DNA of 64,000 nt from Stentor roeselii (Eukaryota > Ciliophora > Heterotrichea > Heterotrichida > Stentoridae). The notes under the pieces were generated by a model. It made no database searches. It saw only the letters and a list, made by a program, of their open reading frames with translations, and had not been told where the DNA came from. The position numbers and the translations under genes were made by a program. Position 1 is the stretch's first letter. Every line of letters begins with the position of its first letter. Below are positions 1 to 64,000 of this stretch, piece after piece. The stretch is taken from positions 24,378-88,377 of the forward strand of contig RSEH01000202.1 in the NCBI GenBank assembly GCA_006503475.1, written 5' to 3'.

Positions 1-1086
1 TTTCCACCTAGCAACATACAACTTTTTCCCTTCAATAAGTTTTTTCTGTAGTTCCTGAAGCGCATTATTAGCAGAAGCTTCATTATCAAACAAGACATAA
101 GCAGTTTCCTTAGAAATAGGTTCCTTAGTGCAGTTGCCATCAGCGTCATACTTGATATTCTCCATCTTGCAGATCTTCAAAGACTTGACCTGTCCATAAG
201 CTTTGCAGATATCAAGAAGACGGCTCTCATCAATTGACTTGTCGAGGTTTCTTATATACAGATTTTTTCGTTTCCACTCCTCGACTTGCATTGAATACTG
301 TTCACGAAGCATCTTTTTTCTGTGGATCTTGCTCATATGTGGCGTCACGTACCAAATGAAGTCGCCTTCCACTTCGCCATTTCGACTGTCGCAAGCCAGC
401 TTCGCTTCTAAAGGACTACTGAAGCAGACAAAGCCGAAAGCTCGCCCGTTGTACTCCATCTTTCCCACACTGATCACTTGGCCGTATTGAGAGAAAATGT
501 TTTTTAAGTCATTTTCAGTCAGGGTGTTAGGGAAACCTCGTATGTAAAGGTTCGTGTTGGGAGAGTTCGTGATTCTTGAGCTTAAGGGTAAAAAGTACTG
601 GACTGTCAATTCTTTGCCTTGCCAGACTTTGCCGTTCATTTGGGAAATCGCGTTTTCTGAAGAGTCTTTGGATTCGTATTGCACGAAGCCATAGCCAAGT
701 GATTTTCCGGTTTCATCAAAACAAAGTTTGCAGCTCAGAACAGTTCCATATCTTCCGAACATTTCTCCCAGCTCTCTTGGGCCTATGTTGTCTGGAATGT
801 TTTTGACATAAATATTCGCTGTGTTGCTCGTGTCAAAGATCCGTGAAATGTGTACTCGCTTTCCTCGGAAGTCCACTCCGTTCAGCTCTTTTTGGACTGC
901 CAGAGCGATCACTGGGTCTTTGAAAGCAACAAAAGCGTAGGACGACTCACCGATTCCTCTCAGTTTTATATATGAGATATCACCATAGGGCTTTAGGAGT
1001 GCGTACAAGTCAGCTTCCTTGACCGAGCGGTCTAGTTGCCCGACATGGAGTTGTGCAGGAATTTTGGCCACTTGTTTTGGCTGCAT
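1..1086 (-). CDS. Polyadenylate-binding protein-like, four RRMs (3' end outside window)
   Basis: The minus-strand frame is open from an ATG at 1086 to the window edge, giving 362 residues. Four RNA-recognition motifs follow one another at about 12-86, 90-165, 178-250 and 275-362. RNP2-like strands are visible (LHVGQL, NIYVKNIP, NLYIRGFP, NLYIRNLD) and RNP1-like strands (ESSYAFVAF, SLGYGFVQY, RAFGFVCF). Four closely packed RRMs are the architecture of cytoplasmic poly(A)-binding proteins, which bind mRNA tails and promote translation and stability. The C-terminal linker and MLLE domain that would confirm this lie beyond the window. The start is preceded by TTATAA directly against the ATG. It lies 31 bp downstream of the RBM39-like gene in the same orientation. 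Another four-RRM protein is possible. Confidence 0.8.
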   Translation of the reverse strand, partial: MQPKQVAKIPAQLHVGQLDRSVKEADLYALLKPYGDISYIKLRGIGESSYAFVAFKDPVIALAVQKELNGVDFRGKRVHISRIFDTSNTANIYVKNIPDNIGPRELGEMFGRYGTVLSCKLCFDETGKSLGYGFVQYESKDSSENAISQMNGKVWQGKELTVQYFLPLSSRITNSPNTNLYIRGFPNTLTENDLKNIFSQYGQVISVGKMEYNGRAFGFVCFSSPLEAKLACDSRNGEVEGDFIWYVTPHMSKIHRKKMLREQYSMQVEEWKRKNLYIRNLDKSIDESRLLDICKAYGQVKSLKICKMENIKYDADGNCTKEPISKETAYVLFDNEASANNALQELQKKLIEGKKLYVARWK

Positions 1087-1117
1087 TTATAACCATGTTT
1101 GACAGATTATTACAATT

Positions 1118-1864
1118 CTAATTATTCTTTCCGTCCGCAATTCCAACTTTGACCCTTCTGCCCTTAACCCTCATGCCATCCATTTTGCTGACAGCTTCCT
1201 TCGCATCTCGATTATTTTTATACTCGACATATCCGATTCCCTTAACAATTTTGATTTCTTCAATCTCTCCAAAAGGTGAAAAGAGTTGTCTTAACTCTTT
1301 ATTCCCAATAGACTCCAGTTCATCCTTCAGCGAAGAAATAAAAATTTTATTCCTTGAGTCTTTCGGAGTGACCAGTTGTTGTTCAGCAGCTTTTGCCAAC
1401 TTCGTCGCTGCCGCCGCTCGATTCTTTTCCGCTTGCGAAGGCTGAACGCTTATCGCCTGGCCGTTGATCATCTGGCCTGAAAGCGTCATGCTTTTGAGTA
1501 CCGAGTCTGGAGTGTAGAACTCGACGTAAGCCACTCCTTTGCTCTTCCCGGTTCTTGTGTCGCGGATGATCTTCACGTCGCGCACTTTTCCTACACCTGC
1601 TGTCGAAAAAAACTTGTAAACGTCGTATTCTGTTGCTTTTATGTGAAGACGCACTACTAGGACCGTGCAGTCATCGCGTTGGGCTTCTTCGGCTTGACGC
1701 TTTGCAGCTTCTAAACGCTTTTCTAGATCATCTACCTCGATTGCTCGTGGGGATAACTTTTTTAATTGCATTGGGGAACGGGAACGCTTTTTTTGCTTTT
1801 GGGATATGAAGTCCTCGAATTCTTCGATGTCCATGTCGTCGAGATTGGGAAAGTTTAGGTCCAT
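1118..1864 (-). CDS. RBM39/CAPER-like RNA-binding protein, two RRMs
   Basis: 248 residues. The N-terminus is acidic, followed by a basic Arg/Ser-containing patch at about 24-40. RRM1 spans about 67-142 and is followed by SQAEKNRAAA, a linker signature of RBM39/CAPER-type splicing factors. RRM2 spans about 174-246. Family members work in pre-mRNA splicing and transcription coactivation in the nucleus. The protein is short: the long RS-rich N-terminus and the C-terminal UHM of animal RBM39 are not evident. The start has the context AATAAAATG on the coding strand. It is transcribed toward the PABP-like gene and diverges from the unknown gene at 2002. Confidence 0.72.
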   Translation of the reverse strand: MDLNFPNLDDMDIEEFEDFISQKQKKRSRSPMQLKKLSPRAIEVDDLEKRLEAAKRQAEEAQRDDCTVLVVRLHIKATEYDVYKFFSTAGVGKVRDVKIIRDTRTGKSKGVAYVEFYTPDSVLKSMTLSGQMINGQAISVQPSQAEKNRAAAATKLAKAAEQQLVTPKDSRNKIFISSLKDELESIGNKELRQLFSPFGEIEEIKIVKGIGYVEYKNNRDAKEAVSKMDGMRVKGRRVKVGIADGKNN

Positions 1865-2001
1865 TTTATTAGGATGCTTGAGTTTAGGTGGATGAGGGGT
1901 TATGGTGGCAATTAGGAAAATAGGTCATCCATACACCCTGAGAATTATAAAATCTTTCAAACCTCTCCAACAGCCATTCACTAATCTTACACTTATAACT
2001 A

Positions 2002-2811
2002 ATGGGATTTTCAGTGAAACAGTATCCCCTGGACCTCTTACTTAACTCAAGTCCAGAAATCAAAAGATTATCAATTTTAACATACCGTCCCGAGTCAGTT
2101 ATCCCAAACAGCAGGCATCCAAAGTTATCCATTCTGCATACTCAGCCTCAAACCCTATCAATGCGTTCTCCAAGACTGCCCATGACCCACGAACCCTCAA
2201 GCAGGTCTCCAAAGCCTTACATCGCCTTCACCACTCCTCCAAAAAAATCAAATAAAGACCTTGCATTAGAAGCATCTTCAGAAGCTAAGCTAGAAAAATT
2301 CCATCAAGACATGAACCGAAGTAGACTCGAAGACCTGAAGTTTAAAAAAATCATGAATTGCGAAGTGCAGAGATGGGCTTCGAACAAGACTTTCTTAAAA
2401 GAAGAAAAAATTTATAAACAAAATTTAGGAAAAGTTCAAAGAAAATCAACTCCTGATGAACGGCAGGACTTTCACAGCGATGAGGAAGATTTTTTATATA
2501 GTTTTACTAACCGAGCTGGAAAAGTAAGAAAAAGAAAGAACAAGTTGATAAAAGTTTCAAGAAGACCTGACTACTCTGCAGCTTCTGGGTACATCTCAAT
2601 GCAACATCACTCACCTTTCGCTGTATATGAAGTGAAAAGAAAGGAAAATCCAAAGGAAAACCTGAAAGAATCTCTTCAAATCAAAGCAGCTCTATCATCA
2701 AAAGGTCTTGCAGTAAGTTTCAACCAAATTTCCAGGAATCTCTGTGAATTAAGTTATCATGACTTTCCACAAGGAGGAGAGTCATTGTTAAAGTATGAGA
2801 GAAGTAAGTAA
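2002..2811 (+). CDS. Unrecognised basic protein, 269 aa
   Basis: I do not recognise this protein. It is rich in Lys, Arg, Ser and Pro, with SP-type sites in the first 80 residues (RSPRLP, RSPKPY), an acidic stretch near 155-160 (SDEED) and a strongly basic patch near 172-180. No membrane segment or enzyme motif is visible. The start at 2002 follows ACTTATAACTA, like the TATAA-to-ATG context of neighbouring genes. An alternative ATG at 2161 would drop 53 residues. A minus-strand frame overlaps the first part (1884-2132), so the start carries some doubt. It ends 30 bp before the TSG101 homolog in the same direction. Confidence 0.55.
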   Translation: MGFSVKQYPLDLLLNSSPEIKRLSILTYRPESVIPNSRHPKLSILHTQPQTLSMRSPRLPMTHEPSSRSPKPYIAFTTPPKKSNKDLALEASSEAKLEKFHQDMNRSRLEDLKFKKIMNCEVQRWASNKTFLKEEKIYKQNLGKVQRKSTPDERQDFHSDEEDFLYSFTNRAGKVRKRKNKLIKVSRRPDYSAASGYISMQHHSPFAVYEVKRKENPKENLKESLQIKAALSSKGLAVSFNQISRNLCELSYHDFPQGGESLLKYERSK

Positions 2812-2841
2812 AATCTTATGATATCCAAATACATCCTATAA

Positions 2842-4263
2842 ATGTCTTACGCCAGCAATAGTCTTCAGCAAGCACTGACACAATGTCACTACGACCAAAC
2901 CACGAAAAATTTTCTCTACAGTGAACAAATGCATGTTTTGCAAACTTATCAGATGAACTTCAAGGCAGTTTCGGCCAAGCTGCCGTCAGGGAACTTCACA
3001 ATTCTCGAAGTCTGTGGCACAATCCCTGTCAACTTTCAGTCGAACACCTACAACATCCCCATCAAACTTCACTACTTGCCCGGGTACCCCAATGGTCCTC
3101 CTGTTCTTATCGTCAACCCTTCTGCTGACATGATGATAAAACCTTCTGAGTTCGTCAGAGATGATGGAAAAGCCACTCTTAGCATTTTTAATGCTTGGAA
3201 CTCGAGACTTAATACGCTTCTTGTATTAGATGAAGCGAAAAGGGCCTTTGGGATTAAGATGCCTGTTTTTAAAAAGCCGAAAAGTGGACCTAGTAATTCT
3301 TCGCCTGCTTCTGGAGGATTCGTCCAAGGATCGCAGAATACTCAGATAGATCCACGGTATTCTAGTGTGCCTGCTGGGTACCCTGGACAGGGAAACCCTT
3401 ATAATACGGTCGGTCCTGGGTATCCCGGACAGGTTAACCCTTCTGGTCTTCCTGGTCCGGCTTACCCAGGATCCCAGCCAGGATATCCACAAGGTGGTTA
3501 CCCCTCAGTGCAACCTACCCCATCAATATATTCATCAGTCCAACCAGGATATTCTACCTCAAAACAATCCTCAAGTTACCCTACAGTTTCAACTGTGCAG
3601 CCAGGAAACATAATTCCAAGACAAGGTTCAATTCCAGTCCCAGGTTACTCAACAGTCCCAGCCAGTCAAAACCCAAGCTACTCAACAAATCCTTCAAATC
3701 CCTCAAACCCTTCCAAGAGCAATGGCCAAGTAGATCCAAGATACACAAGCTTTAACCAAATACAACCAGCGCGAAATACAATCCCATCTCCAACCCTCGA
3801 AAAAATAAATAAAATCTACAAAAAAACAATAGAAGACCTTAAAGCAGAAGTAGAAATTCTCCAAAAAGAATCAAAACAACTAGAATCCAACAGTAACTCA
3901 ATCACCCAGTCGATAGAAAACTTCAAAGCTGAGCTGAACTCCGGAAAAAACAAGCTGGCCCTGATGAGAGTGAACATTGAAAACTCCCAAGAATGGGTAG
4001 AGACTTACTCATCGTCAACGATGTCTGACCTGAACGAAGAGGAGTTGGTAGAGTACCGAAACGATGCAGCCAAGCAGTACATCAGCCTATTCAGCGAGGA
4101 GAAGTCATTAGAAAGCACAGTGCAGGTGTTAGTAGAAGCGATCAACAAGTCAGTAGTCCCTGCAAAGGAGAACCTGGTAGTCCTGAAGAAACTTTATACC
4201 GACCTGTTCCTCGTCACTCGACTGAAAGAAAAGGCTGAAGGGGTCAGCAGAGGGTCTAACTAG
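2842..4263 (+). CDS. ESCRT-I subunit TSG101/Vps23 homolog
   Basis: 473 residues with the full TSG101 architecture. An N-terminal UEV domain (about 1-145) resembles an inactive ubiquitin-conjugating fold, with the YLPGYP-type loop and the NPSADMMIKPSEFVRDDGK region. A Pro/Gly/Tyr/Ser-rich low-complexity linker (about 150-310) has repeated YPG motifs. A coiled coil covers about 315-400, followed by a C-terminal steadiness-box-like helical segment (about 405-470). TSG101 recognises ubiquitinated cargo in ESCRT-I on endosomes and helps sort it into multivesicular bodies. The ATG follows CCTATAA directly. The gene ends in TAG 24 bp from the convergent HECT ligase. Confidence 0.88.
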   Translation: MSYASNSLQQALTQCHYDQTTKNFLYSEQMHVLQTYQMNFKAVSAKLPSGNFTILEVCGTIPVNFQSNTYNIPIKLHYLPGYPNGPPVLIVNPSADMMIKPSEFVRDDGKATLSIFNAWNSRLNTLLVLDEAKRAFGIKMPVFKKPKSGPSNSSPASGGFVQGSQNTQIDPRYSSVPAGYPGQGNPYNTVGPGYPGQVNPSGLPGPAYPGSQPGYPQGGYPSVQPTPSIYSSVQPGYSTSKQSSSYPTVSTVQPGNIIPRQGSIPVPGYSTVPASQNPSYSTNPSNPSNPSKSNGQVDPRYTSFNQIQPARNTIPSPTLEKINKIYKKTIEDLKAEVEILQKESKQLESNSNSITQSIENFKAELNSGKNKLALMRVNIENSQEWVETYSSSTMSDLNEEELVEYRNDAAKQYISLFSEEKSLESTVQVLVEAINKSVVPAKENLVVLKKLYTDLFLVTRLKEKAEGVSRGSN

Positions 4264-4287
4264 TAACTTTTCATAAATTAAATCATT

Positions 4288-7200
4288 CTAAGATAAATGG
4301 AAAGTCTCCTTCGCTTCAGTGTAAGCATAAGTCATCTGTTTTTTTAGAACTTCAAATGAAGAGTACTCAGGAAGTTTCAAGTAGTTCTGGCAGGTCATTA
4401 CACTTGGCAAGTATGAGTCTGGACTTGAAGTTGATACAGCCGGCGACTTCCGCACAACAGTCAGAGGCGGGCTTAGGGCTTTGAACCCTCCGATCGGCAG
4501 ACGTGGACATCCAGTGACAAACTGAAGAAACATTTTCTTTTCATCGTCCTTGATTTGACTCATAAAACGAAGTAAATTGATAAAAACAGGAGATTTACGA
4601 GTAAATCCATAAGCAGGGGTTACTACTTCAGCGAGATGATCGATATCCCAGTTCTCGGAACCTTTTCCACAAACAACGACTTCGAGTTCTTCTGGTTCAA
4701 ATACGTTCAGTGAGTCGATTTGGATCAGCTTCTCAAAACCAACTCGAAAGGCGTTAGCCTGGCATACCTGCATCATGGTCATTTCAGTCACTTTTTGTAT
4801 GTAGTCCTCCAGGTTGTCCAGAGTTACATACTTGTCTTTTCCGTCAAAGACCAACTCGACATGGTCATATCCAGGAAGAGTAAACGAAAGGTGCAAGTCT
4901 TCAATTTTTATGCCTTTGAACTCAATTTTTTTCAAGTGCTTTGAACGTACATCTTCATCCGAATGATCTTCAAGTATCTGATTTCGATGTTTGACGACTT
5001 GTGTCAATTCAATCATATATCTGCCCAGATGTGGGTCGATGGCTTCCAAGTCCAGCAAAGAAAGTGTCTTGCCCAGAGCAAGTTTCCAAAACACTTTATT
5101 AAACGGCAAGTTGATCAGCCTATCATCATACAAAGCTTTAGCCACCAGTCTTCCAAGGAACGTGAAGATCGACATGACTTTTCCAATATCTTGCCCTGCA
5201 AGAGGAGCAGGGAATAAACCATTCTGGTCTCCAGAGTCTCTCCAAATATTAAGTTTTCTCACCTCTTCACTAATCAACGTGTAAAACTCAAGAGTAGGTC
5301 CAATGCCAGTCCCTTCTTCTCCTTCAAAATCGAATTCAAGCAAACCAAACCTAAGAAGTCCCGGATCAGCTAAAATTTTCATTCCCGCTTCAAAGACTCC
5401 ATTTCTCGGAACCATCGCTTTTTGCCTGAGCATCCTTACACTGAAATTCTTTTTCTTCAAACTGTAAAACAACAAGGACCTTCCTCCTCCAAAGGCAAAA
5501 GCCCTGAAAAACTCGAACCTCTGAGAAAAGTTAAACAAATGAGGAGAGTGCAGAGGAAGTTCATTGATCCATTTAGGTGCCATGCCTCCAATCATAGCAA
5601 GCATGTCAGAAGTTTGTTTTCCAAGAAGTGCTGAGAGTTTAAAGCTAGTAAAGCAAGATGGAGAAATAGGGTTTACAGCGAAACTTGAAGGATTAAAAAC
5701 CAGAGAATTGTGACTCATGAAGTTGCTGAGGTTTGAATTGAACATTTTGATGAGTTTCAACAGGCAGATAGGAGAGTAAACCTTTTCTGTCTCAGGGAGA
5801 GGAGTGGAACTGGCTTGTTTTATGATTTCTTGCAAGGACTGGTTGGAGTACCTGCTGTTCTTCTGAGAGTCGTCAGCTTGAAGTGAAAAAAAGAACCGAA
5901 CGACGAGTCCTTCATCTGAAGTACTGCGACTGTTATGTTCAAAGACTGTAGAAAATCTTGGAACTTCCTTATCAGCAATCATCATTTTCACCACCAAGTC
6001 CCTGGAATCCAAGGCACTGACCTTGCGATTGTCAAGATAAGTCGTTTGAATATGTGGCTCGTCCTCTATTTCCTCGTCATCCTCTTCACGTGCTTCAAGT
6101 CGTGCACGAATCGCGCTGATGATCTGGTCATTGCCTTCAGACCTAATGCCTTTTTCCTCCAATGACAGTAAAATATCAGAACTGTCTAAAAAGACCTGCT
6201 GAAGTTTCAGCTGTTGTCTGACCATCACGTATTGACCGGTGTTGATGCTTCTGTTCTCAGCGTTGTTTCTTTCAAAGGCAGAGATAAAAGTCTCTAAAGT
6301 CTTCTGGGACTTTACCTTCAACAGTGCCTGATAAACCAGGTCGAATATCTGAAAAGCTTCTAAACTCACTGAAAAAGAACCGATCGAAGAGAAGAACTCG
6401 TGATGCTCGAGGTACTCCGCATGCACCTCTTCAGCGCAATATAAAAAGTTCACTCGTACTCGCCCGGATAAGGACTTTAAAGCAGTAAGACCACTGCCGA
6501 CACCTGAAGCGTCGTAAAGCATGATGGTGAAGTGCTGCACGTATTTCAATAGATTCACCAATAGACCTGTCAAAAGCTCTAAAAAAGACTTCCCGCTGCG
6601 GGAAGAAGATGAAAAAATCTGGAAAAAATCTTGAAGTCGCTTTGGAGCTTCTTTCTTGTCAGTCAAGTAAGTCCAAAGAACTGTTGGAAGGCCGGAAGCT
6701 GCTACTTCGTGAAGGGTGACTCCTGGCTCGCTATTTAACAAGTCTTTCAATTTCCCTAAAGAGTCTCTTCCTGTCTGTAGGTCTTTCACAATCGTTCTCA
6801 TTTCTTGGATAGGCAAAAGTGCTTCAGGCTGGTGAAACTCTTGAGCCTTTCTCTTAATTTCTAAACTTAAACGTTTCAAGTCTTCTAAAACGATTTGACA
6901 AAGGATTTCAAATTTTCCTACTTTTTCAACACCTTCAGCAGAAGTTTCACTTGCTGCAGGGTCTTCAGCGCGATTTTTATTCCACTTTAAAACCTCTGCA
7001 AACAAGTAAAAATCTGAAGGAACTCCAGTTTTCAACACGAATTTTTTCAAGTCAAATCCAGGATTTCCAACGATTTCAGTCAAGGACTGAAAAGGTTCAA
7101 CCAATTCAGAAACATTTTCAAGACAAACAAGTTCTTCAATCTTTTCAGCAACACCTTCTCTTAAAAAGTTGCAAGAGACCTGCCCCGGTACTTTTTCATA

Positions 7201-8442
7201 TAAAAGCAGAACGATGCAGAAGACAGTCCGAATTGATTCAAGGTTTTTGGAGTTCATGACTTCTGAAATAAAACAAGCAAGTTCAGCAGGAGAAATTCCA
7301 GTCAATGAAAAGTTTTGAGAGAATTCGATGATTTTTCGAATGATGTTTAGCAGGATCTGTCTAATTGCTTTATTTACACTTTGTTCGTAAATCTGCAGAA
7401 TCCTGGGGAAAATGGTTTCTCGAAGGGTATCGAGAAGCATTGAATTTTCTTGATAATATTTTTGGAGCTCCTCGTCTTCAGCTGATTTGGGAAGCAAGGA
7501 ATCAACGAGTCGAATGGCTTCTAAGTAGTAAGGAGGAAGTTCTGCTTGAGGGTCTTCAGAAGCTAGCACCGAGTTCACCATCGTTATTCCGCCGATTTGA
7601 TGGAACATGAAAACTATCTGCGCCGAGTACTCGCAAATGCGCCGGATTAACTTGAAACAAGGAAATTTGAACTCGGTCACTGCACCCACTAAGTCTAAAA
7701 GGTTACTCAGCATACCGTATTCCGCAAGGGAATCTAAATGTTTTTTCATCTTTTCTAGGTCGTTTCCGGAGATTCGAAGAACAGTTTCGCCTAGAACTGA
7801 AAAAAAACGGAGACCTAAACGGTTCATTTCGAGACTGTCGTTTCCACGGTATTGAAGAGTACTGCTTAGAACGGGAACTACTGGGAGGATGTGACTCACC
7901 AGTAGGTCTTCGCTTGGCACTGTTGAAGCGATGGTCACAGCACAAGACACAATTTTCGCCTGAGTAGGTTTTTCAAAAAAGTCCATCATCCCCACAAGCG
8001 ACGAAAAGATCCCTTCAGTTAAAATAGAAGCCGTATGTTCATAAGCAAGTCTCTCTAAAGTTTTAATTCCCTGTTCAGCCAAATCAATATACTCCAAATT
8101 CAAAATTTTCGAGCACAAAGGAGAAATGCCTCCAACAGAGGCAAAAATATTAACAGAATTAGCAACCGAGTCAAAAAGACTATTAACAGCCATCAAAGCA
8201 TAAAGACTAATATCAGGGAAATCTCGACTCAAGCAGGCAACAAGACTCGTCATCAGTCCTTCAATCGAAAGCGAACTGAACGAGTCTTCAGGTGCCATTG
8301 AAAGCGTCGCAGAAAGTTGAGAAATAATCGGAAGAACTTCCATATCATCATCGCCCATCAAGCACTGAGACAAGTTTTGTACCAAGTCAGTTAAAGAAAT
8401 ATGCTCAGTTTCTCCCTGGAATGCAAAAAGCCTGTCAGCCAT
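4288..8442 (-). CDS. HECT E3 ubiquitin ligase, TRIP12/Ufd4/UPL3 type
   Basis: 1384 residues. The N-terminal third (about 15-350) is an armadillo-like helical repeat region with the Ufd4/TRIP12 flavour. The C-terminal HECT domain covers roughly 1000-1384. The catalytic Cys is residue 1351 in MTCQNYLKLP, and the C-terminus ends in FHLS as in TRIP12-type ligases. The family forms a thioester with ubiquitin and modifies substrates such as N-degron and ubiquitin-fusion proteins. The Cys codon lies inside a 15-nt stretch that mimics this genome's introns (4387-4401 on the minus strand), but the protein requires it. Gaps are 24 bp to the convergent TSG101 homolog and 22 bp to the upstream phosphatase homolog. 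Confidence 0.9.
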   Translation of the reverse strand: MADRLFAFQGETEHISLTDLVQNLSQCLMGDDDMEVLPIISQLSATLSMAPEDSFSSLSIEGLMTSLVACLSRDFPDISLYALMAVNSLFDSVANSVNIFASVGGISPLCSKILNLEYIDLAEQGIKTLERLAYEHTASILTEGIFSSLVGMMDFFEKPTQAKIVSCAVTIASTVPSEDLLVSHILPVVPVLSSTLQYRGNDSLEMNRLGLRFFSVLGETVLRISGNDLEKMKKHLDSLAEYGMLSNLLDLVGAVTEFKFPCFKLIRRICEYSAQIVFMFHQIGGITMVNSVLASEDPQAELPPYYLEAIRLVDSLLPKSAEDEELQKYYQENSMLLDTLRETIFPRILQIYEQSVNKAIRQILLNIIRKIIEFSQNFSLTGISPAELACFISEVMNSKNLESIRTVFCIVLLLYEKVPGQVSCNFLREGVAEKIEELVCLENVSELVEPFQSLTEIVGNPGFDLKKFVLKTGVPSDFYLFAEVLKWNKNRAEDPAASETSAEGVEKVGKFEILCQIVLEDLKRLSLEIKRKAQEFHQPEALLPIQEMRTIVKDLQTGRDSLGKLKDLLNSEPGVTLHEVAASGLPTVLWTYLTDKKEAPKRLQDFFQIFSSSSRSGKSFLELLTGLLVNLLKYVQHFTIMLYDASGVGSGLTALKSLSGRVRVNFLYCAEEVHAEYLEHHEFFSSIGSFSVSLEAFQIFDLVYQALLKVKSQKTLETFISAFERNNAENRSINTGQYVMVRQQLKLQQVFLDSSDILLSLEEKGIRSEGNDQIISAIRARLEAREEDDEEIEDEPHIQTTYLDNRKVSALDSRDLVVKMMIADKEVPRFSTVFEHNSRSTSDEGLVVRFFFSLQADDSQKNSRYSNQSLQEIIKQASSTPLPETEKVYSPICLLKLIKMFNSNLSNFMSHNSLVFNPSSFAVNPISPSCFTSFKLSALLGKQTSDMLAMIGGMAPKWINELPLHSPHLFNFSQRFEFFRAFAFGGGRSLLFYSLKKKNFSVRMLRQKAMVPRNGVFEAGMKILADPGLLRFGLLEFDFEGEEGTGIGPTLEFYTLISEEVRKLNIWRDSGDQNGLFPAPLAGQDIGKVMSIFTFLGRLVAKALYDDRLINLPFNKVFWKLALGKTLSLLDLEAIDPHLGRYMIELTQVVKHRNQILEDHSDEDVRSKHLKKIEFKGIKIEDLHLSFTLPGYDHVELVFDGKDKYVTLDNLEDYIQKVTEMTMMQVCQANAFRVGFEKLIQIDSLNVFEPEELEVVVCGKGSENWDIDHLAEVVTPAYGFTRKSPVFINLLRFMSQIKDDEKKMFLQFVTGCPRLPIGGFKALSPPLTVVRKSPAVSTSSPDSYLPSVMTCQNYLKLPEYSSFEVLKKQMTYAYTEAKETFHLS

Positions 8443-8464
8443 ATCTAAATTATATCAGTATAAG

Positions 8465-9529
8465 TTAATTAACACGTTTCACTTGCTTCAAAGAACGGTT
8501 CTCGCTTTGATCTTTTCGGATGAACGGCGATGGACGACGATGAGACCCTGAACGAGGACGAGGTGCGTTTTTTAATAGTTTGTTTGGATCGATGAAGCTG
8601 AAGGGACAGGCGGGCTTCTTTTTGGACTTTGGGTCGGTTTTTTTTAATTCTCGGGTTCTTGGAGAGTTTTCTCGTTTTGAGACACTTGCTGTTCTTAGGA
8701 CTCTTTTGCCTTCGGTTTCGGATTTAGCTGTGCTGCTGAAGTTTTTTAGAGTCAGGTTGTTCATGCTTTTGGATGATGGCACTTTTAAATCGTTTAGGTC
8801 TTTTATGCAACTTTTTAGGTTTACTAGTAAAGAGTCACGGAGGGTCCGCTTTGGCTCGGATTTTAAAGAACTTTTTAGCTTTTTTAGAGATCTTGATGTT
8901 GGTCTTTTGATATCGTTTACCTCGTCGAACCATCTGATTTTGGTTTGTTTTGAACGTTTTGCCTTTTCACAGGCTACGAACTCCCCGGGTCGTGAGTTCA
9001 AAAAGGTGTTTCTAAGCAAAATCTCCTCCGGATCATTCGTGATCTCCCAACTCTTACTCAACACAAAAGCGCATTTTTTAATAAGGTACTCTTCAAAGCT
9101 AACCAGTTGCTTAATGAAATTCGAGTTGATATCACAATCAGGTTTCCTAGAGTTTAAAAATTCCAAAGATTTCGATAAAGACCATCTAAACTTCTGCATC
9201 AGGTAGCTTAAAGCAATGCATGCACACCGCGATTGTCCTTTGACAGAATGAATCAAAACACTTTCTCCAAGTTCCAAAGCTTTTTCAATGAAATTAAAGG
9301 AACTTTGAAAGACTTTCAACTCAAGTTCTTGCTTTTCTGAGTCTTGCAACGGAAAAGAAAGGTAAAAAATCCCGATCGATGACCACTCGTCTTTAACTTC
9401 AAGACTTGCAGTGTTGATGATATGAGTCACTTTGCTGGAAAAGAGAAAGTCCAGGTCTTGACTGGACTCTTTGTCTCCGATGAACACAGCGTCCTTGACT
9501 TTAATCGCTCCGATAAACTCTTCGTCCAT
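8465..9529 (-). CDS. Dual-specificity phosphatase-like pseudophosphatase
   Basis: 354 residues. Residues 1-155 form a DUSP fold: a VTHIINTA strand, a candidate general-acid Asp at 63, then the P-loop VLIHSVKGQSRC. The invariant HCX5R motif reads H94-S95-V-K-G-Q-S-R101, so the catalytic Cys is replaced by Ser while His and Arg are kept. The nucleophile is therefore missing and hydrolysis is unlikely. Comparable STYX-like proteins act as phospho-binders or scaffolds. Residues 160-354 are a Lys/Arg/Ser-rich low-complexity tail. The start context is TTATTTAAATG. It shares a 183-bp divergent region with the RPA3-like gene. Confidence 0.75.
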   Translation of the reverse strand: MDEEFIGAIKVKDAVFIGDKESSQDLDFLFSSKVTHIINTASLEVKDEWSSIGIFYLSFPLQDSEKQELELKVFQSSFNFIEKALELGESVLIHSVKGQSRCACIALSYLMQKFRWSLSKSLEFLNSRKPDCDINSNFIKQLVSFEEYLIKKCAFVLSKSWEITNDPEEILLRNTFLNSRPGEFVACEKAKRSKQTKIRWFDEVNDIKRPTSRSLKKLKSSLKSEPKRTLRDSLLVNLKSCIKDLNDLKVPSSKSMNNLTLKNFSSTAKSETEGKRVLRTASVSKRENSPRTRELKKTDPKSKKKPACPFSFIDPNKLLKNAPRPRSGSHRRPSPFIRKDQSENRSLKQVKRVN

Positions 9530-9712
9530 TTAAATAAGGCAATCGGGATGAATTTAGTTAAAACCTTTTTGATGATAGAAAAACTAGGAATGATAAAAAA
9601 TGATTTTAACTATTTTCTGAGAAAATTTACTTTTTTAGGATTTTTTTTATTTTTTCTGATTTTTTTTAGAGATGCACAAAAATTTACTTGTTTATAAATA
9701 AACCGCGAGAAA

Positions 9713-10015
9713 ATGGCAGAAGCTTATCCTTTGATCCTTTGTCATGAAGTTTCACTTGAACACCCCCGCGCCACTGTTGTGGGAAATGTGGATGGGGCTC
9801 ATGAAAGAGGCGTTTTTCTTCTTGATAAGACTGGAAGAATTAGGTTGAATGGAGTGCCTACGTCGATTAAAGGACTTGTTGAAGTCTGGGGGGATGTGAA
9901 TCGAAATGGCGAACTTGACTGCAAGGGACATACAGTGTTTAATGATAGTGCTTTTGATTTTGAGTCACATGCGCAGATTATCGAGTATATGAGAAAGTTT
10001 CAAGACTTGTATTGA
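9713..10015 (+). CDS. Probable replication protein A 14-kDa subunit (RPA3-like OB fold)
   Basis: 100 residues, the expected size for RPA3. The pattern fits a single OB fold: N-terminal strands, then GLVEVWGDV, which aligns with the GIVEVVGRV strand of RPA3. The spacing to a terminal amphipathic helix (IIEYMRKFQDLY) matches the trimerisation helix of RPA3. RPA binds single-stranded DNA in replication and repair, and the small subunit helps hold the trimer together. Identification rests on pattern and length only. The ATG at 9713 follows a TTTATAAATAAACC element. Confidence 0.62.
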   Translation: MAEAYPLILCHEVSLEHPRATVVGNVDGAHERGVFLLDKTGRIRLNGVPTSIKGLVEVWGDVNRNGELDCKGHTVFNDSAFDFESHAQIIEYMRKFQDLY

Positions 10016-10495
10016 GCTTGAGTAATATAATTCAATTAATCAGGTTTTGAATAAGTTTAGTTAATTGAATTTAGATTGGAGAAATTTGAATAGAATAGAT
10101 AATAAGTAACTACTGAATCGAATTTTAATCTGATTGAATTTATATTTTTCTGATATTAAATGATGAGATTTATCATTCTGGCAGTAAGATAGAGAAACAC
10201 TGCTTAAATATTTCTCATTTTTCCCGCAATCTTCTTCTAAATTGGAAAACTCGATCTTTTTAAACCTGCCGTATTCAATTACCTGAAAATTATTCTAAAT
10301 TAAGCCAAAACCTTTAAGTGGCCTTAATTCAATCACCTATTCAACTCATTAACCCAATTTCTCCGCCACCTCAAAACCTTTAACCGTCACCTTGCCAGTT
10401 CAATCATTCACCAAAATTAATCAAAAAACCCAATCAAATCTTAACAACAGTCAAAATTCCCAATCAACAGTTGACCTTCTCTAATAAACCAAAAA
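10016..10495 (+). other. Intergenic region with C-rich, G-poor upstream tract
   Basis: 480 bp between the RPA3-like and Ulp1-like genes. The first 180 bp are AT-rich and otherwise featureless. About 10300-10490 is rich in A and C and almost free of G on the strand of the downstream gene. The same skew precedes several other starts in the window. No RNA gene or reading frame is seen. Confidence 0.5.
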
Positions 10496-11554
10496 ATGAA
10501 TCACCGAAGTCTCTGCCTACGAATTCCCACATCAAGCGAAATTTCAAGTCCATCAAAGCAAAAGTTGACCCAAAAGCTAGACCACAGCCATTCCTTATCA
10601 AAACCAACATCTCCTAAAGCGAAAGATCATTCATTTCAAAATATCTCCGAGACAAAGAAGTCAGCCTTTCACCGAATAACAGACCCGAAGTCTTTAAAGC
10701 TGATTTCACTTCCAAAGTTCATGACAACAAGCATTGAACTATCAAAATCCTTGTCTCCAAAATCAAAAAAAAGCAATTTTTTAGTGTCTTCTTCAGTCGA
10801 ATGTTTCACAGATTCCAGTTCTTTTCGACAGGAACAGCTTCGCTGTTCCAATCAAGTTTTTGAGCGTTCTGACTTTGTGAGTTCTATAAAAAGCACCCTG
10901 GAGCCAAATGAAGTGATTTTCAATTTCCATTCAAAAGAACTGACTCGAAGACAGCTTCAATGTTTGGTTCGTAATTGTGAAGTTGAATGTAAATTTATTG
11001 ATACTTGTTTGCTGATGTTTGAAGTGATGAATAGGAAAAGGTTCCAGAATAATGAAGCTTTTGACCGCGTTGCGATGATCCAGACTGACTTTTCAAGAGA
11101 AATTATTATGGGGGAGTCAGGATATCATTTCCCAAATATCAGAAATCTTTTAAAATATGAGTAAAAGTTACTCAGGTTCATCATTTTACCTGTTTTTTTC
11201 AAGACTTGGATGCTTGTAGTAGTTGACACCCGACATATCAATATGAAAATCTTTGGCTTGAGGGTGAATAATGAAACTGCTCTTCTTGTAAATCAAAAAA
11301 TCAAGGAATTCGTTGCATATGGTTTGAAAGTCTTTGAAAATAAAATATTTGAGATGACAAACTGGACAAATTTAGCATATAAAGTTGTAGAAATGGGGAA
11401 TATTAATGACTTTGATACTGGAATCGAGGTCTTAAGACAAGCTTTTCTTATCGCTGCTAATCCAAGTCAAGATTTAGCTGCTAAGTCTATACAAGACTTC
11501 AAAAGTTATCTTTTAAAATTGTTGTTTAAAAAAGGGTGCAAAGGTGTTGCCTAA
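10496..11554 (+). CDS. Ulp1/SENP-like (C48) pseudoprotease, one 15-nt intron
   Basis: Exons 10496-11160 and 11176-11554 join to 347 residues after removing a 15-nt intron, which otherwise creates a stop. The first 120 residues are Ser/Lys/Pro-rich. Residues about 150-345 follow the C48 SUMO-protease pattern: an IILPV strand, a Trp in TWMLVVVD matching HWxLxVVD, then WTNLAYKVVE and NDFDTG matching the Gln and DCG segments. All three catalytic positions differ: His is T232, the Asp of the YDS-type motif is G249, and Cys is T303. Trp, strand and spacing are retained. If the alignment is right, it is a non-catalytic SUMO/ubiquitin-like interactor. The gene model is stronger than the family call. 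Confidence 0.6.
11161..11175 (+). other. 15-nt spliceosomal intron (Ulp1-like gene)
   Basis: The sequence is GTAAAAGTTACTCAG, phase 2. Removing it joins two open frames and continues a conserved strand (KYE to FIILPV). If kept it gives an immediate TAA. Confidence 0.9.
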
Positions 11555-11610
11555 TCATCACTCCTACCAAGACTACAAGATTACTAAGTTTCAATTAACA
11601 TTAGAGTCTA

Positions 11611-14600
11611 TTAACTATTCCCACGTTTATGTGGTTTTTCGTTACGATCTTCATTTTTCGAGCTGCCTCTTTTGCCCAGATCAACTTCTTTATCAATAAA
11701 TCCCCAGAGTTTAACGAAATTTTCACTGGTGTTCGGCATTGGAGGGGGTGGAGGAAGAACTTCAAAGTAAATAACGCCTTTGTTTAATATCATATCAACG
11801 AACTTCAACTCAAGTAACTCTTGGATTTTGTTTCTGTCTTCAATGGCTTCTCTGATGATGTTTCCCAGGACTTCAACAGCTTTGTTTTCTGCGTGAATGG
11901 CGGCACTGATCCACTTTTCCATCCGATGATAGACTTTAGAGCTTTCTTGTTCTACTTCTCTTACCCTTGACTTGCTCCAGGACCGGATTCTTTCGATTCT
12001 AGAAGCGAAAACTTCTAGTTCTTTCTTTAGACATTCGTCCATTTCGAGCTCGGTTTCGGTTTTTTCGACTTTTTCTTCTTCTTTTTTGTTTTTTGCGTCT
12101 TTTTTCTGGGTTTTTACCTCTTTTGGGTCTTTTTCTTCTTCTGGGATCAAGGCGAAGGGCTGGATGTTTATTAGTTTTTCGCTTAGCTTGTCGATCATTT
12201 CGATTGGATTTGAACCTTCTAATGGTAATTCAATTATTGGAATTTCGCATTTAAAGAGCTTTTTTTGTTCGAGAGATGCGTAGTAGTCGGCGATTACTTG
12301 GCAAGCAGCGAAGTATTTGTGATATTCAGAGATTGCTAGTATTTGGAACTGTCCAACAATCAAATCAATATGCCCCTCAACATGTCCAGATTTCGTAATT
12401 TCTTTCAACTCCTCTTCAGCCTCATGTTGTCTCCTTTCAATAATATCCCATAACCCATTACACAAGTCTTCAGTCCTCAAATGCAACTCATTAACAGTAG
12501 CAGGGTCTTCACGCATATCAGGATTTTCATCAGAGAACAAGTTAAACATCTGTTGAAAGCCAATGATAATTTCCTGTTTTTCATTCGGTCGGGACAAAAA
12601 ATCAATAAAATCCAATTGTTGCGCTTTTAACACCCTGATAAACTGAGACCTTAAAAGTTTTTCCTGAGAGAAAACATTTAAAAAAACTTTCTTATAAGCT
12701 TCAAAAGCCGACTCCCAGTACTCCCAGATCCCTTTCACCTTTTCCTTCCTAACAACAACGACTTCTTTTTCCTCAGGTTCCGGTGCAAGTGCATTTTCCT
12801 TATCATCCTCTTCCAGCATTTTCTGACTTTCAATTTTCCTTCTTCCCTTCTCAAAAATCGCGAGTTCTTTAAGTCTAACAATTTCCTTTTCCTCCATTTC
12901 CTTGCGATTCTTTTCAGCATTAACAGCTTCAGAATGATTGACAAGTTTTTGAACAACTGCTTCAATTTCATCTCCTACTTCAATGATAGGCCGATGAGAG
13001 TTGACTTCAACAAGGCAAGGATTATCAAGAGTTTGAAAAAGACTGAACCAGTCCCTAATTCCTTGTTTTTGTGATTCAAATGCGACGATTCGATCAACGA
13101 TGCATCCTCGATGTTCTGAGAACTTGTCAACATTTTCAAGTCTTTCAATTAAAGGAGAACTATTGAAAGGTGGGACATCGTCTTCGACTTGATAGTCAAG
13201 ATGAGTTGCTGGGTCCGTCCTTCTGCCGAAGCATCTTCGAAGACACTCGTATTTTTCACAGTTAAGCAAAAGGACGTGGTCAAGTCCTGAACGACTGAAG
13301 CCCTGGACTTGTTCAAAGGGCCTGCTGGGAGGGAAGACCTGGGCAAGCAATTGTTGTTTTTTTAATAACTCGCTTTTTCCAGTGACCAGAGGATGGCGAA
13401 AGCCAGTCAACTCCCTTTCAAGCAACTCACATTGCCGCTCGGTCTGAGGAAAATCAACTAAAACCCACCCGTTTCCATCGCATTGTTGAATCTTCTTCAC
13501 AACTAGTCTCACCAAGTCTTCATCATCGACGACTCCTCCAGCAAGTAAAGGTAAAGTATCTACGAATTTAAGTAAATCCTTTACTTCAATGACTTCCACG
13601 TTGTATCTATTTTGAATCCTGCCAGCATGGCAGGATTTTCCTGAAAACGGGTAACCAATAAGAGCGATTTTCACAGGGAAGTCTTTTACGAGAGACTTGA
13701 AATCACTTCCAGTTTCAACAACATAACTTTTAACCATCATTTGCAAAATATCTCCGAACTTTAAGTTAAACTTGGCCTCTCCAGTCCATTGTCCCTTTGC
13801 ATATAAAAAGTTATGAAGTTCCTTAAGTGCGAGTTCTTCATCAGCAGGTGACCCGATAGAGACTCCAGCTTTAAACTGCTGAAGCCATTCAGCCATGAAC
13901 CTTTCATCGATGACTTCAGTGTCTTTTGTCTGTTGAAATTCAAAAACTTCTTCAGTGAGTTCAACGATAAGTTTGACAACATCTTCAATCATTTGCCCCT
14001 GCAAGTTGGTTTCTTGAGCATGAAGCTTTTTAAGTAAGTCGTCAGCCCTGGCGTCTTCAAGTTCCAGTTCAAGCCAGGTGTTGTCAACATGACGTTCAAG
14101 GACTTTCTGTTCTTTCAGCATCGCGATTTCAGCATCGTATTCTCTGCGCCTGTCGTAACGCATTTCGCGTAGTTTCCTCTGAGCGATGAAGAGTTCTGTA
14201 TAATGAGTGACTCTCCAGATGTCGCCTGCGATGTTTTCCTCGAGAGAACTGAGGACATCGAGTTTCTTCAGAGCTTGGACGTGTCTGTAGTCTGATTCTT
14301 TTGAATGCTCTAATTGTGTCAATTTCGCTGCCATTGTCCTTCTTTTTATGTCGCGTTGTTGGTTGGTACCTGGAAGAGAAGAGTAAAGAGGAAATGAGGA
14401 AAGACTTTGAGAAACTTGCTCTTTGTAAGGCTTCAGAGGAATGCCGAAGGACTTCATGGTCTTCTCGAATTCCTCGATATGGTTCATCGCATCAGTGCGA
14501 GTCTTCGCGTAGAAAGTGTCAGCTTTTGCTTGAACCTTTTCCACTTGTTTTAACTGAAAAACAAGTTCCATTTTTTCTCTTTTTTTCTTAACTTCCATGT

Positions 14601-15270
14601 TTTTCTTCCATTCCTGAACACCTTTTTGTTCCCAGTCTTCCATGAACCCTGCATTTCTCTGTATTTTATTAATAGAGGCTTTTCTTTTTTCATCTTTATT
14701 TTTCTTCTCAATTCCTTCTTCTTCTCTTTTTGCCTTTTCAGCTTTGACTTCGCTATTTTTCTTAAATTCCTCGAATTTCTGCATTTTCAGTTCAAGATCG
14801 ATTTCTTTTTGTGACTTGTTTAAGATTTGCAAACGAGTGATGATATTTTTTCTTTCCATTTCATCGAATTGAGGACGAGGTGGACGAATGCATTTAACAG
14901 GAGGTTGTTCTGCGACTTTTCCTGATTTTACAAGTTTGATATCGACAGGAGGTGAAGTTTTTTCAAGGGCCATCTTGAGTTGGTAGATCAACCCAATAGC
15001 TGCTCCTTGTTGTTTGTGGATTATCGCATTTATCACGTCTGTATCGAACTTCACGTTCAGTCCTTTAAACACGTCGATCATTCTCGCGTAGTTCGACAAG
15101 ACCTTTGTTTTTGAATGCCGGTCCGTGAAATCTTGGAAATTCGGCAGTTGGTTGAACTTGTAAAGCAACTCGCCCAGGAGGTAACCGTTGGAAAAGTCTT
15201 CTTCGAAGTTAGTCACTTTTTTAGATAGTTCGACTTCGCTGTTCAGCCAGGTTTCGAGTAAGTTAGCCAT
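11611..15270 (-). CDS. SPEF2/CPC1 homolog, ciliary central-pair protein
   Basis: 1219 residues. Residues 1-105 form the SPEF2-type calponin-homology domain (LETWLNSEVEL, FSNGYLLGELLYKFNQ). Charged helical and coiled-coil segments follow at 150-260 and 300-450. An adenylate-kinase-like NTPase domain starts at about 535 with a P-loop GYPFSGKS. Long acidic and coiled C-terminal regions include a polyproline patch near residue 1180. SPEF2 (Chlamydomonas CPC1) belongs to the C1b projection of the axonemal central pair and is needed for normal beating. It converges with the Ulp1-like gene with a 56-bp gap. The upstream side is G-rich on the plus strand and shared with the small gene at 15453. Confidence 0.88.
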   Translation of the reverse strand: MANLLETWLNSEVELSKKVTNFEEDFSNGYLLGELLYKFNQLPNFQDFTDRHSKTKVLSNYARMIDVFKGLNVKFDTDVINAIIHKQQGAAIGLIYQLKMALEKTSPPVDIKLVKSGKVAEQPPVKCIRPPRPQFDEMERKNIITRLQILNKSQKEIDLELKMQKFEEFKKNSEVKAEKAKREEEGIEKKNKDEKRKASINKIQRNAGFMEDWEQKGVQEWKKNMEVKKKREKMELVFQLKQVEKVQAKADTFYAKTRTDAMNHIEEFEKTMKSFGIPLKPYKEQVSQSLSSFPLYSSLPGTNQQRDIKRRTMAAKLTQLEHSKESDYRHVQALKKLDVLSSLEENIAGDIWRVTHYTELFIAQRKLREMRYDRRREYDAEIAMLKEQKVLERHVDNTWLELELEDARADDLLKKLHAQETNLQGQMIEDVVKLIVELTEEVFEFQQTKDTEVIDERFMAEWLQQFKAGVSIGSPADEELALKELHNFLYAKGQWTGEAKFNLKFGDILQMMVKSYVVETGSDFKSLVKDFPVKIALIGYPFSGKSCHAGRIQNRYNVEVIEVKDLLKFVDTLPLLAGGVVDDEDLVRLVVKKIQQCDGNGWVLVDFPQTERQCELLERELTGFRHPLVTGKSELLKKQQLLAQVFPPSRPFEQVQGFSRSGLDHVLLLNCEKYECLRRCFGRRTDPATHLDYQVEDDVPPFNSSPLIERLENVDKFSEHRGCIVDRIVAFESQKQGIRDWFSLFQTLDNPCLVEVNSHRPIIEVGDEIEAVVQKLVNHSEAVNAEKNRKEMEEKEIVRLKELAIFEKGRRKIESQKMLEEDDKENALAPEPEEKEVVVVRKEKVKGIWEYWESAFEAYKKVFLNVFSQEKLLRSQFIRVLKAQQLDFIDFLSRPNEKQEIIIGFQQMFNLFSDENPDMREDPATVNELHLRTEDLCNGLWDIIERRQHEAEEELKEITKSGHVEGHIDLIVGQFQILAISEYHKYFAACQVIADYYASLEQKKLFKCEIPIIELPLEGSNPIEMIDKLSEKLINIQPFALIPEEEKDPKEVKTQKKDAKNKKEEEKVEKTETELEMDECLKKELEVFASRIERIRSWSKSRVREVEQESSKVYHRMEKWISAAIHAENKAVEVLGNIIREAIEDRNKIQELLELKFVDMILNKGVIYFEVLPPPPPMPNTSENFVKLWGFIDKEVDLGKRGSSKNEDRNEKPHKRGNS

Positions 15271-15452
15271 TTATTATTGATTAGTAACTGAATGGATTCT
15301 TGATTTTTTGGGTAGCGTTGGAATGGGTTTTAAGGTCTTTTGTGGAAAGGTGGGGAAAGTTTAGAAGATTTTTAAGGGTTAAGGGGTTTTTTAGGGGGTT
15401 TTTTTTTAAGGGCTTTTTGGGGATGTTTTTGTTTCGAATGAGTTATTTAAAT
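15271..15452. promoter_or_regulatory. Divergent intergenic region, SPEF2 / small protein gene
   Basis: 182 bp separate the two starts. The plus strand is strongly G-rich near the SPEF2 side: 15301-15360 has 23 G and 2 C by hand count. Read on the SPEF2 coding strand this is the C-over-G skew seen upstream of other genes. No further motif was identified. Confidence 0.4.
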
Positions 15453-15734
15453 ATGAAAAATTTTTGGTTTTGTTGTTTTAAGGATTTGGAAGATGTTGAA
15501 AAACCGGAACAGAAGTCCACGAATGTTGATACTGAACTTACTATGACCGAAAAACTTAACATTGTCAAGGATCTGATTAGGAAATCGGTTGAAGAGTGCA
15601 AATCGAATAGGTTTGTGAAAAGAAACCGGCCTGAAGTTGTTATTGCTATCGACCATATCCCGGTATATGAAGATGTGGAAGGGCAGCTGAAGATTAAGAA
15701 GAATGAGTCAAGGAAAATAGTGTACACTGATTAA
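15453..15734 (+). CDS. Small unrecognised protein, 93 aa
   Basis: I do not recognise this protein. The ATG at 15453 follows TTATTTAAAT, the AT-rich context seen at other starts. An in-frame ATG at 15438 would add five residues, and more distant upstream starts lie in the G-rich flank and look unreal. The N-terminus is short, aromatic and Cys-containing (MKNFWFCCF) and could be a lipid or membrane anchor. The rest is charged, with a helix near 30-55 and a VVIAIDHIPVYED strand-like stretch. It ends 21 bp before the Sec24 start in the same direction. Confidence 0.5.
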   Translation: MKNFWFCCFKDLEDVEKPEQKSTNVDTELTMTEKLNIVKDLIRKSVEECKSNRFVKRNRPEVVIAIDHIPVYEDVEGQLKIKKNESRKIVYTD

Positions 15735-15755
15735 TTAATAATAAACCCCGGTAAA

Positions 15756-18035
15756 ATGATTCCAGACATGGGGATGTTCTCACATCTCCCCTACTCTAAA
15801 ACATCACCTCCCTCTTCAAAACCCCAATCAATTCAAACCGACTTCGATCTAACCTCAGAGAGTCTCTATCGTCCCCTTGCAAGCCACACAGAATCTCCAA
15901 TAAAATTCATTCCATACGGTCAATTGCCTCCAGTTCCCGACAGCAATTTTTCAATCCAAGAAAAATCTCTTTCATCTCCTCGTCTAATGCGAATGTCATT
16001 AAACTCGATCCCAATCAGTCAATCCCTTCATCATTCATCAGGCCTTCCATTCACTTGCATCCTTCAAGGTTTAAGCGATTTAAGCCCATCAGACAGCGAG
16101 ATCAAAAGAGTGAGTTACAACATTTACAGATGCATCAATTGTTTCGGGTACATAAACCCAAATTTCTCCTTTTTCAACAACGATCGAAAAATAATGTGCA
16201 ATTTATGTGAAAGTATCCAAAAAGCACCTGAAGAGGTTTTTTGCAATGAAAGAATAGAAACGTCTTCAGGGACTTATGAGTTTAAAGCAGGTCCTGAGTA
16301 CTCCTCAGGGACGGGTAATAAGCAGGTTTTTTTACTGGTACTTGAAAGGTCACTAGAGTCTTCAAGACTTGGAGTCTTTCAGCAGGTCCTGACGAGTCTT
16401 GCTAGTCTTATCGATATTCTCCGCCCTGAACTTTTCCTATCAATTTCTTTTTACGACAGTGAAGGAATCAGCTTTTTTCGAGGAGGGTCAAGACTCATTG
16501 AAGTCAGGTACCCTGTGAGTCAAGAAGCTTTCAGTACCGAGAACTGGGAAAATTTCTCTTTTAACGTGGGAAGTCAAAGTGAAGCCTTGAAAGAAACTCT
16601 ATTGAAAATTTTAGACCTTCATGAAAATCTTGAACTTTCTTCAGGTTCAATAAGTTTCGGTCATGTTGTAAGGACAGTTCAGTTGTTTTTAGCCTCGAAC
16701 GGTGGAAGGGCCTTGTTTTTTTCCTCAACTTTTGGCAACCGTGGGTCAATTAAGTTGATTCAATCAACAGGAGTGAAACCGATTCACGACGTGCCTGATA
16801 AAGTTTATTCTCCAGACCCTCAGTACTCAATTCTCGCTAATCTCTGCCTTGATTTGACTATCGACATTTTCGCTTGTACTGAGTCAGTGTTAAACATTCC
16901 AAGTTTATCAGAACTTTGCAATAAAACAGGTGGCGACTTTTGGTACTTTCCAGGATACTCCAGCTTGAAAGATGGAGAAAGACTGCATTTTTACCTGTCT
17001 AGAGTCTTAACTCGTCAACAAGTCTCTCAAGTCAAGTTGCGGGTTCGATGTTCTTTTGGGATTTCTGTTGAGTCTTTTATTGGAAAATTTCATCGTAAAG
17101 GACTTGAAGTCCAACTTGCGAATCTTGACTCAGATAAAAGCATTTGTGTCAAGTTCAGGTATGACTCGACGTTGACTGAGGAAAAAGACTACTTCATTCA
17201 AATCGCGATGATTTTCACGAACTCTGCAAGTGAGAGGATCGTCAGGGTGTTCAACTCAAAAGTTTACACTACTCACAATTTTTATAATATCTTCCAAAAT
17301 GCAGATATTGATGCTATTGTTAACTCGAAAATGAAAATCGCGGCTTCTGGAATTTTTCATCTTTCACTCAATCAAATTCGTGCCGATGTTCAAAGTGACT
17401 TGATTAAACTCATGAAGTGTGCACGGGAAGTGGGAACTGATAAGAACTATTCAAGAGTTTTACTACCTGATAGTTTGAAACTGCTTCCTTTGTATATGAA
17501 TTCTATGCTGAAACTTCCTGGTTTTACTGTCGGTGTCGCTAGTTTGGAGTCAAGAGCTTTTTCTTTATCTGCTGTTCTTTCGATGACTGTTCTTCAGTCA
17601 AGACTCTTGCTTTACCCGAAGGTTTATCAGGTGGATTTGGAGAATTTTTCAGTGAACCCTAAGCAACTGTTGCCTTGTTCACTTCACAGTTTAAAGGAAA
17701 ATTCAGTTTATCTGATAAATAACGGTGATGTGGTTCTGGTATTTGTGGGAGAATCAGTGTCTCAGGACTGCTTTCTCAGGATTTTTCAGAGGAATGATGA
17801 AGAAAACACCGGTTTTGACAGAGAAGAATTTAAGAATTTCACACAAATTGTTGATTATGTCACTCAGTTAAACCCCTCCTGGCATTATTCACTTTATTTC
17901 CACTTCCAAGGCACGAGCAGTGATTACATGATCAGAAGATTGATGGTCGAGGACAACCTGGGCCCTGAAGTCAGCTACCCGGACTACTTAAGAAGACTAC
18001 AGAAAAACCTTATTAATTTAATGGCAGGTGAATGA
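15756..18035 (+). CDS. Sec24, COPII coat cargo-adaptor subunit
   Basis: 759 residues. A variable N-terminus precedes the Sec23/24 zinc finger C126-X2-C129-X18-C148-X2-C151 with the characteristic YINPNFSFF between the pairs. The vWA-like trunk (about 185-420), beta-sandwich, helical region and C-terminal gelsolin-like domain follow in Sec24 order. Sec24 pairs with Sec23 in the inner COPII coat and selects cargo at ER exit sites. The N-terminal low-complexity region is shorter than in animals. The start follows CGGTAAA. The stop is TGA, only 9 bp before the DUF2804 gene start. The 15-mer at 16668-16682 resembles an intron but encodes a conserved trunk helix. Confidence 0.9.
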   Translation: MIPDMGMFSHLPYSKTSPPSSKPQSIQTDFDLTSESLYRPLASHTESPIKFIPYGQLPPVPDSNFSIQEKSLSSPRLMRMSLNSIPISQSLHHSSGLPFTCILQGLSDLSPSDSEIKRVSYNIYRCINCFGYINPNFSFFNNDRKIMCNLCESIQKAPEEVFCNERIETSSGTYEFKAGPEYSSGTGNKQVFLLVLERSLESSRLGVFQQVLTSLASLIDILRPELFLSISFYDSEGISFFRGGSRLIEVRYPVSQEAFSTENWENFSFNVGSQSEALKETLLKILDLHENLELSSGSISFGHVVRTVQLFLASNGGRALFFSSTFGNRGSIKLIQSTGVKPIHDVPDKVYSPDPQYSILANLCLDLTIDIFACTESVLNIPSLSELCNKTGGDFWYFPGYSSLKDGERLHFYLSRVLTRQQVSQVKLRVRCSFGISVESFIGKFHRKGLEVQLANLDSDKSICVKFRYDSTLTEEKDYFIQIAMIFTNSASERIVRVFNSKVYTTHNFYNIFQNADIDAIVNSKMKIAASGIFHLSLNQIRADVQSDLIKLMKCAREVGTDKNYSRVLLPDSLKLLPLYMNSMLKLPGFTVGVASLESRAFSLSAVLSMTVLQSRLLLYPKVYQVDLENFSVNPKQLLPCSLHSLKENSVYLINNGDVVLVFVGESVSQDCFLRIFQRNDEENTGFDREEFKNFTQIVDYVTQLNPSWHYSLYFHFQGTSSDYMIRRLMVEDNLGPEVSYPDYLRRLQKNLINLMAGE

Positions 18036-18044
18036 TTTATAAAT

Positions 18045-19187
18045 ATGAAACTCTGGGCTAAAGTCCTCATCTTCGCCATCTTCATCGCCGTCATCGACAG
18101 ACTTTTCATCACGGCTCCTGAAAGTTCAAGACTTGAAACTTCTCTGTAATTTTCAAGCAGTTATCAGCAAAACCTCGATTTGAAAGTAGGAAAAGTTCTG
18201 ACTTCTGAAGGAAAGTTGCAGTTTTCAGGGTATTCCTCGTTTCCTACACTTACCTGGGACCCAAGTAGCATTGAAAGTAATATTTTCAAGGTCTGGCGGT
18301 ATAAGAAATGGGATTTTTACTCGTTTTACCTTCAGGACCTGACGTTATGTGTAGCTTTTGCAGACCTCTGGTACATAAAAAACGCTTTTATCACAATTTA
18401 CCAGAAAGGTCAATCTCCAGTGACCTACGAAAAAGTGATTCCAAGCTGGGAAGAGAGTAAAATCTCAGAAACATCTTTAAAAGGTACAACATTTTACAAC
18501 TCTTCCTCATTTTTCTTACTTTTCACGAACAATCACGAGAACTTCAAACAAATAATCGCTAATCACAATGACATCGAGATAAACTTACAGTACCGAAAAG
18601 ATTCTGACAATCAAGGAATGGTTTATTTAGGTCCTTTCAACTCAGACCATTCTCAGTTTTTTTACTCTCACAAGCAATACAACTACCTGGTTGACGGGTA
18701 CGTGAAGATTGGAAAAAACGAACATATCATCAGTCAAGAACTTGGAATGATGGACTGGGGAAGAGGCCTCTGGCCTTATCATGGAGGGTGGATCTGGGGC
18801 TCTGGACTTGGAAAGGTCAACGGCGTTCATGTTGGACTTAATGTTGGAGAACTGCCAAAGGACCGCGCTGCTGCTGAGGCTTCTGATGATTGTATTGTTA
18901 TTGGCAAGAGAATGATTAAACTTGGAGTTGTTTTGTTTGACCAGAAGGAAAATAATACTTTGATTTGGGATTTTTATACTGTGAATCAACAACCTGATAG
19001 TAGATTTGCTGCTATTAAAGGAAAGTTTGTAACTGAAACGACTTTTAATAAAGAAATCAATCTTTGGATTATTAAGTCGAAATTACTGCAACTTTTCGGA
19101 AACTTTGAAGGGGTTGTCATGACTTTAGAGGAAAAATTCGAGTTTAAGATTCGTGGAATTGTAGAAGTTCATGAAAGTCGTTGGTAG
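18045..19187 (+). CDS. DUF2804 family membrane protein, one 15-nt intron
   Basis: Exons 18045-18145 and 18161-19187 give 375 residues. The first exon supplies an N-terminal hydrophobic segment (about 5-22, KVLIFAIFIAVIDRLFI), probably a signal anchor. The body matches the DUF2804 pattern: a DWGRGLWPYHGGWIWGSG core (about 240-260) followed by VGLNVGELP and a KLGVVLFD strand. The function of DUF2804 is unknown. A lipocalin-like, lipid-handling beta fold has been suggested for similar sequences, which I cannot verify here. The start ATG follows TTTATAAAT, 9 bp after the Sec24 stop. It converges with the CDPK gene over 41 bp. Confidence 0.75.
18146..18160 (+). other. 15-nt spliceosomal intron (DUF2804 gene)
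   Basis: The sequence is GTAATTTTCAAGCAG, phase 2. Removing it fuses the hydrophobic N-terminal exon to the DUF2804 body. Retention gives a TAA immediately. Confidence 0.88.
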
Positions 19188-19228
19188 ATAATAGAAAAAC
19201 ATTAATAAACTTCCACCCTAACACCCAA

Positions 19229-20668
19229 CTAATCATTTACAAGTCGACTCATCATTTCCTTAAACTCTGAAAAGTCGATGACTCCATCTCTATTACTATC
19301 AACTTCCGCGATAAGTATATCATAAGCTCCAATCTCGACGTCAAATTTCGATTCAAGAGCGAATTTTAATTCACAAGCAGTGATTTTTCCATTATTATCC
19401 TTGTCAAAAGCTCTAAATGCCGCTTCAAGTTTTTCTTCACTCAGTAGTTTTTTTTTATCCATAGCAGCAGCGATGAATTCAGTGTAATCAAGGAAGCCGT
19501 TGCCGTCAGTATCGGCACGTTTCATGATTTCTGCGACTTCTGAATCACTGAATCCGAATAAATTCTTGAAAGATTGAAGAAGATCTTTTTTAGAAAGTTG
19601 GCCGGCACCTGAAGTGTCGAGACTTCTGAAAATTGACACGAATTGACTTTTGTCGTTTGAAGAAAGGACTTGGCTTGATATGTAACGAATGACTGCTTTT
19701 TGAAGTTTGTGAGTTTCTTTGAAATTTTTTAGGTTTTCTGCGGTTTGTTTGAATAAACTTGGTCTGATGTTGGGAAGAGAAGATTTTAGTAACCAGCTGG
19801 ATAATAAAGCTTCTTCGCATGATATGCGCGTTGTTGGGTCTGGATCTAGCATCTTGATTAGAAGGTCTTTAGCGGATTCTGAAATTTCGGTTAGGGAAGA
19901 GTCGTTTGGGTTAAATCTTGATTTTAATATTAGGTTAACTGTGGTTTTTTTATTTTCTGCTTTGAAAGGGAGTGATCCAGTCAACAAAATATGCATAATA
20001 ACCCCACAACTCCAAACATCACATTTAAAATCATAATTTTTCTTCAAAACCTCAGGAGCAACATAAGAAACAGTTCCAATCAAACTCCTTAACTTTCTTC
20101 CATTTCTACTTTCAATAGCAGATCCAAAGTCAGCGATTTTAACACAGTTCGACTTTTCATTTTCAATAAGAATATTTTCCAGTTTCAAATCACGATGCAC
20201 AATATTCATATTATTCAAGTAACAAAGAGCAGACAAAATTTGTTTAATGTAAATGGCGGTTTGACTTTCAGTCAAGAAGCCAATCCTACCAAAGTATTCC
20301 AAAAGAACTCCTCCAGTACAAAGTTCAAGAACCAGGTAAAGATTGAACTGGTCTTCATAGAATTCAAAGAGTTTAATAATATTCGGATGGTCAAGTTTTG
20401 ACTGAATTTCAACTTCATTCATTATTTTTTGTCGAGTTTTCTCGTTTTGAATGGAAGGTTTGTTTATTATTTTTATCGCTCGGGATTCTTTAGTCTTTTT
20501 ATTCACCCCAAGGACCACCCGGCCGTAACACCCTGAGCCGAGTTCTTCTTTCAGTTCGTAGACTGAGTGAATGTTTTTTTCTAGAGATTTCACGAATTGA
20601 CCTGTGAAGAGTTGAATTGATTTTCGATTATCGTAGTGAGAGACTTTTTTAATTGGTACACAACCCAT
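19229..20668 (-). CDS. Calcium-dependent protein kinase (CDPK), catalytically complete
   Basis: 479 residues. The N-terminus MGCVPIKK is a predicted N-myristoylation signal with an adjacent Cys that could be palmitoylated. The kinase domain spans about 37-293, with Gly loop GSGCYGRV, Lys66 in AIKII, HRDLKLEN (Asp160), DFG (Asp180) and the APE segment. An autoinhibitory junction (about 300-335) precedes four EF-hand loops at 351-362, 386-397, 422-433 and 457-468. The first ends in Asp instead of Glu, and the other three are canonical. CDPKs couple Ca2+ rises to phosphorylation, consistent with a Ca2+-driven contractile or ciliary cell. The start is at 20668 with CAATATG context. Confidence 0.93.
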   Translation of the reverse strand: MGCVPIKKVSHYDNRKSIQLFTGQFVKSLEKNIHSVYELKEELGSGCYGRVVLGVNKKTKESRAIKIINKPSIQNEKTRQKIMNEVEIQSKLDHPNIIKLFEFYEDQFNLYLVLELCTGGVLLEYFGRIGFLTESQTAIYIKQILSALCYLNNMNIVHRDLKLENILIENEKSNCVKIADFGSAIESRNGRKLRSLIGTVSYVAPEVLKKNYDFKCDVWSCGVIMHILLTGSLPFKAENKKTTVNLILKSRFNPNDSSLTEISESAKDLLIKMLDPDPTTRISCEEALLSSWLLKSSLPNIRPSLFKQTAENLKNFKETHKLQKAVIRYISSQVLSSNDKSQFVSIFRSLDTSGAGQLSKKDLLQSFKNLFGFSDSEVAEIMKRADTDGNGFLDYTEFIAAAMDKKKLLSEEKLEAAFRAFDKDNNGKITACELKFALESKFDVEIGAYDILIAEVDSNRDGVIDFSEFKEMMSRLVND

Positions 20669-21158
20669 ATTGAACGATTATTAACTCCGCAATTACGAGA
20701 TAAAGAAGTGAGCGTTTTTAGAGGAGATAGAATTTTTTAATTTAGAGGGTTTTAGAGAGAACTTTAGAATTTTTTAAGGAGTTTTTTTGAGTTTTTTGCA
20801 TTTTTAATTATTTATGTGAAGGGATTTTAGGAATTTTTGGTTTTGGGTTTGTGGAATAGATTAATTTTGTGATGGATTTAGTCTTGTTGTGAGGTTTTAT
20901 TTATAGTGGATAAGATATGTGTCTTAATAATGATCTTGATAATCAGGACAAGAATTTCGCCCAATGGAAAAATCGATGCTTCTCTGAAAACTGAAGAAAT
21001 TTAAACTATTAATGATTATAGACTCAAATGAATAAGATTCACTTATACCCACTATTAAAAAGTTTCTCATCAACAAAATTTAATAAATCCTCTTGCAAAT
21101 CAAACCCATCCCAAAATTTCCAAAACCTTCCATTTTCAATCTAATATTCCTTTGAAAA
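20669..21158. other. Divergent intergenic region, CDPK / acyl-CoA oxidase 1
   Basis: 490 bp. The CDPK-proximal part (about 20700-20880) is rich in G and T on the plus strand. The ACOX-proximal part (about 21050-21155) is rich in A and C. Each gene therefore has a C-rich, G-poor coding strand just upstream. No reading frame or RNA gene is seen. Confidence 0.5.
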
Positions 21159-23204
21159 ATGTCAACACGTATCTTAATGCTAGCCAACCATCTAAGCACA
21201 AGATTTCCAGGCGGTGACTATGACACCTCCCTGGACCACTGGCGTAAAAAATCATCTCACTTAAACCCTAAAGTGATTCAAGAAGAGTACCTAGGCCCGA
21301 ACTACCCAACAATTCAAAAGATCCGTGATTTCATGTCAACTCTCCCTCTTCTAAACTATCACGAAGACATGAAGCTCTCAACCGAAGCACTTCAAGGAAA
21401 GGTATTAAATCAGCTATTCCAAATATCCCAAGCATTTCCAATGGACTACGACAAAGAAAAAGCGAACCCAAATTTAAAAGTGACCCTTTTATACACAATC
21501 GGAGAATACGACATCGCGACATCAACTCGACTCGTCGTTACTCTCAGTCTTTACCTCGACTCCCTTCTGAGCTTCGGGACTGAAAAGCACCGAAAGTTAA
21601 TCGACGACGGTTACTGCTTGAAAGACTTCGGCTGTTTCGCGATGACTGAACTTGGACATGGGTCAAACGTCGCCGGTGTTGAAACAACTGCAACTTTTTT
21701 AAAGGAATCTCGTGAATTCCTAATCAACTCGCCCACAAGAACTTCAGCCAAATGGTGGGTCGGAGCCGCTGGGAAAACTGCGAATATGGCGATTGTTTGG
21801 GCACAGATGATTGTTGAAGGAATCAATCAGGGTGTTCATATGTTTGTTGTTCCGATTAGAAACAACTTAAATCAAAATATTGATGGAGTCGTTCTTGGAG
21901 ACTGTGGACCCAAGCTTGGACTTCATGGGATTGATAATGGTTTCATTTTGTTTAAAAATTATCGAGTCGGTTACGATGCTCTTTTGGATAAATTAAGCCA
22001 GGTTAATAGTGCTGGCAAGTTTAAAAGCTCTGTTAAGAGTAGGGATAAAAGACTGGGGATTATGATTGGGGCGTTGATTAGAGGGAGGAATAGTGTTATC
22101 ATTGCAAGTTCTTTAGCTCTTGGAAATGCTTTGACTTGTGCTTTGAGGTACTCTGCTGTCAGGAAACAGTTCACTTCTGGTGGAAAAGAAGAAGTTTCTA
22201 TATTGTCGTATCAGGCTCAAAAGGTTAGACTTATTCCTGTTCTTGCTAATTGTTTTGCTATTAGATGTGGAAATCATCTGGTTCAACAAATGATTGCTAA
22301 AAGTAATCAAACGTTTTTAGAACACCCTGAAGGGGAAGATCTTGCTGAGTTTCATGCTATTTTAAGTGCACTCAAAGCGGTTTGTTCTTGGTATGGGATT
22401 TATGGAAGTCAGATTTGTAGAGAAAGTTGTGGAGGTCATGGGTATTCGGCTTTTAGCTCACTTGGAAGATTCAGGAACAATCAAGAAGTTCAAGTTACTT
22501 GGGAAGGGGACAACATGGTGCTTTTTCAGCAGACAAGTAAGTATATTTTAAAACAAATTCAGAAAACTATGAAAGGACAAAAAATTTTTTCAGAAACTTT
22601 GAGATTTCTGAGGATGGGTCATGATGAGTCGAAAAAAGAGAATATTAAGAATTTGAATGATATGGTTTCGGCTTTAGAACATGTTGTTAACTTGTATTTG
22701 AATGAATCTATGATGAAGCTTCAAGAAATGAGTGGAAGTGGAGGAACTATGACTGAAATTTGGAATAATTCTCAAAGTTTCTATTTACAAGAACTCGCGA
22801 AAAGCTATGCTGAACTTGTTTTAGTTAAAGAGTTCGGGAAGATGGTCGAGAAAATGACAGAGAGAGATAAAGTTACAGGAGAAACTATTGGAAAGTTAAG
22901 AGATTTATATGCATTGACGGTTCTTGAAAGATATCTACCTGCTTTGATAGAAATAGGTTACAATGTGAGTCACAGAAGAGATTTTCGAGACAAGATAATA
23001 ACCCTATGTGAAGAAATCGGAGAAGTCTCAATAGGAATAATTGACTCTATAGCTCCTCCTGATAGAGTTCTAAGCTCCACTCTAGGTTCATCTGACGGGC
23101 AAGTATATACGAGAATAATAGATTCAGTCGAAAAGTGGCCAGATGTTTATTCCCCTCCATATTGGCTTGAGACATTGATGAACATTCGAGGTATTTCAAA
23201 GTAA
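21159..23204 (+). CDS. Acyl-CoA oxidase, tandem copy 1, PTS2-bearing
   Basis: 681 residues, normal for peroxisomal acyl-CoA oxidase. Visible family signatures are the FAD/substrate segment CFAMTELGHGSNV, then LRYSAVRKQF, RESCGGHGYSAFSSLGR and TWEGDN, whose Glu (about 449) is the expected catalytic base. The enzyme oxidises acyl-CoA to trans-2-enoyl-CoA with H2O2 release, the first step of peroxisomal beta-oxidation. Residues 4-12 (RILMLANHL) fit the PTS2 import consensus. The C-terminus GISK is not a PTS1. It is the first of three tandem paralogs, and its 3' half is nearly identical in DNA to copy 2. Confidence 0.92.
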   Translation: MSTRILMLANHLSTRFPGGDYDTSLDHWRKKSSHLNPKVIQEEYLGPNYPTIQKIRDFMSTLPLLNYHEDMKLSTEALQGKVLNQLFQISQAFPMDYDKEKANPNLKVTLLYTIGEYDIATSTRLVVTLSLYLDSLLSFGTEKHRKLIDDGYCLKDFGCFAMTELGHGSNVAGVETTATFLKESREFLINSPTRTSAKWWVGAAGKTANMAIVWAQMIVEGINQGVHMFVVPIRNNLNQNIDGVVLGDCGPKLGLHGIDNGFILFKNYRVGYDALLDKLSQVNSAGKFKSSVKSRDKRLGIMIGALIRGRNSVIIASSLALGNALTCALRYSAVRKQFTSGGKEEVSILSYQAQKVRLIPVLANCFAIRCGNHLVQQMIAKSNQTFLEHPEGEDLAEFHAILSALKAVCSWYGIYGSQICRESCGGHGYSAFSSLGRFRNNQEVQVTWEGDNMVLFQQTSKYILKQIQKTMKGQKIFSETLRFLRMGHDESKKENIKNLNDMVSALEHVVNLYLNESMMKLQEMSGSGGTMTEIWNNSQSFYLQELAKSYAELVLVKEFGKMVEKMTERDKVTGETIGKLRDLYALTVLERYLPALIEIGYNVSHRRDFRDKIITLCEEIGEVSIGIIDSIAPPDRVLSSTLGSSDGQVYTRIIDSVEKWPDVYSPPYWLETLMNIRGISK

Positions 23205-23312
23205 TCTATTAGTAACCTAGGCAGAAATAACCCAAACTCATTCTATCTTATAAATCTGTTCATTGTAATTTTTCAAAGCTCCATTGTTATCAGTTATCCT
23301 ACACTTTATAAT

Positions 23313-25355
23313 ATGAACTCTCGTTTGACTCTGATAGCCAATCATCTCTCAAAGTTCCCTCCTGGCCCTCATGACCCATCTCTTGACATCTGGCGAAAGA
23401 AATCAGCTCATTTAAACCAAAAAGTCATCAGAGAAGAGTATTTAGGACCTTATCATGAGTACATTACTCAGATACGAGACTTCATTGCTTCATCTCCCTT
23501 ATTTGATTACCATGAGGATATAAAACTCAACACAGAGCAAATAAGAGAAAAAGTAATGATACAGCTGTCAAGTGTCGCAAAAGCATTTCCTCTAAATCAG
23601 TCAAAAGAAATGTCAAATCCAAACCTAAAGCTTTCTATTTTATTCGCCATGGCAGAGTACGACTTAGCAACAACAACAAGACTTATCGTATCAATTTGCT
23701 TATACCTTGACTCTCTTTTAAGTTTCGGCACTGAAAAGCACCGAAGGCTGATCGAGAGAACTTACACCTTGCAGAACTTCGGCTGCTTTGCAATGACTGA
23801 ACTTGGACATGGTTCGAATGTTGCTGGTGTTGAAACAACAGCGACTTATGTAAAAGAAACTCGTCAGTTCGAACTGAATACTCCAACCCGAACAGCTGCT
23901 AAATGGTGGGTCGGAGGCGCTGGTAAAACTGCAAATTCAGCTGTTGTCTTGGCTCAGTTAGTCATTGATGGGCATAACCACGGGGTTCATATGTTTGTGG
24001 TTCCGATTAGAAACGACTTAAACCAAAATATTGATGGAGTTGTTCTTGGAGACTGTGGACCTAAAATGAGTTTGGAAGGTGTTGATAATGGGTTTATTAT
24101 TTTCAATAAATATAGAGTGTCCTATGACTGCTTTCTTGATAAACTCAGCCAGATTACAGAAGAAGGTAAATATAAAAGCTCTATCAAAAATAATGAGAAA
24201 AGACTTGGAATCATGATAGGAGCTTTAATTAGAGGAAGGAATTGTGTTGTTGCTTCTGGATCTTTAACACTTTCTTCTGCTTTGACTTGTGCTTTGAGGT
24301 ACTCTGCTGTCAGGAAACAGTTCGCTCCTGATGGAAAAGAAGAAGTTTCTATATTGTCGTATCAGGCTCAAAAGGTTAGACTTATTCCTTTGCTTGCTAA
24401 TTGTTTTGCTGGAAGATGTGCATATAATCTGATCCAACAAATGATTGCTAAAAGTAATCAAACCTTTTTAGAACATCCTGAAGGGGAAGATCTTGCTGAG
24501 TTTCATGCTATTTTAAGTGCACTCAAAGCGGTTTGTTCTTGGTATGGGATTTATGGAAGTCAGATTTGTAGAGAAAGTTGTGGAGGTCATGGGTATTCGG
24601 CTTTTAGCTCACTTGGAAGACTCAGAGACAATCAAGAAGTTCAAGCTACTTGGGAAGGGGACAACATGGTGCTTATTCAGCAGACAAGTAAGTATATTTT
24701 AAAACAAATTCAGAAAACTATGAAAGGACAAAAAATCTTTTCAGAAACTTTGAGATTCATTAGGATAGGTCATGACGAGTCGAAAAAAGAGAATATTAAG
24801 AATTTGAATGATATGGTTTCGGCTTTAGAACATGTTGTTAACTTGTATTTGAATGAATCTATGATGAAGCTTCAAGAAATGAGTGGAAGTGGAGGAACTA
24901 TGACTGAAATTTGGAATAATTCTCAAAGTTTCTATTTACAAGAACTCGCGAAATGCTATGCTGAACTTGTTTTAGTTAAAGAGTTCGGGAAGATGGTCGA
25001 GAAAATGACAGAGAGGGATAAAGTTACAGGAGAAACTATTGGAAAGTTAAGAGATTTATATGCATTAACTATTCTTGAAAGACATTTACCAGCATTGATC
25101 GAAGTTGGATACAGTGTTAGTCATAGAAAAGAATTTCGAGATAAGATTATTAGACTTTGTGAAGAAATAGGAGAAGTTTCAATAGGAATCATTGATGCGC
25201 TAGCACCCAGTGATAGAGTTTTAAGTTCGTCTATTGGTTCATCAGATGGCCAGGTTTATTCAAGAATAATCGAATTGGTCGAAAAATGGCCGAATGTTTA
25301 TTCTCCTCCATCTTGGCTTCCAACTTTGTTGAATATCCGAGGAGTCTCAAACTAA
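23313..25355 (+). CDS. Acyl-CoA oxidase, tandem copy 2, PTS2-bearing
   Basis: 680 residues with the same signatures as copy 1: CFAMTELGHGSNV, LRYSAVRKQF, SCGGHGYSAFSS and TWEGDN. Residues 4-12 (RLTLIANHL) match the PTS2 consensus, so import into peroxisomes by the Pex7 route is likely. The C-terminus GVSN is not a PTS1. The start is CTTTATAATATG. The gene lies 108 bp after copy 1 and probably has its own promoter in that gap. The 5' half differs from copy 1 in DNA and protein, while the middle and 3' part are almost the same. Confidence 0.92.
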   Translation: MNSRLTLIANHLSKFPPGPHDPSLDIWRKKSAHLNQKVIREEYLGPYHEYITQIRDFIASSPLFDYHEDIKLNTEQIREKVMIQLSSVAKAFPLNQSKEMSNPNLKLSILFAMAEYDLATTTRLIVSICLYLDSLLSFGTEKHRRLIERTYTLQNFGCFAMTELGHGSNVAGVETTATYVKETRQFELNTPTRTAAKWWVGGAGKTANSAVVLAQLVIDGHNHGVHMFVVPIRNDLNQNIDGVVLGDCGPKMSLEGVDNGFIIFNKYRVSYDCFLDKLSQITEEGKYKSSIKNNEKRLGIMIGALIRGRNCVVASGSLTLSSALTCALRYSAVRKQFAPDGKEEVSILSYQAQKVRLIPLLANCFAGRCAYNLIQQMIAKSNQTFLEHPEGEDLAEFHAILSALKAVCSWYGIYGSQICRESCGGHGYSAFSSLGRLRDNQEVQATWEGDNMVLIQQTSKYILKQIQKTMKGQKIFSETLRFIRIGHDESKKENIKNLNDMVSALEHVVNLYLNESMMKLQEMSGSGGTMTEIWNNSQSFYLQELAKCYAELVLVKEFGKMVEKMTERDKVTGETIGKLRDLYALTILERHLPALIEVGYSVSHRKEFRDKIIRLCEEIGEVSIGIIDALAPSDRVLSSSIGSSDGQVYSRIIELVEKWPNVYSPPSWLPTLLNIRGVSN

Positions 25356-26319
25356 CCAAATAAACTTAGTTAGAAATAATGAATTAGAATAGCAATCCTT
25401 TGCATAACTCTAGTAAATCTATACCAGGTTAGGTAATTAGAGATAGGTGTGCTTGAAATAGGAAGAGAAGAAATAGGAGATTGTTGTTCATATTCATTAA
25501 ACTATAGATTTATTCATAGATTATGATTCTCAATAAAATAACTTTTAATCATTTCAAGTATTGTACAAATTATTAACTTGCTATATAAATCTTAAGAATA
25601 CTCAGTTCTGGTATCAAGGGGTTTATTGTAAGAAGTTGATGATTGATTTCTAAAGTACCATACTTAAATATTACTCTTGAATTTATAATTGATGTCATCT
25701 TCGAGCGAATTTACGAATTACACTATAAGTTAATCATTAAGTATTATATGCTTTAGTTTGTTTTATAAATATATCATACTGTTTTTAACAAATATATTAA
25801 AAGCACTTACCTCTGTTATTTTACTGATTTATAATGAGTAACATTAAATTTGATACTCTATTCTTAGATATAATTATTTTAAATTGAACTATCGTCTTGT
25901 AATCGATTGAAATCTTTTTTCAAACCAACATAAAATTTCTATTAACAAGAAATCATCTAACGAATCACTTATTTCCTTTCCATAGATATTTGAATATAAT
26001 AACCAACAAGGAAGTAAATATATATCAAATTATACAAATTCAATCAATCTCAATCACCTTAAACTAATAGCTCCATCACATTATTCATTTTATAAAAAAA
26101 ATCAAATATTCCTTCACAAAACAAAGTTCACCTAATGATAAGACTCAATCCTCCTAATACCACCCAATCTGCTAACTAATCAAAAATCCTAAAAAAAATC
26201 ACTAAACCTCCAACCAAAAACCCCCATCAATCCTAAAACTCCATATCCAAACTCCAAAAACTAAATAAAAATCCACTCTACCCTCAATCCATCCAAAATC
26301 CTCAACCTGAGTTAAAAAT
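25356..26319 (+). other. Intergenic region between acyl-CoA oxidase copies 2 and 3
   Basis: 964 bp, very AT-rich. No fourth oxidase remnant, RNA gene or long frame is recognised. The last 200 bp (about 26110-26310) are rich in A and C and nearly G-free on the coding strand of copy 3, for example line 26221-26280. This upstream signature recurs elsewhere in the window. Confidence 0.5.
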
Positions 26320-28377
26320 ATGTCAACAAGACTATCAATTCTATCCAATCATCTGAATTCCCGATTTCCCGAAGGCATTCACGACCCATCACTAGACCTC
26401 TGGCGTAAAAAGTCAAACCATCTAAACATCCAAGTCCTCCGAGAGGAGTTCTTAGGTCCCTACCACGACTACATCTCTAAAATCCGGGAGGCAGTAGCGG
26501 CAAGTCCTTTATTCGACTACCACGAAGACCTAAGACTAAATCCAGAGCAGCTCCAAGGAAAAGTGATGGAACAATTATCTTTTGTATTAAAATCCTTTCC
26601 ACTTGACTACGAGACTGAGCAGCTTCACCCGAACCACAAAGTGAATCGAATGTTTGCATTATCTGAATATGACATGGCGATCTCAACAAGAGGAACAGTC
26701 TCAGTTTCGCTTTATCTTGACTCTATTATCAACTTTGGCACAGCGAAACATCGAGAGCTGATTGACAGATGCTTCAGTCTTCAGGACATCGGGTGCTTTG
26801 GAATGACGGAATTAGGACATGGCTCTAATGTCGCTGCCGTTGAGACCACAGCGACTTATGTGAAGGGTTCAAATGAGTTCATTATTAATACGCCAACGAG
26901 GACTGCTGCCAAATGGTGGGTCGGAGGAGCTGCTAAGACTGCGAATATGGCTGTCGTTGTTGCTAGGCTGATTATAGAAGGGGATTATCATGGAGTGCAT
27001 TTGTTTGTGATGAATATTCGGGGAAAGAGAAATGAAGAGATTCCTGGAGTCACTCTTGGCTATTGTGGACCGAAACTGGGACTTCCTGGCTTGGATAATG
27101 GGTTCATGATATTTAATAACTACCGAGTGCCTTATGAGGCACTTTTAGATCGGATTAGTCAAGTCACTCCTGCGGGGAAGTTTAAAAGTAGCATTAAAAG
27201 TCAAGAAAAAAGACTTGGGGTTATGATCAGTGCTTTGGTTAGAGGAAGAAATTGTGTTGTTCTTGCAAGTTCTATCAATCTTTCTAATTGTATCACTTGT
27301 GCTTTAAGGTACTCTGCGGTCAGGAAGCAGTTCGCTCCTGATGGAAAAGAAGAAGTTTCTATCTTGTCGTATCAGGCACAAAAGGTGAGACTTATTCCTA
27401 TTCTCGCTCAAACTTTTGCAACTCAATGTGGAAGTTTTATCATTCAGGAGTTTATTGCAAAAGGAAGCAAAACCTTCTATGAACATCCGGAAGGTGAAGA
27501 ACTTGCAGAGTTTCATGCTATTTTAAGTGGACTTAAAGCGGTTTGTTCTTGGTATGGTGTTCAAGGTTGTCAGATTTGTAGAGAAAGTTGTGGAGGTCAT
27601 GGGTATTCGGCTTTTAGTTCTTTTGGAAGGATTAGAGATAATCAAGAAGTTCAAGTTACTTGGGAAGGGGATAACATGGTGCTTATACAGCAGACAAGTA
27701 AGTATATTTTAAAACAAATACAGAAAACTATGAAAGGACAGCCGGTCTTTTCGGAAACTTTGAGATTTCTGAGGATGGGTCATGATGAGTCGAAAAAAGA
27801 GAATATTAAGAATTTTGATGATATGGTTTCGGCTTTAGAACATGTTGTTAACTTGTATTTGAATGAATCTATGATGAAGATTCAAGAAATGAGTGGAAGT
27901 GGAGCCAGTATGACTGATATTTGGAATAATTCTCAAAGTTTCTATTTACAAGAACTCGCGAAAAGCTATACTGAGCTGCTTCTTGTTAAAGAATTTGGGA
28001 AGATGGTTGAGAAAATAACGGAGAGGGATAAAGGTACAGGAGAAACTATTGCTAAACTCAGGGATTTGTATGTGTTGACGATTCTTGAAAAACATTTGAT
28101 TGTATTGATTGATCTTGGATATAGCATTAGTCACAGAAAAGAATTTAGAGATAAGATTATTAGACTTTGTGAAGAAATAGGAGAAGTTTCAATAGGGATC
28201 ATTGATGCGATTGCTCCTCATGATAGAGTTTTAAGTTCGTCTATTGGCTCATCTGATGGGCAGGTTTATTCTAGAATTATCAAGTTGGTTGAAAGTTGGC
28301 CGAATGTTTATTCGCCTCCATCTTGGCTTCCGACTTTGATGGAAATTCGAGGAGTTTCAGCAAAATCTAGTAGTTAA
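26320..28377 (+). CDS. Acyl-CoA oxidase, tandem copy 3, PTS2-bearing
   Basis: 685 residues and the most divergent copy. All core motifs are kept: CFGMTELGHGSNV, LRYSAVRKQF, SCGGHGYSAFSS and TWEGDN. Residues 4-12 (RLSILSNHL) again match PTS2. The C-terminus AKSSS is not a PTS1. Substrate-pocket differences from copies 1 and 2 (for example around 230-260) may mean a different acyl-chain preference; this is inference. The start is GTTAAAAATATG. Confidence 0.92.
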   Translation: MSTRLSILSNHLNSRFPEGIHDPSLDLWRKKSNHLNIQVLREEFLGPYHDYISKIREAVAASPLFDYHEDLRLNPEQLQGKVMEQLSFVLKSFPLDYETEQLHPNHKVNRMFALSEYDMAISTRGTVSVSLYLDSIINFGTAKHRELIDRCFSLQDIGCFGMTELGHGSNVAAVETTATYVKGSNEFIINTPTRTAAKWWVGGAAKTANMAVVVARLIIEGDYHGVHLFVMNIRGKRNEEIPGVTLGYCGPKLGLPGLDNGFMIFNNYRVPYEALLDRISQVTPAGKFKSSIKSQEKRLGVMISALVRGRNCVVLASSINLSNCITCALRYSAVRKQFAPDGKEEVSILSYQAQKVRLIPILAQTFATQCGSFIIQEFIAKGSKTFYEHPEGEELAEFHAILSGLKAVCSWYGVQGCQICRESCGGHGYSAFSSFGRIRDNQEVQVTWEGDNMVLIQQTSKYILKQIQKTMKGQPVFSETLRFLRMGHDESKKENIKNFDDMVSALEHVVNLYLNESMMKIQEMSGSGASMTDIWNNSQSFYLQELAKSYTELLLVKEFGKMVEKITERDKGTGETIAKLRDLYVLTILEKHLIVLIDLGYSISHRKEFRDKIIRLCEEIGEVSIGIIDAIAPHDRVLSSSIGSSDGQVYSRIIKLVESWPNVYSPPSWLPTLMEIRGVSAKSSS

Positions 28378-28660
28378 AGAATATATCTTAAATAGTTTTC
28401 ATTATTATATTAGTTTACGTATTCATGGTTCTGCATCAGTAATTCCTAAGTATGATAATTTTTTTCCTTTTAACAGATGAAAAGGTTATGAAATTTCTTT
28501 AACAATAACAAAATTTCTCCACTTTCATATATTGAAAATATCGACTTTTCTAACAAACATTTTATCAGTCAGTTATAATAAATCATTTAAATATTTTAAA
28601 TTCTCTTACAACTCAAAAATTCTCAAATCCAAACCAAAGATTCTAATAATCTATCCTAAA
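28378..28660 (+). other. Intergenic region after acyl-CoA oxidase 3
   Basis: 283 bp, AT-rich. An in-frame upstream ATG at 28532 would extend the next protein by 43 residues. That would bury the MGNVCC lipidation signal and place coding sequence in AT-rich spacer, so I treat it as untranslated. Nothing else is seen. Confidence 0.45.
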
Positions 28661-29656
28661 ATGGGTAATGTCTGTTGTGTCGGTAGAGTAAATTCCCAAA
28701 CTCCTCAAATCCAACCTTCAAGAGACCTTCTAGAAATAAAAACCCTTCCAAATGACCTGAATCCTTCATCTCCAAGCAACGCTGAAAAAACATTATCACT
28801 TCCAGACTCAAAGTTAAATTTAAAATTCGATACAGTTCAATTTTTTTCTCAAAGAAGTTCATCAGAAAATGGTCTTGACTATTCATTAATAACAGCCGAA
28901 GACCTGAGCAGATCTCAGCAGCAAGAAATTCTAAAAGTTTTAGACACCTTCAAATTCCTTCTAGACCCTGACGAACAAGAGATGGTAGATGGTTTATTAA
29001 AAGTTACAAGTATCGAAGAGTACTTTTTAATGATAACTACTCACGCTTTGTACCTTTTGGACCTTTTAGACCTTTCACAAGTTTTCAAGAGATTTAAACT
29101 GGAAGACCTTTCTTATCTCGTCTTAATGAAAACAATGAAGTCTGTTTATTTGATCGGAAATTCAATAAAAACAGTATTTTCACTTTCAACTCATGATATG
29201 AAAAATTTGATTCTTTCTATTCAGCAGGTTTCTTTTGAAGCTTTTGCACAGTACTTGCCTTGGGTTGTAGTTGATGACTTTGGAAGACTTGATGAATATT
29301 TAGTGAAAGTTGAATTAAATTTACTCAGTGAAGAGAATCTTGCAGTCACTAAAGTCTTTGTTGAACATGGAGATATTGGAGAAGTTGCTCTTGTTGTCCA
29401 AAAATGCTCTGAAAGTGGGAAAAATAGGATGATGAACTTGGTTTTACTTGTTAGTAATAGAGCTGTTTATATGCTTAATAGCTCGTTTCAGTTTGTTGAA
29501 AAAATTTTACTTGCTGCTCAGGTTAATGTTAGGTTTAATGGGAGAAATAGTGTTTTAACTGTTAGTGGACATGGACAGAGTTTTGATTTCGTTGTTGAAT
29601 TAGAACTGGCGGAAAAAGTGCAGAGGATTATTCGTGAATTTGATGGAAATTACTAA
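28661..29656 (+). CDS. Myristoylation-signal protein with PH/myosin-TH1-like repeats
   Basis: 331 residues from the ATG at 28661 (context CTATCCTAAAATG). MGNVCCVG is a strong N-myristoylation plus dual-Cys palmitoylation signal. After a Ser/Pro-rich linker, two related modules follow (about 105-200 and 225-330). Each has a strand pair like YFLMITTHALYLLDL or NLVLLVSNRAVYML, then ISLS/TVSG strands and a terminal helix, resembling PH or myosin-I tail-homology lipid-binding folds. It is probably a peripheral membrane protein. The family is uncertain. It sits alone between the oxidase array and the MFS transporter, with long AT-rich flanks. Confidence 0.6.
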   Translation: MGNVCCVGRVNSQTPQIQPSRDLLEIKTLPNDLNPSSPSNAEKTLSLPDSKLNLKFDTVQFFSQRSSSENGLDYSLITAEDLSRSQQQEILKVLDTFKFLLDPDEQEMVDGLLKVTSIEEYFLMITTHALYLLDLLDLSQVFKRFKLEDLSYLVLMKTMKSVYLIGNSIKTVFSLSTHDMKNLILSIQQVSFEAFAQYLPWVVVDDFGRLDEYLVKVELNLLSEENLAVTKVFVEHGDIGEVALVVQKCSESGKNRMMNLVLLVSNRAVYMLNSSFQFVEKILLAAQVNVRFNGRNSVLTVSGHGQSFDFVVELELAEKVQRIIREFDGNY

Positions 29657-30133
29657 TAATTGTGAGATTTTTAATAAGTATATAAGGAATTTATTTATTA
29701 TTGAAATCATTTACTGAGGATTTTATTTTTAGGGTTTCTGTTAGTTCAATGTTTAAATATTTCTATTCATATATTTGCCTCAATATAAAAATTTCAAATA
29801 TTTTATTTTAAAGACCTTAAAAGTTGAATTAAACCCTTGAGAATATTTCTTTCAATTAATAAACATTCTTAAATGAGATATTAAAAAACTGATGCTCTTA
29901 AGTACATCAACTTAAAATCCATAGATATAAAATTACCATTTAAACTAACTCTACACCCAAACTATTAAAATTCCTATTAAATCAAATCCAAAAATTTAAC
30001 CCTTCAACAACTCATCCAAAACTTAATCAAAATTAAATAATTCATCCAAAATTTTATCAAAAAAATCCCTCTTCCTACTAAAAAAAACCAAAAAAATCAA
30101 ACAATAAAAAAATTTCTTAGAAATCATTCAAAA
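29657..30133 (+). other. Intergenic region upstream of the MFS transporter
   Basis: 477 bp, AT-rich. The final 190 bp (about 29940-30130) are rich in A and C with few G on the coding strand of the MFS gene. No gene or RNA is recognised. Confidence 0.5.
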
Positions 30134-32184
<2,051 letters not shown>

Positions 32185-32242
32185 AAGTATTTTTGGTTAA
32201 TATGGTTAGAAGGTTAATACTTAACTTATCAAATATTAAAGC

Positions 32243-33712
32243 ATGAAAAGAATACGAATTGACAAAGTTAAAAACTTCAGATTTAACTCGAATTCACGAC
32301 CAAGGACCTCGAAAAATCATTCAAATAGTCGAAGTCCGAAACATTCTACTGGAATTTTCACGAAAATCAACTTGATCAACCCTCAGCTTCGTTCAACTCG
32401 CAATGAAGGAATCATTTCAAATAAAAACCGAAAAATTTTTAACTTTTTTCCAGAGTCACCGAAAAAGGCTTCACTTTTGAGAACTTCTACGCATTCAAAA
32501 AGAACGAAATTGTTGACAAGTAAAGAAAAACTATTGAATAACTCTGAACCGATGATTGACTTGAAGTTAGGAATTCCTTTACCTCAATTTTTAAAGACTC
32601 ATAAAGCAGAATTGCTTGATTGTGAGATGTCGGAAGTACTTAATTATAGAAAAATTTACTTTTGGGGACAGTTACAGGTAAAGATGCAGAGAACTGCGAA
32701 ATATAAGAAATTTGATGATGAAAACGGGAATTTGATACTTTTTAAACATGACCATATCGCCTTTCGATATGAAATCGTGAAAATTTTAGGATTTGGAAGC
32801 TTCGGGCAGGTCTGTGAGTGCATCGATCATAAAGACGATTTAAAAGTCGCAGTGAAAATCGTTAAAAGTGCGAATAACTTCAAGGTACAGGCAGAATCTG
32901 AAATAAAAATCTTGAAGTTTATCTCAGAAACCAGTAAAAATCTTCCAGTGATCTGCATGAAAGAGTCATTTTCGTTCAGGGGACACGTTTGCATCGTCAT
33001 GGAACTACTCGGGCAGAACTTATACGAACTTCAACAGTCAAAAAATTTTAGCAAATTTTCTCCGAATTTGTTAAAAACTTTTGCCGTTCAAATTTTAAAT
33101 GCTTTGAAATTTTTTCATGAGTTTAAAATCATTCATTGTGACTTGAAACTTGAGAATATTTTACTTTCCAGAAATGAAAAAAACTCTTTGAAAATTATTG
33201 ATTTTGGATCTAGTTGCTTTGTTCATGAAAAGGTTTTCTCGTATATTCAGTCCAGGTATTACAGAGCCCCTGAAGTGGTGCTTAACTTGAATTATAACTG
33301 CGCGATCGACATTTGGAGCTTCGGGTGCATCATGGTTGAACTGGCCTCTGGAAAGCCTTTATTTCCTGCAGAGTGTGAAAGAGAATTACTTCAACTTATG
33401 ATGCAGGTTAAGGGTAGAGTACCTGAAGAAATGCTTGAAAAATCAATAAAAAAAAACAAGTTTTTTTCTCAAGGGTTGATTTTACCTGATAAATACGGGA
33501 ATATTCTTCAGCCAGGTAGTAAAAAACTTGAAGAAATCATTGAAGGTGAAACGATTTTCTTAGATTTTATTGAAGGGTGTCTTGAATGGGACCCTGCCTT
33601 TCGAATGACAGCGCAACAAGCCTTGGATCATCCTTGGTTGAGACAAGAGGAAAAGTCGAAAAAGGCGCAAATTCTGAAGTTATTGCGAAGAAGCAAGTTT
33701 TTTAAGAAGTAG
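32243..33712 (+). CDS. DYRK-family dual-specificity protein kinase
   Basis: 489 residues. A basic, Ser-rich N-terminus precedes a DYRK homology box (about 122-143, ending YFWG). The kinase domain (about 175-475) has Gly loop GFGSFGQV, Lys205, HCDLKLEN, DFG and the activation loop YIQSRYYRAPEV, whose second Tyr is autophosphorylated in DYRKs. Loss of the CMGC insert is not seen. DYRKs phosphorylate Ser/Thr targets in growth and cell-cycle control. A 15-mer at 32934-32948 looks like an intron, but keeping it matches DYRK length better. Neighbours are tightly spaced: 58 bp after Rab6 and 21 bp before the DHHC gene. Confidence 0.9.
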   Translation: MKRIRIDKVKNFRFNSNSRPRTSKNHSNSRSPKHSTGIFTKINLINPQLRSTRNEGIISNKNRKIFNFFPESPKKASLLRTSTHSKRTKLLTSKEKLLNNSEPMIDLKLGIPLPQFLKTHKAELLDCEMSEVLNYRKIYFWGQLQVKMQRTAKYKKFDDENGNLILFKHDHIAFRYEIVKILGFGSFGQVCECIDHKDDLKVAVKIVKSANNFKVQAESEIKILKFISETSKNLPVICMKESFSFRGHVCIVMELLGQNLYELQQSKNFSKFSPNLLKTFAVQILNALKFFHEFKIIHCDLKLENILLSRNEKNSLKIIDFGSSCFVHEKVFSYIQSRYYRAPEVVLNLNYNCAIDIWSFGCIMVELASGKPLFPAECERELLQLMMQVKGRVPEEMLEKSIKKNKFFSQGLILPDKYGNILQPGSKKLEEIIEGETIFLDFIEGCLEWDPAFRMTAQQALDHPWLRQEEKSKKAQILKLLRRSKFFKK

Positions 33713-33733
33713 ATGTATTTTCTCATAATTAAA

Positions 33734-34789
33734 ATGGCACGAACTGCTCCTTTGACTTTCAGAAAAGTACTGGGTAACTTTTTTGTACTTTTCGCTTTGG
33801 GAGTGATTTCTGTGATTTATTACTCAGTGATGCAGGTTTATTATCCTCTTTGTTTTAGGACAAATCCTGGATTTTTTAAGGTTTGGGTACTGTTGGGAGT
33901 TTTTCATTACTTTTTTTTGATGCTTTTAGCGTGTTTTTTTAAGACTATGCTCACTGACCCTGGAACTGTTCCACCGTTATGGGGCTTTCATATGGGTGAT
34001 TCCGAGACTAAGAGAAGAAGGTACTGTTTAATGTGCCATGTCTTTAAACCAGAACGATGCCATCACTGTTCAGCCTGCAACCGCTGTGTCCTAAACATGG
34101 ACCACCACTGCCGTAATACCTCCATAGCCTGGATAAACAACTGCGTAGGTTTCTTCAACCGAAAGTACTTCATCCTTCTTCTTTTCAACATAGTAATCTG
34201 CACCTACCTAGTAATTTTCGCTCTTTTTTCAGTAGTCTCTTCTAAAACCTACTCCCTTCTACAAGACCATCGAATTCCATCATTCGAAGAAAGTTGTTTA
34301 ATAGGAGCATTCACATTAAACAGTATCTTAAGTGTGACTCTTTCCTTTTTCTTCAAATTTCACTTAAAGCTGATCCTTTCAAACTCAACAACAATTGAAA
34401 CAATGGACAAAAAAGTTCTAAACAAAACGACCTTCAATCGAGGAACTAAAGAAAATTGGTTGCAAGTCTTCGGATCCAATCCTTGGCTTTGGTTTTTTCC
34501 AGTCTTCGGCAAGTCAGGAAAGCCTCTCGGCGACGGAGTCGTTTGGACTCTTCCAGGCTGCGTCGATACTGACGAGATCCCTGCAGACGAGGTGGAAAAG
34601 CGAAATAGTTCTACCTTTGAAGAACAGAAGAAAAGAATTAGCGATGAGGAACTTATTAAGGAATTAAATACTGCTCCTGACTCGAATCGTCTTAGAATTG
34701 AATTGAAAAAACCTCTTAATGTACATGCAAGTCTTATGAAAGGCAGGGAAAAGGTTTTTGAAGACTTGATTCAAAGTCCTGATGTTTGA
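33734..34789 (+). CDS. DHHC protein S-acyltransferase, one stop-free 15-nt intron
   Basis: Exons 33734-34112 and 34128-34789 give 346 residues. Four hydrophobic segments flank a Cys-rich domain (about 98-148). As unspliced DNA the catalytic block reads DHHCRNTSIAWINNCVG. Removing the in-frame 15-mer GTAATACCTCCATAG gives the canonical DHHCPWINNCVG, so splicing is required. The enzyme palmitoylates Cys of membrane proteins; the window encodes several candidates with MGxxC-type N-termini. The ATG at 33734 (ATAATTAAAATG) is preferred to one at 33713 that abuts the DYRK stop. The C-terminal cytosolic tail is charged. Confidence 0.9.
   Translation: MARTAPLTFRKVLGNFFVLFALGVISVIYYSVMQVYYPLCFRTNPGFFKVWVLLGVFHYFFLMLLACFFKTMLTDPGTVPPLWGFHMGDSETKRRRYCLMCHVFKPERCHHCSACNRCVLNMDHHCRNTSIAWINNCVGFFNRKYFILLLFNIVICTYLVIFALFSVVSSKTYSLLQDHRIPSFEESCLIGAFTLNSILSVTLSFFFKFHLKLILSNSTTIETMDKKVLNKTTFNRGTKENWLQVFGSNPWLWFFPVFGKSGKPLGDGVVWTLPGCVDTDEIPADEVEKRNSSTFEEQKKRISDEELIKELNTAPDSNRLRIELKKPLNVHASLMKGREKVFEDLIQSPDV
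34113..34127 (+). other. 15-nt intron without in-frame stop (DHHC gene)
   Basis: The sequence is GTAATACCTCCATAG, phase 1. It is open in frame, so a reading-frame search misses it. The conserved DHHCPW motif proves its removal. Confidence 0.93.
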
Positions 34790-34817
34790 ATTTAAATTAT
34801 TTAATGATTTAGGATTG

Positions 34818-35204
34818 TTATGATGTCGCGTTTGCTCTTTGGTATGGGTTGTAGTTGAAGATGTTTAGCTGAGTGTTTTTAAAACGGAAAAACATCACTT
34901 CTTGCCATTCTTGTGTTAGTGAACAATAACTGCAGCAGGTGTGACATATGCAGTCTAGACAGTAGTTTCCTTCGATGTTTAGACGTTTTCGCAGGTTTGA
35001 CCTGTTGTAGGCTAAACCGATGCAGCAGAACCATGTGCAGAAGTAAGCTCCTAGGTACTCTTGAGTCTCTGGGAAGATTAGTTTTGAGTTTAGGCATTGG
35101 ATTATTGAACAGCTGAATGGAACTAAACATGAAAAAGCGCACATACATGGGTTGTTGCAGCATTGGAACATTTTGATGGTCCAATTCTTTTGGGTGTTTG
35201 ACAT
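34818..35204 (-). CDS. PLAC8 family Cys-rich protein
   Basis: 128 residues from the ATG at 35204 (TTTATAATCATG on the coding strand). An upstream in-frame ATG at 35228 is less likely. It contains many Cys, two hydrophobic stretches (about 20-40 and 52-70) and the late motif CCSYCSLTQEWQEV, which matches the PLAC8 CCxxCxLxQxxRE signature. PLAC8 proteins are Cys-rich membrane-associated proteins linked to cell size and ion transport in plants and fungi. The gene converges with the DHHC gene over 28 bp and diverges from the giant gene. Confidence 0.75.
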   Translation of the reverse strand: MSNTQKNWTIKMFQCCNNPCMCAFSCLVPFSCSIIQCLNSKLIFPETQEYLGAYFCTWFCCIGLAYNRSNLRKRLNIEGNYCLDCICHTCCSYCSLTQEWQEVMFFRFKNTQLNIFNYNPYQRANATS

Positions 35205-35560
35205 GATTATAAATTCATTGATAGCCATTTAGAAATTTGAATTTTTCGTATAAAAAACTGCTTTCACAGAACTCTCAGAAGGATTTAAATTTGATAGGCT
35301 AACTTTTTGGATATTAAATTAGGGGAATTAATAAAAATCTGGATATATACCAAAACTAAGAACACTTATAGTGAAAATGATTCCCAAAGCAATAAACAAA
35401 CTCCTTCCAAATATTTCCAATGCAAATTAACTCCAAACCCGCATTAATCTAACCCAATCCACCCAATTCATTCCCAAACATCTCCCCAATCCCTAATTTC
35501 AAACCCGCCCCTTTTTCATATAAACCAAAAAAACCCGATTTAAACCCCTTATAGTAAATA
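35205..35560. other. Divergent intergenic region, PLAC8 / giant gene
   Basis: 356 bp. The part next to the giant gene is extremely C-rich and G-poor on the plus strand: 35461-35520 has 25 C and 1 G by hand count. This is the strongest example of the upstream skew in the window. No frame or RNA gene is seen. Confidence 0.55.
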
Positions 35561-38500
35561 ATGGAAGGTTCAAAAATTCCAGAGTTACTAGAGGATGTTC
35601 TCTCAGGAAGGCCTGAAGACCCTCAATCATTTAAAAACCTCGTGAACAAGTTTCACCAGGTCTTGAGAAGTAGTACAGAAAGAGTGAAAGAAGCCCAAAC
35701 CTACTTTCAAAAATTCAAAGGTCGAATTCCCGAGGGCAATTTCAAATACTTTTCCGACTACCTCTCAAACGTTTCCCAGGTCAAGTCCCAAAAGCCTTCA
35801 ATGGCTTGTTTGCACCTGGTCAACGCATCAGTATCAAAGACTTCAAAGCTGTATAAGGCTATGTTGTCTTTAGAAATCAAAGAAAGTCTCTTGAAATGCA
35901 ACGGTTTCAACTCAATCATCATGGCAGCGAAATCTCAGAAAATCATTGAATCCACTAACTTTGGCACTTTAGAAGCGAAGAGACTCCAATGCGCGCGGTT
36001 GATAGGAAACCTGAAATCAGCTCTTGGCATCAACTTGCAAAAAACTATGACCGCCTGGCAGGTAAAGGCCGGGCAAGACAAGCAGGACGTGAAGAGTCAA
36101 GTCAAGCAAGGACTTAGAGGGTTGGAGCGAAGACATACTATGAATCTTTATGAGAAAAAGGAGAAGGTGTTAAGGATTATCAAAGCGATATTGAAAGCTT
36201 CTCCGATTATTGAACAGACTGCCTTTTGGAGGTGGAAGTTTACGATGCAAGCTGCTAAGGATAAGGATAAGAGATTTAAACATGCGACTGAACTTAGTGA
36301 ATTTATTTTGAAAAGTCGATTTAGGAGGGAAGGAATACAGGCACTGAAAATGAATGCTAGACCTTTGTGGGAAATTCATAAAGGTAAACTTTGGAAAGTT
36401 CTTAGAAGGGGAAGTCTTAGATGGTTTTATTCGCATAAACTTGCTTTTCATCATTGGAGTGGCTTGTTTGATTTCGAGGTCATTCATGAAGTGGAAGAGG
36501 AACAGACTCATACGAAAACTATGAAAATTGTGAAGAAAAGTCAAGAAACTCTTAGGTCTGGTAGAAGAGAACAGAAGAGTGATAAACCTCGAAGTGCTGA
36601 TCGAGCTGAACGACAACAAAGTGGATCTTTGTATATTAAAGCTATACTTCGCAGTGTGTTTAAATATTCGCAGAACAGACTTGAAACTTTCTTTAGGAAA
36701 TGGTCTCTTAGCACGTCATTCAAAAGTTTCGAAGACAAAAAACGCAGAGTTCAAAAGTTCATAGACATCCTTCACCAAGGTCTAAAGCCAAACATCTCAA
36801 AGTGTTTAGTAATGCCAGCAGAGCCAAAATCCCGAGAGCTAATCTTAACAAACGCCTTACTCGCAATCTGCAAAAACATAATCTTCGTAAAAAGCCGTCT
36901 TTTTAACAAGTGGGCACGAAGTAAGACTCCTCTTTCAGCAAGATACGAAGAGTTCCTCCTGCGTTGCCTAGCAAAGATTCCAAAGCAAAGTCTTCAAACA
37001 TATTTTTCCAAATGGAAATCCACTCCAAAGCACCTCGACGCTCCAAAGATGTTCGGGATGATCGCAGTCCTCCATCGAATATTTGCAAACAAAGGAAAGC
37101 GAGTGTTCCACCCGCCTTACATCGTGAAAGACGCAGATGAAATAATGAGAAGAACAATAAAAAAGATAAGGTCAATCATTCACAACTTATACGATTCAGC
37201 CTTTACACGTTGGCATTACCATAAAATCGCTTGTTACACCAGAGAAAAAGCTTGTGTCTTTTACAGAGCTTGTCAATTAGCAGCGAATCCTGTCAAAAAC
37301 GCTTTTTCAAGATGGCGGGAAAAACTTCATTCAAAGGATACTGTTAGAAGGACTCATGCGACTTCGAAACTGGTAAAGGTTCTTGATAAGGCCTTTCGAG
37401 GAAGGTTTAAAGCGGTTTTGTTTAAGAGCTACATGAAGACTAAACCGAAAAAGTTACTTTTTAGAGTTTTTAACTTTTATTCTAAGAAGTATTGTGATGA
37501 AACTAGAACTTCTTTTTATAGGTGGAAAGCTTTGAAAGAAGGAGGCGATGCGAATTCTTTGCAGATTTTACAGGATTCAGCGACTTTTAGCGTTATTAGA
37601 CTGTGGACTAAAAGTATTCACTATCGACTTAAAAGAGGGTTTTACGCTTTTATGAAAGATAATCGCCATGTTAAACTTATCCTTATCAGAGCTTTTATCA
37701 CTTCTTGGAAATATAAAAAGTTTCAGGCTTGGGATAGACTTCGAGTCATAGGAAAAGCTTTTCATGATAAGTTCAAAGCGTTGAAGATGACAACAGCTCT
37801 TAAAAGAGCTGCTCGTAAACCTCAAGTCGTTGGATTTAAACAGTTTGTAGACGCTACTCCTATTAAAACAACTGTCACTAGTTTATTCAAACTTTTCTTG
37901 ATACGCATGCAAAGAGCTTTGTTTCATCTGAAAATTAATGTCAACAATGTCGAGATCAGTGAAGTTAAAACAGTTACCAAAGGACTTAGGAAAAATATTA
38001 AGAATGAAAAACTTAGAAGTGCTCGAGCTGCTGGTAGAAGCTTTATTGAAATTTTGAAACAACTTCCTAAACGCACTTTGAATACTGCTGTTCGGAGAAT
38101 GGCTATGGATCAGAAAAAACATATGAAAGGAGCGATTAAGGCTATTTTAGCTGGATTTGTCATGAAACCGAAAGAAATTATGGCTAAGTGGTATAAGTTT
38201 ATGCATGATTGTCGAAATGGAGATGTCTTGGATCGAGTCAGGGCTGAAAAATTAAAGGCTTGCATGGTTCATTTGGTAAGTAGGAAAATTCGTGATAGCT
38301 ATCAGAGGGTCACTGGTGATGGTAATAAAGTTAAGTCAGTGTTTAAGAGCTTGGTCAGAAGTCTCGAAAGGAAAACCAAGTCTTACCTCGACCTGTGGAA
38401 AGTTTTCATTACCAGATGCAAAAAAGGTGATTTGATGGACGCAATCCGTTCACAAAAGCTCAAACTACTTCTTCACAGTCTCGAAAAAAGAACCATGAAA

Positions 38501-41500
38501 GATGCCTCTCAAAGAATCCTCGGAGCAGGAGACAAAATCAAAGGATCACTAAAAAGCATCATTCGTCAAATCGAAAAAAGAACAAAAGAATCCATGAGAC
38601 TTTGGTATCTTTTCACTCTTGACTGTCGACACGGTAAGTTGATGAACGCCATCAAAAGTGAAAAACTTCGAAGTGCTTTGATGAAAGTGCCTTCCAGGAC
38701 TATGAGAGATGCTTATCAAAGAGTGATTGGTGGAGGTGATAAAATCAAAGGAGCTGTTCGAACTTTAATCAGAAATGTCGAAAAAAGGTCAAAATCTGCT
38801 TATGAAATGTGGAAGGTTTATGTTAATAAATGTAAACAAGGGGCATTGATGGATGGTATTCGTTCTCAAAAGCTTAAAATTGTTCTTTCTGACATCGTTA
38901 AAAGAACTATCAGAGACGCTGATCAGAGAATCCTTGGAGCTGGTGATAAGATATTAGGATCACTTAAAAATATTGTGAAACAAATTGAGAAAAAGACGAA
39001 GGAGTCTCTTAGGATTTGGAAGATCTTTGTTGTTGACTGTAAAAATGGAAAATTGATGAATGCTGTCAAATCTGAAAGACTGAAATTCTGTTTAACGCGA
39101 GTACCTGCCAGAATTATGAGAGATGGTTTACAAAGAGTAGTCGGCGGAGGTGATAAAATCAAAGGAGCTGTTCGAACTTTAATCAGAAATGTCGAAAAAA
39201 GGTCAAAATCTGCTTATGAAATGTGGAAGGTTTATGTTAACAAATGTAAACAAGGTGCACTGATGGATGGTATTCGTTCTCAAAAACTTAAAATTGTTCT
39301 TTCTGACATTGTCAAAAGAACTATCAGAGACGCTGATCAGAGAATCCTTGGAGCTGGTGATAAGATATTAGGATCACTTAAAAATATTGTGAAACAAATT
39401 GAGAAAAAAACAAAAGAATCTCTTAGGCTCTGGAAGATCTTTGTTGTTGACTGTAAAAATGGAAGATTGATCAATGCTGTCAAATCTGAAAGACTGAAGT
39501 TCTGTTTAACCCGAGTACCTGCCAGAATAATGAGAGATGCTTTTCAAAGAGTAGTCGGCGGAGGTGATAAAATCAAAGGAGCTGTTCGAACCTTGATCAG
39601 AAATGTCGAAAAAAGGTCAAAATCTGCTTATGAAATGTGGAAGGTTTATGTTAACAAATGTAAACAAGGTGCACTGATGGATGGTATTCGTTCTCAAAAG
39701 CTTAAAATTGTTCTTTCTGACATCGTTAAAAGAACTATCAGAGACGCTGATCAGAGAATCCTTGGAGCAGGTGATAAGATATTAGGATCACTTAAAAATA
39801 TTGTGAAACAAATTGAGAAAAAAACAAAAGAATCTCTTAGGGTCTGGAAAATCTTTGTTGTTGACTGTAAAAATGGAAAATTGATGAATGCTGTCAAATC
39901 AGAAAGACTCAAATTCTGCCTTAATCGAGTACCTGCTCGAACCATGAGAGACGCTCTTCAAAGGGTTGTTGGAGGAGGCGATAAAATCAAAGGAGCGGTA
40001 AGAACACTAGTCAGAAACATCGAAAGACGTACTAAAATATCTTATCAAATGTGGAAAGTTTACATCCAGAAATGCAAACAAGGTGTTCTTCTCGACGGTA
40101 TCCGAAGTGAAAAGTTAAGATTCGTTTTAAGCAACATAATAAAAAGAACAACTCGGGATTCAACCCAAAGAATTTTAGGTGCAGGTAACAAAATCTTAGC
40201 TTCAATCAAATCAGTAATTCGTCAAATCGAGAAAAAAACAAAAGAATCTCTAAAAATCTGGAAAATTTTCGTCGTTGAATGCAAAACCGGTCTTCTTCTC
40301 GGTGCAGTAAAAAGTCAAAAACTTAAATCATGTCTTTCACGAGTTCCAAGTAGAACTTTAAGAGACTCTTTCCAAAGACTTGTTGGAGGAGGTGATAAAA
40401 TCAAAGGCGCTGTCAGGACACTTATTAGAAATGTTGAAAGAAGGTCAAAAGTCGCTTATTCGATGTGGAAAGGATTTGTTTCAAGATGTAAACAAGGAGC
40501 TTTGATGGATGGGCTTAGGTCGCAAAGGCTCAAGTTTGCTTTAGCAGAAATTGTGAAGAGGACTTTAAGGAATTCTTCTCAGAGAGTCTTGGGAGCTGGA
40601 GATGTTATTAAGGGAGCTGTTAAAGAAATTGTTCGAAGGATTGAAAAAAGACCGATGTTTGCTTTTAATAAGTGGAAGAGCGTTGTTGATGAGATTCAGA
40701 AGTCGAATTTGATGGATGCTGTCCGGTCACAAAAGCTCCGAGCAGCCCTAACCCGAGTCCCTCAAAGAACAATAAAAAGAACATTCAATCTAATAATCGG
40801 CGACGGTAACCAAGTAAAAGGAGCAGTAAAAACAATAGCCCGTCAAATCGAAAAAAAGCCAAAATTCGTTCTAACAAGATGGAGCAAAGTGATAATCGAA
40901 ATCAAGCAAGGCCTTCTCTTCGACGCCTGCCGTACCCAGAAGCTTCGAAGTGCTTTAAACCGTGTTCCAAGCCGAGTATTACGAGACAGCACGCAAAGAA
41001 TCATCGGCTGCGGAGGAAAAATCAAAGGCGCCTTAAGAACTTTAAAGCATTCGATCGAAAAACGACCTGCAGATGCTCTTCGCTTATGGAAAAAGTTCAT
41101 TTACAACGTTCATCGAGGAAAGATGATGGACTGTCTCAGAGCTTATCAATTAAAACTCGTCCTTTCAAGGATTCCGGTTCGTACAATGAGAATGACTTAT
41201 TCTAGAGTTCAAGGACAGGGAAATCTTCTTGCTGGGGTCTTCAGAGGACTGGAGAATAAAATAAAAAACATGCCTCGAACAGCTGTGTTGAAATGGAAAA
41301 ACTGGATAAATGACATTAAAAAAGGAAAGATTCTTGAAGCTGTTAAAGCGGAAAAACTTAAAAATGCACTTAGAAGGATTCCTAATCGAGTTATTAAAGA
41401 TGGGTTTCAGAGAATTATTGGAAATGGAAATAAAGTTGCTGGAGCTATTAAAGGGATTTTTAGGGTTTATCGAAGTATGATGGCGAAAGGACTGGCTAAT

Positions 41501-44500
41501 TGGAAAGGATTTTTAGAAAATTGTAGAAAGAAGAAGTTTTTAGATGCTTTTAGAAGTGAGAAGTTGAAACTTTGTATGTTTAGAATCACTTTGAGAACTT
41601 TGAGAACTGTTAATAATAAAATCGTTGGTATGGGAAATGCTGTTCATGGAGCTTTAATGAAAGTTTTCAAAACTTGTGAAAAAATGCAGGGTGTTGGGAT
41701 GGTCAGTTGGAAGAAGTATGTCGCTCTTTGTAAGAATAAGTCGATTATGGACAATATTCGTTCTCAGAAACTAAAAATCGCTTTAATTGACTTGATGAAG
41801 AGAACTTTAATGTCAACTTTCCACAAAGTTTTTTATGATAAAGTCGATGTGAAAAAAGCCATCAGTTATATTTTCTTCGTTATCAAGCAAAGACCTCGAG
41901 TCGCTTTAACAAATTGGAGACTTTACATGTACGGATGCAAAGCCAAAGCAATATTAGATAATCTCACTTCACAGAAATTGAAAAATGCCCTTATCCAGAT
42001 ACCCAGAAGGACCTTAAGAGGTGCTTTTAACAGAATTCTTGGTGATGGAGATATTGTGAAAGGAGCTCTCAAAGAACTGATATCAAAACTAATGAACCGT
42101 CCAAAGTTCTGCTTCTTTAAATGGACACAATTCGTCCATCTCTGCAAGACTAAAGGTTTCATGGACAATCTCCGTTCAGAGCGCTTGAAATTCGTCTTGT
42201 CTCATCTGAAAAGTCGCACAATGAAATCTTCCTTGTCAAGAATCCTCGGAGGAGGAAGTCTTGCAGTAGGAGCTTTGAAAAAATTGGCAAGTGTCTACAA
42301 AAATAAACCGAGAATCGCTTTGAATAAATGGGTGAAATATCGTGATATGATTAATAAGAATGAAATACTTGATAGTCTCAAATCGCAGAAATTACTGAAG
42401 TCTTTAAGTAAGATTCCTAATAGGACTGTTAGAGGAGCTTTTGAAAGAATTATTGGAGATGGAGATATTGTCAAAGGAGCGATTAGAAGAGTTCTTATTG
42501 CTTTTAAGAATATCAGTAAAAATGCTTTTGATTGTTGGAACAAGTTTAGGATTGGATGCCAGAATAAACAGTTTTTGGATAATATTAAATCTCAGAAGCT
42601 GAAAATTATCATGTTTGCTATTCCTAGAAGGGTCATGAAGGATGGATTTCAAAGAATCATAGGAGACGGCAGCAAAGTCCGAGGTGCAATCAAGACGCTA
42701 TTCGCGAAAATCCAAAAAAAGCCCAAGTTCGCTTTAGAAAAATGGAGAAATTTCGTAAACGACTGCAAGTCCCAAAAGATGATGGACGCAGTTCGATCCC
42801 ATCGTCTTCACAGCTGCCTGACCAGAATTTCCCTCCGAACTTCCCGAGACTCCAGCCAAAGAATAATCGGCGGAGGAAATCGTGCAAAAGGTGCAATGAA
42901 GACGATTTTCATGGCATTTGACAAGAAACTAAAACTATCATTCATTGACTGGAGAAACTTCATGATAGCCTGCAGGTCGAAAAAAATGTTAGACAGTATC
43001 AGAAGTCAAAAACTTTTATTCGTATTAAACAAGATTCCAAAGAAAACCGTGAATGAAGTCTTCACAAAAATCACGAAATCAGGAGGAATCGCGATGAGGA
43101 CCATGAGACGACTCGGGCTTATCTTCATCAAAGGGCCTGAAATTGCAATGAAAAATTGGAAGGCTTTTGTAGATAAAGACAAGGTCGTTGACGTCAAAAA
43201 GGACTTTGAAAATAAATATAAAGGAATGAAAATCAAAAATTCTATTGATAAACCTGTTCGAAAAGTACTTAGATCTGCGAAATCTCATGCAGATCATGAT
43301 AACTCGAAGTTAAAACTTGCGATGAAAAGCTTGGCCTCTGCTGTGACGAAGAGAAATCTTGATGCTGTTCGCCTTTGGCATATTAATTCAGTGAAAAAAG
43401 TCATTGTTGATGTCACAAAAGAAGAAAAAAATACCGTGCTTAATGAAAACTACGGCCTTAGACTTCGAGATGCTTTGAATAAAATGGTTAGAAAAAGCAT
43501 GAGAGACGCTTTTAGAAGAGTCAATCCTGTCAAAAATCGAGCTGCTGATGCTTTAGGAAAATTTGAAGAACTTGTCAGGCAAAGACCGAGACTTGCAATA
43601 TTTAAATGGGTGAAATATGCGGAAAAAGTAAATGCGAATGAACTTTTAAACAATATCAAAACCTTGAAACTCAGGCATTCTCTTGAAAACGTTGCGAAAA
43701 GAGGACTTCGAAACGCTTATCTTATTGTTTCAGGAGATGGAAATCGCGTGAAAGGCGCACTTAAAAGTATCGTTGCAGGAATCAATAAGAAATTAAAGGG
43801 CTCTGTTGAATTCTGGAAGAAATTCGTTGTTAACTGCAGGGAAAAGAGGATGTTTGACTCTATGAGAAGTAGGGATCTGGTTAATTGTATGAAAGGAATC
43901 ACGTCTAGGACTTTAAGAGATGCGACTGAAAGGATTCTTGGAGGAGGAGATAAAATCAAGGGAGCTATTCGAAGATTGTTGAATGGATTGTCTAAGATTC
44001 CGAAAGATTCTATTGAAAAATGGAAAAAATACGTTTTTAATTGCAAAAATAAGTCGATGTTTGATGGAATGAGATCTTTTAAATTGAAAAGTGTATTTGA
44101 AAGACTTGCTAGAAGGACTTTGAAAAATTCTACGAATAGAATTATTGGTGATGGAGATGTTGTTAAAGCGACTTTAAAGGGAATTGTTAAGAAAATGATT
44201 GACCTTCCTAAGGATGCTTTGAAAAAATGGAGGAAATACTTGGAACTTGTTAAGAATAAACAGCTGTTTGATGGGCTTAGAAGTCAGAAACTTAATATTA
44301 CTTTACAAGGAATTCCGAAAAGAACTTTAAGAAGTATTTTTGAGAGAGTCTTGGGTGATGGAAGCTTAGTAAAAGGAGCATTGAGACGTATTCAGTTGAC
44401 TTTACAGAAAAAGACAAAAATTGCTTGGGCATTTTGGATTAAGTACTTAGAAGACTTAAAGAAAAAACGATTCTTTGATAACGCAAGGTCCTTCAACCTC

Positions 44501-47500
44501 AAAATCGTAATGACTCGAATTACACTCAGGACTGAAAGAACTTCATTCTTCAAGATACTCGGAAACAGAGAAATGATCAAGTCGATGGTAAGAAGAATAA
44601 TTGACCGACTCGTAAGAATTCCAAAAGAATCTGTTGAAAAATGGAAGAAATTCGTGTTTTTCTGCAAAAACAAGTCAATGTTTGACGGAATGCGATCTTT
44701 CAAACTCAAAAACGTATTCGAAAGACTTGCAAGAAGGACTATGAAAAACACTGCAAACAGAATTATTGGCGATGGAGACATTGTGAAAGCCACTCTCAAA
44801 GGAATCATCAAGAAAATGATAGACTTACCTAAAGACGCTTTGAAGAAATGGAGAAGATACTTGGAACTTGTGAAAAACAAACAACTGTTTGACGGTCTTC
44901 GAAGTCAGAAACTAAACATAGCTCTTCAAGGAATCCCTAAGAGGTCTTTAAGAAGTATTTTTGAAAGAGTTTTAGGAGATGGAAGTCTTGTGAAAGGAGC
45001 TTTAAGAAGAATTCAACTGACACTGCAGAAAAAGACTAAAATTGCCTGGTCATTTTGGATTAAGTACTTAGAAGACTTAAAGAAAAAACGATTCTTCGAC
45101 AATGCAAGGTCATTCAACCTCAAAATCGTAATGACTCGAATAATCCTCAGGACTGAAAGAACTTCATTCTTTAAGATTCTCGGAAACAGAGAAATGATCA
45201 AGTCGATGGTTAGAAGAATAATTGATCGACTCGTAAGAATTCCAAAAGAATCTGTTGAAAAATGGAAAAAATTCGTGTTTTTCTGCAAAAACAAGTCAAT
45301 GTTTGACGGAATGCGATCTTTCAAACTCAAAAACGTATTCGAAAGACTTTCAAGAAGGACTATGAAAAACACTGCAAACAGAATTATTGGCGATGGAGAC
45401 ATTGTGAAAGCCACTCTTAAAGGAATCATCAAGAAAATGATAGACTTACCTAAAGACGCTTTGAAGAAATGGAGAAAATACTTGGAACTTGTGAAAAACA
45501 AACAACTGTTTGACGGTCTTCGAAGCCAGAAACTAAACATAGCTCTTCAAGGAATCCCGAAGAGGTCTTTAAGAAGTATTTTTGAAAGAGTTTTAGGAGA
45601 TGGAAGTCTTGTGAAAGGAGCTTTAAGAAGAATTCAACTGACACTGCAGAAAAAGACTAAAATTGCCTGGTCATTTTGGATTAAGTACTTAGAAGACTTA
45701 AAGAAAAAACGATTCTTTGATAATGCCAGATCCTTTAATCTGAAACTTGCAATGACTCGCCTAACTAAAAGAACTGAAAGAACAGCATTTTTCCGCATTC
45801 TTGGAAACAGAGACCGAGTCCGAGCAGTTCTACAGTCAGTAGTAGCAGCAATGATGAAAATTCCTAAAATCACAATCGAAAAATGGAAAAAATTCGTATT
45901 CTCCTGCAAAAACAAGTCAATATTCGACATGATGCGATCACAAAAACTGCGAATTTCCTTCGAAAGAATAGTAAGAAGGGTGTTAAAAGACTCATCAAAC
46001 CGAGTCTTAGAAGATGGAAACGTCGTTAAAGCCATCTTAAAATCAATGCTTCGCAAAATGATTAACTTGCCTCGAGACTCACTGAAGATCTGGAAAGATT
46101 ATATCAACAACATCAAGACCAATAAACTACTCGACAACCTTCGAAGTCAGAAACTCAAAAACTCTTTACAAAGGATTCCTATCAGAATTCTTAGAAATGT
46201 ATCTGAAAGATTACTCGGTGAAGGGAATATGATCAAAGGAGCTATTCGAAGAATCACTCTTGCTATTCAAAAGAAACCTAAAGTTGCTTTTGATATCTGG
46301 AAGAAGTTTATTGAAGGAGTTAACCAAAAGAAGTTTTATGATAGTGCAAGGTCAGTTAAACTTCAGATTTGTCTTCAACAGATTGTTAGAAGGACTGAAA
46401 GAGATGCTTCTCTTAGGATTATAGGAGGGGGTAACAAACTAAAAGCAGTCCTCCAAGAAGTCCTGGCACGACTAAGCCGAATTCCAAAAGTCGCAATAGA
46501 CCAATGGAAAAAGTACATCCACCTTCTAAAAGCAAATAAAATTCTAGACAACCTCCGTTCCGAAAAGTTAAAATCTCACATGCAAGGCATTCCAAGACGT
46601 AAACTTCGAGACGTCCTGCAAAGAATGGTCGGCGAAGGAGACAACATAAAAGGCGCTCTTCGGCGAATAATTGCAACTTTGGGTAAAAAAACACGAGAAG
46701 CTTATTCAATCTGGCAAAAATTCGTAATCGGCTGTAAAGAAAAGTCCTTCTTCGACGCTCTCCGCAGTGCAAAGCTGAAAAACTCTTTATCAGCAATTCC
46801 AGTCCGAAGCCTTAAAAGTATCTTCAATCGATTGATAGGAGGAGGAAGTGCAGTAGAAGGTCGTTTAAAGACGATTTTCGCAGCAATAGAGAAACTTCCA
46901 AGAATCGCCTTTAAACGATGGTTAATTTACATGCAAGCCTTAAAAGACAAAAAAATGTTTGACATGATGAGATCCTCAAAGCTAAAGACATCTTTATCCT
47001 CCTTACCCAGAAGGACCTTAGCAGAAGTATTCAAGTCAATAAACGTCCAAGACCAATTAAAGATCTTCAAAAATGCAATGAAAGAAATTCTTCGAGTCCT
47101 TCTCGCCCGTCCTCGAACCGCTTTCACCAACTGGAAAGACTACATCCAAGCCTGTCGAGACAAAAAAATGTTAGACATGGTCAGAAGCCAGAAACTTCTA
47201 AACACGCTCAACAGGATCCCAGTCAGAAAAACCAAAGACGCCTACGCCCGGGTCATCGGCGGCGGGGATAAAGTCAAAGGAAAGCTGAACCTGATGTTCG
47301 CTCAAATCAACCGAATGCCCCACGTCGCCTTCATTCGCTGGAAGAAGTTCGTCGTCGACACCAAGACCAAAGGACTTCTCGACAACATGAAAAGTCTTCA
47401 CCTCAAGCAGTCAATGGAAAGAATGATCAGAAGAACTGTCAGAGGCTCAGTTGAAAAAATTCTTGGAGATGGAAGCCAAGCCGCTGGCGCTTTGAGAAGA

Positions 47501-49912
47501 TTATTCATTCAAATTCAAAAACGAGCACGTGATGGTCTTGAAATTTGGAAACAGTTTATACAAGATGTCAGGAATAAAAAGTTCTTAGATTGTCGAAGGG
47601 CACTGGAGTTGAAACTTGCTTTAGAGAGAATCACGAAAAGAACTTTTAATAACTCGTTGGAAAGGGTCATTGGCGATGGGAATATTGTTGCTGGGGCTTT
47701 GAGAAGACTGGGTATTCAGATTCAGACGAATATGAAAAAAGCTGTGCAGAGTTGGAAAGGTTTTGTGTTGTGGCATCGTCATTTAACGACTTTTAGAAGT
47801 TACAGGTCTTATCGGTTCAATCGGCTGCTTTCAACTGTTGTTAACAAGTCGTTTAGAACGGCTTCTGATGTGATATTGTCGAAAGGGGTGATTCATAAAG
47901 ATGCTACTACTGCAATTCGACGTATTTTCGCTCAATATAAGACAATGTCTCGTCGGTCGTTCTTGGTTTGGAAGGACTACATCGCTCATATCAAACATGG
48001 AGAAATGATGGACCGTGTCACTTCAGTCAAGTTGAAAATGCTTATGGAAAAAATGTCAAATGCACATGTTAGAGGGTCCTTCCTGAGGATTATTGGAGGA
48101 GGAAATCGCGCTTTTGGAATGTTGAAAGCTTTGGCTATTAAATGTCTTCAAGTCCCCAGGGATGCGGTGAAGAAGTGGAAGGATTACTTGAATCAAGTCA
48201 AACTTAATAAACTCCTTGACTCGGCAAAGGCTTTCAAGTTAAAACATTCGATGTTCCATTTGACTTTAAGGACTCTTTTAACTGTTCATAAAAGAATCAC
48301 TGTCGGAAACCCTGATGTTAAAACTGCCATGAATCTCGTTATTGCTAAACATAAAGAAGGCAAAAAACATTTGTGGGAAAAATGGAAAAAGTTTGTTGAT
48401 GACTGCAAAAAACAACTTTTGTTTGATCAGGTTAGAACTGAAAGACTTAGGAAAAAACTTATTGGTTTGCCTTTTAGGATTATGAAAAATGCTCTTGAAA
48501 GAATGCTTGGGGATGGAAGTTCTGTTAAGGGAGCGCTTAGAAGGCTTATTATGAATGTTGAGAAAACTAAAATGGTCAAGTTTAATATTTGGAAAACTGA
48601 AGTTGCTAGAAATAGACAGACTTTCATGATGAAGAAGTTGAAAGCTATGAAGTTTGTTGAGTGCATTTCAAGAGTCAGCTCCAAGACAATAAGATTCACT
48701 TCTGATCGACTAGTAGGCAAGAGACCCACAACCAGTAAAGCCATGCGAAAAGTAATGCATTGTCTAAAACTAAAATATTTCAGTGTTTTCATCGATTGGA
48801 AGAGCAAATTACAAAAGTTGGCTGTACGAGAAGAGAAACTTGCCCGAAAATTCGCAATATTCTCAAACGGTGTTACAAACAGAACACTAAAAACTTCTTT
48901 CAATGTAATTTTAGGCCGGTCACCAATCTTGAACGCGATGAATCGGCTTATAAAGAACTTCACATCACTTCAAAAGGCAGCCATCACTATCCTTTGGGGC
49001 CGCGTTGAGAAGATGAGAACGATAAGAAAGGTGAATTCAGCTTATTATGTCTTTAGAGGACTTTTGAGCTATGAGAAGAAGGTGAAAGTCTTGAGATTTA
49101 CCTACTGGAAGAATATAGACGCAATTCGTAGAGCGATTTTAATGAAAAGGTCGACAGGAAGAATGATGTGCAGCATGTCAGTAAGTTTCGAAGGTGCATT
49201 CTGGAAATGGAAGTACATAATGACTAAAACCGGTAACCCAATAAACCCAAAGCACTCAATCGTAATCAAAAGACTCACCAAGGTCGGTATGAACTACCAA
49301 AAGAGACTTGCCCAATTCGCCTTTTTCAAGTTCATCTTATTTTACAAGTCTCTTCCATTCGGCCAGAAGTTAACTTTACCTCAAGCTCTTGCAAAGATCC
49401 TCAAGCCTGACTCCGAGTCAAATATTCCATCTCCAGAAAAAGAATCAAGACCCATCAGCGCGAATAGCGCTGATATGAAAACTGCTGAAAACCCTGGATA
49501 TGTGAGCAACCCGACAGGTCTAAGTCAAGAAGAAATAAAAGACATGAACCAGATGGGAGCTTTTGAAGTGTTAAGTTTAACAGTGAAGGAAGTTAAATTC
49601 AGGAAACTTGCTTGGGCCTTGTCCGCTATTTTCACTTATAGCAAGCAAGTAGGGTTTTATGATGGAGAAAGAAGTAGGTTGATTGAGCAGATCACTGAGT
49701 TGAGATATGAAAAGCATAGCTTGTTGGAAGATAACAATACTTTAAGACATCATAATGATAGTCTTGTCACTAGTCTTGAAAAAGCGAATGAGGAGTTCCA
49801 GTCGATGAGTCTTCATTTAGACCACTTGAGACTGACGGGCATGATAAGATTGCTTTCGAGAATGGCAGAGCTGAATATGCATGGAGCGTTTATTAGCCTT
49901 AGAAGTAACTAA
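35561..49912 (+). CDS. Giant Sfi1-like repeat protein, candidate centrin/spasmin-binding contractile scaffold
   Basis: One uninterrupted frame encodes 4783 residues. Residues 1-820 hold a non-repeat head and irregular Trp-containing segments (FWRWKF, FFRKWSL, LFNKWAR, YFSKWKS, AFSRWRE). Residues about 822-4487 are some 52 units of 69 residues. The last section (about 4490-4783) has a Ser/Pro linker and a terminal coiled coil. Each unit has two helical halves: one with RSxKLK...RTxRD...RIxGxGD, one ending in AxxxWKKFV. The second half resembles Sfi1 centrin-binding repeats (Ala, Leu-Leu, Trp-Lys). By analogy with giant spasmin-binding proteins of Spirostomum, it may be the backbone binding many centrin/spasmin molecules in myonemes. 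The role is inferred; gene and repeats are direct. Confidence 0.85.
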   Translation: MEGSKIPELLEDVLSGRPEDPQSFKNLVNKFHQVLRSSTERVKEAQTYFQKFKGRIPEGNFKYFSDYLSNVSQVKSQKPSMACLHLVNASVSKTSKLYKAMLSLEIKESLLKCNGFNSIIMAAKSQKIIESTNFGTLEAKRLQCARLIGNLKSALGINLQKTMTAWQVKAGQDKQDVKSQVKQGLRGLERRHTMNLYEKKEKVLRIIKAILKASPIIEQTAFWRWKFTMQAAKDKDKRFKHATELSEFILKSRFRREGIQALKMNARPLWEIHKGKLWKVLRRGSLRWFYSHKLAFHHWSGLFDFEVIHEVEEEQTHTKTMKIVKKSQETLRSGRREQKSDKPRSADRAERQQSGSLYIKAILRSVFKYSQNRLETFFRKWSLSTSFKSFEDKKRRVQKFIDILHQGLKPNISKCLVMPAEPKSRELILTNALLAICKNIIFVKSRLFNKWARSKTPLSARYEEFLLRCLAKIPKQSLQTYFSKWKSTPKHLDAPKMFGMIAVLHRIFANKGKRVFHPPYIVKDADEIMRRTIKKIRSIIHNLYDSAFTRWHYHKIACYTREKACVFYRACQLAANPVKNAFSRWREKLHSKDTVRRTHATSKLVKVLDKAFRGRFKAVLFKSYMKTKPKKLLFRVFNFYSKKYCDETRTSFYRWKALKEGGDANSLQILQDSATFSVIRLWTKSIHYRLKRGFYAFMKDNRHVKLILIRAFITSWKYKKFQAWDRLRVIGKAFHDKFKALKMTTALKRAARKPQVVGFKQFVDATPIKTTVTSLFKLFLIRMQRALFHLKINVNNVEISEVKTVTKGLRKNIKNEKLRSARAAGRSFIEILKQLPKRTLNTAVRRMAMDQKKHMKGAIKAILAGFVMKPKEIMAKWYKFMHDCRNGDVLDRVRAEKLKACMVHLVSRKIRDSYQRVTGDGNKVKSVFKSLVRSLERKTKSYLDLWKVFITRCKKGDLMDAIRSQKLKLLLHSLEKRTMKDASQRILGAGDKIKGSLKSIIRQIEKRTKESMRLWYLFTLDCRHGKLMNAIKSEKLRSALMKVPSRTMRDAYQRVIGGGDKIKGAVRTLIRNVEKRSKSAYEMWKVYVNKCKQGALMDGIRSQKLKIVLSDIVKRTIRDADQRILGAGDKILGSLKNIVKQIEKKTKESLRIWKIFVVDCKNGKLMNAVKSERLKFCLTRVPARIMRDGLQRVVGGGDKIKGAVRTLIRNVEKRSKSAYEMWKVYVNKCKQGALMDGIRSQKLKIVLSDIVKRTIRDADQRILGAGDKILGSLKNIVKQIEKKTKESLRLWKIFVVDCKNGRLINAVKSERLKFCLTRVPARIMRDAFQRVVGGGDKIKGAVRTLIRNVEKRSKSAYEMWKVYVNKCKQGALMDGIRSQKLKIVLSDIVKRTIRDADQRILGAGDKILGSLKNIVKQIEKKTKESLRVWKIFVVDCKNGKLMNAVKSERLKFCLNRVPARTMRDALQRVVGGGDKIKGAVRTLVRNIERRTKISYQMWKVYIQKCKQGVLLDGIRSEKLRFVLSNIIKRTTRDSTQRILGAGNKILASIKSVIRQIEKKTKESLKIWKIFVVECKTGLLLGAVKSQKLKSCLSRVPSRTLRDSFQRLVGGGDKIKGAVRTLIRNVERRSKVAYSMWKGFVSRCKQGALMDGLRSQRLKFALAEIVKRTLRNSSQRVLGAGDVIKGAVKEIVRRIEKRPMFAFNKWKSVVDEIQKSNLMDAVRSQKLRAALTRVPQRTIKRTFNLIIGDGNQVKGAVKTIARQIEKKPKFVLTRWSKVIIEIKQGLLFDACRTQKLRSALNRVPSRVLRDSTQRIIGCGGKIKGALRTLKHSIEKRPADALRLWKKFIYNVHRGKMMDCLRAYQLKLVLSRIPVRTMRMTYSRVQGQGNLLAGVFRGLENKIKNMPRTAVLKWKNWINDIKKGKILEAVKAEKLKNALRRIPNRVIKDGFQRIIGNGNKVAGAIKGIFRVYRSMMAKGLANWKGFLENCRKKKFLDAFRSEKLKLCMFRITLRTLRTVNNKIVGMGNAVHGALMKVFKTCEKMQGVGMVSWKKYVALCKNKSIMDNIRSQKLKIALIDLMKRTLMSTFHKVFYDKVDVKKAISYIFFVIKQRPRVALTNWRLYMYGCKAKAILDNLTSQKLKNALIQIPRRTLRGAFNRILGDGDIVKGALKELISKLMNRPKFCFFKWTQFVHLCKTKGFMDNLRSERLKFVLSHLKSRTMKSSLSRILGGGSLAVGALKKLASVYKNKPRIALNKWVKYRDMINKNEILDSLKSQKLLKSLSKIPNRTVRGAFERIIGDGDIVKGAIRRVLIAFKNISKNAFDCWNKFRIGCQNKQFLDNIKSQKLKIIMFAIPRRVMKDGFQRIIGDGSKVRGAIKTLFAKIQKKPKFALEKWRNFVNDCKSQKMMDAVRSHRLHSCLTRISLRTSRDSSQRIIGGGNRAKGAMKTIFMAFDKKLKLSFIDWRNFMIACRSKKMLDSIRSQKLLFVLNKIPKKTVNEVFTKITKSGGIAMRTMRRLGLIFIKGPEIAMKNWKAFVDKDKVVDVKKDFENKYKGMKIKNSIDKPVRKVLRSAKSHADHDNSKLKLAMKSLASAVTKRNLDAVRLWHINSVKKVIVDVTKEEKNTVLNENYGLRLRDALNKMVRKSMRDAFRRVNPVKNRAADALGKFEELVRQRPRLAIFKWVKYAEKVNANELLNNIKTLKLRHSLENVAKRGLRNAYLIVSGDGNRVKGALKSIVAGINKKLKGSVEFWKKFVVNCREKRMFDSMRSRDLVNCMKGITSRTLRDATERILGGGDKIKGAIRRLLNGLSKIPKDSIEKWKKYVFNCKNKSMFDGMRSFKLKSVFERLARRTLKNSTNRIIGDGDVVKATLKGIVKKMIDLPKDALKKWRKYLELVKNKQLFDGLRSQKLNITLQGIPKRTLRSIFERVLGDGSLVKGALRRIQLTLQKKTKIAWAFWIKYLEDLKKKRFFDNARSFNLKIVMTRITLRTERTSFFKILGNREMIKSMVRRIIDRLVRIPKESVEKWKKFVFFCKNKSMFDGMRSFKLKNVFERLARRTMKNTANRIIGDGDIVKATLKGIIKKMIDLPKDALKKWRRYLELVKNKQLFDGLRSQKLNIALQGIPKRSLRSIFERVLGDGSLVKGALRRIQLTLQKKTKIAWSFWIKYLEDLKKKRFFDNARSFNLKIVMTRIILRTERTSFFKILGNREMIKSMVRRIIDRLVRIPKESVEKWKKFVFFCKNKSMFDGMRSFKLKNVFERLSRRTMKNTANRIIGDGDIVKATLKGIIKKMIDLPKDALKKWRKYLELVKNKQLFDGLRSQKLNIALQGIPKRSLRSIFERVLGDGSLVKGALRRIQLTLQKKTKIAWSFWIKYLEDLKKKRFFDNARSFNLKLAMTRLTKRTERTAFFRILGNRDRVRAVLQSVVAAMMKIPKITIEKWKKFVFSCKNKSIFDMMRSQKLRISFERIVRRVLKDSSNRVLEDGNVVKAILKSMLRKMINLPRDSLKIWKDYINNIKTNKLLDNLRSQKLKNSLQRIPIRILRNVSERLLGEGNMIKGAIRRITLAIQKKPKVAFDIWKKFIEGVNQKKFYDSARSVKLQICLQQIVRRTERDASLRIIGGGNKLKAVLQEVLARLSRIPKVAIDQWKKYIHLLKANKILDNLRSEKLKSHMQGIPRRKLRDVLQRMVGEGDNIKGALRRIIATLGKKTREAYSIWQKFVIGCKEKSFFDALRSAKLKNSLSAIPVRSLKSIFNRLIGGGSAVEGRLKTIFAAIEKLPRIAFKRWLIYMQALKDKKMFDMMRSSKLKTSLSSLPRRTLAEVFKSINVQDQLKIFKNAMKEILRVLLARPRTAFTNWKDYIQACRDKKMLDMVRSQKLLNTLNRIPVRKTKDAYARVIGGGDKVKGKLNLMFAQINRMPHVAFIRWKKFVVDTKTKGLLDNMKSLHLKQSMERMIRRTVRGSVEKILGDGSQAAGALRRLFIQIQKRARDGLEIWKQFIQDVRNKKFLDCRRALELKLALERITKRTFNNSLERVIGDGNIVAGALRRLGIQIQTNMKKAVQSWKGFVLWHRHLTTFRSYRSYRFNRLLSTVVNKSFRTASDVILSKGVIHKDATTAIRRIFAQYKTMSRRSFLVWKDYIAHIKHGEMMDRVTSVKLKMLMEKMSNAHVRGSFLRIIGGGNRAFGMLKALAIKCLQVPRDAVKKWKDYLNQVKLNKLLDSAKAFKLKHSMFHLTLRTLLTVHKRITVGNPDVKTAMNLVIAKHKEGKKHLWEKWKKFVDDCKKQLLFDQVRTERLRKKLIGLPFRIMKNALERMLGDGSSVKGALRRLIMNVEKTKMVKFNIWKTEVARNRQTFMMKKLKAMKFVECISRVSSKTIRFTSDRLVGKRPTTSKAMRKVMHCLKLKYFSVFIDWKSKLQKLAVREEKLARKFAIFSNGVTNRTLKTSFNVILGRSPILNAMNRLIKNFTSLQKAAITILWGRVEKMRTIRKVNSAYYVFRGLLSYEKKVKVLRFTYWKNIDAIRRAILMKRSTGRMMCSMSVSFEGAFWKWKYIMTKTGNPINPKHSIVIKRLTKVGMNYQKRLAQFAFFKFILFYKSLPFGQKLTLPQALAKILKPDSESNIPSPEKESRPISANSADMKTAENPGYVSNPTGLSQEEIKDMNQMGAFEVLSLTVKEVKFRKLAWALSAIFTYSKQVGFYDGERSRLIEQITELRYEKHSLLEDNNTLRHHNDSLVTSLEKANEEFQSMSLHLDHLRLTGMIRLLSRMAELNMHGAFISLRSN
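38645..39886 (+). repeat. Higher-order repeat, 414-bp period, three copies
   Basis: Two alternating 69-residue unit types (NAxKSExLK... and DGIRSQKLK...) are repeated as a pair at 38645, 39059 and 39473. The copies are nearly identical in DNA, so this is a recent expansion within the older array. Confidence 0.88.
44063..45925 (+). repeat. Higher-order repeat, 621-bp period, three copies
   Basis: Three unit types (DGMRSFKLK, DGLRSQKLN, DNARSFNLK) recur as a block at 44063, 44684 and 45305. The second and third copies are almost identical over their first two units and diverge in the third. The first copy shows more synonymous change. Confidence 0.88.
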
Positions 49913-50742
49913 TTATTATTAACAACCAGAGATCTTAAACGGTTTAAAATCTTTGAATCAATGAAAAAGTTTTCTTGTTGTATTGCTTCTAAAAGTTCTA
50001 TTATGTAATCAACTCTGTATTTTAAGTCAGAAAACTCTTGGTTGTTATAAAGAACTTCTAAAACTTTTAATGAACTGTTGTATGCCACTTTGCTTCGATT
50101 GTCAAAAACTCCTATAAGAATGTCGCATAAAACCATCAGGTCTGTCGTGTAGCAAAGATTGAAGTTTTTTTCTAAGATTATTGCAAAATTTTCCAGGTTT
50201 TTTAAGCGAGAAAAGCCTTCACTTCTGTTCAAAGCTCTTAAAAAGAGCTGGATTATGAAAGTTGAGTCTTTATGAGATAGGAATGTTTTTTGGAATTCTT
50301 TCAGGTTGTCGCTAATGATTTCTAGAGCAATGTTTAGCACTTCTTCGCTCATTATCCATGGAATTGAGTTCATTAGGTTTTTGTAGCATTTTGAATTGAG
50401 TTTTGTGAACTGCTGGATGGAATAGGTTATGATGAAGATACTTATAAGGTTGATGCTTGATTCTGAGAGGTTTTTCTGGGTTATCAAGTTTTGGAGGTTT
50501 TCTAAAAAGGGTTGATTTTCTAGGATTTGCTCAGTTACTTTTAACTGAGCTCGGACTTGAATGATGTAGAGAGCTTTAGTGTAAGATTGATTTGGATGGT
50601 CAAAATCAATATTCTTCATAAGAAACTCTATAAACCCGGTCTCCAAATCAGCCAATTCATTAAACCAAGCCTGTAATTCTCCACTTCCTTTTTTAAATTC
50701 ACTTTTTTCAACCAGTTTCAAAATTTCTTGTATTTCATCCAT
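49909..50742 (-). CDS. SPIN90/Ldb17-like (DUF2013) helical protein
   Basis: 277 residues, all-helical with Leu/Ile-rich repeats. The segment around 198-240 (CYTTDLMVLCDILIGVFDN...VLEVLY) resembles the SPIN90/Ldb17 leucine-rich domain, whose members regulate Arp2/3-dependent actin assembly and endocytosis. The SH3 and Pro-rich parts of animal SPIN90 are absent. Its TAG stop overlaps the TAA stop of the giant gene on the other strand. Its ATG is 7 bp from that of the divergent membrane-protein gene. The family assignment is tentative; an armadillo-like protein is the alternative. Confidence 0.6.
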   Translation of the reverse strand: MDEIQEILKLVEKSEFKKGSGELQAWFNELADLETGFIEFLMKNIDFDHPNQSYTKALYIIQVRAQLKVTEQILENQPFLENLQNLITQKNLSESSINLISIFIITYSIQQFTKLNSKCYKNLMNSIPWIMSEEVLNIALEIISDNLKEFQKTFLSHKDSTFIIQLFLRALNRSEGFSRLKNLENFAIILEKNFNLCYTTDLMVLCDILIGVFDNRSKVAYNSSLKVLEVLYNNQEFSDLKYRVDYIIELLEAIQQENFFIDSKILNRLRSLVVNNN

Positions 50743-50749
50743 TTTATAA
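50743..50749. promoter_or_regulatory. 7-bp bidirectional start spacer containing TTATAA
   Basis: The sequence between the two divergent ATGs is TTTATAA. It is nearly palindromic and gives a TATAA-ATG-like context on both strands. Any promoter elements and 5' UTRs must overlap the opposite gene. Confidence 0.6.
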
Positions 50750-51337
50750 ATGTCTCTATCAACCGTATCCTACATCGAATTGACCGACAGAGAGTTAAGT
50801 CCAATCGCGAAAATCCAAGACATGTACGTTCAAGGTTTAGTGCGACTTCTGAAAATGTTCAGCATTTTCTTGATTTTTTACTCTTTAGGAATCCTGGCAA
50901 TTCGAGGTGTTGAGTTCGTAGAAGACGCTGAGATTTTAACAGAACTTGGAAAACAACTAGTCTGGTCTTCAAGTGTTGGGTTAAATGTTGTTGGAATGAT
51001 TGTTGGAGTCTTAGGAATGCGGGCAGTTTCTATCAAGTCTCGAGGGACTTCTTTGACTTTTTTTTCAGTGATGTGTCTTTATGACGTGCTTTATCTGGGG
51101 GTTCAAGGGTATTTTTTGTGGTTCTTGGTGGATAATCTGCAACTGGGCAAGACGATTTTTTTAGAAATTAATGAAAAATACTCAGTAAAAATAGCGTCTT
51201 ACTATTTTTTGCTGACTTTTTTCATCTTGGTCTTTATGTCAGTGAAAGCTTATCGATTCCATTCTTTACTTTGCATGATTTTATCGAAAAAGTCATCATT
51301 TCGATCAACAAACTTAGCAGAAATAAAAGAAAATTAA
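50750..51337 (+). CDS. Four-pass membrane protein, unrecognised
   Basis: 195 residues. Four hydrophobic segments lie at about 37-55, 75-95, 108-132 and 153-178, with short loops. The first 35 residues are hydrophilic and presumably cytosolic, with a short charged tail. The pattern is tetraspan-like, but the CCG motif and large Cys-rich loop of tetraspanins are absent. I cannot assign a family. The start is fixed by TATAAATG. The stop is 11 bp from the convergent CFAP58 gene. Confidence 0.65.
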   Translation: MSLSTVSYIELTDRELSPIAKIQDMYVQGLVRLLKMFSIFLIFYSLGILAIRGVEFVEDAEILTELGKQLVWSSSVGLNVVGMIVGVLGMRAVSIKSRGTSLTFFSVMCLYDVLYLGVQGYFLWFLVDNLQLGKTIFLEINEKYSVKIASYYFLLTFFILVFMSVKAYRFHSLLCMILSKKSSFRSTNLAEIKEN

Positions 51338-51348
51338 TAATTTACCAA

Positions 51349-53874
51349 TTAAGCATTATCCCTTTCAGCTCTTTTCTTCTCATAATACTTTCTCTTGAAT
51401 TCCTGGAGCTCTTTAGTTTGCCTTTCAATTTCATCTTTATATTCATTAACCTGTGAGTGAAACATGTTAAGTTCACTTGCGATAGATTTCATTTTTCTAG
51501 TAGTTTCCCTGAGTTTTTGTTTATAATGTGAAAGTTCTCGAGCCACATCAACTCCAGGTTGTTTTTCCATGATTTCAGAAAGTTCGACTAAAAGTTTATC
51601 CTTTTCCTGTATCAAGACTTCATGTTCCACACACTGTTCAGTCTTTCCAATCAATAAATTCTGCAAATATTCAACTCTTTTACTAAGTTCTTTCTCATCA
51701 GGATCATTTCCTTCAAGTTCTTTGTACCTGTTGGTATTCATCGAGTTTTCTAATTCTTCTGACAAGGCTTTGACTTTTGTTCTTTCTTGAAGAAGTTCTT
51801 CTTCTAATAAAAAGACTCTTTGTTTTAAGTCTTCAATTTGCGAAGCCATTCTTTTTGCAATGGTAAGAGCGCGGTTTAAGTCAGCGATTTTGAATTTAAT
51901 AAGGCGAATGTCAACAATTCTCTCTTGGTATAAAACTTCACCACGGGCAAGGGCGCTTTGCTGAATTTTTATTTTTTCATATAAAAGAGCAAGTTCATCA
52001 TTTTTTCGAATCAACTGAGTTCCCAGCAGGTCTCTTTGGTTAATGATCTTCTCGTATTGGTCCTTTTGTGCGATTCTTTCATTATCCGAAGCGACAATTA
52101 TTTCTTTTAACTTGATTGCTTCATTTATCAAATTCATTTTACGGTTTTTTAATTCTGAGATGTTTTTTTCGATTTTTTCTTTACTTATTTTTATACCTTC
52201 GTTGATACTCGATTCTTTCGCGTTTTTTGATTGTTTTTCTTTCAGGGTTTTAGATTTTGCCTCGATTTCTTCTTTTAATTGCTCGATTTGGTGATGGTAA
52301 ATTTTGAAGTTTCTTCGAAGTTCTGCAATCATGTCTTGACTTTCGATTAGGTTTTTTGAGTAAAGATTTCTGTCACTTCTGACGGCTTCGCAAAGGTTTT
52401 GCTGTTGTTTTAGCTTTGCTTCGGATTCAAGGTTTTTCTTTTGAAGTTCTGCGATTAGGTTGTTTTTTAGTTTTACCTCTTCCAGGCATTGAGTGTACTT
52501 CGCGTTTGCTTGGGAGGCCTCGATTCCGAACTTTTCTTTGATTTTGCTTAGACGGACTATGTCTTGGTATTGCTTTGCTGCGTCTTCTTCTTTTTCTTTG
52601 ATTTCTGAACGGAGGTGTTCTTCGATTCGAGACTTTTCTGCGATTTCTTCTTGTTTCTTTTTGGTGTCTTCTTCTACGTTTCGCACGCTTTCTTCCATTT
52701 TTTTGGAGTCTTCTTCGAGACTTCCAATAACTTTCCGATCATCCTCAGCTTGTCGTTTAGAAGCTTCAATAACTTTTCCAAGATTATGAATATTTTGCTT
52801 AGCCACATCCTTCTGCAAGTTAGCATCAGCAATAATATCGGCAAGTTTTTTATTTTCACTCTTAATCTTAATAATATCTCTAGTCAAGCTCTGTATTTCT
52901 TGCTGCACATTTAAATTTTTCTGTTTAAGGTCAAAAAGAATTCCTTCATTTTGATTCCTAAGTATTTCCAGCCTTTTATTTTCATTAGACTCATCCTTTT
53001 GTTCAGATTCAAGAACTTTTGTTTTATTCCTAGTTTCAGTGATATCAGCAGCAAGTTGTGTGACTAGTGCTCTAAGTTCTTCCAATTCCTGTTTTTTCTT
53101 CGCCAAGTCAGCAAGTGCATCAACATTCAACTTTTCCTTCTTCTCCGAGTCCTGTTCAAGTTCTCCTCTTTTCTTCCTTGCCTGTTCAAGTTCACTTTCA
53201 AGTCTCTTCCTTCGTCTTTCTTCCCTATCAGTGTTACTTTTACTATTCGCAATAATTTCCTTAATATTCTTTTTTTCCGTTTCCAATCCATTAACTTCTG
53301 ATTCAAGTTTCACATGTTTTTCATTTAAAACCGCATTTTCCGCTTGTAACTTTGTATAAGTCGCATGTTGTGCTTCTCTTTCTTTCAACAAGTTTTTCTT
53401 TTCTTCCATCAAATCATTGATAGTAGTTTTATTATCGACAGCGATTCCAGCACCTTGTTCAACAATTCTTTCAAGTTTCAAGATTTCAGTTTTCAAGCTT
53501 TGAATCATTTGTTTACTTTTAGAGTCCATCTCGCCATGATGTTCAATAAGCTTCCAGGCCTGTTCGACTTCATTTCGAAGGGATCGAATCTGCTCGTTGT
53601 CCTTTTGAGCCATTTTCAGAGCTTCTTGAACGTTTCGCGCGTTGATTTGGATGTCTTTGTTGAGTTCTTTGCACTTTTTTATCAGACGCTTTTCGATTTC
53701 GTGAGAACGCTTTAGAGTTCGATGTAATTTTTCGTAGTCTTGGCGGAATTTTTCAAGAGTTGGGTCGTTTTTCATTTCTTGGAGCATCTGCTCGAAGTCT
53801 CGAACGAATGACTCGTATTCTGTTGGAGTCAAGTCGAGGTCTTGGAATATTTTGTCGAGTCCTTCGTCGGCCAT
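51349..53874 (-). CDS. CFAP58 (CCDC147) homolog, axonemal coiled-coil protein
   Basis: 841 residues, close to the usual CFAP58 length. After about 50 residues it is almost continuous coiled coil, rich in Glu, Lys, Leu and Gln. Family-specific segments are visible: EVEQAWKLIEHH followed by MIQSLKTEILKLERIVEQGAG near 100-145. CFAP58 is a ciliary/flagellar protein needed for axoneme and accessory-structure assembly and intraflagellar transport. The start context is GTTATATAAATG. With SPEF2 it is the second clear ciliary gene here. Confidence 0.87.
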   Translation of the reverse strand: MADEGLDKIFQDLDLTPTEYESFVRDFEQMLQEMKNDPTLEKFRQDYEKLHRTLKRSHEIEKRLIKKCKELNKDIQINARNVQEALKMAQKDNEQIRSLRNEVEQAWKLIEHHGEMDSKSKQMIQSLKTEILKLERIVEQGAGIAVDNKTTINDLMEEKKNLLKEREAQHATYTKLQAENAVLNEKHVKLESEVNGLETEKKNIKEIIANSKSNTDREERRRKRLESELEQARKKRGELEQDSEKKEKLNVDALADLAKKKQELEELRALVTQLAADITETRNKTKVLESEQKDESNENKRLEILRNQNEGILFDLKQKNLNVQQEIQSLTRDIIKIKSENKKLADIIADANLQKDVAKQNIHNLGKVIEASKRQAEDDRKVIGSLEEDSKKMEESVRNVEEDTKKKQEEIAEKSRIEEHLRSEIKEKEEDAAKQYQDIVRLSKIKEKFGIEASQANAKYTQCLEEVKLKNNLIAELQKKNLESEAKLKQQQNLCEAVRSDRNLYSKNLIESQDMIAELRRNFKIYHHQIEQLKEEIEAKSKTLKEKQSKNAKESSINEGIKISKEKIEKNISELKNRKMNLINEAIKLKEIIVASDNERIAQKDQYEKIINQRDLLGTQLIRKNDELALLYEKIKIQQSALARGEVLYQERIVDIRLIKFKIADLNRALTIAKRMASQIEDLKQRVFLLEEELLQERTKVKALSEELENSMNTNRYKELEGNDPDEKELSKRVEYLQNLLIGKTEQCVEHEVLIQEKDKLLVELSEIMEKQPGVDVARELSHYKQKLRETTRKMKSIASELNMFHSQVNEYKDEIERQTKELQEFKRKYYEKKRAERDNA

Positions 53875-54261
53875 TTATATAACCGCCATTGGTTTGTTTG
53901 TTGGAATGGAAAAGTTAGGGGGTTTTGGCTTTTCGAGATTGGACTGAAGAATTTTTTGAGGTTTTTGAGATTAAGTGAAGATTTTTTAAGGGTTTGAGAT
54001 TTTATTTAGGTTTAGGGTAGGTATTAAAGTGATTTTTAAGGATTTATTTGAAATAAGAATTATTCTAGGATGGTGAATTCATTTTCTTTATTTTAATATA
54101 GAGCTTAAGCTAAATATTCAAGTAGGGTACTTGATATTTATTGAAAATTTCAAATCATTCAATTTTTTGATACCCTTAAATTCCTTGATTGGTTCTTCGA
54201 ACTTTATCATGGACCTCAGTGATAAGAAATTTAAAAAAATTTCATCAAATTATTGGTAAAA
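53875..54261. other. Divergent intergenic region, CFAP58 / CDPK-like pseudokinase
   Basis: 387 bp. The first 150 bp are G/T-rich on the plus strand (C-rich on the CFAP58 coding strand), and the rest is AT-rich. No gene or RNA is recognised. Confidence 0.5.
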
Positions 54262-55704
54262 ATGGGTTGTTGTAACTCGTCTCTTCCAGCAGCTCCAGTC
54301 CAAGAGCTGCGTTCATTCCGGTCTGAAAAAGATTCTTCTACCAGGAAGCATACAGTTAAAAGAGAAAATTTGATGGCGATAAAAGAGCAAGGCGAGCTAA
54401 AAGATTCATTCGAGGTGTTAACCGTGATTGGAAGTACTCACAATGGGATACTTTTATCAGCGAAGGACCTGCGAAGTGGAACGATTAGAACAATAAACGA
54501 GATTAGCAAGTCTTCGTCGATTGACTACGGCGAGATCTTGAAAGAAGTCTCGATTCTCAATTCTTTAGACCATCCAAATATATTAAAATGTTATCAAACC
54601 ATTGAATCTACGAAAAGCATTTATATTGTACTTGAAAGCACTGATGGAGGACCTCTTCAAAATCGCATCAAAACTAGTTGCAATGAAGTTCTTGTTGCTA
54701 GGTATATGAGGGATGTTTTCAGTGCTATCAACTATATGCATGTTAATGGAGTTATTCATTGTAATCTTCATGTTGGGAATTTACTTCTTTCGAATGATTC
54801 ACAAGATGCAGTGGCTAAAATAGTAGGATTCACCCACTCACAAAAAAAAGACAGCAAAGACTCCTTCGACATAAGCGACTTACACCCAGAATACATATCG
54901 CCAGACCTACTAGACGACGACTACGACGAGAAGACCGACATCTGGAGTGCAGGGATAATAGTCTACCAGCTTCTAGTCCAAAAGCTTCCATTCACAAGCA
55001 AGCGTAAAAAAGAGATGCTAGAGTCAATCTACAAAGGCGACCTTGACTTCGAGAACCCGACATTCCTTGCTTTATCCCACAACGCTCAAGACTTCCTAAA
55101 GAAAATCTTAAAACGAGATAAATCAGAACGACTTTCAGCAAAAGACGCATTAAACCACCCATACCTCTTCCAATCCTCACAAGAAGTAGCTCTAACCTAC
55201 GAGGTAGTTCAAAAAATGAGAAGATTTAAAGTAATCCTCATTTAGATCAAAACAAATATCGTCAGAGCCATTTTGACTTACATGAACTTTAAATTGGACT
55301 TTCAAGAGCACAGCATTATTTCTCTATTCAAGAAGATGGACACTGATTTTAACGGGAATATCAGCAAAGAAGAGATGCTTTCTTCCTTTCAACAAATCGG
55401 AGTAGAAGCTGAAAATGAAGTCGACTCTATCATGGCTAACCTCGACATGGACGGAAGTGGAAGTCTTGATTTTTCTGAGTTGAAAATCGTCTTAATTGAC
55501 TGGAACGCGCAGATAAAAAGAAAAATTCTTGGAAAAGTTTTTGTCGCTGAAAGTGACTCGATTGAATTTGAAAGTTTTAAACATGAACTCAGTGAAATCT
55601 TGCCTAGTGAATGGACTGAGTTCTGCAAAAAGGTTAGAGTTGAACATGGAAGAGTTGGTCTTGCAAAATTGAAGGAGTACATCAGGGCTAATTTAGCTTA
55701 TTAG
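54262..55704 (+). CDS. CDPK-like pseudokinase with EF-hands, one 15-nt intron
   Basis: Exons 54262-55230 and 55246-55704 give 475 residues. MGCCNSS is a myristoylation/palmitoylation signal, and the ATG at 54262 is chosen for it. The kinase-like domain (about 48-310) keeps the fold, but the active site is lost. The Gly loop is GSTHNG, the Lys of the AxK motif is Asn79, HRDLK is H166-C-N168-L-H170, and DFG is G189-F-T191. Exon 2 adds two canonical EF-hand loops (355-366 and 390-401) and two degenerate ones. It therefore probably binds Ca2+ and membranes without kinase activity, perhaps as a scaffold or decoy for the active CDPK type at 19229. Confidence 0.85.
55231..55245 (+). other. 15-nt spliceosomal intron (CDPK-like pseudokinase)
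   Basis: The sequence is GTAATCCTCATTTAG, phase 0. It joins the kinase-like domain to the junction and EF-hand exon, as in every CDPK. Retention ends the protein at TAG. Confidence 0.92.
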
Positions 55705-55722
55705 GTTAGGATTATATTTGAT

Positions 55723-56046
55723 ATGAACCTTCCGTATTTGATGAGAAGTTTTGGAATTTCTGAGACAAGGGCAAGTGAAACAAACTACAGTCATTTATCA
55801 GCTTTGCTTAGAAGGAATGAAAAAGATTTTCAAAGAATTTTCAGTCAGAAGGTGAAAAAAGCAGGGAATAAGTTCATTCAAGACCCTTTACTTTCGAAAG
55901 TTAAAGACTTGAGGAATTCTGATGGGGTTATTCATTTTCCGATACTTGTGAAAACAGTGAAACTTGCCCCTTGTCATAGTCCTGACTTTTTTCTATCCAA
56001 GCAAAAGTCGAAAATTCGAGTCGTTTCTAATCTTTACCTCAAATAA
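55723..56046 (+). CDS. Small unrecognised basic protein, 107 aa
   Basis: I do not recognise this protein. It is basic, with a predicted helix near 25-50 (LLRRNEKDFQRIFSQKVKKAG) and a Ser/Lys-rich tail. No membrane segment or catalytic motif is seen. The start follows ATTATATTTGAT. It lies 18 bp after the pseudokinase and 17 bp before the arrestin-fold gene, all in one direction, so it belongs to a tight same-strand group. Confidence 0.5.
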   Translation: MNLPYLMRSFGISETRASETNYSHLSALLRRNEKDFQRIFSQKVKKAGNKFIQDPLLSKVKDLRNSDGVIHFPILVKTVKLAPCHSPDFFLSKQKSKIRVVSNLYLK

Positions 56047-56063
56047 TAAGATATAATTAGAAG

Positions 56064-57026
56064 ATGGGAAATGGTGAGTCGACTTTTTTGATTATTTCGA
56101 CGAATTCAGCGGTTTTTTCTCCTGGAGACATCATTCACGGCGAGGTTTACGTAAAACTTGAAGAAAACCTGCAGTCTTCAAAGCTTGACATCAACATTGA
56201 AGGTCTAGAAGAGTATAAAGTAAAAGATGGAGAAGTAGAACACTCAGGGTCATTTGAGATTTTCAATAAAAGCATCATTCTATATGATTGGAAAAATGGA
56301 ATTGCTGAAAAAGGAGACTACATTTTTCCTTTCAATTTTAAGTTACCTTTACATATTCCCGGGTCCACTTCGGTTTCTATGAATGACTTGGAAGCTTCTG
56401 TTAAGTATTGCATCAAGGCTTCGATTTCTGGAGGCTTGAGTCAAAGTAAAGAACTCTGGGTCAAGTCGAAAAATGAGTCGAGATTGACTTTGAAAAAAAA
56501 TCTTGTCAATGAAAAATTTGTTGTTAAAAACTTTTGCTGTATTCGAAAGGGTGTTGTTGATTTTCAGATGATGACTGATAAGTTTGAGTATAATTGTGAT
56601 GATGTTATGAAAATTCAGTTTAAAGGGATTTGTGATGATATACCTAGAATTACTTGCTCGGTTTATAGAAATATTTATGTGAAAGATGAGGACTGTTCGA
56701 AACTAATAAAAACCGAGATACTCCAAACAATAACATCCAGCGACTGTCTAGACATCGACTTGAAGCCACTTGAAGGTAGAATAGGAAAACACACAAGTAC
56801 TCAAGGAAAATTTATCTCATGTTCTTACACACTACAAGCAATAAGTAGGAGTTCATGCACAATAAACGAAGCATCTTTACCCTTCCAATTAAACTACTCC
56901 ATAAAAGAACAAGACGCGCAAAGATATTCAATTCCCTGGAAGCCAAAAACCGTGAAATGTCAGTTAATAGAAGAAGGCTACTCATACGAAGAGGCTCAGT
57001 CATTTTACAACTCAAACTACGATTGA
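56064..57026 (+). CDS. Arrestin-fold (ARRDC-like) protein with myristoylation signal
   Basis: 320 residues. MGNGESTF is a predicted N-myristoylation signal. The arrestin N-domain start is visible as an SPGDIIHGEVYVKL strand pair (about 18-32) and the WKNGIAEKGDYIFPFNFKLP segment (about 72-92), a hallmark of ARRDC and yeast ART proteins. The C-domain follows at about 165-300. Family members are adaptors linking membrane cargo or receptors to ubiquitin ligases and endocytosis. No PPxY motif is obvious, but YEEAQSFY ends the tail. The start context is AATTAGAAGATG. Confidence 0.75.
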   Translation: MGNGESTFLIISTNSAVFSPGDIIHGEVYVKLEENLQSSKLDINIEGLEEYKVKDGEVEHSGSFEIFNKSIILYDWKNGIAEKGDYIFPFNFKLPLHIPGSTSVSMNDLEASVKYCIKASISGGLSQSKELWVKSKNESRLTLKKNLVNEKFVVKNFCCIRKGVVDFQMMTDKFEYNCDDVMKIQFKGICDDIPRITCSVYRNIYVKDEDCSKLIKTEILQTITSSDCLDIDLKPLEGRIGKHTSTQGKFISCSYTLQAISRSSCTINEASLPFQLNYSIKEQDAQRYSIPWKPKTVKCQLIEEGYSYEEAQSFYNSNYD

Positions 57027-57072
57027 CTGGATGTTAATCTTTAATCACATTGCTTGGATAATTAGAATAATA

Positions 57073-57546
57073 ATGCAGCAGTTTGAGAAAAGACTGGAAA
57101 CCTTTCGACTGTCCAAATCACCGAAGCCAGGAAATAAAAGCTCCAGGTCAATTAACCCTGAATTTCCTTCTATCAGCAAATTTGACGATGTCACTCGATA
57201 TAACAGTGCAAATTTTAATGTTTACTTCTACAAAAACTACCCTTATCGACTTGCAACTCCGATTAAAAGAAGTAGACAGTCAGGACCTGTTCGATATCGA
57301 AAAAGTGTCAGTCCTTATAAGACCAGGATTGATAAAATTGTGAAAGATGGAAATTTAGTCTCAGAGATCGCAAAAAAACAACTTGCAGAACTTGCTTTCA
57401 AGGCAAATTTAAGAGATATGACTGCAAGTCCTGTTATTTGTACTGTGAATGCTGGACCTGTTGGAACGACGATGAATGATTTTCATAAACGGGAGACGAA
57501 TGCTGGATTTGCTAGAAATGCTGCTGGAGGGTTTTATACGAGATGA
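57073..57546 (+). CDS. Small unrecognised basic protein, 157 aa
   Basis: I do not recognise this protein. The ATG at 57073 (AATAATAATG) is chosen over an in-frame one at 57031 because the extra residues are hydrophobic spacer-like sequence. The protein is rich in Arg, Lys, Ser and Pro, with SP sites (SPKPG, SPYKT), a short helix near 95-125 (IVKDGNLVSEIAKKQLAELA) and a Gly/Asn-rich C-terminus (NAAGGFYTR). Similar short basic proteins in ciliates are often structural or microtubule-associated; that is speculation. It converges on the 513-residue gene over 147 bp. Confidence 0.5.
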   Translation: MQQFEKRLETFRLSKSPKPGNKSSRSINPEFPSISKFDDVTRYNSANFNVYFYKNYPYRLATPIKRSRQSGPVRYRKSVSPYKTRIDKIVKDGNLVSEIAKKQLAELAFKANLRDMTASPVICTVNAGPVGTTMNDFHKRETNAGFARNAAGGFYTR

Positions 57547-57693
57547 TCTTAATTTAATTGATATAGGTTTAGGATATTGACATGAGATACTCATTTTCTT
57601 TATACCCCACATTTAAGTAACTGTCCATTTAAAGACTCTAAACTTTTCCATAAAATCATCTTATCTAATAATAGCTAAAGATTAAAATATTAA

Positions 57694-59235
57694 TCAAATA
57701 ACCTCATAATTATTCTCGTCAATGCTCATAATTCTTTCACATTTTTTCACTTTCAAGACACAAAACTTTTGACTGCACGGTTTCAGAAATTTACTATTGC
57801 TTAAAGTCGAAGATTCATGAAAATTTTCATTACCATTCTTCTCAGCTGGAAACTTATAAGAAGAGCTTCGATTGATTTCATTAGTATCTCCTTCTCGATC
57901 TTCTCTAATAATTTTATAAGAAATACATCTTTCATAGTCACTTTTTTCTCTTCTTAGGTCAACTTTTACCTTCTTTATATGAAAATTTCTGATAAAGCTT
58001 CCAATTGAACGATCTGAGCTGAGTTCACTTCTTTGAGAGGCATTCTCGATTTCGGACTCGTGAAAAGAAGAGTTTTTTGGAGTGTCGCAGAAACTTGTTG
58101 AGTAAAGATTTACTTTTTCTGTTGGGTTTGGAGTTTGGGCCAGTTCTCTTAGATTTATTCGCATTCTTACTTTTGCATTCTCTAAATCGTTACATTGAGA
58201 GTTTTCGAAACTTTCATTTAAAATTATTTCGTCTTGCTCTAGAATCTTTGAGTAGTCGTCGAGAGGCTTGTCGATTATTACTTGAGGAATGGAAATTTCA
58301 GTGATTTTTTCTGACTCTGCGTCAGATATTTCTTCTTTGGGATTAGTTCGGTTTTTGTAAAAACGTAAAAATTCGTCGTGGAGGTTTATTTGGCACATTG
58401 GAGGTAAACTAACCATCGACTTCTTATCCTTCTTCAAATTCCTCAAAGTAACTCCAGCTTTCGAATCCAGTATACCAAGCAAGAACAAATAAACCTCTTC
58501 CACTTTCACCTTCCCATCTTCCAATCCACCAAGACACTTCCAAGCCTTCAACACAAGTTCAGTTTCTTCTTTCGACTTATTAAACGAGTCCTGTATAAAG
58601 TGAAGGCGACTAAGCAGTTTACAAAACAAAGAATAATTCAAAAAACCCGTGCAAGACATATCAACCGAGTCAAAAACTTCAAAAAACTCAGAATAAAACA
58701 TTTTAAGCGACTTTTTCTTAAAAAGGCCCAAAAGACTTTTCCTCACCAATTGATTCGACCTGCTCTTCGTTGGTTCAATTTTCGACTCATTTCTAACTCG
58801 ACAAACAGAAAACTTATTTTTCGCATGAGTTTTTTTTTCAAGTTTTCCTTGTTTAAGGTTTTTTTTATTTGATTTTTTCGAAAGTTGTTCGTTGGGCGAG
58901 TTTGGACTTACAAAACTTTCAGCTTCGAGTAAAGGATTTTTATTGGACTTTAAAATAGACTCGCTTTGGATTTTTCGAAGGTTTTTAGAAGAACTTAAAG
59001 AACGGTTTTTTGATCTGCGATTCAGACCCAGTCTGAAAAAATTTGGACGGAGACGACGATAGTAAAGCTTCGAGTGCATCGGAGTTAATTGAGGCAAGGA
59101 TCTAGGAAATTTCTGAGGTTTTAATTGAAGTAAAATCGTGTGTCTTGGCCTTGAACATGTATAGGAACGGGTCGATTGGTTTAGTTTACTGTCGGAACTT
59201 GGGATTGAGAGTAGGTCAAAAAACTCTGGATTCAT
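57694..59235 (-). CDS. Unrecognised 513-aa protein with weak EF-hand-like region
   Basis: The N-terminal 170 residues are basic and Ser-rich. Residues about 185-265 have helix-loop-helix character: EFFEVFDSVDMSCTGFLNYS resembles an EF-hand with a degenerate loop, followed by KAWKCLGGLEDGKVKVEE with a second. The rest is acidic and Ser/Asn-rich with no recognised domain. It may be a degenerate Ca2+-binding-fold protein. The ATG at 59235 has a weak context (AAAAACATG). The upstream side is G-rich on the plus strand, fitting the promoter skew. Confidence 0.6.
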   Translation of the reverse strand: MNPEFFDLLSIPSSDSKLNQSTRSYTCSRPRHTILLQLKPQKFPRSLPQLTPMHSKLYYRRLRPNFFRLGLNRRSKNRSLSSSKNLRKIQSESILKSNKNPLLEAESFVSPNSPNEQLSKKSNKKNLKQGKLEKKTHAKNKFSVCRVRNESKIEPTKSRSNQLVRKSLLGLFKKKSLKMFYSEFFEVFDSVDMSCTGFLNYSLFCKLLSRLHFIQDSFNKSKEETELVLKAWKCLGGLEDGKVKVEEVYLFLLGILDSKAGVTLRNLKKDKKSMVSLPPMCQINLHDEFLRFYKNRTNPKEEISDAESEKITEISIPQVIIDKPLDDYSKILEQDEIILNESFENSQCNDLENAKVRMRINLRELAQTPNPTEKVNLYSTSFCDTPKNSSFHESEIENASQRSELSSDRSIGSFIRNFHIKKVKVDLRREKSDYERCISYKIIREDREGDTNEINRSSSYKFPAEKNGNENFHESSTLSNSKFLKPCSQKFCVLKVKKCERIMSIDENNYEVI

Positions 59236-61633
59236 GTTTTTAGATTTAATAGTGGTATTTCGATATGATTGATTTTTTGATTGAAGTGATTGAAATTAGA
59301 GAGTTTGGGGAGATTAGGGAATTTTTTAGGGTTTTTTTTGGTGGATTGTTAGAGGTTTTGGAAGGGACTTGGAATTTTTTACTCATTTAATAAAATTTGG
59401 TTGAGGAGGAAATTTTAGGAAATTGTCTTTTTTAGTTGGTAGATTTTTTGGGTTTTTGGGAAATTTAGATTAAAATTAGTCAAAGAATTTATAGTGAATA
59501 AATTTTTTATGGTGGGAATTATCATCTTATTATTTAATATCATTAGAAATCTATTTATTATCGATGTCAGGAATTAAAGATTTAAAGTTATATAATAATT
59601 CAAACAACGGGAACTGTTTATGTATAAGGAAATGGTTTGATTTTTCTAAACTGTATACATATGAAAGATGATTGTTTAACTGTAGGGGGCCGATTAATAT
59701 CACTAATTTTATAAAAAGTATCGTGTTATTAAAGAAATTATAAAGTTCAGCGATTATACCCGCAATATGAGTTAAATTTACTCTTGTATTTCTATTTTTT
59801 TATAGTCTATGTAAAATTGTATCTTTTATTATGTAATTATATTCTCAGTGATTTTTTTTGAGAATTTTATACTCCAAAAAAATTTTTTTAATTGCTTATC
59901 CAGAATAAAAAATGCTTTTTTCTGTTTATAGATTATCAGAAATTAATACTCAGAAAGATCTAACAATATTATCAATTTTTTTCATTTTTAATATATCTTA
60001 AATTATGAAGTTGACTTTGAGTGCACAGAAATAGAACTTTTTTTAAACTGAATTGAACGTAAGATATCTCAGGAATATCAATTTGTTCATAAATGCTATC
60101 TACTTTTGATACAAAAGCTATATTAATTGAAAAGTATCATATGATACTTGTAATAATAATTGAAAATGATAAAAGAAATAATTTCGAGCCGTTTCTCAAA
60201 TAAAAGAGATTTAGCAGGACTGATTTTTGGACTCTTAATATCGATAATTAAAAATAATACAATAAATCAATTGATTAAAAAGACTAAAAATGAGATTTTT
60301 ATAGTTATAAAGTAGTTATTCTTTTATTTTAATATAATGTATTTATCATGTGAATCTTAATCTTATTATCAGAAATCTTAGAAATCAAGATGTTTTATTG
60401 ATAATTTTTATCATAATTTGAGAATAATTCCAAATCGTGAAAGTCGTTTCCAAAATATGCTGATTCTGAAATCTCTTCTAATTAAGATTATTTTAATATA
60501 ATATTGCAAAAATAATATTATAAATTACTTATCTTCCAAATACCAGGGCTAAAATAGAAAATAAGATTATAAATACTTATCTTCCAAGAAATAGGAAGCT
60601 TAATAATAGTAAATAATAATAGCTGATTAATATACTTATATTGAATTAGTAAAAACAATTCTATTTGATTCAGTTTCAGAAAGGAACTGAAAGTTCATTT
60701 GAATAATATAAAGATTTTCGGAATTTAATTGAAATACTTCTGCTATTTATTCTAAAAATTTCTCACCTTTATTATGATACCTATATCAAATTTATAAATA
60801 AGATCTATCTTGAATGTAAAGGATTGAGATTATTGGAAGGTTAAGATTATTAGAAAAGTTGTTTAGTTGATTTACAAACTAGATAATGTCCAACATTTTT
60901 AAATGATTAAAAAAGTTCAATGAGCAATCAAATCTTTATAAAAATTGAGAACTAATAAAAGTGGTGAATTTGTATTGCTAAGGTTTCAAAGTATATTCTT
61001 GAATTACCTTTTTTTTTTGAAAATTGAGATAATAGTTAAAATTCAAAATTTCAAATATTTGACCGGCTGACTAAAAAAATAAATCTTATATAAACTTGAA
61101 TTTCTTCAATTTTCATGAATTTTTAGAGGATATTTACAAAATCATATTTATAGTAATCCAATTATCAAATCTTCGAGTTTTATAAAGAACTTAATTGAAA
61201 TTCAAAATGATTATGATAGAGAGAATTACTTATTAATGAATCTAATAAAAACACTGAGGATAACCTTAAAAATTATTGTCTAGGCACAAATAGTAACTTC
61301 TTTATCATTGTTTCTTTCATATATAAGAGTTTACAATCTTTCTATTTAACTCAGCATGTTATAAAATTACAAAGTCCTTCACTTCCTTTCTGATTTAATT
61401 AAGCTTTCTCACTATTATTCAACTCCAAATAATGCCAAAATTATAAAAGTCTAATTCAACCAAATCTAGAATCATCAAATTTTAAGACAGAATTATTCCT
61501 ATATAAGTTCATTTACTCAAAAAAAAATATGAATATATTTAATAAATATCAAGGCTAATAACATCTAGTAAGATAAATTTGGCTTGAACCGAAATTTTTA
61601 TCCATTGTGCGAATAAAAAATCAATGATTATAA
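59236..61633. other. Longest gene-free region, 2.4 kb, AT-rich
   Basis: It separates the divergent 513-residue gene and the receptor gene. The first 230 bp are G/T-rich (upstream skew of the minus gene). The remainder is very AT-rich with many short A and T runs. No tRNA-like B box, rRNA, telomere-like C/A repeat or substantial reading frame was recognised. A short imperfect duplication lies at 60518-60587. Confidence 0.5.
60518..60587. repeat. Short imperfect direct repeat in the 2.4-kb gap
   Basis: A TATAAATTACTTATCTTCCA-like stretch at about 60518-60539 recurs, one base shorter, at about 60568-60587. It is probably a minor local duplication. Confidence 0.4.
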
Positions 61634-64000
61634 ATGCTTTTGAGTTTGTTTGTATTCTTAGTTTCTGCTCAAAATAGTTTGGACGAGATCCCAGTCTTCT
61701 TTTCAAAAGAAACTCCTCCTTCCCTTCTAAATGAATTCTCCTTGTTTCCCAACAAGGAGATTATCAGTTACTCAAGCGCCCCTCTTCTTCCTGACTCTTC
61801 AATTTCGACATGGCCAGTGTTCATAGATTTGACTCTAAACCAGCCATCACTTGCCATGTTCGACCAGCTGTCATTGGGATCAGGTTACTTTTACATAACC
61901 TTAGGATCCAACTCCAATTCCGAAGAATCAAGCAGAAGAATCTATTCACTTTTATCAATAGATGCTGAATCTCAAGCAATAGAGAAGTTAGTTTTAAAGC
62001 TCAAGCTTAAGGATTTGATTATTTTCAGCTCCAGTTCGGCAAAGGTACTTAGGTTCGCTGATCAGGTTCATTCAAGATTGAAAAGTAAAGTTTTCAAGCT
62101 TATCACTTATGATGAAAACTTAGACCTGCAGAGAGGAATGAACTTGGTTCAAAAAGAAGTGAAAAATTTAGGTCTTAGATATTTTATTATTATTGACCAA
62201 GGACCTAGCTTGGCTATCATTCAAAACAGCTTAATAGCGAAGCGTGTCAATGATGTTGGAGCCCTTTTTATCTTTTCATCTTTTTCTATGGGTGAGGTTT
62301 TTATTGAGGGTAGTCTTATCCTGAGCCAAACTGGACTAGAGTCAAGTTCAAGTTACTCAAACTACTGTTACCTCTCAGTTCTCAAATCTATTGAATCAAA
62401 AAAAAATAATAGTGAAATTTTCTCGGTTTTAAACTTGAAAAATAATCAAGTTGTAAACGTGGGAATCATTAATGAAGATGTTTTGATTTTTGGTGAGATT
62501 CTTTATCCAGGAGGGGTGAACTCAATCAATACTTCAATAACCAAAGAGTTGGTTTTTCTTATGGCAAATGGATCGAATGAGATTCATGGTTGGTTCAATA
62601 TTACAATTTTTAGCCATATCTTCAATGCAGCTATTTATGCAGTTTCGAAAATCAACTCGCAAAACCTGATCCCTGGATTCAAGATTGTTCTCAGGCCGAC
62701 TGATACAGGAATATTTTGGTACGAACCGGAATGGTACACCAAGAAACTTTCTGAAGTACTTTATAAGCCTTTTCCGATTCTTTATTTAACTAGTTACTGG
62801 TATAAGAGTGCTCTTGGCAACTCTATTACTTTAAAGAACTTAAGCATGGAAATGCCTCAGATTTCTTCTTTCTCTCAAAATAAAAAGGTGGAAAGTAAGG
62901 AAAATTTCCCTTATTTGGTTAAAATGACTGTTTCTGAATATGAGTATATTACAAATGGATTGAATTTTATATTATCACTTGGATGGAAATCAGTTGTTTT
63001 GTTTGGAACAGATGATCAAGCATATGTAGATATGTACCTTGTCTTTTTAAGTTTATGCAAAGCTAGAGGAGTTAATATTGTGAACCCAGAACATTTAAGA
63101 GTGATCCCAGATACCTATACACGAAAAGATTTCCCGAAGTTTAGAGAATATTTTGAAGCTGCGAAAGCAACTCGTTGCCGGTTTTTTATGGTATTTAATT
63201 GGCAAAGCCTATTTATTTTTGAAGGACTTTATGATGTAGGTGTAAGAAAAGGCGAATTATACACTGTATCAGATATAGGGATAATCGAAAGTTTTATCAG
63301 AGAAACAGACCCTTTCCAAAAAAACAAGTTTAGTGAGTTACTTTCTGGAAGCTTCTTAATAGGCTATAAAGAATGGTCTGGTCCAAATGGACCACAAGTT
63401 TATCAAGAATTGAGCCAAATATATGAAAGCCTTTCATTTTTTTGTATGTGTCATGATACAGTCACTCTCGCAACTGCTGCTATAAACTATGCCCTTGCAC
63501 AAGGAAAAGACATCGAAAACCCAGCTGAACTCATGAAAATAATCAGAGATATTAAAGTTAAAGGCTGCATGGGAGATATTTATTTTAGTCGTGATAATAA
63601 CAACATTGCCTCAGCTAAATTTAGCATCTCTCAATTTTTTGTGGAAGACGGTGAAAATATTACTCAAAAGTTGATTTTAACTTTAGATAAACTTTCGGAT
63701 ACTTTTATTGTTTATGAAAATAAGATTGAATGGCCTGAGAATTCCATTCCAAGCAATTTTTTAGAGGAATATGATTGTCCGTTTGAGGAGAAAGAAATAC
63801 GAAATTCTGATAAAGGGCTAATCGTGCTGCTTGCCCTTTGCTTTATTTTAATCATTGTGTCAGTTATTTGCGCTTTTTGGTCTTGGAAAAAATTTAATTC
63901 TGTTTATTTTGAAATTGAAGGTATTTATGAAGCGAGTTTTTCAGATAAAGTGTTTTTTGCTAGTTTCTTTTTTCAGTTTTTTCAAATTGTGATTTTAGGC
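61634..64000 (+). CDS. Receptor with ANF-receptor/PBP1-like ectodomain and multiple TMs (3' end outside window)
   Basis: The frame is open for 789 codons from the ATG at 61634 (GATTATAAATG) to the window end. MLLSLFVFLVSAQ is a clear signal peptide. A long ectodomain (about 15-725) has alternating strand/helix pattern, N-glycosylation sites and segments such as VVLFGTDDQAYVDMYLVF and FEGLYDVG, which fit a two-lobed type I periplasmic-binding fold. TM1 is at about 728-751 (GLIVLLALCFILIIV...), and a second hydrophobic segment starts near 774. The layout suggests a class C GPCR-like or other multi-TM receptor rather than a single-pass guanylyl cyclase. The ligand is unknown, and the decisive C-terminus is missing. 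Confidence 0.65.
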   Translation, partial: MLLSLFVFLVSAQNSLDEIPVFFSKETPPSLLNEFSLFPNKEIISYSSAPLLPDSSISTWPVFIDLTLNQPSLAMFDQLSLGSGYFYITLGSNSNSEESSRRIYSLLSIDAESQAIEKLVLKLKLKDLIIFSSSSAKVLRFADQVHSRLKSKVFKLITYDENLDLQRGMNLVQKEVKNLGLRYFIIIDQGPSLAIIQNSLIAKRVNDVGALFIFSSFSMGEVFIEGSLILSQTGLESSSSYSNYCYLSVLKSIESKKNNSEIFSVLNLKNNQVVNVGIINEDVLIFGEILYPGGVNSINTSITKELVFLMANGSNEIHGWFNITIFSHIFNAAIYAVSKINSQNLIPGFKIVLRPTDTGIFWYEPEWYTKKLSEVLYKPFPILYLTSYWYKSALGNSITLKNLSMEMPQISSFSQNKKVESKENFPYLVKMTVSEYEYITNGLNFILSLGWKSVVLFGTDDQAYVDMYLVFLSLCKARGVNIVNPEHLRVIPDTYTRKDFPKFREYFEAAKATRCRFFMVFNWQSLFIFEGLYDVGVRKGELYTVSDIGIIESFIRETDPFQKNKFSELLSGSFLIGYKEWSGPNGPQVYQELSQIYESLSFFCMCHDTVTLATAAINYALAQGKDIENPAELMKIIRDIKVKGCMGDIYFSRDNNNIASAKFSISQFFVEDGENITQKLILTLDKLSDTFIVYENKIEWPENSIPSNFLEEYDCPFEEKEIRNSDKGLIVLLALCFILIIVSVICAFWSWKKFNSVYFEIEGIYEASFSDKVFFASFFFQFFQIVILG

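Follow-up and report, generated by a model that had tools for sequence, protein, structure and literature searches.

A 4,783-residue protein of Stentor roeselii built on 52 tandem tryptophan-anchored units, a candidate giant scaffold for centrin/spasmin proteins

The locus and its genes

The stretch of 64,000 nucleotides that was analysed (the window; contig RSEH01000202.1 of Stentor roeselii) contains one very long open frame among other genes, including MFS-type transporter, acyl-CoA oxidase and kinase-like genes. The features discussed below are the following.

19229-20668, kinase-like gene with EF hands (Pfam)
21159-28377, + strand, three acyl-CoA oxidase genes in tandem that resemble each other (Pfam ACOX)
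30134-31543, + strand, MFS-type transporter gene, frame restored by two 15-nt introns (30796-30810 and 30977-30991)
35561..49912, + strand, single open frame of 4,783 aa, 555 kDa, pI 10.8 (ORF translation)
35561..38116, + strand, N-terminal 852 aa with 16 Trp, without 69-residue periodicity, with Trp pairs 34 residues apart (451/485, 551/585, 682/716)
38117..48931, + strand, core of 52 Trp-anchored units of 69 residues (207 bp)
38686..40085, + strand, recent tandem duplication of two units (414 bp), with 3.4 copies and 91% matches
43085..43534, + strand, irregular stretch where units W2533 and W2606 are degenerate and the next steps measure 219 and 231 bp
44156..45811, + strand, recent three-unit (621 bp) duplication from W2890 to W3373, near-identical units
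48932..49909, + strand, C-terminal 326 aa with a Trp pair 34 apart (4516/4550), a linker that is Ser/Pro-rich by eye, and a tail
54253-55704, + strand, kinase gene that encodes EF hands and is interrupted by a 15-nt intron at 55231-55245 (Pfam kinase domain 3.3e-49)

A preliminary description of this DNA had reported a single 14.35-kb frame of 4,783 residues, which was confirmed: 35561-49912 on the + strand has zero internal stops, and the probability of a run of 4,783 codons without a stop was about 10^-160 for bases drawn independently at this composition. The encoded protein contains 79 Trp and carries a net charge of +723. That the frame is free of introns, as also reported, was supported but is unproven, since two GTA..YAG strings, of 15 and 16 nt, are present inside it. 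Three 15-nt introns restore the frames of two neighbouring genes. Introns of the heterotrich Blepharisma are described as predominantly 15 and 16 bp, with UGA read as Trp (PMC9942806), and a passage on Stentor reports unusually small introns and ORFs called with the standard code (PMC9371601). The stops that ended ORFs here were TAA in 11, TAG in 8 and TGA in 4 cases (23 of the 33 window ORFs), counts in which some ends may be artefacts where an intron interrupts the reading frame. Use of all three standard stops together with the 15-nt introns points to a Stentor-like heterotrich as the likeliest origin of the DNA.

Several Trp sites of the N-terminal 852 residues have hydrophobic residues at both -7 and -3, as in Sfi1. 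A single-sequence fold prediction for this part reached a pLDDT of 39 and was set aside. The C-terminal tail gave weak, sub-cut-off Pfam matches to coiled-coil-type profiles only.

A phased array of 69-residue units

Start-to-start steps measured exactly 207 bp in 47 of 51 cases, the other four being 219, 231, 213 and 216 bp, which bears out the earlier count of about 52 phased 69-residue units. Identity autocorrelation along the protein was 0.25 at a lag of 69, 0.29 at 138 and 0.29 at 207 against a background of 0.07, with the peaks at 69, 138, 207 and 276 residues spanning 0.25-0.29. Forty-nine Trp pairs were spaced exactly 69 residues apart, compared with a mean of 1.3 and a maximum of 6 in 300 shuffles. 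Two of the 52 units (W2533 and W2606) were degenerate after the Trp. Regular units were basic with a mean net charge of +11 and a range of +7 to +15 (50 of the 52 units counted).

With the anchor Trp set to 0, the upstream part of the unit reads D-K-V-K-G-A-L-K-x-I-I from -24 to -14, followed by I at -11, and basic residues at -9, -8 and -6; position -7 is Pro, Thr or Ser in 42/52. Position -3 was hydrophobic in every unit (52/52), +3 was F or Y in 46/52 and +7 was C, V, I or L in 47/52. Further downstream are hydrophobic residues at 12-13, D14, R-S at 17-18, K-L at 20-21, L25 and I28, and the distal part features R31-T32, R39-I40 and G42-x-G44, the Gly being kept in 43/52 units at +42 and in 42/52 at +44. 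The proposed single Trp-Lys site per unit was borne out in outline: the Trp stood in 52/52 units by construction, and Lys or Arg was found at +1 in 39/52. A second helical half without Trp had also been proposed and was upheld, as none of the six additional Trp within units falls outside -3 to +6 relative to the anchor and AlphaFold2 predicts one 31-residue helix in the second half.

Selection on the units

Nine hand-picked pairs of recent unit copies differed by 112 synonymous changes at 397 sites and 36 nonsynonymous changes at 1,466 sites, a dN/dS of about 0.07 (0.070). By half, the ratio was 0.052 for the Trp half and 0.086 for the second half. Three copies of the unit W1084 had 6 pairwise synonymous differences and zero amino-acid changes. 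Recent copies thus differ mainly at synonymous sites and the protein is therefore constrained, with purifying selection acting on both unit halves. Mean column entropy over the 52 units was 2.16 bits in the Trp-less half and 2.42 bits in the Trp half, the Trp-less half being slightly more conserved. A pooled dN/dS of 0.655 over 36 pairs was dropped because saturated old pairs were mixed in.

One tryptophan site per unit

Each unit had been thought to offer two centrin/spasmin sites about 34 residues apart. This proposal was dropped after a search for a half-repeat of about 34 residues, in which autocorrelation at lags 33-36 was at background and the unit halves were without detectable homology: their profile self-comparison, ungapped and gapped, did not exceed permuted controls (score 6.5; permuted mean 5.95; 30% of permutations equal or better). 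The second half scored higher when reversed (7.5) than in its true orientation. Trp pairs 34 residues apart numbered four, all of them in the flanks listed above and outside the core. A Trp-less hydrophobic triad at +21/+25/+28 was present in 49/52 units and may be a second site of lesser strength; it is separated by 28 residues from the preceding Trp and by 41 from the following one. Around 100 partners per molecule is about double the number backed by the core Trp sites and seems the less likely figure; some 52 predicted core docking sites plus those in the flanks are the safer count.

Centrin-type motifs and their polarity

The Sfi1 consensus is given as Ax7LLx3[FL]x2W[KR] (PMC5112337, PMC9406199). 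It had 0 matches in the 4,783 residues and likewise 0 in shuffled sequences. In Pfam scans run without a positive control, the Sfi1 model was absent from the matches of the whole protein (E 10) and of the two flanks and three 4-unit pieces (E 5), and no Sfi1 family was among the best 25 of the 31 families matched by the 52 single units. With the core hydrophobic triad also apparently directed the opposite way, the label Sfi1-like was not sustained in its strict sense, including by the profile search of single units that the preliminary description had envisaged.

The shorter pattern [FLW]xxW[KR] is described as a minimal centrin motif and as the basis for naming a Plasmodium Sfi1-like protein (PMC10180636). 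It occurred 29 times in the giant protein against a mean of 3.0 and a maximum of 10 in 500 shuffles, an enrichment that is inflated and reflects far fewer independent events because the units are duplicates of one another. Elsewhere in the window there were 8 occurrences in 29 ORFs totalling 13,561 aa. The motif was present in 23/52 units, or in 39/52 if any of FLWYIVM is allowed at -3.

Centrin targets are described as W1xxL4xxxL8 running forward, as in XPC, or reversed, as in Sfi1, with the Trp at position 1 weighing most and position 8 least (PMC9406199, PMC8622359). The forward triad W1-4-8 (hydrophobic at 0/+3/+7, Cys counted) was present in 46/52 core units and the reverse triad 8-4-1 (hydrophobic at -7/-3/0) in 5/52. 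The 21 flank Trp had a large hydrophobic residue at -7 in 11 cases and at -3 in 14. Core Trp sites would accordingly appear to be oriented as in XPC and some flank sites as in Sfi1, an assignment of polarity that we treat as hypothetical because -3 is hydrophobic in 52/52 units, position 8 is a minor one and amphipathic helices commonly show such spacing.

Ten flank Trp sites picked by hand aligned to the core profile without a shift in register, the Trp residues coinciding, with a score of 17.8 (17.5 in a repeat), and two control series of 200 random Trp-window sets each from other window genes reached maxima of 11.2 and 13.2. All 21 flank sites taken unselected scored 11.7, above the first control maximum and within the range of the second series. 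This gives modest support to a Trp site type that flanks and core may share.

Predicted structure and database searches

Three consecutive units were submitted to AlphaFold2 with an alignment of 15 non-overlapping 3-unit rows. In the first of the three units helices were predicted from -23 to -9, from -6 to +8 including the Trp, and from +11 to +41, and the other units were similar. The breaks fall at a Pro/basic turn, at +9/+10 and at the Gly-x-Gly. Mean pLDDT was 75 and pTM 0.26, and the packing of helix on helix was not confidently predicted. At the textbook rise of 0.15 nm per helix residue, a 69-residue helix would measure about 10 nm, compared with about 4.7 nm for the longest helix in the prediction. 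Yeast Sfi1, in contrast to the three predicted helices with breaks in each unit here, is described as a long helix (PMC8622359). Centrin binding might straighten the broken helices of the unit.

A Foldseek search with the predicted fold returned five matches, the best at E 3.5 and none significant. PDB searches for solved relatives by sequence, including core-unit and flank-site profiles, gave chance matches only, and a human SFI1 repeat peptide used as a PDB probe gave no match. One 4-unit query each against viral and prokaryote collections found no relatives.

Relation to known scaffolds

Zhang et al. 2023 (Sci Adv) reportedly described the giant spasmin-binding proteins GSBP1 and GSBP2 of Spirostomum. 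These are likewise giant heterotrich repeat proteins, reportedly proposed as a backbone for many EF-hand proteins, a likeness that is by description only, and it is plausible that a 69-residue unit is common to GSBP and the present protein. PtCenBP1 of the Paramecium infraciliary lattice is said to have been reported by Gogendeau in 2007. This, too, is a large ciliate protein with many repeated sites, likened here by description, and the very large size and many Trp sites of the Stentor protein (4,783 aa, 79 Trp, 52 units) are as in such scaffolds. In a review, PtCenBP1 is characterised as large, with repeated centrin-binding motifs, and Ca2+-driven shortening is proposed for it (PMC6189993). 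To speak of an undescribed system, as had been done, was therefore too strong, since the review already covers a ciliate scaffold of this sort. Giant centrin/spasmin scaffolds of ciliates are already known, and the Stentor protein is probably to be grouped with them by its way of working and not by Sfi1 membership.

Sfi1 of yeast, human and Toxoplasma resembles the giant protein in its tandem Trp sites, the hydrophobic residue at -3 and the basic residue at +1. It differs in its period of about 33 compared with 69 in the core, in the LL at -8/-7 that the core does not have, in its reverse W-4-8 triad compared with the forward triad of the core, and in being described as a long helix whereas the core has Gly-x-Gly and Pro breaks. 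The centrin-binding helix of XPC and of plant Rad4 shares the forward W1-x2-hydrophobic4-x3-hydrophobic8 pattern (PMC8622359), although these are single sites in nuclear proteins and not an array. A literature search on the combination of 'centrin-binding' with '69-amino-acid' found no paper, within a scope that took in this wording alone and left the GSBP and PtCenBP1 papers aside.

A candidate centrin/spasmin scaffold

The best reading of the locus, to which we give a probability of roughly 0.6, is a giant centrin/spasmin scaffold of the heterotrich cortical contractile system, with binding, localisation and contraction being what we infer from precedent. This part of the preliminary description stood on the motif enrichment and the basic units; its strict Sfi1 type, its 34-residue pairs and its hundred or so partners failed or were weakened. 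The forward triad in 46/52 units, the alignment of flank sites with the core and the purifying selection on both unit halves also count in favour of a scaffold. A passage on TgCEN1 notes a negatively charged surface (PMC9406199), and the unit charge of about +11 would suit docking because it is opposite to that of acidic centrins. Stentor myonemes are described as made of centrin-like EF-hand proteins (PMC8511388), heterotrichs as having centrin-like or spasmin fibres (PMC8511388, PMC12661445), and centrin/spasmin on giant scaffolds is discussed for myonemes (PMC12661445).

On this reading each 69-residue unit would offer one Trp-anchored, basic amphipathic helix to an acidic centrin/spasmin EF-hand protein and the flanks would supply additional sites nearer the classic Sfi1 type, such that about 50-60 EF-hand proteins might line one molecule. 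A rise in Ca2+ would make the EF-hand proteins alter their grip or touch each other, the jointed helical chain would shorten, and removal of Ca2+ would reset it. Every step beyond the Trp sites on offer is one that we infer.

Several observations argue against a centrin/spasmin scaffold. Position -7 is mostly Pro, Thr or Ser where Sfi1 has Leu, and neither a full Sfi1 consensus, nor a Pfam Sfi1 match, nor a structural relative by sequence or fold was found. Ordinary amphipathic helices can likewise show spacings of the W-4-8 type, and the calmodulin-type 1-5-8-14 spacing fits 42 times if C and M are allowed. No stand-alone centrin-like or EF-hand gene was found by Pfam among the 29 other window ORFs, where EF hands were confined to the two kinase-like genes.

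A more specific form of EF-hand scaffold is possible though rather unlikely, namely a distinct class in which 52 three-helix units form a jointed rod, each with a Trp site in the XPC direction and a Trp-less triad of reverse polarity. One EF-hand protein would then bridge the Trp site and the +21/+25/+28 triad on a Ca2+ rise and close the joints, and shortening would come from hinge closure inside every unit and not from a single continuous Sfi1 helix collapsing.

The sequence evidence that speaks for EF-hand docking would apply equally to a centrin scaffold that serves basal bodies or oral fibres and does not contract, one that would space or anchor basal bodies in the manner of Tetrahymena SFR proteins. 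Tetrahymena is described as having 13 Sfi1-repeat proteins, of which one that was studied sits at basal bodies (PMC5112337), and some flank sites here resemble ordinary Sfi1 repeats. The SFR protein described there is, however, small (212 aa, 3 repeats; PMC5112337), and a regular 52-unit array would be more readily likened to a fibre backbone than to a basal-body linker. We regard this role as a minority possibility. It is improbable that the array docks calmodulin or another EF-hand protein in place of centrin/spasmin, although the sole Pfam model above cut-off for the whole protein was CaATP_NAI, the autoinhibitory segment of Ca2+-ATPases, which we take to be calmodulin-binding (E 9.9e-7; 28.6 bits, curated cut-off 25). 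Its best stretch covered just 18 residues, and only 3/52 single units were matched at E 1, the best at E 0.01. Long calmodulin-binding arrays do exist, for example the IQ repeats of ASPM, and the 42 matches to the permissive 1-5-8-14 spacing compare with a shuffle mean of 3.3. The strict spacing gave 13 against 2.6, and IQ motifs were lacking, with 0 complete and 1 incomplete against shuffle means of 0.03 and 2.5.

It is equally doubtful that the units are a basic alpha-helical structural repeat without EF-hand binding, in which the Trp would pack between the protein's own helices or contact microtubules or membranes. The three predicted helices per unit with their breaks, the finding that the Trp-less half is at least as conserved as the Trp half (2.16 against 2.42 bits) and the lack of a family match are consistent with such a repeat. 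Against it, the pTM of 0.26 came with no packed fold and Foldseek gave nothing significant, and a kept Trp amid basic residues together with Sfi1-like flank sites would be better explained by EF-hand docking.

In our judgement, the contraction of ciliates, which takes milliseconds, is driven by Ca2+ and uses no ATP during the stroke, still awaits a molecular account. A complete array, phased exactly and retaining one Trp site in every 69 residues, provides a defined minimal fragment for reconstitution with centrin or spasmin, and makes site number, polarity and the choice between hinge closure and helix collapse directly testable.

Surrounding genes

The genomic location offers no direct functional hint for the giant protein. 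Ciliary genes lie nearby at 51349-53874 (-) and 11611-15270 (-), encoding a CFAP58 coiled coil (Pfam E 6e-53) and a CPC1/SPEF2-type protein, respectively. The kinase gene at 54253-55704 (+) reads by eye as a pseudokinase, with HCN for HRD and VGF for DFG, despite its Pfam kinase match. In this gene-dense window, 59236-61633 is a long stretch without a listed ORF, and GC content is about 25% at 60001-62000.
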